From a virus: 24,115 nt of DNA. The stretch is taken from positions 1-24,115 of the IMG/VR virus record IMGVR_UViG_3300030202_000348; one strand, given 5' to 3'. Made by a program: the position numbers and the translations under genes. The notes beneath the pieces were generated by a model that saw only the letters and a program-made list of their open reading frames with translations, did no database searches and was not told the origin of the DNA. Every line of letters begins with the position of its first letter. Within the stretch, counting starts at the first letter, position 1. Shown here piece by piece: positions 1-24,115 of the stretch.

Positions 1-189
1 TGTACCGCGAGTAAAATCTTCGCCTATTTGATCAAATTGTGTGATTACATGACCGTAGATATCTGCAACTTCCGAAGATATAACCGCAACTTCATCTGAG
101 ATATTATCCCAATGATATTTGCTGGTTGTAAGACGCTTAACAAATTTTGTCATAGCGACTAAACGATCATTTTCGTACTTACTATTCAT
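1..189 (-). CDS. Partial hypothetical protein, probably leaderless (C-terminal end off window)
   Basis: Reading leftward, an open frame starts at ATG 189 and runs without a stop through the left edge, giving 63 codons (begins MNSKYENDRLVAMTKFVKRL). I do not recognise a family. The visible part is soluble-looking and probably helical. No Shine-Dalgarno sequence precedes the ATG. Instead a -10 box TATATT (196-201) ends six bases before the ATG, with TTGAAT (218-223) 16 bp upstream of it, so the transcript is predicted to start on or next to the A of the start codon. The terminator at 236-253 separates it from the next leftward unit. The coding call rests on the open frame and the well-placed promoter. 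Confidence 0.6.
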   Translation of the reverse strand, partial: MNSKYENDRLVAMTKFVKRLTTSKYHWDNISDEVAVISSEVADIYGHVITQFDQIGEDFTRGT

Positions 190-195
190 AGTATG

Positions 196-223
196 AATAT
201 AGGAAATCTTAGGATAAATTCAA
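196..223 (-). promoter_or_regulatory. Sigma70-like promoter for the leaderless gene at the left edge
   Basis: On the minus strand: -35 TTGAAT (218-223), 16-bp spacer containing TATCCTAA, -10 TATATT (196-201). The expected start point falls at about 189-190, the first base of the start codon. The spacer shares TTATCCTAA with the promoter at 1528-1555. Confidence 0.6.
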
Positions 224-228
224 GACAT

Positions 229-260
229 AAAAAAAGGCGGTGATGATACCGCCCTTTTTT
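229..260 (-). terminator. Rho-independent terminator, possibly bidirectional
   Basis: Stem GGCGG (236-240) / CCGCC (249-253) with an 8-base loop, flanked by a run of seven A on one side and six T on the other. On the minus strand it follows the 302-residue gene (277-1185) and ends in a T run, so it closes that transcription unit. Confidence 0.8.
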
Positions 261-276
261 GACTGTGAGAATAATG

Positions 277-1185
277 TTAGCTTAAGTGTTGCTGGTTTTC
301 ATTGACGGTGAGAACAACATCAGAGTTTTTAGATTTTCTGCTGGACGCCATGTCTTTTAGCTTCTGCAATCTATCCTGTGATATCACCGCGAGATTAGTT
401 GATAAGTTATCTTCGCCGACTAAAATACTATCTTCGACGTCAGTCCAATACATTTGAACTTCATCTAAATATTTAGCCTGATCAATAACTGTTGCCATAG
501 TGTCCTGACTATCTTTACACCATGTGTAATACTTCTTATGGGCTTGTATGACATCTTCTTTTGAAGATTGATAGTTCATAAGAATTTGCCATTGCCAATC
601 CTGAACTCCATAAGCGCGAGTATGACAACCGCCTGTATTTACAACTTCTAATCCAAATGGATTTACTTTATCATTACCACCGTAGCCAAAATTAAACTGA
701 TCAAAATTATCTTTTAACCAGCCTTCATTTTTACTGCGGTCAGTATTTATAGTGGGATTATTGACACCACCTTGACGACTATATTCAGTTTCGACAAAAG
801 GATTTAATTTATTCGCCATGAGTTTATCATGATTTAAAGCACATGATAAATCTGACGGTAAATTAAAATCAATCCTCACTTCATCACCAGCGTCAGACTG
901 AATATTTTTCATGGTGAAGCAATTATCATTCATAGTAAAATCTCTGCTATGATAATCACCTCGCCCATTATATTTTCTCATTACATCACGATCAGCTTTC
1001 GGATATCTTTTTTCAACCTCAGCTTCTATGATTTGATGAGCGTCATCTTGCGCTCGATACATACGAGTTATGGCGGTGAGTAAATCATCTTTTAGCTCAC
1101 TAGGAGTTTGGTTTACTACTCGCCAATGCTCTTTTTTGAGCGTCGCTCTTTTAGAGTTATTTAATCGTAGTCTATTATCTGTCAT
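277..1185 (-). CDS. Hypothetical protein, 302 aa
   Basis: Not recognised. The protein is hydrophilic with no signal peptide or membrane segment. The N-terminal ~70 residues are charged and probably helical. The middle (about residues 75-200) is rich in Asn, Asp, Gly and aromatics (for example DFTMNDNCFTMKN and FNFGYGGNDKVNPFGLEV), which looks like a compact beta-containing domain. The C-terminus is polar and probably flexible. The start is set by an AAGGAGT Shine-Dalgarno 5 bases before ATG 1185. The stop of the upstream gene (1196) lies only 10 bases away, so the two genes are cotranscribed from the promoter at 1528-1555 and end at the hairpin at 236-253. There is no evidence for function. 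Confidence 0.8.
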   Translation of the reverse strand: MTDNRLRLNNSKRATLKKEHWRVVNQTPSELKDDLLTAITRMYRAQDDAHQIIEAEVEKRYPKADRDVMRKYNGRGDYHSRDFTMNDNCFTMKNIQSDAGDEVRIDFNLPSDLSCALNHDKLMANKLNPFVETEYSRQGGVNNPTINTDRSKNEGWLKDNFDQFNFGYGGNDKVNPFGLEVVNTGGCHTRAYGVQDWQWQILMNYQSSKEDVIQAHKKYYTWCKDSQDTMATVIDQAKYLDEVQMYWTDVEDSILVGEDNLSTNLAVISQDRLQKLKDMASSRKSKNSDVVLTVNENQQHLS

Positions 1186-1195
1186 AGTTTACTCC

Positions 1196-1498
1196 TTACA
1201 GATTATGTAAATTTGGAAGTGAGTTTATATGTTCGTTTCTCTCTTCCATGAAAGTATAAAGGCAATCTAATTTACAAAACATTCCGATTGCCCTCTCATT
1301 GGGTGGTACGTTCCACTCAACTTTTTTTTCGCTCTCGTTGTATCTAGGATTATATTCGCTGGGAATAGATTTGATCACATTGTCTTTTGCAATCTTACCT
1401 GATCTCTTAAAAACATAATTACCGTCACGCCAAGACCGTTTTCCGCCATAGCCATATTGACCGACAGAACTTCCACAAGTCTTACAACATCTAGTCAT
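1196..1498 (-). CDS. Small cysteine-rich putative zinc-binding protein, 100 aa
   Basis: The start chosen is ATG 1498, because AAGAAAGGAAAT lies just upstream and the promoter -10 (1528-1533) sits inside any longer reading of the frame. The protein opens MTRCCKTCGSSVGQYGYGG and carries a C-terminal CKLDC, so two cysteine pairs (CxxC near residue 5 and CxxxC near residue 77) could form a zinc ribbon or treble clef. Between them is a basic stretch. Function is unknown: a DNA-, RNA- or protein-binding adaptor is plausible but is inference. First gene of a two-gene leftward operon with the 302-residue protein. Confidence 0.75.
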   Translation of the reverse strand: MTRCCKTCGSSVGQYGYGGKRSWRDGNYVFKRSGKIAKDNVIKSIPSEYNPRYNESEKKVEWNVPPNERAIGMFCKLDCLYTFMEERNEHINSLPNLHNL

Positions 1499-1527
1499 TT
1501 TGATATTTCCTTTCTTATTAATATAAA

Positions 1528-1555
1528 AATATAAATTGTTAGGATAAGAAGTCAA
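1528..1555 (-). promoter_or_regulatory. Sigma70-like promoter, TTGACT-16 bp-TATATT
   Basis: Minus strand: -35 TTGACT (1550-1555), 16-bp spacer with TTATCCTAA, -10 TATATT (1528-1533). The expected start point near 1521 leaves a leader of about 23 bases carrying the AAGAAAGG ribosome site of the gene starting at 1498. Confidence 0.75.
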
Positions 1556-1566
1556 GAATTAAAAAA

Positions 1567-1592
1567 GGGGTGAGAACAAATAAACTCACCCC
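1567..1592 (-). terminator. Rho-independent terminator
   Basis: Perfect 8-bp stem GGGGTGAG (1567-1574) / CTCACCCC (1585-1592), 10-base loop, followed on the minus strand by TTTTTTAATT. It closes the single-gene unit 1654-2064 and lies just before the promoter at 1528-1555. Confidence 0.85.
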
Positions 1593-1597
1593 TCTTC

Positions 1598-1641
1598 TCG
1601 CGGTCATAAGATTTGCGAAGATCAAGAAAGGTTGACCGCGA
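1598..1641. repeat. Perfect 9-bp inverted repeat in the 3' untranslated region
   Basis: TCGCGGTCA (1598-1606) pairs with TGACCGCGA (1633-1641) across a 26-base loop. It lies between the stop codon at 1654 and the terminator at 1567-1592, so the leftward mRNA would carry two consecutive stem-loops at its 3' end. It lacks a T run and is not itself a terminator. It could be a protective hairpin, a processing site or a DNA-binding site. Confidence 0.6.
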
Positions 1642-1653
1642 AACTTTTAAATA

Positions 1654-2064
1654 TTACTCGTAGTCCTCCATAGGTCTTTTAGCTACTTCCATTGTAGCGG
1701 TATCAGTACGAATAATATAATGACCATTATCACTATTATCACCGTCATTTTTATCCTTTCCGAAGTAATAAGATGAAGATAATAAATTTTCATCTGTTTT
1801 CATTCTTCCTATTTCGCCACCACGAATATACTGACGATCAATTTTATTTCTTCCAATAAAGTCTAAAAATTGTGTCATCATCACTCTAGCCTCATGTCTT
1901 GTAATAGGATCACTCCAATTACTTTCTGCTTTATTTCGATCTTTAAAATCCTTAAACCAATTCAAAGCAAAGTTTGGAAATTCAGTGCCACCCCAATGAT
2001 TAAATAAAGCAATACTTTCGCCACCGTCACTATCTTTAAATGATATACTTACTCTATCACCCAT
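1654..2064 (-). CDS. Conserved-type small phage protein (MGDRVSISF start), 136 aa
   Basis: Begins MGDRVSISFKDSDGG and continues ESIALFNHWGGTEFP. From memory, the pattern G-D-R-V-x-I-x-F, then S-[IV]-A-L-F-x-H-W-G-G, recurs in small hypothetical proteins of phages and prokaryotes with no assigned activity. The N-terminal ~35 residues look like a beta-rich fold; a helical segment (about 35-80) and a polar tail follow. No signal peptide. The start is supported by AAGAAAGGAATA upstream of ATG 2064. It is a single-gene unit with its own promoter (2130-2157), a 5'-terminal hairpin (2085-2122) and a terminator (1567-1592), which suggests independent, probably early, expression. Confidence 0.8.
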   Translation of the reverse strand: MGDRVSISFKDSDGGESIALFNHWGGTEFPNFALNWFKDFKDRNKAESNWSDPITRHEARVMMTQFLDFIGRNKIDRQYIRGGEIGRMKTDENLLSSSYYFGKDKNDGDNSDNGHYIIRTDTATMEVAKRPMEDYE

Positions 2065-2084
2065 ATTTTATTCCTTTCTTTTTG

Positions 2085-2122
2085 GCGAGGGATACAGGAA
2101 AATCCCAGTTTATCCCCCTCGC
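2085..2122 (-). promoter_or_regulatory. 5'-terminal mRNA hairpin in the leader of the 136-aa gene
   Basis: GCGAGGG (2085-2091) and CCCTCGC (2116-2122) form a perfect 7-bp stem. Read on the minus strand, the stem starts 1-2 bases after the predicted transcription start (about 2123) and ends just before the AAGAAAGG ribosome site, which stays free. A second pairing, GGGAT with ATCCC inside the same leader, would compete with it. It may stabilise the mRNA or act as a switch. Confidence 0.5.
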
Positions 2123-2129
2123 TAATTTT

Positions 2130-2157
2130 AATATAATCATCTCCTAAAAAATTGCAA
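2130..2157 (-). promoter_or_regulatory. Leftward promoter, TTGCAA-16 bp-TATATT
   Basis: Minus strand: -35 TTGCAA (2152-2157, within ACTTGCAA), 16-bp spacer, -10 TATATT (2130-2135). The ACTTGCAA element recurs at the replication-operon promoter (14131-14159). Confidence 0.55.
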
Positions 2158-2175
2158 GTAGTTAATAAAAATAAT

Positions 2176-2203
2176 TTGACAATAATATAAAGTCCTATAA
2201 ATT
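2176..2203 (+). promoter_or_regulatory. Rightward promoter for the tiny-gene operon
   Basis: -35 TTGACA (2176-2181), 16-bp spacer containing AGTCCTA, -10 TAAATT (2198-2203), overlapped by TATAAA (2196-2201). The first half closely resembles the leftward promoter at 6482-6509 (TTGAC-AT-ATATAAA-TCC-ATA in both). It is divergent from the promoter at 2130-2157. Confidence 0.55.
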
Positions 2204-2230
2204 TGAGACAGTTATATAAGGAGAAAAATT

Positions 2231-2410
2231 ATGAGTAAATTTAAAGATTGGGTTATGGACGAGGAAGAGAGAGATCAAGAGATAGAAACCAAAGAAGAAT
2301 TTATAAGAGAAGTTAGAGCAATATTAAACGCCAATGAAAAACTTTATGATGTTGGTTTAGCTCAAATTGTCGATATGGTGCATGAATTAGCAGAATCATA
2401 TAGATATTAA
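2231..2410 (+). CDS. Small acidic hypothetical protein, 59 aa
   Basis: ATG 2231 follows an AAGGAG ribosome site at 2218-2223. The product starts MSKFKDWVMDEEERDQEIET and ends HELAESYRY. It is strongly acidic in the first 25 residues and probably all-helical (REVRAILNANEKLYDVGLAQIVDMV). No family is recognised. It is the first gene of a rightward chain of five tiny genes (2231-3054) driven by the promoter at 2176-2203. Phage early regions typically hold such small host-modifying or accessory proteins, but no role can be assigned. Confidence 0.7.
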   Translation: MSKFKDWVMDEEERDQEIETKEEFIREVRAILNANEKLYDVGLAQIVDMVHELAESYRY

Positions 2411-2424
2411 GAAAGGAATAAGAA

Positions 2425-2598
2425 ATGAAAATAGACGCAAAAACAGAAGCAAGTGATGAGCATACACAAAAAGTATTGCAATTAACTATTTCAGATATTA
2501 TGGACTTAAATAATGAGGGTTCAATTCCAAGCGATTTAGTGGATGATTTATATTATTATCTACTAGATAATAAGGCAATAAGAAAGGAACTGAAATGA
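2425..2598 (+). CDS. Small acidic hypothetical protein, 57 aa
   Basis: ATG 2425 is preceded by AAGAAAGGAATAAGA, a strong extended Shine-Dalgarno. The product starts MKIDAKTEASDEHTQKVLQL and ends AIRKELK. It is acidic and helical, with the hydrophobic patch VDDLYYYLLDN near the C-terminus. No family is recognised. Its last codons overlap the next start as ATGA (2595-2598), and the ribosome site of that next gene (AGAAAGGAA) lies inside this gene, a typical translational-coupling arrangement. Confidence 0.7.
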   Translation: MKIDAKTEASDEHTQKVLQLTISDIMDLNNEGSIPSDLVDDLYYYLLDNKAIRKELK

Positions 2599-2774
2599 AC
2601 AGTAGGATAGAGGACATCATACAAGACATACGAGATTTAAGAGATGATAAATCTCATTCATGCCCGAACAACAAAGACGATCAATTAGAATGCACTTGTA
2701 TTAAGTATGATCGTGTCATTGATAAGTTAGAGGATTTGTATAGAATGATGATAGCTCAAGGCTTCATCAACTAA
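2595..2774 (+). CDS. Small hypothetical protein with CxC motif, 59 aa
   Basis: ATG 2595 overlaps the previous stop (ATGA) and has AGAAAGGAA at a suitable distance. The product starts MNSRIEDIIQDIRDLRDDKS, a charged amphipathic helix, then SHSCPNNKDDQLECTCIKYD, then a second helix ending MMIAQGFIN. Three cysteines (residues 23, 33 and 35) plus His21 could bind a metal between two helices. No family is recognised. Its stop overlaps the next start as TAATG. Confidence 0.7.
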   Translation: MNSRIEDIIQDIRDLRDDKSHSCPNNKDDQLECTCIKYDRVIDKLEDLYRMMIAQGFIN

Positions 2775-2983
2775 TGAAAAGCAAATATTCTTACGATCAA
2801 GTTTTACCAGATTACATCATTAACAAAACTAACGGTGAGAAGTTAGTCAAGCGAAAATGTTTTCATTGCAACAAAGAATCAATGATGACTAAGTTTCAGC
2901 GGTGGTGTTCTGCTCATTGTAAGCACATGGCTACACAAGATTATGATAGCTACACACAAGACGATTATAAGGTTAGTAAATAA
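2774..2983 (+). CDS. Small putative zinc-finger protein, 69 aa
   Basis: ATG 2774 shares its A with the previous stop codon (TAATG); no strong ribosome site of its own, so coupled translation is likely. It carries CFHCN (CxxC, residues 29-32) and CSAHC (CxxxC, residues 45-49), spaced like a treble-clef or MYM/FCS-type zinc finger, in a basic context (KLVKRKC, KFQRWCSAHCKH). The C-terminus is polar. The zinc-binding call is by motif only and the target is unknown. Its stop overlaps the next ATG as TAATG. Confidence 0.7.
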   Translation: MKSKYSYDQVLPDYIINKTNGEKLVKRKCFHCNKESMMTKFQRWCSAHCKHMATQDYDSYTQDDYKVSK

Positions 2984-3054
2984 TGTTTATTTTAATTTTT
3001 TGGGAAATTATATTAATTATATTGGCTATTGCGGTTCTTCTACTTCTTCGATAA
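2983..3054 (+). CDS. Possible 23-aa single-span membrane microprotein
   Basis: ATG 2983 shares its A with the TAA of the zinc-finger gene. The frame is 23 residues, almost entirely hydrophobic (IILIILAIAVLLLL) and ends in Arg, so it would be one membrane span. Its last 29 bases overlap, antisense, the end of the small-terminase gene (3026-3526). Support is the TAATG coupling, which continues the pattern of the preceding genes, and the clean membrane-segment composition. AT-rich DNA can produce such frames by chance, so confidence is limited. Regulatory or holin-like roles are possible but unsupported. Confidence 0.4.
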   Translation: MFILIFWEIILIILAIAVLLLLR

Positions 3055-3526
3055 CTTTAACTTCCATACCAATAGACTCTCCATTAACAACATTGTGATC
3101 TCTAATCTCTTTTAGCTTGGCTTCCAACTCAGGTCTAGTCATGTTATCGAGAGAGGCGGTCACTACTTCTTTACGGTCAATATAAAAACCAGCTAACTGA
3201 CCACGACGATACTCTGCCTGAACGGCTGGGCCTAACTGACCATTAGCAACAGCTTGTTCTCTTAGTCTTGACAGCTCACGCTGGTGAGTGACAAAAGTAA
3301 TCTTACTCGCTTCTGCATACTCTCGCTGTAACTCTTCAATGGCTTTGACAACAGTAGGAAAGTATTTAGGGTTTCTTAAATTACAAGCTTGAGATACTGC
3401 TGAACGCTCAGAATATCCAGCTTGTCTTGCACATTCTGTGGCGGTCAAACGACCATTCTCTTTTACAAATATCTCAACAAATCTCTTTTGTTTAGGTGAT
3501 AGCTCACCATTTTTTATTCTAGGCAT
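3026..3526 (-). CDS. Phage terminase small subunit-like protein, 166 aa
   Basis: Residues 8-65 match the terminase small subunit (Terminase_2 type) pattern: LSPKQKRFVEIFVKENGR, then ATECARQAGYSE, then NLRNPKYFPTVVKAIEEL. In that family the N-terminal helix-turn-helix binds the packaging site and the protein oligomerises and hands DNA to the large subunit. Residues ~65-110 (QREYAEASKITF, ELSRLREQA) form the helical oligomerisation region; the C-terminus is acidic (EVKVIEEVEEPQ). No good ribosome site precedes ATG 3526, but no better in-frame start is seen. It is a single leftward gene: no large terminase lies next to it in this window. The non-coding region just upstream carries the GTTAC repeats (3628-3720). 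Confident in the family, less in the exact function. Confidence 0.7.
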   Translation of the reverse strand: MPRIKNGELSPKQKRFVEIFVKENGRLTATECARQAGYSERSAVSQACNLRNPKYFPTVVKAIEELQREYAEASKITFVTHQRELSRLREQAVANGQLGPAVQAEYRRGQLAGFYIDRKEVVTASLDNMTRPELEAKLKEIRDHNVVNGESIGMEVKVIEEVEEPQ

Positions 3527-3596
3527 TTTTTTACTTTAATACACTTTTTCAATTCTGTATAGATTTTTTTAATTCAATATTATAATTAATAATACT

Positions 3597-3623
3597 ACTT
3601 TCAGTTCAAAAAAGACATATAGG
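3597..3623 (+). repeat. Flanking direct repeat, copy 1
   Basis: ACTTTCAGTTCAAAA at 3597-3611 and TATAGG at 3618-3623. It is matched by ACTTTCAGTTTAAAA and TATAGG at 3749-3773, with a 2-base length difference. Confidence 0.6.
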
Positions 3624-3627
3624 GTGA

Positions 3628-3652
3628 GTTACCTGTGGTTACCTGTGGTTAC
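3628..3652 (+). repeat. Tandem 10-bp iteron-like repeats
   Basis: GTTACCTGTG occurs twice head to tail (3628-3637, 3638-3647), followed directly by a third partial copy GTTAC (3648-3652). The 10-bp period would place the copies on the same DNA face. Confidence 0.8.
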
Positions 3653-3702
3653 GTCATAGAAGTAACCATACTATTGTTGATTTACAATGGTTTTTCACTA
3701 AA

Positions 3703-3720
3703 GTTACGTGGTTACCTCTG
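3703..3720 (+). repeat. Second cluster of GTTAC repeats
   Basis: GTTACGTG (3703-3710) is followed directly by GTTACCTCTG (3711-3720). An inverted copy, GTAACC, lies between the clusters at 3662-3667. Confidence 0.7.
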
Positions 3721-3748
3721 TTTTGTCGAATTTGCAAAAACATAAATC

Positions 3749-3773
3749 ACTTTCAGTTTAAAATATCTATAGG
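3749..3773 (+). repeat. Flanking direct repeat, copy 2
   Basis: ACTTTCAGTTTAAAA from 3749, and TATAGG at 3768-3773. Same element and orientation as 3597-3623; together they bracket the GTTAC repeats. Confidence 0.6.
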
Positions 3774-3783
3774 AAAATAAAAA

Positions 3784-3799
3784 GGGGGCCGAAGCCCCC
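3784..3799 (-). terminator. Rho-independent terminator with TTCG tetraloop
   Basis: GGGGGC (3784-3789) / GCCCCC (3794-3799). On the minus strand the loop reads TTCG and the stem is followed by TTTTTATTTT. It closes the 54-residue gene 3808-3972 and separates it from the terminase gene. Confidence 0.9.
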
Positions 3800-3807
3800 T
3801 GATTTAA

Positions 3808-3972
3808 TTACTCGTATGTTTCTGGTTGACTTCCAAGACACTCAGTTAGCTCATAATATAGATCCATTTCTTCTTTTGTAAGATCTTCTTTTTCAGCCGT
3901 CCTAGAGAGACAATCATATAAAAGTTGAACTTCTTTAACAGTAAGTTCTGGTTCTTTAATAAATTTTGCCAT
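3808..3972 (-). CDS. Small acidic helical protein, 54 aa
   Basis: ATG 3972 is preceded on the minus strand by AGAAAGGAAAAAC and by a near-consensus promoter (TTGACT-17-TATAGT, 4003-4031). The frame ends TAA 3808, just before a strong terminator. The product starts MAKFIKEPELTVKEVQLLYD and ends SQPETYE. It is acidic, probably two helices with two cysteines (CLSRTAEKEDL and TECLGS). No family is recognised. A private promoter, ribosome site and terminator make a real, strongly expressed gene very likely despite its size. It is divergent from the lysis region. Confidence 0.75.
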   Translation of the reverse strand: MAKFIKEPELTVKEVQLLYDCLSRTAEKEDLTKEEMDLYYELTECLGSQPETYE

Positions 3973-4002
3973 TTTTTGTTTTTCCTTTCTATTTAATATC
4001 TT

Positions 4003-4031
4003 ACTATATCCTATTAAATCCCATAAGTCAA
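4003..4031 (-). promoter_or_regulatory. Near-consensus leftward promoter, TTGACT-17 bp-TATAGT
   Basis: Minus strand: -35 TTGACT (4026-4031), 17-bp spacer, -10 TATAGT (4003-4008). The -35 box lies within an inverted repeat, CCCAT (4020-4024) / ATGGG (4031-4035), a possible operator. Confidence 0.75.
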
Positions 4032-4045
4032 TGGGACAAAGTGTC
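4020..4045. promoter_or_regulatory. Possible operator between divergent promoters
   Basis: Two adjoining short dyads: CCCAT (4020-4024) / ATGGG (4031-4035) and GACA (4035-4038) / TGTC (4042-4045). They cover the leftward -35 box and sit between the two divergent promoters. Short dyads also arise by chance. Confidence 0.35.
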
Positions 4046-4061
4046 GCATTTTAATCATCAA

Positions 4062-4089
4062 TTGACAATAAGTCCTAAATAGTTATATT
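4062..4089 (+). promoter_or_regulatory. Rightward promoter for leader RNA and lysis genes, TTGACA-16 bp-TATATT
   Basis: -35 TTGACA (4062-4067), 16-bp spacer with AGTCCTAA, -10 TATATT (4084-4089). The expected start point, 4095-4097, coincides with the first base of the AGGGCTAATG stem at 4095. Confidence 0.75.
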
Positions 4090-4094
4090 TAAAT

Positions 4095-4170
4095 AGGGCT
4101 AATGACGATTCCTCCTTTCTATAACACACGACCCCTTCTTCGAGGTCATTTTCATTGAGCATTAGCCCTT
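4095..4170 (+). ncRNA. Candidate structured leader or small RNA with anti-Shine-Dalgarno loop
   Basis: Perfect 10-bp closing stem AGGGCTAATG (4095-4104) / CATTAGCCCT (4160-4169), beginning at the predicted transcription start. The enclosed loop carries CCTCCTTTCT (4111-4120), the sequence I know from the 3' end of 16S rRNA in many alphaproteobacteria and bacilli, and a small hairpin GACC (4131-4134 region) / GGTC (4144-4147). Only three T follow the stem, so a separate RNA would need processing or another stop signal. The same stretch also encodes an 18-codon frame (4102-4158, MTIPPFYNTRPLLRGHFH), so a leader-peptide attenuator is the alternative. Function is inferred. Confidence 0.4.
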
Positions 4171-4190
4171 TAATGTGATAAAAGTATTCT

Positions 4191-4481
4191 ATGAAAAAGA
4201 AGCCACAGAGCGAGACTATCTATCCCATGGTCCTTGTTTCGTGGTACGACGCCAAAGACGGAGATACGGGTTGGCATAGCTTAGAGGACATAAAAAAAGA
4301 AAGACTAGCACTATGTCATTCAATGGGTTGGATGGTATACAAAGACAAAGAAAAAACAATCATTATGGCAGATTACTCAGAATTCGACGATGAAAAAGAC
4401 GGTGGACGTCACATTATCATTCCGTCAGGCTGGGTGAAGTCCATAGCATTTTTAGATATACACAGAATGGAGAGAAACTAA
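4191..4481 (+). CDS. Conserved-type phage hypothetical protein, 96 aa
   Basis: Starts MKKKPQSETIYPMVLVSWYD. The pattern of short beta strands (PMVLVSWYDA, TIIMADYSEFD, RHIIIPSGWVKSIAFL) around a Trp-rich centre (GWHSLEDI, CHSMGWMVYKD) looks like a small alpha/beta fold. The motif V-x-W-x-D-A-x-D, followed by a C-terminal IIIP-x-G-W-V, is one I associate with uncharacterised phage proteins. No catalytic motif. ATG 4191 has no clear ribosome site, which is notable because the leader just upstream is heavily structured. The stop shares an A with the lysozyme start (TAATG), so this gene is translationally coupled to lysis. Confidence 0.75.
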   Translation: MKKKPQSETIYPMVLVSWYDAKDGDTGWHSLEDIKKERLALCHSMGWMVYKDKEKTIIMADYSEFDDEKDGGRHIIIPSGWVKSIAFLDIHRMERN

Positions 4482-4918
4482 TGGATATGCAAAGACTATT
4501 AAAATCAGTACGTGATCATGAAGGTTACCGCAACAAGGTCTACTTAGACACACTAGGCAAGAGAACTGTGGGCGTCGGCCATCTTTGCGTCGAAGATTTT
4601 TGGGAAGATAATAAAGAATACGACGAAGAATTTTTAATGGAAATATTAGAAAAAGATTTAGAGAACGCGATATCAGGAGCAGAAGATTTACTCGGTGAGT
4701 CCATGGTCCATGATCAATGCAAGGAGATTATCGTCGAGATGGTATTTCAACTTGGAAAAACCGGCGTGAGTAAGTTCCGCAACATGTGGTCAGCGCTAAA
4801 AGAAAAGACACCACCAGACTATAAAACCGCGGCGGCCGAAATGCTCGATTCGCGTTGGGCCAAGCAGACCCCCAATCGCGCAAGTAAAATGTCAGAGCTT
4901 ATGGCGAGCCTGGCGTAG
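4481..4918 (+). CDS. T4-type endolysin (GH24 lysozyme, muramidase)
   Basis: 145 residues, the usual length for a phage GH24 lysozyme. It would cleave the beta-1,4 bond between N-acetylmuramic acid and N-acetylglucosamine at the end of infection. The catalytic triad is in place: Glu14 in RDHEGYRNKVYLD, Asp23 in YLDTLGKRT, Thr29 in TVGVGH; the spacing (9 and 6) equals Glu11/Asp20/Thr26 of T4 lysozyme. The C-terminal signature SRWAKQTPNRASKM parallels T4 WAKQTPNRA. No signal peptide or signal-anchor, so release needs a holin; a candidate lies at 5204-5332. ATG 4481 overlaps the previous stop (TAATG); Met3 (4487) is a possible alternative start. The stop TAG overlaps the next GTG (TAGTG). Confidence 0.93.
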   Translation: MDMQRLLKSVRDHEGYRNKVYLDTLGKRTVGVGHLCVEDFWEDNKEYDEEFLMEILEKDLENAISGAEDLLGESMVHDQCKEIIVEMVFQLGKTGVSKFRNMWSALKEKTPPDYKTAAAEMLDSRWAKQTPNRASKMSELMASLA

Positions 4919-5145
4919 TGGACGACGATTTACTTAAATGGGACGGCTTTGATGATGCGATTATCGGAGTGGGTTCGCGTTGTGGTATGGACGATATATT
5001 AGTTTACAGTAAAAAGAAGATGGCTTACATTTTAAGAGACAGAGATGACATGGATGTAGAAGAGGCAATAGAATACCTCGATTTTAACGTTTTAGGGGCC
5101 TACATAGGCAAAAGAACACCTATCATAGTACAAGACTTCATCTAA
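4918..5145 (+). CDS. Small acidic conserved-type phage protein, 75 aa, GTG start
   Basis: The start is GTG 4918, sharing its G with the lysozyme stop (TAGTG). The product begins MDDDLLKWDGFDDAIIGVGS and contains DILVYSKKKMAYIL, then DMDVEEAIEYLDFNVLGAYIG, ending RTPIIVQDFI. The order W-D-G-F-D-D-A-I-I-G, D-I-L-V-Y, EEA-x-E-Y-x-x-x-N, G-x-R-T-P-I-I-V is, to my memory, common in small hypothetical proteins of many phages and plasmids; none has a proven activity that I know. It is probably a compact alpha/beta protein. It sits in the lysis operon, but that alone does not make it a lysis protein. The stop overlaps the next ATG (TAATG). Confidence 0.8.
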   Translation: MDDDLLKWDGFDDAIIGVGSRCGMDDILVYSKKKMAYILRDRDDMDVEEAIEYLDFNVLGAYIGKRTPIIVQDFI

Positions 5146-5219
5146 TGGAAGAAGAGGTCACAGAAATCTGTCCTATCTGTGAATTTGACGTGGAGGAGTG
5201 CGATTGTTTTACATACTAA
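5145..5219 (+). CDS. 24-aa cysteine-rich microprotein
   Basis: ATG 5145 shares its A with the previous stop (TAATG). The product MEEEVTEICPICEFDVEECD ends CFTY. It has a CPIC knuckle and a CDC pair, four cysteines that could hold one zinc ion, on an otherwise acidic peptide. Its final codons contain the ribosome site (GGAGG, 5192-5196) and overlap the start (TTG 5204) of the next gene. It may be a real microprotein or mainly a coupling frame. The cysteine pairing argues for the former. Confidence 0.5.
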   Translation: MEEEVTEICPICEFDVEECDCFTY

Positions 5220-5332
5220 CAATTATTTTATTATTACTCATCGTCACATTATTAGCGCTTTTATGCGTTATGGTCTATGCAATCGGTGATCAATTACACG
5301 AGAGCCGAGATCCCAATAATAAAAGAGATTGA
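5204..5332 (+). CDS. Candidate holin: 42-aa single-span membrane protein, TTG start
   Basis: The frame opens with TTG 5204, seven bases after GGAGG (5192-5196), the strongest ribosome site of this operon. No ATG start is available upstream and the first internal ATG (residue 23) would remove the membrane span. Residues 2-27 (FYILTIILLLLIVTLLALLC then VMVYA) form one long hydrophobic segment; the C-terminus (QLHESRDPNNKRD) is short, polar and charged. Size, single span, charged tail and position after a signal-less lysozyme fit a single-span holin of the T7 gp17.5 type, but such proteins share little sequence and the role is inferred. It overlaps the cysteine microprotein by 16 bases. Confidence 0.55.
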   Translation: MFYILTIILLLLIVTLLALLCVMVYAIGDQLHESRDPNNKRD

Positions 5333-5356
5333 TTTTTAATCTTCGCTTAGTATAAA
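5329..5356 (+). promoter_or_regulatory. Possible rightward promoter, TTGATT-16 bp-TATAAA
   Basis: -35 TTGATT (5329-5334), overlapping the stop of the holin candidate; 16-bp spacer; -10 TATAAA (5351-5356). The start would be near 5363, giving a short leader with an ACAGGAG ribosome site before ATG 5390. Confidence 0.45.
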
Positions 5357-5389
5357 ATAGGAAGTTTACACTATATACAGGAGATTAAA

Positions 5390-5566
5390 ATGAACATTGA
5401 TGAAATGAAGAGCGTTATCGTCTACTTAACAGACAAGGTAACCAAACTAGAACAAGAGAATATTGCACTATCGAATAAAAAATTATGTGAATGCGAACAA
5501 GAAGAAGAGGCACCAATACCTGTAGGAAACAACATTATTAGATTATTTCCTTACACGGAGGCGTAA
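5390..5566 (+). CDS. Small coiled-coil protein, 58 aa
   Basis: ATG 5390 follows ACAGGAGATTAAA, a good ribosome site. The product starts MNIDEMKSVIVYLTDKVTKL and continues EQENIALSNKKLCECEQEEE before a short tail, NNIIRLFPYTEA. The first ~32 residues show heptad-like hydrophobic spacing (I, V, L, V, L, I, L) and probably form a coiled-coil dimer; CEC and a run of Glu follow. No family is recognised. It is the last rightward gene before a convergent junction. A spanin role is unlikely, as there is neither a signal peptide nor a membrane segment. Confidence 0.65.
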   Translation: MNIDEMKSVIVYLTDKVTKLEQENIALSNKKLCECEQEEEAPIPVGNNIIRLFPYTEA

Positions 5567-5574
5567 GCGGATAC

Positions 5575-5616
5575 GGCGACGATTGCGTCTCTTTTTGGAC
5601 CCTACTTTACGTCGCC
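5575..5616. terminator. Inverted repeats at a convergent gene junction (possible bidirectional terminator)
   Basis: GGCGACG (5575-5581) pairs with CGTCGCC (5610-5616). A competing short hairpin, GACG (5578-5581) / CGTC (5586-5589), is followed by TCTTTTT and could stop rightward transcripts. It lies between the rightward gene ending at 5566 and the leftward gene ending at 5619. Tails are weak in both directions. Confidence 0.4.
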
Positions 5617-5618
5617 CC

Positions 5619-5801
5619 TTATGCTTTTTCTTTTTTAGTACGGAACTCATCTCTGTCCTGATCCATTTGCTGAACCCTTGCTCTCCAATAATCTCTTTCT
5701 TTCTCGGCCAGATCTTCCCACCGCGATTGTTTAAATCCTCGTCTATCTGATTTATATCTCAGATTCTTTGCTCTCTTATCATAAACTGTGAAGTCACTCA
5801 T
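5619..5801 (-). CDS. Small highly charged hypothetical protein, 60 aa
   Basis: Starts MSDFTVYDKRAKNLRYKSDR. It is almost entirely charged and predicted helical in the second half (WEDLAEKERDYWRARVQQMD), ending KKEKA. The net charge is basic at both ends with an acidic middle, consistent with nucleic-acid or protein binding. No family is recognised. ATG 5801 overlaps the stop of the upstream gene as ATGA. It is the last gene of the leftward replication operon. Confidence 0.65.
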   Translation of the reverse strand: MSDFTVYDKRAKNLRYKSDRRGFKQSRWEDLAEKERDYWRARVQQMDQDRDEFRTKKEKA

Positions 5802-5995
5802 TTAAATTCATTAATAGATTGTTCGTGTTTCTTCCACAAACGACGACCGTCTTGTAATGTTATTTCCCAATCAATAACATCAAACTCTTTTATTGTACCG
5901 TCAGTATAATGAACTCGGACGCGATTGATTACGTCACCTGACTCTGGATTTTTTTCTTGAAATCTAACGACGCCACTAACTATTTTTTTTATCAT
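5798..5995 (-). CDS. Small hypothetical protein, beta-rich, 65 aa
   Basis: Starts MIKKIVSGVVRFQEKNPESG and reads as alternating short beta strands (VINRVRVHYTDGTIKEFDVIDWEITL) followed by a basic helix (GRRLWKKHEQSINEFK), possibly a small beta-barrel plus helix. No family is recognised. It overlaps the end of the upstream gene by 20 bases and the start of the downstream gene by 4, so it is cotranslated with both. Confidence 0.65.
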   Translation of the reverse strand: MIKKIVSGVVRFQEKNPESGDVINRVRVHYTDGTIKEFDVIDWEITLQDGRRLWKKHEQSINEFK

Positions 5996-6263
5996 CCTTT
6001 ACGTGCCCTTGTGCAGGCATATTTGTAAAGTAAATGGAACGCACATCCTTTATGGCGTGTTGTAGTTCAGCTTTCTCTCTTAGCACATTGTATAACTCTT
6101 TGATATGTTCAGCGTGATCATGTTCTTTACTTGTGATGTACGCTGGTACATTTGTTAATAAAACTTCTTTTGCTTCTAGCTCTGATAAATTACCTATCAT
6201 CTTATTCAATACTGATATGTATAAAGCTCTTTTAACGTTATCCTTGTTCTGTTGTTCTTGCAC
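5976..6263 (-). CDS. Hypothetical helical protein, 95 aa (GTG start preferred)
   Basis: The open frame extends up to 6323, but that would overlap the upstream ribbon-helix-helix gene by 86 bases. I prefer GTG 6263, because GGAGAGG (6270-6276) lies six bases upstream of it; ATG 6278 lacks a ribosome site. The product (V)QEQQNKDNVKRALYISVLNK continues with helices GNLSELEAKEVLL and EHDHAEHIKELYNVLREKAE, with several histidines. No family is recognised. It overlaps the upstream gene end (6238) by 26 bases. Confidence 0.6.
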   Translation of the reverse strand: MQEQQNKDNVKRALYISVLNKMIGNLSELEAKEVLLTNVPAYITSKEHDHAEHIKELYNVLREKAELQHAIKDVRSIYFTNMPAQGHVKDDKKNS

Positions 6264-6438
6264 TGTGGTCCTCTCCATTCTGTATGGTTGGTTGATTGCT
6301 TTCTTGATTATGTTCTTTGTCAATTAAATAGTGTAAATAAGAACCCATAGACATATACTTGTTTTGTGCCATGGGCTTTGCCTTGTTGTACACATCAATT
6401 TTTATGGCTACAGATTTATACTTAGTAACATCTGTCAT
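6238..6438 (-). CDS. Ribbon-helix-helix (Arc/MetJ-like) DNA-binding protein, 66 aa
   Basis: Starts MTDVTKYKSVAIKIDVYNKA. Residues ~8-45 have the ribbon-helix-helix layout: a short strand (KSVAIKID), helix A (VYNKAKPMAQNKY), a turn, and helix B (SMGSYLHYLIDKEHNQ). In this fold the paired strands of a dimer read the major groove. The tail (residues 46-66) is polar. TAGGAGAAAGAA before ATG 6438 gives a strong ribosome site. A private promoter (6482-6509) precedes it within the replication operon. It may regulate one of the phage promoters, possibly its own; that is inference from fold and size only. Confidence 0.6.
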   Translation of the reverse strand: MTDVTKYKSVAIKIDVYNKAKPMAQNKYMSMGSYLHYLIDKEHNQESNQPTIQNGEDHSARTTEQG

Positions 6439-6481
6439 TTCTTTCTCCTAAATATTATATCTTGTTTCATATAATAATAGG

Positions 6482-6509
6482 TATATATGGGAATTTATAT
6501 GATAGTCAA
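6482..6509 (-). promoter_or_regulatory. Internal leftward promoter, TTGACT-16 bp-TATATA
   Basis: Minus strand: -35 TTGACT (6504-6509), 16-bp spacer, -10 TATATA (6482-6487). It resembles the promoter at 2176-2203 over about 28 bases. It would allow the small genes 5619-6438 to be expressed separately from the polymerase genes. Confidence 0.55.
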
Positions 6510-6516
6510 GGACAAT

Positions 6517-6741
6517 CTATGTGTCTTGTTTATATAAAATATCCTCTAAACTAGCGGCTTGGACGCAATTAAACGACATACTAACGTATCCAGTAAGGTC
6601 TATTAGGTCGTCTTGAACCCACTGATAGTATTCATTACAGTCCTCATAGTTAGCGTGAGTTACCTCAGATGCTACTCTCAAACAATTCTGATCTATACCA
6701 GTGCCTATGCACATCCAACCAATTAAAAAAAATTTTAACAT
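6517..6741 (-). CDS. Small probably exported protein, 74 aa
   Basis: Starts MLKFFLIGWMCIGTGIDQNC. A Lys plus a 12-14-residue hydrophobic stretch looks like a short signal peptide or signal anchor. The remainder is acidic and aromatic with two further cysteines (EDCNEYYQWVQ and FNCVQAA), which fits an oxidised periplasmic protein. No family is recognised. ATG 6741 follows the upstream stop directly (TAA-ATG) with AAAGGAG as ribosome site. A secreted protein at the tail of a replication operon is unusual. Superinfection exclusion is one possibility, unsupported beyond topology. Confidence 0.7.
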   Translation of the reverse strand: MLKFFLIGWMCIGTGIDQNCLRVASEVTHANYEDCNEYYQWVQDDLIDLTGYVSMSFNCVQAASLEDILYKQDT

Positions 6742-7020
6742 TTACTCCTTTTCGATGTACTCGAATTCTACTTTCAACCTTATCTGTTCCTTGGTCCGTT
6801 GTCTAATAATCTTTGATCCCGGTCGCCAACTTTTTGTCCTGCGTGATGTTGTCTTAACATCTATGAGTCTGACCTCTCCTGTCTCATGGTGAACTAACAC
6901 CATGTCAATGGGACCAGAACTCGATACGTTTTTAAATACCTCGTAGCCTTGCTCTAAGAACTTAATGATAGCTCTATGTTCACTGACGTCACCAATTACC
7001 CTTTTTTCATTTCTCCCCAT
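6742..7020 (-). CDS. PD-(D/E)XK-type endonuclease, putative Holliday junction resolvase-like, 92 aa
   Basis: Starts MGRNEKRVIGDVSEHRAIIK. The nuclease core is readable: Glu14 in the first helix (DVSEHRA), Asp39 in SGPIDMVLV, then Asp54-x-Lys56 in RLIDVKTTS, the E...D...(D/E)xK order of small resolvases and intron-associated PD-(D/E)XK enzymes. A basic tail (RRTKSWRPGSKIIRQRTKEQ) would hold DNA. At 92 residues it is minimal. It directly follows the polymerase gene with a 25-base overlap, the place where T7-like phages often keep a recombination nuclease (T7 gp3 is also PD-(D/E)XK). Junction resolution or host-DNA breakdown is therefore likely. Whether it acts on junctions is not shown by the sequence. 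Confidence 0.75.
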   Translation of the reverse strand: MGRNEKRVIGDVSEHRAIIKFLEQGYEVFKNVSSSGPIDMVLVHHETGEVRLIDVKTTSRRTKSWRPGSKIIRQRTKEQIRLKVEFEYIEKE

Positions 7021-8861
7021 GATGATCCTATATCCATATCTACTTTCAAAGGTACCTTTAATTGCACTGTATTTTCCATTGCTTCTTTAATTTTTTGCGC
7101 CTGCTCATCAGATTCAATCGAACAGTTTAACTCATCGTGAACTTGTATATGAGATACAATTCCTTGCTCATATAAATCCACCATAGCTTTTTTAGTCATG
7201 TCTGCACTAGATCCTTGTATCAATCTATTCAAAGCTTTATAAGTCCATGCACGTTTTAAGTCACGGCCATATTCTTTCTCTGCTTGCCATAATGGTAACG
7301 GTTTATGTATACCAAATGCTCGTGGTTCCCATGTATCAAAACGACATTTACGACCTAGCAGTGTTCGAAGAAAGCCTACGTTTTCTGCTTTGCGTGTCGC
7401 TTGTTCCATTAACTGTTTTACAAAAGGCACGTTAGCGTGAAACTGTGTAAATAAATCTTCTGTTTCATCTCTATCTAATCCAAGCTCACTTGCAAGCTTA
7501 CCTTTACCCATGCCATACATCATCCCTAAATTAATTGTTTTCGCGGTTCTTCTATCTATACCAGCCATATCTGCAACGGCTTGGTGAAAGTCTGGGTCCT
7601 CGTGCTTATAAGATTCAATCACTTCACCAGCACCTTTTAATCCACCGCTAGTTAATGAAGCGAAGTGAACTAACACTCTAGGTTCTTGTTGACTGTAATC
7701 AAAACTACCCCACTTACATTTTTCATTAGGAACAAAGATAGACCTGATCATTGGTCCGATATCCTTGTTTCTAGCTGGAATCTGCTGGAGATTAGGATTA
7801 CTATAACTAAATCTACCCGTGACTGTACCACCACTTTCACTACGCATTTGATGTATGTCAGCGTGAATACGACCTTTGTGTTCATGAGTGAGTATCGTAT
7901 CAATGAATGTAGTACGTGCTTTATTAAACTCTCTGGCCTGCACTATCATTTTAGCTAACGGATGTTTGTGTGTTGTTAAAAAATTTTTATCAAACTTTGG
8001 TTGACCTGACTTCGGTGTTCTTTCATAAGATATCTCTAGCTTATCAAAAGCTTTAGCCACGCTGACGGCAGCCCAAACATCTACATCAACTCCTGTGTCT
8101 TGTTTAATTTTATATAAAAGATCTTTTTCTTTTTTACTCAAATCTATTTTTATGTGATTAGCTTTTTGTAAATCAACGCGAACTCCATTAGATTTCATAT
8201 CTAACAGACATGGGAAGAGCCGTGTTTCGAGATCAAAGATACTTGATAGCTCTTGCTTAATTAATTCTACTTTAAAAAACTGCCATAATCTCAACGTCAG
8301 ATCAGCATCTTGCTCTGCATAAGGGCCCACATACATAGGCGGTAACTTATACATTTCAGCTTTAGCATCGACGCCCCATTCTTTTGCGGCCTCATATAAT
8401 AAACCCTCTGACTTAGTATCTTTTAAATAATCTCTTCCTAATTCATTTAAGGAGTATCTAAATCTATTTTCATCAATTAGCGGAGCAGCTATCAGTGTAT
8501 CAATAATTTTACCTTTGACCTCTATACCCCACCAGCGAAGCCACCCCACGTCATAAGAAGCATTGTGAAATATCTTATCACAGGGTAACTCCATAATTTT
8601 TTTTACTTGGCGCTTGACAATCTTCTCATCAAAATTACCACCGCCTTCATGACGTATTGGAAAATATCCTTTCCAACCGTCTACTGCTATTGCAACTCCA
8701 GCTATAAAACCGTCACCCCTAGGCCATCCTGGGCCCATAGTCTTGATGTTAGGATCACAAGTTTCTAAGTCTACTGCTATCTCTGTAGCCTCTGTTAAGT
8801 TAGGCACCTTCTCAGGTGGCGTCCACTCGCTAGGTGGTTGAAACAAAGGCATTTGAGTCAC
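6996..8861 (-). CDS. Family A DNA polymerase with 3'-5' exonuclease
   Basis: 621 residues, T7-like in layout (T7 gp5 is 704), without a 5' nuclease domain. Proofreading domain: exo I AVDLETCD (Asp31, Glu33), exo II FHNASYDVGW (Asp104), exo III YAEQDADLTL (Tyr181, Asp185). Polymerase domain: TGRFSYSNPNLQQIP (348-362), motif A FDYSQQEPR (Asp388, Glu393), motif B RRTAKTINLGMMYG (Arg437, Lys441, Tyr449), motif C QVHDELN (His575, Asp576, Glu577). All catalytic acids are present. The start is GTG 8861 in a TAGTG overlap with the upstream stop, with AGAGGA just before; ATG 8852 is the alternative. It would replicate the phage genome together with the primase, helicase and SSB-like protein of the same operon. 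No insertion matching the T7 thioredoxin-binding loop stands out. Confidence 0.95.
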   Translation of the reverse strand: MTQMPLFQPPSEWTPPEKVPNLTEATEIAVDLETCDPNIKTMGPGWPRGDGFIAGVAIAVDGWKGYFPIRHEGGGNFDEKIVKRQVKKIMELPCDKIFHNASYDVGWLRWWGIEVKGKIIDTLIAAPLIDENRFRYSLNELGRDYLKDTKSEGLLYEAAKEWGVDAKAEMYKLPPMYVGPYAEQDADLTLRLWQFFKVELIKQELSSIFDLETRLFPCLLDMKSNGVRVDLQKANHIKIDLSKKEKDLLYKIKQDTGVDVDVWAAVSVAKAFDKLEISYERTPKSGQPKFDKNFLTTHKHPLAKMIVQAREFNKARTTFIDTILTHEHKGRIHADIHQMRSESGGTVTGRFSYSNPNLQQIPARNKDIGPMIRSIFVPNEKCKWGSFDYSQQEPRVLVHFASLTSGGLKGAGEVIESYKHEDPDFHQAVADMAGIDRRTAKTINLGMMYGMGKGKLASELGLDRDETEDLFTQFHANVPFVKQLMEQATRKAENVGFLRTLLGRKCRFDTWEPRAFGIHKPLPLWQAEKEYGRDLKRAWTYKALNRLIQGSSADMTKKAMVDLYEQGIVSHIQVHDELNCSIESDEQAQKIKEAMENTVQLKVPLKVDMDIGSSWGEMKKG

Positions 8862-9124
8862 TAGTCCTCTTTTTGAATTTCAGCCGCTATAGCTGCGTAC
8901 CCAGCGATATCTATATAAGAATCGGGTGTTGCTTTATGTTTTATTCTAGCAACCTTCATCAATAGCATACACATGGCCACGTCGTGAGCGGAAATATCTT
9001 TTCCTAAATAAGAACTCCATAGAGCTGCAATATTACAATGCGTGATAGTTTTATCACCGTAATCATTTGCTCTAGGGCCTGTTACTAATCTAATAGCTTC
9101 TTGTAAACACTTTTCACTTTGCAT
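8861..9124 (-). CDS. Conserved phage protein of DUF6378 type, 87 aa
   Basis: Starts MQSEKCLQEAIRLVTGPRAN. The pattern A-x-x-L-V-x-G-x-R-x-x-D-Y-G-D, then NIAALWSSYL, HDVAMCMLLMKVARI and PDSYIDIAGYAAIAAE is the one I know from phage proteins labelled DUF6378. They are all-helical, and the K-x-x-R plus D-x-x-D-I-A-G-Y arrangement resembles MazG-like all-alpha NTP pyrophosphohydrolases, which would fit nucleotide-pool control beside a polymerase. The enzymatic role is inference, as few acidic metal ligands are evident. ATG 9124 has AAAAGGAG at a good distance. Its stop overlaps the polymerase start (TAGTG). Confidence 0.75.
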   Translation of the reverse strand: MQSEKCLQEAIRLVTGPRANDYGDKTITHCNIAALWSSYLGKDISAHDVAMCMLLMKVARIKHKATPDSYIDIAGYAAIAAEIQKED

Positions 9125-9299
9125 CTTCTTTCTCCTTTTGCTGTTGTAAGTCTTGTAGTAATTGTTCTAAATCTTTCTTTAAAACTTTTACTGCTTTATC
9201 TAAGTCATCACGTCTAAGCTTCGCGCCTTCTGCCCTGACTTTAGAAATCTGTTTAATAGTTATCTGAAGTTGTTTGATAACAACGTTTGTAAATGACAT
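9114..9299 (-). CDS. Small coiled-coil protein, 61 aa
   Basis: Starts MSFTNVVIKQLQITIKQISK. Almost the whole length is one Leu/Val/Ile heptad helix (DDLDKAVKVLKKDLEQLLQD) ending in a Gln/Lys-rich tail. It would dimerise as a coiled coil. ATG 9299 overlaps the helicase stop (TAATG) and has GGAGG seven bases upstream. It overlaps the DUF6378-type gene by 11 bases. No family is recognised. Its place between helicase and polymerase genes suggests, without proving, a replication accessory role. Confidence 0.65.
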   Translation of the reverse strand: MSFTNVVIKQLQITIKQISKVRAEGAKLRRDDLDKAVKVLKKDLEQLLQDLQQQKEKEDAK

Positions 9300-10822
9300 T
9301 AAAAAACCTCCGAAAATTCTCTGTCAGATTGAGATCTAACAATGTTTAATATATTCCTAGCACGTGTCATTCCAACATAGAATACTCGTCGCTCTGAATC
9401 CCTGTTCTTCCAATACTCATCATCTGCTTTGCGAGACAAGTCTGTCAGTAACATAACATTATCGGACTCTCCACCTTTTGATCCGTGTATAGTCGATAAC
9501 TTGATCCGTGGTTCGTGTCTAATGTTTTCACCACGGCGTAAAACTGCTCTAACATAAATAGACTTTGACGGTGGTATATTTTTTAACGCTTTAAACCACG
9601 GTAAGTCTTTATCTACTTTTAAACCATAATTATTTTTTAATGATTCAAAGTTATATAATTTTTCTTTATCTGCTTTCTTCATACCCTTATGTTCTACTTC
9701 CACACCTTCTCCTGTCTTTATATAAGCATAGCAACTTTTCACTTGTTTAATACCTATTTCTTTACCTCTGCGCAGATCCTCCCACGCTAAGATTGCTTCA
9801 TGAACTCTTTTATTAATAGAAGTTTTATCCGCTCTTTTATAATAATAACCGTAGATTTTTAAATCTTCTTCTAACTTATCTAAACGATATCTATCCCTCG
9901 CCAGGATTAGCCATTGACCTTCTTTCATCTTTTGTAACTGTTCTATTGGATGTATGTTTACTTCACCGTCATCATCTCTTGATGTCCATTCTTTATCTAC
10001 TCTATCTGATATTCTTGTAATTAGTTTATTTGCATGCCTATGAATTAACTTAGACAGTCTATAAGACCTATCTAATACAGTTCTTTGACCTTCCATATTA
10101 ATTAAATACTCAGGTCTGGCCCCTGCCCAACGATAGATAGCTTGATCATCATCTCCGGCGACGTAGACTCTTTTACTATTTTCAATAATTCTTTCTACCA
10201 TTTTCCATTGCAACCAGCTTAAATCCTGTGCTTCATCTATTATTACCACGTCGAATTGAGGTATTGTATCATAATGTTTTTTATTAAACTCAACTATCAA
10301 ATCAGTCAAATCAAATTTGTTTCTCTCTGATTTGTATTGATGTAAGGCTTGGTCTATATATTTTAATTTTAACCAGCCCCCTTGCAAATGACCCACTGTG
10401 GGATCATTAAAAAAGTTTTCAGTTGTGAGTCCCCTGACTTTTGCACCGTCAATAACTTTCATAAATACATCGTCAGGAAAGCCAGCACCATATGTTTCGG
10501 TGTTCTTGTTCGGATTACTAAGATTAATTTGTAGTTTATCTGATACCACTTTATAATCATCATCACTCATGATGTTCTCTTCTTTTAAATGTAATTCTCT
10601 GTAAGCTAGACTATGTAATGTTCTAAAGTTCATAAAATCTTTTGTGCTATAATTTAATTGAGATATGGCTCTTGATAAAGCCTCGTCAGCCGCTTGATTT
10701 GTAAATGCTAAATAGGCTATCTTGTTTGGTGATACTTTGTTTTCTCGTAACTCTTTCTCCACGATATGAAGTAAATGCGTAGTCTTACCCGTGCCTGGTG
10801 GTCCAAAGATTATGTTTCTCAA
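9299..10822 (-). CDS. SF1A (UvrD/Rep/Dda-like) DNA helicase, TTG start
   Basis: 507 residues, shorter than UvrD (about 720) and near the size of T4 Dda. Motif I GPPGTGKTT (7-15), Ia AFTNQAA (39-45), Ib FRTLHSLAY (67-75), II IDEAQD (195-200), III GDDDQAIYRWAGA (223-235), IV DRSYRLS (251-257), V STIHGSKGGESDNVML (443-458), VI RRVFYVGMTRARN (478-490). All ATPase residues are present; the reduced inserts suggest minimal 1B and 2B subdomains. The start is TTG 10822, overlapping the primase stop as TTGA. No other start fits, because the Walker motif begins at residue 7. Likely a 3'-5' or 5'-3' translocase serving replication or recombination. No DnaB-type helicase is seen in the window, so it may be the fork helicase. 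Confidence 0.92.
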   Translation of the reverse strand: MRNIIFGPPGTGKTTHLLHIVEKELRENKVSPNKIAYLAFTNQAADEALSRAISQLNYSTKDFMNFRTLHSLAYRELHLKEENIMSDDDYKVVSDKLQINLSNPNKNTETYGAGFPDDVFMKVIDGAKVRGLTTENFFNDPTVGHLQGGWLKLKYIDQALHQYKSERNKFDLTDLIVEFNKKHYDTIPQFDVVIIDEAQDLSWLQWKMVERIIENSKRVYVAGDDDQAIYRWAGARPEYLINMEGQRTVLDRSYRLSKLIHRHANKLITRISDRVDKEWTSRDDDGEVNIHPIEQLQKMKEGQWLILARDRYRLDKLEEDLKIYGYYYKRADKTSINKRVHEAILAWEDLRRGKEIGIKQVKSCYAYIKTGEGVEVEHKGMKKADKEKLYNFESLKNNYGLKVDKDLPWFKALKNIPPSKSIYVRAVLRRGENIRHEPRIKLSTIHGSKGGESDNVMLLTDLSRKADDEYWKNRDSERRVFYVGMTRARNILNIVRSQSDREFSEVF

Positions 10823-12396
10823 AACGGAGCATCCTCTCTCATGTCAGGTGTCTTGAACTCGTCCTCGCTTTTTTTCTGCCAAGGCAAGAACCAAAGATAC
10901 GTTGTTTTATTTTTTACTTTACGTCTGATATCTCCACCACCTAATTTATTTCTAATGTGAGCAGTCATCTCTGTAGCACTAAAATCTTTAAAATCATTCT
11001 TCTTTAAAAACTTTTGTAACCAATCTGATCTAAAAAAAGCAGTCATCTTTTGTACCTTGATTTCTTTTTCAACTCCATTCTCTTTAATTATATCAATATA
11101 TTCTTTATCTTCAAATAATGCCTTACCCATTTCAATCTCATCTATGTGTTCTGCTTCACCTTGGTCCTCTAAGAATCTTTCTAGTAAGTTTTCAAATCTA
11201 CCTGTTTTTGTAATCTCATGTGGCATTTGTATTACCTCTACAACTTGTAATAAAGATTGTATTCTATTATCCCAATCTTGTGGGCGCATGATGTTAGGTA
11301 ATATATTTATTTCATTCAAACATGCTTTTCTAAATCTGTGTTGATCGTACAACTGTTCTGTAGATAATTTTAATCTTCTGCCGTCTATGTTTAAGAACCA
11401 TGTGGACTCATCACTTTCAAACTTTGTCAAATCACTAACCTGATGTTGAAAAGAATTACCTATGCCATATTGTTTTGCTCTGCATTGTATAGGTGAGCAA
11501 ACAGAACACATAGGCTGATCCTTACATTTATACTGATAATCTTTTTTCTCGTGTTGATTAATTGTCTTTTGAACTTGTGATGAGCTAAGTGGTCTCTCCA
11601 TATACTTGTGATTAAACTCATCTACTTTGTCTTGCCATTGCTCAGGCCATTTTTTCTTTGCGTAAACGGCATACTGATACAATGTATTATCTCTACCACC
11701 TTCAGGTATACCTTGTGACATAAGAGTTGCTATACAAGGAGGACCATCATCTAAATCATTTATTTGTTTTTCTACTTTAGGTTTAAAGTCTTTGAGATAC
11801 TGTAGACCAACACTATGTTTTTCATATAGAAGAAAGAACTCATCTAATGTAATAGCTTGACCGTCATCATCAAAAGCATGTCTCATACTTTCATCACCGC
11901 CATGATAAGGTAAGTTTAAAAAATTACCTGTGTCTCCTCTATCTGCTCTGATCTCTATTTGTTTTGGAAACACTTCACAATTAGCGTAGCCAATCAATCC
12001 AGACCACTCTATTAATTTATCTCTTATAATTTTTGCTTGTGTTGGTTCTCTTAAAAATAAAAATATGTGAGCACCACCACTCTTTGATCTACACATAACC
12101 AAAGGTAAATCTAATTTTCTAATCTTACTTACAATCTTTTTAAAATCTAAAGGATATGTATCTATATCTATACAACCCCATATACAACTTGAATCATCTC
12201 TAATTGGTATAATACCTAGACTTGGGTCCTTACCATTTATGTGGTCTATCCATAACTGATCAGTTACAGGTTGCTTTAATATAAAAGCTTTACCAGAAGC
12301 TTTACCGTTTACAGATTGACCGTCACTAACATATTGACCATAGGCTCTGTCCAAGCCATAGAAAATACTTTTAAATTTTTTTACTCTTTCTTCCAT
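10819..12396 (-). CDS. Archaeo-eukaryotic-type DNA primase (TOTE/PrimPol-like) with C-terminal cysteine domain
   Basis: 525 residues. The N-terminal AEP catalytic domain shows IDIDTYP (Asp77, Asp79), SKSGGAHIFLF (104-114, the S-x-H motif), CEVFPKQIEIR (140-150) and GNFLNLPYHGGD (157-168), the order I know from TOTE-type primases. A second region (about 218-313) has four spaced cysteines, Cys221 (GPPC), Cys291, Cys300 and Cys305 (plus Cys297), with GIPEGGRDNTLYQYAVYAKK between, resembling the PriL C-terminal iron-sulfur domain of eukaryotic and archaeal primases. The C-terminal ~200 residues are not recognised. ATG 12396 has no ribosome site and lies nine bases after a terminator hairpin. The stop overlaps the helicase TTG. 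It would make primers for the family A polymerase, in place of a T7 gp4-type TOPRIM primase. The catalytic domain is confident; the PriL likeness is inference. Confidence 0.85.
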   Translation of the reverse strand: MEERVKKFKSIFYGLDRAYGQYVSDGQSVNGKASGKAFILKQPVTDQLWIDHINGKDPSLGIIPIRDDSSCIWGCIDIDTYPLDFKKIVSKIRKLDLPLVMCRSKSGGAHIFLFLREPTQAKIIRDKLIEWSGLIGYANCEVFPKQIEIRADRGDTGNFLNLPYHGGDESMRHAFDDDGQAITLDEFFLLYEKHSVGLQYLKDFKPKVEKQINDLDDGPPCIATLMSQGIPEGGRDNTLYQYAVYAKKKWPEQWQDKVDEFNHKYMERPLSSSQVQKTINQHEKKDYQYKCKDQPMCSVCSPIQCRAKQYGIGNSFQHQVSDLTKFESDESTWFLNIDGRRLKLSTEQLYDQHRFRKACLNEINILPNIMRPQDWDNRIQSLLQVVEVIQMPHEITKTGRFENLLERFLEDQGEAEHIDEIEMGKALFEDKEYIDIIKENGVEKEIKVQKMTAFFRSDWLQKFLKKNDFKDFSATEMTAHIRNKLGGGDIRRKVKNKTTYLWFLPWQKKSEDEFKTPDMREDAPF

Positions 12397-12405
12397 AAAT
12401 TAAAA

Positions 12406-12423
12406 GGGGCGGTTGCCCGCCCC
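12406..12423 (-). terminator. Strong hairpin terminator between SSB and primase genes (attenuator)
   Basis: Stem GGGGCGG (12406-12412) / CCGCCCC (12417-12423). On the minus strand the loop reads GCAA (a GNRA tetraloop) and TTTTAATTT follows. It lies directly after the SSB-like gene stop (12430) and ends nine bases before the primase ATG, so primase mRNA must arise by readthrough or processing. Confidence 0.85.
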
Positions 12424-12429
12424 CATAGT

Positions 12430-13215
12430 TTAGAAAGGAGTAGCCTGCTCGTTTGTAGCAGATTCCTGTTCATACTTGACCTTCACTTCGCCTTTGCCTA
12501 CGCTCTCTGCAAAAGTTTTAGCCATGGAGTAATAATTAGTATCTTGTAGTTGATCCTCACGAGAGATCTCCCAGCCATACCAATTACCTTTGTCATTACC
12601 TTCTTTGACTGTTTTCAAACGATAGTAATGACTGTAAGACGGAGGAGTAAACAATCCGTTCTTACCTTTTAGTTTTAGATTAAGTAACATCGAGTTCCAT
12701 TTTCTACTCTTTTTTAATTGAGTAGCTTTCATGGTAATCAAAGCCGGAGTTGCGTCACCCTCATCTGTTATTAATAACACATAATGATTACCGCAAGTCT
12801 CAACATAGTTACCATTGGAGAGACGATCTTTATTGCTATCATCTCTTGTTGTTTTGGTTAAGACGTCACTTGAAGCATCAAAGACATTTAACGGTGCACC
12901 CGATCCCTGTCCTCTGTCAGCCCACTCAACGTATTGACGTTGATACGCACAAGGTAAAACGCGTATACCTTTTGATCCGTCATACAATTCATTTGTAACT
13001 GTATTAAAAATCATACCAGCTTTTGCGTTTTCTAACTCTTCCAATTCAGGAGAGAGTTGCATCAAGACTTTTAATCTTGGTGTAGCTAAATCATCTTGCG
13101 AGATATTTTCTAGGCCGCTAGAAGCGTCCATTTCCATTAACTCTAGATTTAGTGCGGGTAGTTTGCTTTCTTCTTTTTTTGCAACACTGTTTGTGTTTGC
13201 ACTTGCATTTGCCAT
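12430..13215 (-). CDS. Putative single-stranded DNA-binding protein of phage type, 261 aa
   Basis: The N-terminus is disordered (MANASANTNSVAKKEESKLP), then residues ~38-100 read SQDDLATPRLKVLMQLSPEL, AKAGMIFNTVTNELYDGSKG and IRVLPCAYQRQYVEWADRG, a pattern I know from phage proteins encoded with replication genes and sometimes labelled ssDNA-binding. The middle is beta-rich with aromatic residues (HYVLLITDEGD, SYSHYYRLKTVK, KGNWYGWEIS). The last residues NEQATPF recall the acidic DxxPF tail with which SSB proteins recruit partners. AGGAGG before ATG 13215 is the strongest ribosome site in the operon, and a terminator follows directly; both fit a protein needed in bulk, as SSB is. The function is inferred from context, tail and expression signals. 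Confidence 0.65.
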   Translation of the reverse strand: MANASANTNSVAKKEESKLPALNLELMEMDASSGLENISQDDLATPRLKVLMQLSPELEELENAKAGMIFNTVTNELYDGSKGIRVLPCAYQRQYVEWADRGQGSGAPLNVFDASSDVLTKTTRDDSNKDRLSNGNYVETCGNHYVLLITDEGDATPALITMKATQLKKSRKWNSMLLNLKLKGKNGLFTPPSYSHYYRLKTVKEGNDKGNWYGWEISREDQLQDTNYYSMAKTFAESVGKGEVKVKYEQESATNEQATPF

Positions 13216-13236
13216 TTTGTACCTCCTATGTACATT

Positions 13237-13794
13237 TTACTTTTTACTTATTTTGGTTTCGGCGCCAACAAAGACTCCGAACTTTTCCATAGGTATCTCC
13301 TTACCTTCATTGATTTGCTCTCTTACAAAAGCTTTCAATGTCATAGGTTCAACCCATAGTTTTTGTTGAGGATCGTAACCCAACTCCTGAACTTTGTTTA
13401 CAAATTCAGAGGCGGTCATATCCTCACCTTTACCGAACGTAGCAGATACTTGATTCTTTATCAAGTCGCCATGTCCGTTCTCACGAAGCCACTGAAATGC
13501 GTCCTCGCGAAACCTTACAGGAATAGATGCTTGCACTTTTTGTTTCACTTTAATTTGTGAACCGTCTTTAAGTGTTAAGCTTTCTAATCCTAACTCCGCC
13601 ATTCTGGCTGGAATTATTTCTTCCGATAACTTACGAATACTCTTAGCTTTTTCTTTTAACATTTTTTCAAGCTCTTCGTATTCACTCTGTTCTGATGATA
13701 ATTCAGAACAAAGATCAGAAACTTCTTTTAGTGAGTTATCTCCGATAGTCGGTTTGGAAAATTCTGCTTCCATATCTTCTAACAAACTATTCAT
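13237..13794 (-). CDS. Conserved phage replication-region protein with coiled coil, 185 aa
   Basis: Starts MNSLLEDMEAEFSKPTIGDN. Residues ~20-65 form a long coiled coil (SSEQSEYEELEKMLKEKAKS) ending IRKLSEEIIPARMAELGLES. A beta segment follows (LTLKDGSQIKVKQKVQASIP), then FQWLRENGHGDLIKNQVSAT and FGKGEDM, then a C-terminal helical part (LKAFVREQINEGKEIPMEKF). The signature P-T-I-G-D-N, coiled coil, I-P-x-x-M-x-E-L-G, W-L-R-E-N-G-x-G-D-x-I-K is familiar from phage proteins encoded next to SSB-like and replication genes; I know of no assigned activity. GGGAGAG before ATG 13794 supports the start. It overlaps the upstream gene by 8 bases. Confidence 0.8.
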   Translation of the reverse strand: MNSLLEDMEAEFSKPTIGDNSLKEVSDLCSELSSEQSEYEELEKMLKEKAKSIRKLSEEIIPARMAELGLESLTLKDGSQIKVKQKVQASIPVRFREDAFQWLRENGHGDLIKNQVSATFGKGEDMTASEFVNKVQELGYDPQQKLWVEPMTLKAFVREQINEGKEIPMEKFGVFVGAETKISKK

Positions 13795-14113
13795 CTATCT
13801 CTCCCTTCTCGTATAGATTTACTTCAATAGGATAATACTTATATTCACGTTTATCCCATTTAAGACATTTGAATCTACCACGATTATAGTTCGCGGCAAC
13901 TGCACATGCAATACCTATAATTGAAGGGTCACCAATTAATAATAAATAATCATCGTCACAAAAATCTTTTAACTTTTTGTTTAGACGTCTCACAGTTGGT
14001 CCCGTGCTCAAAACTAATTGAGAACCCTCTGGTAACAAAAGTTCTAATTTACCATACTTTTCAGCACTTAAAACATTTCTACCAGCAACTTCTTGTATTA
14101 CATAAACAGTCAT
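13787..14113 (-). CDS. Conserved-type phage hypothetical protein, 108 aa
   Basis: Starts MTVYVIQEVAGRNVLSAEKY. It contains LELLLPEGSQLVLSTGPTVR, then the helix RRLNKKLKDFCDDDYLLLIG, then DPSIIGIACAVAANYNRGRF and a final strand EYKYYPIEVNLYE. Alternating strands and helices suggest a small alpha/beta fold. I know the order Q-E-V-x-G-R-N-[IV]-L-S-A, T-V-R-R-L-x-x-K-L, D-D-D-Y-L-L-L-I-G-D-P from marine phage early genes, without known function. It is the first gene of the leftward replication operon; the promoter at 14131-14159 gives it a very short leader (about 10 bases) without a clear ribosome site. Confidence 0.75.
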   Translation of the reverse strand: MTVYVIQEVAGRNVLSAEKYGKLELLLPEGSQLVLSTGPTVRRLNKKLKDFCDDDYLLLIGDPSIIGIACAVAANYNRGRFKCLKWDKREYKYYPIEVNLYEKGEIDE

Positions 14114-14130
14114 TCTTAATTCTAATTATA

Positions 14131-14159
14131 AATATAGTCATTGACAAAAAGATTTGCAA
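14131..14159 (-). promoter_or_regulatory. Leftward promoter of the replication operon, TTGCAA-17 bp-TATATT
   Basis: Minus strand: -35 TTGCAA (14154-14159, within ACTTGCAA), 17-bp spacer, -10 TATATT (14131-14136). It interleaves with the rightward promoter at 14141-14169, so only one can be occupied at a time. Confidence 0.6.
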
Positions 14160-14169
14160 GTATTAATTT
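14141..14169 (+). promoter_or_regulatory. Rightward promoter of the SNF2 gene, TTGACA-17 bp-TAATTT
   Basis: -35 TTGACA (14141-14146), 17-bp spacer, -10 TAATTT (14164-14169). The -35 box lies inside the spacer of the opposing promoter, and the opposing -35 lies inside this spacer. Confidence 0.5.
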
Positions 14170-14198
14170 TTATTTAAGAATTTTAGAAAGAGTTAGTT

Positions 14199-15635
14199 AT
14201 GGATTATAAGTTTAAAACAAAGCCATACGAGCATCAATTAAAGGCATTAGGTGCTTGTCATAGTAAAGAAAATTATGCTTTATTTATGGAAATGGGTACA
14301 GGTAAATCTAAAGTCTTAGTGGATAATATAGCTATGCTTTATGATAAAGGTAAAATAAATGCAGCTTTGGTTATTGCACCAAAAGGCGTTTATAGAAACT
14401 GGGAGAGACAGGAGATACCTATTCATATGCCAGAACATGTTATGCACGACATTGTTACTTGGTCTCCCTCAACCACAAAAAAACAACAAAAAGAAAATCA
14501 AAAGTTGTTTAAACACGGTGAAGAACTGATTATATTTTTAATGAACATAGAGGCTTTTAGTACAAAAAAAGGCTTAGTTATAGCGGAAAAGTTTCTGTTA
14601 GCACACTCTGCATTAATGGCAATTGATGAGTCAACAACTATTAAATCGCCTACTGCTTCTAGAACTAAAAATGTTTTAAGTTTAAGAAGATTTGCAAAGT
14701 ATAGAAGAATCCTGACAGGATCTCCTGTAACTAAAAGTCCATTAGATTTATACACTCAATGTTATTTCCTTGATCCGTTGTACTTGGACTTTTCTTCATA
14801 CTACACTTTTCGTAATCGTTATGCATTAATGGTGGAAAGAAGTTCCGGTAGTCACACATATAAATTAGTTACAGGCTATACAAGACTAGATGAACTAAAT
14901 GGTAAGTTGGATAAGTTTTCTTACAGAGTTTTAAAAGAAGATTGTTTAGACTTACCTGATAAAGTTTATATGAAAAGAAATGTGCCTTTGACACCTGAGC
15001 AGACAAAAGCTTATGAGAGCATGAAAGAGAACGCCGTTGCGGTTTTACAAAACTCTCAAACAACTGCGGCCAGCGCATTAGCACAAATGGTTAGACTTCA
15101 TCAAATAACTTGTGGTCATATAAAAACTGACGCTGGTGAAGTTAAGCATTTAAAGAATAACAGAGTCAATGAACTTTTAAATATATTAGAGGAGATAGAT
15201 GGAAAAGTCATTATTTGGGCGATATATCGTCATGATATCCAACAAATTAGAGAAATACTTTCAGAAAGATACGGAGAAGAAACTGTGGAGTCGTTTTATG
15301 GTGATACTCCTGAGATTGATAGGCAGGATATTGTTATTAGGTTTCAGGATAGAGAGGACCCTTTGCGATTTTTTATTGGCAATCCTAGAACGGGTGGATA
15401 TGGTCTCACTCTTACTGCTAGTAATACCGTTGTTTATTATAGTAATAGCTATGATTTAGAAATTAGATTGCAATCAGAGGACAGAGCACACAGAATAAGT
15501 CAAACAAAAAAAGTTACGTACATTGATCTTATGTCTGAGGGAACCGTGGACGAGTTTATAATTAAAAATTTACGGGGTAAAATAAACTTAGCTAATAAAG
15601 TATTGGGTGAAGATTTAAAGAAGTGGTTGATATAA
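14199..15635 (+). CDS. SNF2-family (SF2) DNA-dependent ATPase/helicase
   Basis: 478 residues, a minimal SNF2 core without accessory domains. Motifs: Q motif EHQLKAL with Gln13, I EMGTGKSK (31-38), Ia APKGVYRNW (60-68), II AIDESTTIK (DEST, 143-146, in place of DEAH), III ILTGSPVTKSP (171-181), V TGGYGLTLTAS (398-408), VI RLQSEDRAHRISQ (423-435) and a final YIDLMSEGTVDE. All ATPase and arginine-finger positions are present. Proteins of this type translocate on double-stranded DNA and remodel protein-DNA complexes; in phages they are common but poorly understood, with fork remodelling or recombination likely. ATG 14199 follows AGAAAGAG. It is the only rightward gene between two long leftward operons, with its own promoter and a shared terminator at 15638-15656. 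Confidence 0.92.
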   Translation: MDYKFKTKPYEHQLKALGACHSKENYALFMEMGTGKSKVLVDNIAMLYDKGKINAALVIAPKGVYRNWERQEIPIHMPEHVMHDIVTWSPSTTKKQQKENQKLFKHGEELIIFLMNIEAFSTKKGLVIAEKFLLAHSALMAIDESTTIKSPTASRTKNVLSLRRFAKYRRILTGSPVTKSPLDLYTQCYFLDPLYLDFSSYYTFRNRYALMVERSSGSHTYKLVTGYTRLDELNGKLDKFSYRVLKEDCLDLPDKVYMKRNVPLTPEQTKAYESMKENAVAVLQNSQTTAASALAQMVRLHQITCGHIKTDAGEVKHLKNNRVNELLNILEEIDGKVIIWAIYRHDIQQIREILSERYGEETVESFYGDTPEIDRQDIVIRFQDREDPLRFFIGNPRTGGYGLTLTASNTVVYYSNSYDLEIRLQSEDRAHRISQTKKVTYIDLMSEGTVDEFIIKNLRGKINLANKVLGEDLKKWLI

Positions 15636-15637
15636 AA

Positions 15638-15656
15638 CCACCCCAGATAGGGGTGG
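15638..15656. terminator. Bidirectional terminator between convergent operons
   Basis: CCACCCC (15638-15644) / GGGGTGG (15650-15656) with loop AGATA. Rightward it follows the SNF2 gene (stop near 15635) and is followed by CTTAAGTTTT. Leftward it follows the 48-residue gene (stop 15665) and is followed by TTTTATATC. Confidence 0.85.
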
Positions 15657-15664
15657 CTTAAGTT

Positions 15665-15811
15665 TTATTTCTTCTTGGTTTTTTTCTTGGTTTTTTTCTT
15701 GACGTTCTTTTTCTTTGCCATGCCGCCGCCGCGCATTTTAGTCATACCGCCGCCGCGCATCATGCCAACTTTGTCCATCATCATACCATTTCTTTTTTTC
15801 ATTCCTGGCAT
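15665..15811 (-). CDS. 48-aa Met/Gly/Lys-rich basic protein
   Basis: ATG 15811 has AAAGGAGACAACA as a strong ribosome site. The product MPGMKKRNGMMMDKVGMMRG then repeats MMRGGGM and KMRGGGM and ends in a Lys/Thr run (KKKNVKKKTKKKTKKK). Ten residues are Met and nearly all charges are positive. The RGGG repeats come from GC-rich DNA (ATGCGCGGCGGCGG twice), standing out in AT-rich surroundings. I recall similar tiny MRGGGM-lysine proteins at the ends of structural operons in marine phages, without known role. RNA/DNA binding or a virion-internal condensing peptide are guesses. It overlaps the upstream gene by 13 bases and is the last gene of the late operon. Confidence 0.75.
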   Translation of the reverse strand: MPGMKKRNGMMMDKVGMMRGGGMTKMRGGGMAKKKNVKKKTKKKTKKK

Positions 15812-16398
15812 TTGTTGTCTCCTTTAAAAAGCTTTTTAAATTGTTTTTGTCTAGACGACACTACCTCATGGTAGTAGTCTCTGGGCCACTTATCGTAGTA
15901 ACCCATGCGATGTAGTTTATCAGATGCTTCATACAATTGCGAGAACTTTTGTATTAACATCATAGAAAAATCTATCTTTGAATCAGGAAGATTAGATATA
16001 TCTCCTGTAGGGTCTAATAAAAACTCTTGTTCTTCTTCATTAGGTGGGTTGTATGGGTGAAATCCCATAAAATACACATCTTTTTTATTATATTTTCTAT
16101 TAAAATTATCAATAATTCTTTGAAATTTATTAAGACCATACTCTTTAAAATAAACGTCGCAGTAAATAAGTATTTCTTTTTTATTAAAATTAATATTTTT
16201 AACGTGTTTATGTAACTCTCTTACATACCCTACTTGAGGGTTTCTAACTACTATGTCTACTTTACTATCCATCCAAGCTTTCGCCGCGAAAGGACAAGCA
16301 GGCATTTTGTTGAGATGTTTATTAGGAACCTCTAAGTAATGTTTAGACCAAAGTCTGACTTCAGTATAAATTAACTTTTTTATTTTACTTGAAACCAA
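15799..16398 (-). CDS. Hypothetical protein, 199 aa (TTG start)
   Basis: The frame opens at TTG 16398 (MVSSKIKKLIYTEVRLWSKH), four bases after the upstream stop, with no visible ribosome site. ATG at residue 32 (MPACPFAAKAWMDSK) is the first internal alternative, but the preceding 31 residues look like real protein. The core reads as an alpha/beta fold: VDIVVRNPQVGYVRELHKHV, KEILIYCDVYFKEY, KKDVYFMGFHPYNPP, then an acidic stretch and C-terminal helices (MLIQKFSQLYEASDKLHRMG). The CPFA-x-x-A-W motif and FHP-x-N-PP recur, as I recall, in uncharacterised marine phage proteins. No catalytic signature is certain. It lies between membrane or coiled-coil proteins and the terminal basic peptide. Confidence 0.7.
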   Translation of the reverse strand: MVSSKIKKLIYTEVRLWSKHYLEVPNKHLNKMPACPFAAKAWMDSKVDIVVRNPQVGYVRELHKHVKNINFNKKEILIYCDVYFKEYGLNKFQRIIDNFNRKYNKKDVYFMGFHPYNPPNEEEQEFLLDPTGDISNLPDSKIDFSMMLIQKFSQLYEASDKLHRMGYYDKWPRDYYHEVVSSRQKQFKKLFKGDNKCQE

Positions 16399-16401
16399 AT
16401 A

Positions 16402-16917
16402 CTATTTTGTTTTTGCAGACATTCCAGTCAAAGGATTGTTTAAAGCTTTATTAATCTTTAAATCTAAATTATCTTCCAATAATTTCATTTCTTCTAAAAG
16501 CTCTCTATTATCTTCCTTTTGTCTGTCCTCTACATCATTGACTATTTCTGTTATATGGCGAACATCACCTTCCATTTGACGTAGATCTGTTTTTAAATCA
16601 TCCTTAAGTTCTCTTGCAGTTGATGCAATGAGATTTACTTCTTCTAAAACTATATCTAATTCACTTTTCAAACCTTCTACTTTCTGTATTACAATTTCCA
16701 TTTGTGCTTTCGTTTCACTTTCAAGAAGTGAAATCTTCTTATCAAAGCCTGATAAATCCGGCTCAGTATAAGTTAAAATTTTTTCCTTCATGTTAAGATA
16801 ATCCTGATAAAAAGTGAAGCCAGTCCAAGCTGCACCTCCTAAGGCAGATAACAAAGTTAATATGGCAAAGACTTTTCCTCCTGTGAACTTCATGCCTGCA
16901 TACTCAATACTGGTCAT
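16402..16917 (-). CDS. Membrane-anchored coiled-coil protein, 171 aa
   Basis: Starts MTSIEYAGMKFTGGKVFAIL. One membrane span covers residues ~16-37 (KVFAILTLLSALGGAAWTGF). Then comes a long coiled coil (about 43-160: KEKILTYTEPDL, KISLLESETKAQMEIVIQKV, LKDDLKTDLRQMEGDVRHI, EDNRELLEEMKLLEDNLDLK). The C-terminus is short and basic. The topology suits an inner-membrane protein with a large coiled-coil domain, as for i-spanins or tail-associated membrane proteins; neither is proven. GGAGG nine bases before ATG 16917 sits inside the end of the upstream gene, and the overlap (14 bases) implies coupling. Confidence 0.75.
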   Translation of the reverse strand: MTSIEYAGMKFTGGKVFAILTLLSALGGAAWTGFTFYQDYLNMKEKILTYTEPDLSGFDKKISLLESETKAQMEIVIQKVEGLKSELDIVLEEVNLIASTARELKDDLKTDLRQMEGDVRHITEIVNDVEDRQKEDNRELLEEMKLLEDNLDLKINKALNNPLTGMSAKTK

Positions 16918-18619
16918 TTATCATTTCCTCCATAATCTGTCCTTGTGCCATGTCAAACAAAATACCATAGTTATCTTCTAAAGTCTTGTTTAAATACTCT
17001 GACACATTTGTATCTTGTATAATTGATTGAGTGTCAAAGAAAGTCTTAGTATTACCAAGTATCTGCATAACAATCAACGTTTTCATTTGATTTGACTCAT
17101 CATATCGAGCCTTATCATCAATCTTCTTTACTATTTTGGTCGCCGCTTTTTCTTTAGCAGACGGTTCTTTTACAGGTTTTTCAGGTTTTTCAGTTTCTTC
17201 CTGTTGTACTTCTTCTTGCTCTTCACTATCTTCTGGCTCCACAACGGGCTTCTCAGTAGTTTCGCTATCGGGTTCTGGTTCTTCTTTTGTTGGTTCTTCT
17301 TCATTTGTTTCTTCTACAACGGGTTCTTCTTTTGTTTCTTCCATGGGTGGTGGTGTATCCTCTGTCTCTATTTCCACTGGTTCTTGTTCAGTTTCCATGG
17401 GTGGTGGTGTTTCTTCCATTTCTGGTGGTGGAGGCATATCCTCCATGGGTGGAGGCATATCTTCTGCAGAGGCTATCATATCTGGTGGCGGTGGTAAATC
17501 TTCCATTTCAGGCATTGGTAAATCTAGTTCCATTTCCATTTCTATTTCCATGGTCACTGTTTCAATATTAACAGGCATTTCCATTTGCATATCTGGCGGT
17601 GGTAACATTTCCATAGGTGAAACAGGAACAAACTCCATATCAAAAGAAGCTTCTAATTCAATCGTAAACTCCATTTCAAATTCTTCAATTTCAGCCTCAA
17701 CAGTTTCATAAGTAATCTCTTCAAACTCTGGTTCTATAGGCATAAACTCTATGTCTCCTATATCGTTTGTAGACACATCATTAAACTCAAATATTTCTTG
17801 AGCAAATTCTATTTCTGATGTTGTAAATAAATCTAAATAATAAATTTCTTCTAAAGTAGTAATTTGTTGTGTGATAATTGTATTAACTACGTTGTAAAAA
17901 ACATTGACTGTGACATCATCAAAAACAGGACCTACTGCTAAGTTGATATCTCTACCGCCAACTTCTATTGTTAATCTATTTAAAACGCCAGCGAAACCGA
18001 AAGTCCCATTGTATGATTGATAGCCTGAAGCAACTCCAGTTTCAGACAAGACATCAGTGCCTGTAAAGACTTGGTTAGAACCGTTAAGTCCTGTGATGTG
18101 CATATATATTCTATCTTGAGCATCTTGTTTATCTACTTCAATTGTATATCTTACTTCTCCACCTTTTTGTATATTTAAATCAGATATATCTACCGTCTGT
18201 ATAAACGTAGTGCCCATGCCATCAACACCCATTGATGATGTTGAGTTACCACTTCCTGTAATGGCTGCACACTTATCTGCTCCTAATCCATAACAATTAT
18301 TACCTGTTGGCATACTGGCAGGTCCTTGCCCACCCCAATCAATGTCCATATCACCTTCTTTTGATGAATTAACATATCCATTAGTTCCGTCTAATATATC
18401 TGTAGAATCTTCATTTGTGACAGTAGTAGTAGTAGTTGTGACAGTGGTAGTTGTTGTCGTGACTATTTCTGTGCCTAAATCTTCTTCTGTGATATCAACT
18501 TGAGTATCTTCTGTAACTGTTACACCTGGCGTGCACAGTCCTTCTGTATCAGTTAAACAAGTTGCTTTAGAGGAAGAGTAACAAAGACAAAGCCATAAGA
18601 CCAAAATTCTTAAGATCAC
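16904..18619 (-). CDS. Secreted acidic low-complexity protein with beta domain, 571 aa (GTG start)
   Basis: GTG 18619 with AAGGAG six bases upstream. Residues 1-19 (MILRILVLWLCLCYSSSKA) form a signal peptide. A threonine run (TTTTTTVTTTTTTVT, about 54-68) is followed by a Gly/Ser-rich linker and a probable beta-sandwich domain (about 138-245: TVDISDLNIQKGGEVRYTIE, DRIYMHITGLNGSNQVF, LNRLTIEVGGRDINLAV). Residues ~290-490 are repetitive and very acidic, made of Glu, Met and Pro (EDMPPPMEDMPPPPEMEETP). The C-terminal ~80 residues (from KAATKIVKKIDDKARY) are helical and ordered. It looks like a surface or envelope-spanning protein with a long extended arm. It overlaps the upstream gene by 53 bases and the downstream one by 14. 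The role is unknown. Confidence 0.75.
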   Translation of the reverse strand: MILRILVLWLCLCYSSSKATCLTDTEGLCTPGVTVTEDTQVDITEEDLGTEIVTTTTTTVTTTTTTVTNEDSTDILDGTNGYVNSSKEGDMDIDWGGQGPASMPTGNNCYGLGADKCAAITGSGNSTSSMGVDGMGTTFIQTVDISDLNIQKGGEVRYTIEVDKQDAQDRIYMHITGLNGSNQVFTGTDVLSETGVASGYQSYNGTFGFAGVLNRLTIEVGGRDINLAVGPVFDDVTVNVFYNVVNTIITQQITTLEEIYYLDLFTTSEIEFAQEIFEFNDVSTNDIGDIEFMPIEPEFEEITYETVEAEIEEFEMEFTIELEASFDMEFVPVSPMEMLPPPDMQMEMPVNIETVTMEIEMEMELDLPMPEMEDLPPPPDMIASAEDMPPPMEDMPPPPEMEETPPPMETEQEPVEIETEDTPPPMEETKEEPVVEETNEEEPTKEEPEPDSETTEKPVVEPEDSEEQEEVQQEETEKPEKPVKEPSAKEKAATKIVKKIDDKARYDESNQMKTLIVMQILGNTKTFFDTQSIIQDTNVSEYLNKTLEDNYGILFDMAQGQIMEEMINDQY

Positions 18620-19091
18620 TATTATCTCCTTGAGGTTTTTCTTCTACTTTTTGTTGAACATATTCTGGTTTATATTTACTGCCGTCAGGAATTTGATCGG
18701 GATTGTCACTCCAATATTGAGCTGCCTCAGCGCCAATTGATCCTCGTGCTGGACACGGGGTCCCTGCGTCTGTCATCGAATCCCAGACTCTTGGGTCTTG
18801 ACACAATATACTCACGGCGGCAACTTTCATGCCATAGGAATATAATGACCGCGACAATTTAAGTTTTTGGCATAACTCATCATCTATGACTATACCACTT
18901 GCTAATCCTACAATATTATTTTGTACACTAGCTCCCACACCTACTTTACATATATCACTGTTAGAATTAATTATAGAGGGTGCATTTGCAGTTGGAGGAG
19001 TAGAATTTGTAACCACGGTCGACGATACGGTATTAGTCTCGGCTTTTACAACGCCACATACTAAAAAAAATAATACTATGTATTTTACCAT
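18567..19091 (-). CDS. Exported cysteine-containing protein with C-terminal hydrophobic anchor, 174 aa
   Basis: Starts MVKYIVLFFLVCGVVKAETN, a clear signal peptide cleaved near VKA-ET. The mature part has a conserved-looking core: DICKVGVGASVQNNIVGLAS, LCQKLKLSRSLYSYGMKVAA, VSILCQDPRVWDSMTDAGTP and CPARGSIGAEAAQYW, with cysteines suited to disulfides. The C-terminus ends in a hydrophobic stretch (NFGLMALSLLLFL) with no residue after it, as in a C-terminal membrane tail. I know the pattern A-A-V-x-x-L-C-x-D-x-R-V-W-x-S-M-x-x-A-G-T-P-C-P from marine phage proteins without known function. Its last 53 bases also encode the signal peptide of the next gene in another frame. Confidence 0.75.
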   Translation of the reverse strand: MVKYIVLFFLVCGVVKAETNTVSSTVVTNSTPPTANAPSIINSNSDICKVGVGASVQNNIVGLASGIVIDDELCQKLKLSRSLYSYGMKVAAVSILCQDPRVWDSMTDAGTPCPARGSIGAEAAQYWSDNPDQIPDGSKYKPEYVQQKVEEKPQGDNSDLKNFGLMALSLLLFL

Positions 19092-19306
19092 TGCAATGGA
19101 TTTCTACTGTCATCATAAGTCTTGATCATGTATTCTTCCATCCAAATTATTTTTTCTTTGATGACTGCTATATCTTGTTGCATTTGTGCAACAGCATCAG
19201 CTTTCTGTTCTACAGCTTCAAGACGTTGAGTCCACATACCCCATGTCATCGCTAAAGAAGCGACAATACCTATTAACCAAATCATGTCTTTTTTAGTGAA
19301 TTCCAT
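19085..19306 (-). CDS. Small membrane protein with coiled coil, 73 aa
   Basis: Starts MEFTKKDMIWLIGIVASLAM. One membrane span (about residues 8-26) is followed by a coiled coil (RLEAVEQKADAVAQMQQDIA then VIKEKIIWMEEYMIKTYDD). Phage proteins with this layout (x-x-K-D-x-x-W-L-I-G-I-V-x-S-L, then K-x-x-I-x-W-M-E-E-Y) are frequent and sometimes loosely annotated as holin- or XhlA-like. An accessory role at the membrane is plausible; the holin candidate with the lysozyme (5204-5332) is better placed. ATG 19306 directly follows the upstream stop (TAG-ATG) and has AGGGAGAA at nine bases. It overlaps the downstream gene by 7 bases. Confidence 0.7.
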   Translation of the reverse strand: MEFTKKDMIWLIGIVASLAMTWGMWTQRLEAVEQKADAVAQMQQDIAVIKEKIIWMEEYMIKTYDDSRNPLQW

Positions 19307-20698
19307 CTACGCTATTCTCCCTAAGTTTTGATAATAACTACTCAAATTAGGATCCGCAAGACCTCTTTGTGCATAGGTAGACATGTTAAATTGAGGAAAC
19401 ATACTAAAATTAAAAGGTGTTTGACTAAAAGAACCCAATCCTGGTGATATTGGAAGTCCTGCTATTGGAGGAAAAGGAACAAGAGGTGGTTGCGGTGCGC
19501 CTGGTGGTGTAACGGGTGGTGTTACAATTGAAGGTATACCTGCTTGTTGTCTGTCACCATCATTTCTATTTCGTCTTAATTCCATTCTTGCAGCTGCTAT
19601 GGCGTTAACTAAACCTTTGTTACCTGCTGCATTTGCTGCTCCTATATCCATTTTTGATAGATTTTCTAATTCTTGATTTGTTGTAGGTCTAAATCCAAAC
19701 CCACCCTCTTCAATTGTGCCATAATATTTTTCAGGGTTTAAAGTTTTTAAACTTTCAGTTGCACGTGGTCCGAGAGCTTTTAACGCCGCGGTTTGATTCA
19801 TAAAATTATCAGGAGTGCCAATACCAATATTTTGAAGAAAAGTTAAATCTGGATTGTTTGCAAGTTGCATTTGAACATTTTGAATTAGAGGATCGTCAAG
19901 ACCAAATATACCCTCACTAGTTTGTTCTAATAAATCTCGTATTTCTATACCTGTATCTTCCCCGTCTATCTTTAAAGTATTACCTAAAAAAGCACCAGTA
20001 ACTCTAGGATTATCTAATTTTGATTGTAATTGAATATACTCCTTATACTCTTTGTTAGTAAAATTATCTATAACCTCTTGAATACTTTTTCCCTCATCTA
20101 TTGCGGTTTTAAATTTTTCTAACATAGACTGACCAACGACATCATTTCCAAAAATAGTGCTTGCCATGCCCATAATATTTGTAAAAGCACTTCCATCTTT
20201 TAATATATTTTCTAAACTAAACTTGTATTGTTGACTTGGATCAAAGCCATAACGCTTCTTAAAAAAGTCTCCATATATTTGAGGAGCACTTTGAGCTTGT
20301 GATTGAATAACGTCCTCTACAAAGTTAGATGATATATCTTCATCTTCAATTCTGTCTTTCGCTTCTCTTTCAGTAACAACAGTAGAACCAGTTCTGTCTC
20401 TAAACTTTTGTCTTTTTAATCTATCGGCAGCTTTAGATGTATCTAAACGATTAGTTGGTTTAAAATCTTTTACTTTTTCAGAGAAAGCTTCATCAATCCC
20501 ACCTCCATCAAGACTCATAATACCTTCAGGACCTTTGTTTGGTTTACCTTTCATAGATCCGTGTATATTAGCTTTTACAAGCATATCTATTTCCGGTTGA
20601 GTTACATAAGCTAACTTAGTAGGTGGTGAGTCAGGACTAGATTGCCACTCTCTAGGTGCAGTTACGTTTTGAACTTTTTTGTCTAAAAAGTTTTTCAT
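19307..20698 (-). CDS. Putative virion-associated protein, 463 aa
   Basis: Starts MKNFLDKKVQNVTAPREWQS. Residues ~28-70 include LAYVTQPEIDMLVKANIHGS and MKGKPNKGPEGIMSLDGGG, a motif I associate with structural-region proteins of marine phages. A helical middle (DKTVQEVIDNF-like segments, NKEYKEYIQLQSKLDNPRV) precedes a C-terminal third rich in Pro, Phe and Asn (IVTPPVTPPGAPQPPLVPFP, then FNFSMFPQFNMSTYAQRGL). Such tails suggest extended contacts in a particle. No signal peptide or membrane span. ATG 20698 overlaps the upstream stop (TAATG). Being cotranscribed with the 980-residue protein supports a shared structural role, perhaps tail or internal core; not proven. Confidence 0.7.
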   Translation of the reverse strand: MKNFLDKKVQNVTAPREWQSSPDSPPTKLAYVTQPEIDMLVKANIHGSMKGKPNKGPEGIMSLDGGGIDEAFSEKVKDFKPTNRLDTSKAADRLKRQKFRDRTGSTVVTEREAKDRIEDEDISSNFVEDVIQSQAQSAPQIYGDFFKKRYGFDPSQQYKFSLENILKDGSAFTNIMGMASTIFGNDVVGQSMLEKFKTAIDEGKSIQEVIDNFTNKEYKEYIQLQSKLDNPRVTGAFLGNTLKIDGEDTGIEIRDLLEQTSEGIFGLDDPLIQNVQMQLANNPDLTFLQNIGIGTPDNFMNQTAALKALGPRATESLKTLNPEKYYGTIEEGGFGFRPTTNQELENLSKMDIGAANAAGNKGLVNAIAAARMELRRNRNDGDRQQAGIPSIVTPPVTPPGAPQPPLVPFPPIAGLPISPGLGSFSQTPFNFSMFPQFNMSTYAQRGLADPNLSSYYQNLGRIA

Positions 20699-23640
20699 TA
20701 TATTACCCTTTGCATAATTTTACGTGCGTTCATGATACCACCTTTTGAGGCGAATGTAATCTCACCTGGCCTGTTAAATAATTGTTTTCCACGGTCCATG
20801 GTGTTTGGATCGGCGGCCGCTATATTGTTTACAGGTTGTGCAATACTTGTCTGTCCTAATCTTGAAACATTAATAGGTTCATTGACATTTCCAGACGGAA
20901 CATTAATAGGTTCTGGTGGAACAACTTTTACATCTTTATCAGGAGTTATTTCTATTGAGTCACCCACAACGCCAACATCGTTAAGTTGATTTTCACCCAT
21001 CGCTTTTTCAAACAACTCTTCCTCTAACCTAACTAATGCAGTTTGTAAGATAGATATATTTTTACTATTATATCCATCAGGTGTCAGCTCCATTAATTTT
21101 TTTGCTGTAACAGGACTTGATAACAATCTAGCTAATACATCATATTTTAAAATTGTAAGACCTGTGCCAATAATGTCAAATTTTTGAACTAATTGAGCAG
21201 TTTGTTCAGCTTTAGCTAATTCTCCACCAACACCTAAATTTCCTCCAACTGCTCTTGAATATTGTTCATAAGCTAACAAAGCTTGAATTTGATCATCTGT
21301 AAAAAATTCTTTTAAATTTTCACTCTCTCTTAATTTTTTAATATTATTTGCGAACAGTTTAACATCTAAAACTTCTTGAAATAGTTTTTCACCACCTTTT
21401 TCTTCTATTTTTGAAGATTTTTGAAAAATATCTTTTAAGATGTTATTTCTAATATCATTAACTAATTTACTGTTTATACCACCAAACTCATCAATCATGC
21501 TCTTAACGCTAACATTAGTGCCAAAATCCCCTTTTTGAGCGTTTTTAATAATTCCATTTATAAATTCAGTTGATGTGGCTTTACTACCTATAGCTTGAGC
21601 CGCTATTCCTTCTTCGACTTTTCTTTGTCTTTTTGATAATTCCAATAACTCAGTAACTTTAGTTTCATAATTTGGTCCTAACAAAACTTCTAATGATTTT
21701 TTATCATTAATTAAAAAATCATTTAATATTTTATCACCATTCTTTGATTTAACTGTACTTGTAATCCAATAATTTTTAATTGTATTAAATAACTTTTCAT
21801 TTGCGACTTTTGCCGCATCACTAGCATCCTCTGGAAGTCTAAACATTTCCTTAATGGCTAAAATATTATGTGTATTATTTGGTTTAATCATTGCTTTGAC
21901 AAAGCCATCCATGTCGTCACCCGCCACTAAAGCTTGTCTAATTTTGTTCATACCGTTTACAACTTCTGAATTTTTAACTTGAGAATTTAAAAGATCCACA
22001 TTGTGAATAAAAGTTGCATCTCCTTTTATAAAACCATTTTTAGGATCTAATAATTTATCTAAATTTTTATGCATTTCTGTTGCTGCTGCAATTATCTCTG
22101 GTTTAGATTTGGAATTATACATAATGTCATACAAATCATTTCTAACTTTGTACAACGTTTTAAGATTTAATAGTTTAGGATCATTTACTGAATTTATAGT
22201 TCTGTTTATTGTGTTTAATGTCTCTTCAATTTTAACAAAATCTTGGGGAGTTGTTTTATAAGGAGCCTCAACAAACTCTCCTTTCTTTTTACCTTTTTCT
22301 ATAACGTCTTTAGTCGTAACATTTGATTTTAATTTATTTATTTCTCTAGTAAAAACATTTTTAAAACCGTTTATGTTTATTACATAGTCTCCTGATTTAA
22401 CAGCGCTATTTGTTGCCTTAGTAGTAAAGTTATTAATTGCTTTATTAGCGATGAGATTGTAATTAGTTACGGATTCTGTTAAAGCTTTGTCTGCTGCAGC
22501 CATATCAATATTACCATCTTTAATATTAAAATTAATTTTTAAATTCTTTTTAATATCATTAGCTAAAGTGGTTTGAACATTAACTAAATCTTGCATATCA
22601 ATATTAAGATCTTCTCTTATTTTTAAATCTGTAAAAGGATTTTTACCACTTTGAAAACTTTTTATAATAGAGTCTATCTGACCTCTTTCAAGCTTTTTAA
22701 CAAAAGACGTAAACCCCTCTGCTTGAGTGTATATATTTCTTATTTGTGGATTAACAGCTAGTTGTGCAAATATTAAAGGGTCTAATCCCAACCTATCAGC
22801 GGCTGCCACTAATTGAGGTGTTATCTCAATAGTACCAGGTCTTTTACCTTTAAATAAAACATCACCAGCAAATTTAGTAACACCATAAAAACCACTAGAA
22901 AGAGCAGCTGTAAAATAATCATCTTTCTCTGTAAAATAATCTTTAAAATTAATTTCATCAGCAAAGTCTCCTTCACCGTATCCTCTTAAGGCTTCAACTG
23001 TGTCTTTAGTTTTTACACCTAAATAAGAACCTAATAAAAGTTTAGCAGCAGGTCCTATGGGCACAGGTCCTATACGAAGTTTGTTTAAAGCATTTTGTGG
23101 AGACAAAGCTCCACCAGCTCCTACTAAAGCTAACCCCTCTCCTACTAATTGTTCATCGACTATAGTTCCCATAAGTTCTGCAAAATCAGAACCCTCTAAT
23201 CCAAAAGGCTCTACAAGTTTATATCCCCTATCGTTTTTGTCATACTTGTACATTTCTAAATTTAATGTTTTGTTACCAACAGTTACTTGATTTCTAATAA
23301 ACTCTCCCTCAGGATAGTAACTTAAAAACTTGTTTTTTCTATTAGCAAACGATCTATTTCTACTTAAATCAAAATTTAAAGCCATATCTTTTAAATTAAA
23401 TTTAAAATCTGCATTAGTGACAGGTTCTCCAACAGTATCACTAATAATATCTAACTTATTGTTTATTGCTGTCTTTACACTTTTTGTGCCTAATTCTTCT
23501 AACTCTTTAAAACTTAAAGGCTTTTCTAATTTATCAAGTTCTGATTTAAAAACACCTTTAGTAGTTGCAAGTTTTTCTTGAAAATCTGGTGGAGTCTCAG
23601 AAGGCGATACTTCAATCGGTGATGATAATTCTGTAGCCAT
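20698..23640 (-). CDS. Large putative structural or internal virion protein, 980 aa
   Basis: Starts MATELSSPIEVSPSETPPDF. The N-terminal ~150 residues contain FKFNLKDMALNFDLSRNRSF and FLSYYPEGEFIRNQVTVGN. A hydrophobic Gly/Ala-rich patch follows (about 165-205: LVGEGLALVGAGGALSPQNA, GPVPIGPAAKLLLGSYLGVK), then ~600 residues of Lys/Asn/Ile-rich helices. The C-terminus is Pro/Val-rich, ending FASKGGIMNARKIMQRVI, a terminal motif I recall from marine phage structural proteins. Length, long helices and an amphipathic patch fit an ejected internal protein (compare T7 gp15/gp16), but no transglycosylase or other catalytic motif is visible. ATG 23640 lacks a strong ribosome site and lies two bases after the upstream stop, so coupling is likely. 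Confidence 0.7.
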   Translation of the reverse strand: MATELSSPIEVSPSETPPDFQEKLATTKGVFKSELDKLEKPLSFKELEELGTKSVKTAINNKLDIISDTVGEPVTNADFKFNLKDMALNFDLSRNRSFANRKNKFLSYYPEGEFIRNQVTVGNKTLNLEMYKYDKNDRGYKLVEPFGLEGSDFAELMGTIVDEQLVGEGLALVGAGGALSPQNALNKLRIGPVPIGPAAKLLLGSYLGVKTKDTVEALRGYGEGDFADEINFKDYFTEKDDYFTAALSSGFYGVTKFAGDVLFKGKRPGTIEITPQLVAAADRLGLDPLIFAQLAVNPQIRNIYTQAEGFTSFVKKLERGQIDSIIKSFQSGKNPFTDLKIREDLNIDMQDLVNVQTTLANDIKKNLKINFNIKDGNIDMAAADKALTESVTNYNLIANKAINNFTTKATNSAVKSGDYVININGFKNVFTREINKLKSNVTTKDVIEKGKKKGEFVEAPYKTTPQDFVKIEETLNTINRTINSVNDPKLLNLKTLYKVRNDLYDIMYNSKSKPEIIAAATEMHKNLDKLLDPKNGFIKGDATFIHNVDLLNSQVKNSEVVNGMNKIRQALVAGDDMDGFVKAMIKPNNTHNILAIKEMFRLPEDASDAAKVANEKLFNTIKNYWITSTVKSKNGDKILNDFLINDKKSLEVLLGPNYETKVTELLELSKRQRKVEEGIAAQAIGSKATSTEFINGIIKNAQKGDFGTNVSVKSMIDEFGGINSKLVNDIRNNILKDIFQKSSKIEEKGGEKLFQEVLDVKLFANNIKKLRESENLKEFFTDDQIQALLAYEQYSRAVGGNLGVGGELAKAEQTAQLVQKFDIIGTGLTILKYDVLARLLSSPVTAKKLMELTPDGYNSKNISILQTALVRLEEELFEKAMGENQLNDVGVVGDSIEITPDKDVKVVPPEPINVPSGNVNEPINVSRLGQTSIAQPVNNIAAADPNTMDRGKQLFNRPGEITFASKGGIMNARKIMQRVI

Positions 23641-23642
23641 AA

Positions 23643-24115
23643 TTAAAACTGTAAAGGGGTCACAAAAGTTTTGTCACCTTTTTCATAAACATATTCATAA
23701 ATTGGTTTTTTAACATTTCCAACTGTAACAGGGTTCCCTCTAAATTCAAAATTACCATTAGAATCAGCATAACCTAAAAATCTTATCTTACCATCTTCAT
23801 AAGCTTTTGCTGGATTAAATGCGTGACCATCTTTTAATTCTATATCTTCTAAGTTTAAAAAATAGTTCTGATCTCCTATTACCTCTATATCTAACACGTT
23901 ATTAATTCTATTCTTTATTTCTTCTGAATTACCAAACTCTAATAATTTTTTCTGAACATACTGCTCAACTACGTTTGTTGAATTAATTAAAGACAAGGTG
24001 CCGTCTTTGCCTGTAAAAGCTTTTATCTCCTCTTCTAACTCTGGAAATTCTGCTATAGCTCTTTGAGCTCCCATAGGTAAATCAGATGCTAACATTTGAT
24101 TTAATCTACCTGCAT
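23643..24115 (-). CDS. C-terminal part of a larger putative structural protein (5' end off window)
   Basis: The frame stays open to the right edge: before the internal Met at 24095 it reads AGRLNQ in phase, so ATG 24095 is probably not the start and the true one lies beyond 24115. About 157 residues are visible: LASDLPMGAQRAIAEFPELE, helical stretches (TNVVEQYVQKKLLEFGNSEE, IKNRINNVLDIEVIG), and a C-terminal beta part (GKIRFLGYADSNGNFEFRGN, KKPIYEYVYEKGDKTFVTPL). No family is recognised. The stop at 23643 is two bases from the start of the 980-residue gene. Position suggests a virion protein. Confidence 0.7.
   Translation of the reverse strand, partial: AGRLNQMLASDLPMGAQRAIAEFPELEEEIKAFTGKDGTLSLINSTNVVEQYVQKKLLEFGNSEEIKNRINNVLDIEVIGDQNYFLNLEDIELKDGHAFNPAKAYEDGKIRFLGYADSNGNFEFRGNPVTVGNVKKPIYEYVYEKGDKTFVTPLQF

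Follow-up and report, generated by a model that had tools for sequence, protein, structure and literature searches.

A conserved promoter-leader element with an anti-Shine-Dalgarno copy precedes the lysis operon of a putative SAR11 phage

Results

The window analysed here is the whole stretch of 24,115 nt that forms positions 1 to 24,115 of IMG/VR record IMGVR_UViG_3300030202_000348. Its lysis operon begins on the plus strand with a gene for a 96-aa protein (4191-4481; phrog_25889) that possesses no Shine-Dalgarno (SD) site, and continues with a lysozyme (endolysin) gene (4481-4918; PF00959, 3.5e-9; phrog_7 endolysin, 3.1e-13) and, 3′ of it, a 75-aa gene (4918-5145; phrog_13182); a 44-aa protein with one hydrophobic stretch, possibly a small lysis membrane protein, is encoded at 5198-5332. 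Ahead of the operon, a promoter (4062-4089, plus strand) is formed by TTGACA (4062-4067) and TATATT (4084-4089) with 16 nt between them, and behind it a leader RNA element (4095-4168, plus strand) runs from the predicted transcript start at 4095/4096 to the end of a closing stem. The arms of this stem, GGGCTAATG (4096-4104) and CATTAGCCC (4160-4168), enclose CCTCCTTTCT (4111-4120), a copy of what we take to be the anti-Shine-Dalgarno (aSD) tail of 16S rRNA, in the form generally known from alphaproteobacteria. They also enclose a GACC/GGTC inner hairpin (4130-4147) covering an SD-like site, GAGGT (4142-4146). A UUG codon 8 nt beyond that site opens a 7-codon open reading frame (ORF), MSISPLM (4155-4178), which is the candidate coupling ORF of the operon.

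Upstream of the leader lie a conserved noncoding block of 243 bp (3534-3776), which contains GGTTACC repeats (GGTTACCTGT) and two ACTTTCAGTTYAAAA...TATAGG motifs, and a divergent small-gene cassette (3808-3972, minus strand) with a strong terminator (3783-3800) and its own promoter (4031-4003, minus strand) just upstream of the leader promoter. Elsewhere in the window, the minus strand at 16904-18619 encodes a 571-aa protein with a long, repetitive stretch rich in Pro, Glu and Met. By its polymerase and small terminase, the phage lies close to the HTVC023P pelagiphages, and we infer a Pelagibacter/SAR11 host.

Relatives were collected by a protein search with the gene downstream of the leader, by two pattern scans and by a looser scan. 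At least about 35 IMG/VR contigs carry the leader, in at least 15 distinct promoter-leader sequences; the invariance of arms and core, the pairing and the hairpin were counted over 13 versions, and the geometry of the UUG-ORF stop over 21 distinct versions. The looser scan returned mostly chance matches, its additions among the matches listed being L051, L121 and L205, and of six further stem-only matches five were unrelated and one (L121) was a true variant. No credible match was found in 50,697 phage records, where permissive blastn yielded only chance matches of 22-35 nt, or in 84,980 host genomes, where exact 19-mer matches in Vibrio and Helicobacter (n=2) were rejected because all other parts of the element were missing. 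A covariance model likewise found no credible match in HTVC023P, HTVC027P, 023Pt_psg01, DSL-LC04 and eight distant contigs, the best score in those records being a partial 42-nt match of 17 bits (E 0.018). The leader is also missing where the first lysis gene is only distantly related (46-72% identity), a search of Rfam 15 over the element gave no match at E up to 1, and a literature search found no pelagiphage noncoding RNA of this kind. The element is a real, previously undescribed promoter-leader unit of the lysis operon.

The promoter had been placed correctly by the first-pass annotation, and it is conserved in the relatives: TTGACA and TATA are invariant across 15 distinct versions, separated by a spacer of 16 or 17 nt. 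In the window it matches the consensus at 11 of 12 positions and is the top promoter-like site within positions 1-12000. In every version the closing stem opens the predicted transcript, preceded by one unpaired base at most, and the earlier proposal of a transcript that begins on its own closing stem is upheld as a prediction from the promoter position and the stem at 4095. The perfect 10-bp stem that had been described (4095-4104 with 4160-4169) is present in the window, but its outermost A-U pair, formed by A4095, occurs as a tenth pair in the window only, and the relatives have 9 bp. From the promoter TTGACA to CATTAGCCC the sequences can be aligned throughout although the loop varies in length; the leader measures 74-77 nt from A4095 and 73-76 nt between the two ends of the stem.

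The fit of promoter, stem and loop had been presented as a surprise, and here the stem taken by itself is unremarkable, since 3.2 perfect 10-bp inverted repeats with spacers of 20-80 nt are expected in the window and 4 occur. It is the conservation that exceeds chance. All columns are invariant over the 13 versions in GGGCTAATG (9/9), ATTCCTCCTTT (11/11) and CATTAGCCC (9/9), so that both arms are the same in 13/13. In the next gene, by comparison, 6 of 20 fourfold-degenerate sites are invariant, as are 2 of the 11 columns directly 3′ of the aSD copy. Because the arms, CCTCCTTT and the promoter are kept while the other loop sequence and its length change, the leader is real, and a chance inverted repeat, with which the stem alone would be compatible, was rejected on this conservation. 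The 76-nt RNA folds better than its shuffles (z = -3.0). It had been suggested that relatives be examined for a maintained stem and a conserved loop segment, and both are kept; the hoped-for covariation is absent, however, because the stem never varies (9/9 pairs kept, none variable, in 13 versions), and the RNA structure therefore rests on a single perfect inverted repeat at the start site. In predicted folds that include 100 nt of downstream sequence, the closing stem is lost in L004, L027 and L030, which counts against the leader reading. The 4-bp stem of the inner hairpin (GAYC/GGTC in relatives) is readable in 13/13 versions, with one G-U variant (L070).

The 10-base aSD copy that had been claimed lies at 4111-4120 as described, but its last two bases vary among relatives (CCTCCTTTCT, CCTCCTTTTT or CCTCCTTTAT), leaving CCTCCTTT (4111-4118) as the conserved core. 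One copy of CCTCCTTTCT was found against 0.05 expected (5 of 100 shuffles), and CCTCCTTT occurs a single time in the whole 38.5-kb record. Exposure of the core in a loop is borne out as far as folding predictions go: CCUCCUUU is strictly conserved and predicted to be mostly unpaired, with an unpaired probability of 0.83 in the window and, for the isolated leaders, of 0.73-0.87 in the main group and 0.54-0.63 in the L015/L021 group. In the alignment consensus, CCUU pairs with the RAGG of the SD-like site in 12/13 versions, a pairing that competes with the GAYC/GGUC hairpin kept in 13/13; in single-sequence ensembles the CCUCCUUU-RAGG pairing has a probability of at most 0.03, except for 0.17 in L050. 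Read on the minus strand as a Shine-Dalgarno sequence, AGAAAGGAGG has no ATG, GTG or TTG at a suitable distance, and this candidate was discarded. The predicted complement of the core, AGAAAGGA, was indeed found upstream of five genes (starts at 1498, 2064, 2425, 2595 and 3972), where it represents ordinary Shine-Dalgarno usage and not a mark of pairing targets. Full AGAAAGGA sites are limited to small genes at the record's left end; the remaining genes have shorter or AGGAG-type sites.

The leader had also been proposed to be the attenuator leader of the lysis operon, encoding an 18-codon peptide (4102-4158, plus strand). Its place as a lysis-operon leader holds, whereas the peptide does not. 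Loop indels put the frame from 4102 into three registers among the relatives (MTIPPFYNTRPLLRGHFH, MNYSSFITIGPFLRGHFFIEH, MTIPPFYNNDPFSSWSFSLSISPFS), such that CCTCCTTT is read as Pro-Pro-Phe or Ser-Ser-Phe, and the frame probably yields no functional peptide. Of all the observations, this retention of the nucleotides without the peptide argues most strongly for selection on the RNA or the DNA. A transcription attenuator with an 18-codon leader peptide is accordingly highly improbable, since the frame, though open in the window, is not conserved and its indels are not multiples of three, which refutes a sequence-specific peptide, and the operon shows no terminator.

In all 21 distinct versions, the UUG-started ORF stops at -4, +12, +13 or -23 nt relative to the ATG of the first lysis gene, though the offset differs modulo 3, and no SD site of the first lysis gene was found in the sequences upstream of the lysis ATG in any of the 21. 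Such closeness of stop and lysis start in every version (-23 to +13 nt) is what translational coupling would be expected to produce. Three arrangements occur 3′ of CATTAGCCC, the lysis ATG following after 6 nt, after 22-23 nt, or after 101-102 nt behind a small CxxC gene. In the last of these the leader UUG opens a 39-45 aa CxxC (zinc-ribbon-like) protein (L001, L009, L015, L016, L043, L050), for which no Pfam match and at best a weak PHROG match (E 0.12) was found; L090 has a similar-looking protein with its own ATG before the lysis gene. The UUG frame of the long forms is the only stop-free frame and, with 6, 2 and 9 variable sites at codon positions 1, 2 and 3, looks coding. Several points count against coupling: UUG is a weak start codon, the SD-like site of the ORF (RAGG in 12/13 versions) is weak and becomes AUGG in L011, and the spacing of -23 nt (L015, L021) comes close to the limit at which coupling works.

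The flank upstream of the leader is exchangeable. Between the leader promoter and the other conserved block there may lie either the 3808-3972 cassette, carried by some relatives and cleanly missing from many, or a palindromic insert; in L070 and L009, an insert of the TTTCCCAT...ATGGGAAA type sits between TATAGGAAA and TTGACA. That the palindromic insert occupies the spot of the window's cassette suggests an insertion hot spot. The 243-bp block has a mean pairwise difference of 0.078, compared with 0.33 at fourfold sites, which makes it as conserved as the leader, and its length is identical in 11 of 13 relatives compared. Because of this block, conservation alone does not single out a function for the leader, which is better seen as one component of a control region, or regulatory hub, between terS and the lysis genes. 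Recombination at this control region may add to the sequence identity observed.

Discussion

We consider, at a probability of roughly 55%, that this region is the promoter of the phage lysis operon together with a structured 5′ leader, which would meter lysis-gene expression by translational coupling and by the aSD copy. A 5′ leader is the default reading because there is no terminator, because the sequence after the stem is variable, and because the element always precedes the same lysis gene. This gene follows directly in all 33 sequences that carry the 19-base 3′ end, and in every copy with a readable downstream flank; no terminator-like site was found ahead of or within the operon between 4100 and 5200, that is, within 1 kb downstream; and the lysis gene is only 22 nt from the leader, leaving no room for a further promoter. 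To these the sequence comparison adds the conserved promoter, arms and CCUCCUUU, the missing SD site and the stop/start geometry, from which a transcript start, a fold in the cell, coupling and a role for the aSD copy may be proposed.

Under this proposal, transcription would start at about 4096, so that the mRNA 5′ end would be GGGCUAAUG, which would pair with CAUUAGCCC 55-58 nt later and form a loop enclosing the exposed CCUCCUUU and the small hairpin. Ribosomes would load at the leader UUG by way of the RAGGU site, partly hidden in the hairpin, and would translate the 7-codon ORF or the longer inserted gene, thereby melting the closing stem. They would terminate beside the lysis AUG and re-initiate there, which would be the main route to the SD-less lysis gene, and the closing stem may additionally cap the 5′ end of the mRNA. 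CCUCCUUU would most likely tune loading by competing with 16S rRNA for an SD sequence, either the leader's own RAGG or others. The predicted outcome is a low output of lysis protein until operon mRNA is abundant. The coupling mechanism is well motivated by the arrangement of the ORFs, and for the aSD copy a metering of initiation in cis is the role that we prefer.

The first-pass annotation had proposed a free regulatory RNA of 75-100 nt, and here the missing terminator, the variable sequence after the stem and the constant position before the lysis gene speak otherwise. A trans-acting sRNA might still be produced if the 5′ stretch of the operon were freed by processing or by early termination at the stem base, whereupon CCUCCUUU would lower translation at phage or host SD sites. 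The conserved unit stops at the stem base, both its flanks are exchangeable, CCUCCUUU is invariant and mostly unpaired, and an RNA whose two ends are paired in a stem would presumably be stable; aSD motifs are also conserved and unpaired in alphaproteobacterial AbcR sRNAs (PMC7143759). However, besides the lack of a terminator and the lysis gene that adjoins every copy with a readable flank, 8 nt complementary to a generic SD site would give little choice of target, and the element is absent elsewhere in the phages searched, the host genomes having given just two unrelated chance matches. We regard an sRNA as possible, and as less likely than an operon leader.

The closing stem might instead serve as a plain 5′ stabiliser that guards the lysis mRNA from 5′-end-dependent decay, with CCUCCUUU kept for an unrelated reason. 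This is unlikely: the stem does stand at the predicted start with no more than a single unpaired base in every version, but the invariance of ATTCCTCCTTT (11/11) and the conserved context of the UUG would be left unexplained. Slightly more doubtful again is a role at the DNA level, in which the conserved stretch from terS to the lysis genes would be a terminase (cos/pac), origin or operator region and the arms would be half-sites for protein binding. The adjoining 243 bp, possibly an origin, a terminase site or a phage promoter region, carries GGTTACC repeats, is conserved at least as strongly as the leader and is itself adjoined by terS, and cassettes are inserted between the two conserved blocks; against this, a conserved promoter stands exactly before the 5′ arm, and the arms do not recur as an operator elsewhere in the record, where only scattered 7-8-mers are found. 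Equally doubtful is the idea of a phage mimic of the 16S 3′ tail, in which the leader, whole or processed, would act in trans late in infection by occupying SD sites or factors that bind the 16S tail, dampening other messages.

Lysis timing decides burst size, and SAR11 are the ocean's most abundant bacteria; our literature search found no description of lysis-timing control in SAR11 phages. If the leader works as we propose for the operon-leader reading, it would constitute a lysis timer in which a 5′ stem and a 7-codon coupling ORF are combined with an aSD-tail copy inside the leader. Should the aSD copy act in trans, it would represent a new phage route to interfere with translation initiation. 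The leader also provides a compact RNA marker that is missing from all annotated collections searched.

Among known pelagiphages, HTVC023P, HTVC027P and 023Pt_psg01 encode a DNA polymerase and a terminase small subunit related to those of this phage (50-60% and 30-42% identity, respectively), and they differ in that the leader was not found in their records; the HTVC023P group is a podovirus group (PMC9599517). With the AbcR (alpha-r15) and cuckoo sRNAs (PMC7143759) the leader has in common an aSD motif left unpaired within a structured RNA, but those are separate trans-acting sRNAs, whereas the element described here is an operon leader without a terminator or an Rfam match.

The closest parallels to the proposed coupling come from the RNA phages GA, fr and MS2 (PMC9955659, PMC12548453), in which the lysis start likewise lies beside or overlaps the stop of an upstream ORF. 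The present case differs from these in concerning a double-stranded DNA phage, analysed here at the sequence level, in having as its upstream ORF a tiny UUG leader ORF instead of the coat gene, and in having a leader that contains an aSD copy, with a stem at the transcript 5′ end. In GA, only ribosomes that come from the upstream ORF translate the SD-less lysis gene; AUGA junctions are functional there, and coupled reading is blocked when the upstream ORF has 3-5 codons and allowed when it has 6-7 (PMC9955659), so that the 7-codon UUG ORF fits what is permitted there. A study cited in a review (PMC12548453) reports coupling to be undiminished at spacings of -4 to +25 nt and abolished at -25, a range with which the spacings between UUG-ORF stop and lysis start agree. 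The leader and its operon thus share with GA an SD-less lysis gene, an AUGA-type junction and an upstream ORF of at least 6 codons, and with MS2 an RNA structure near the start.
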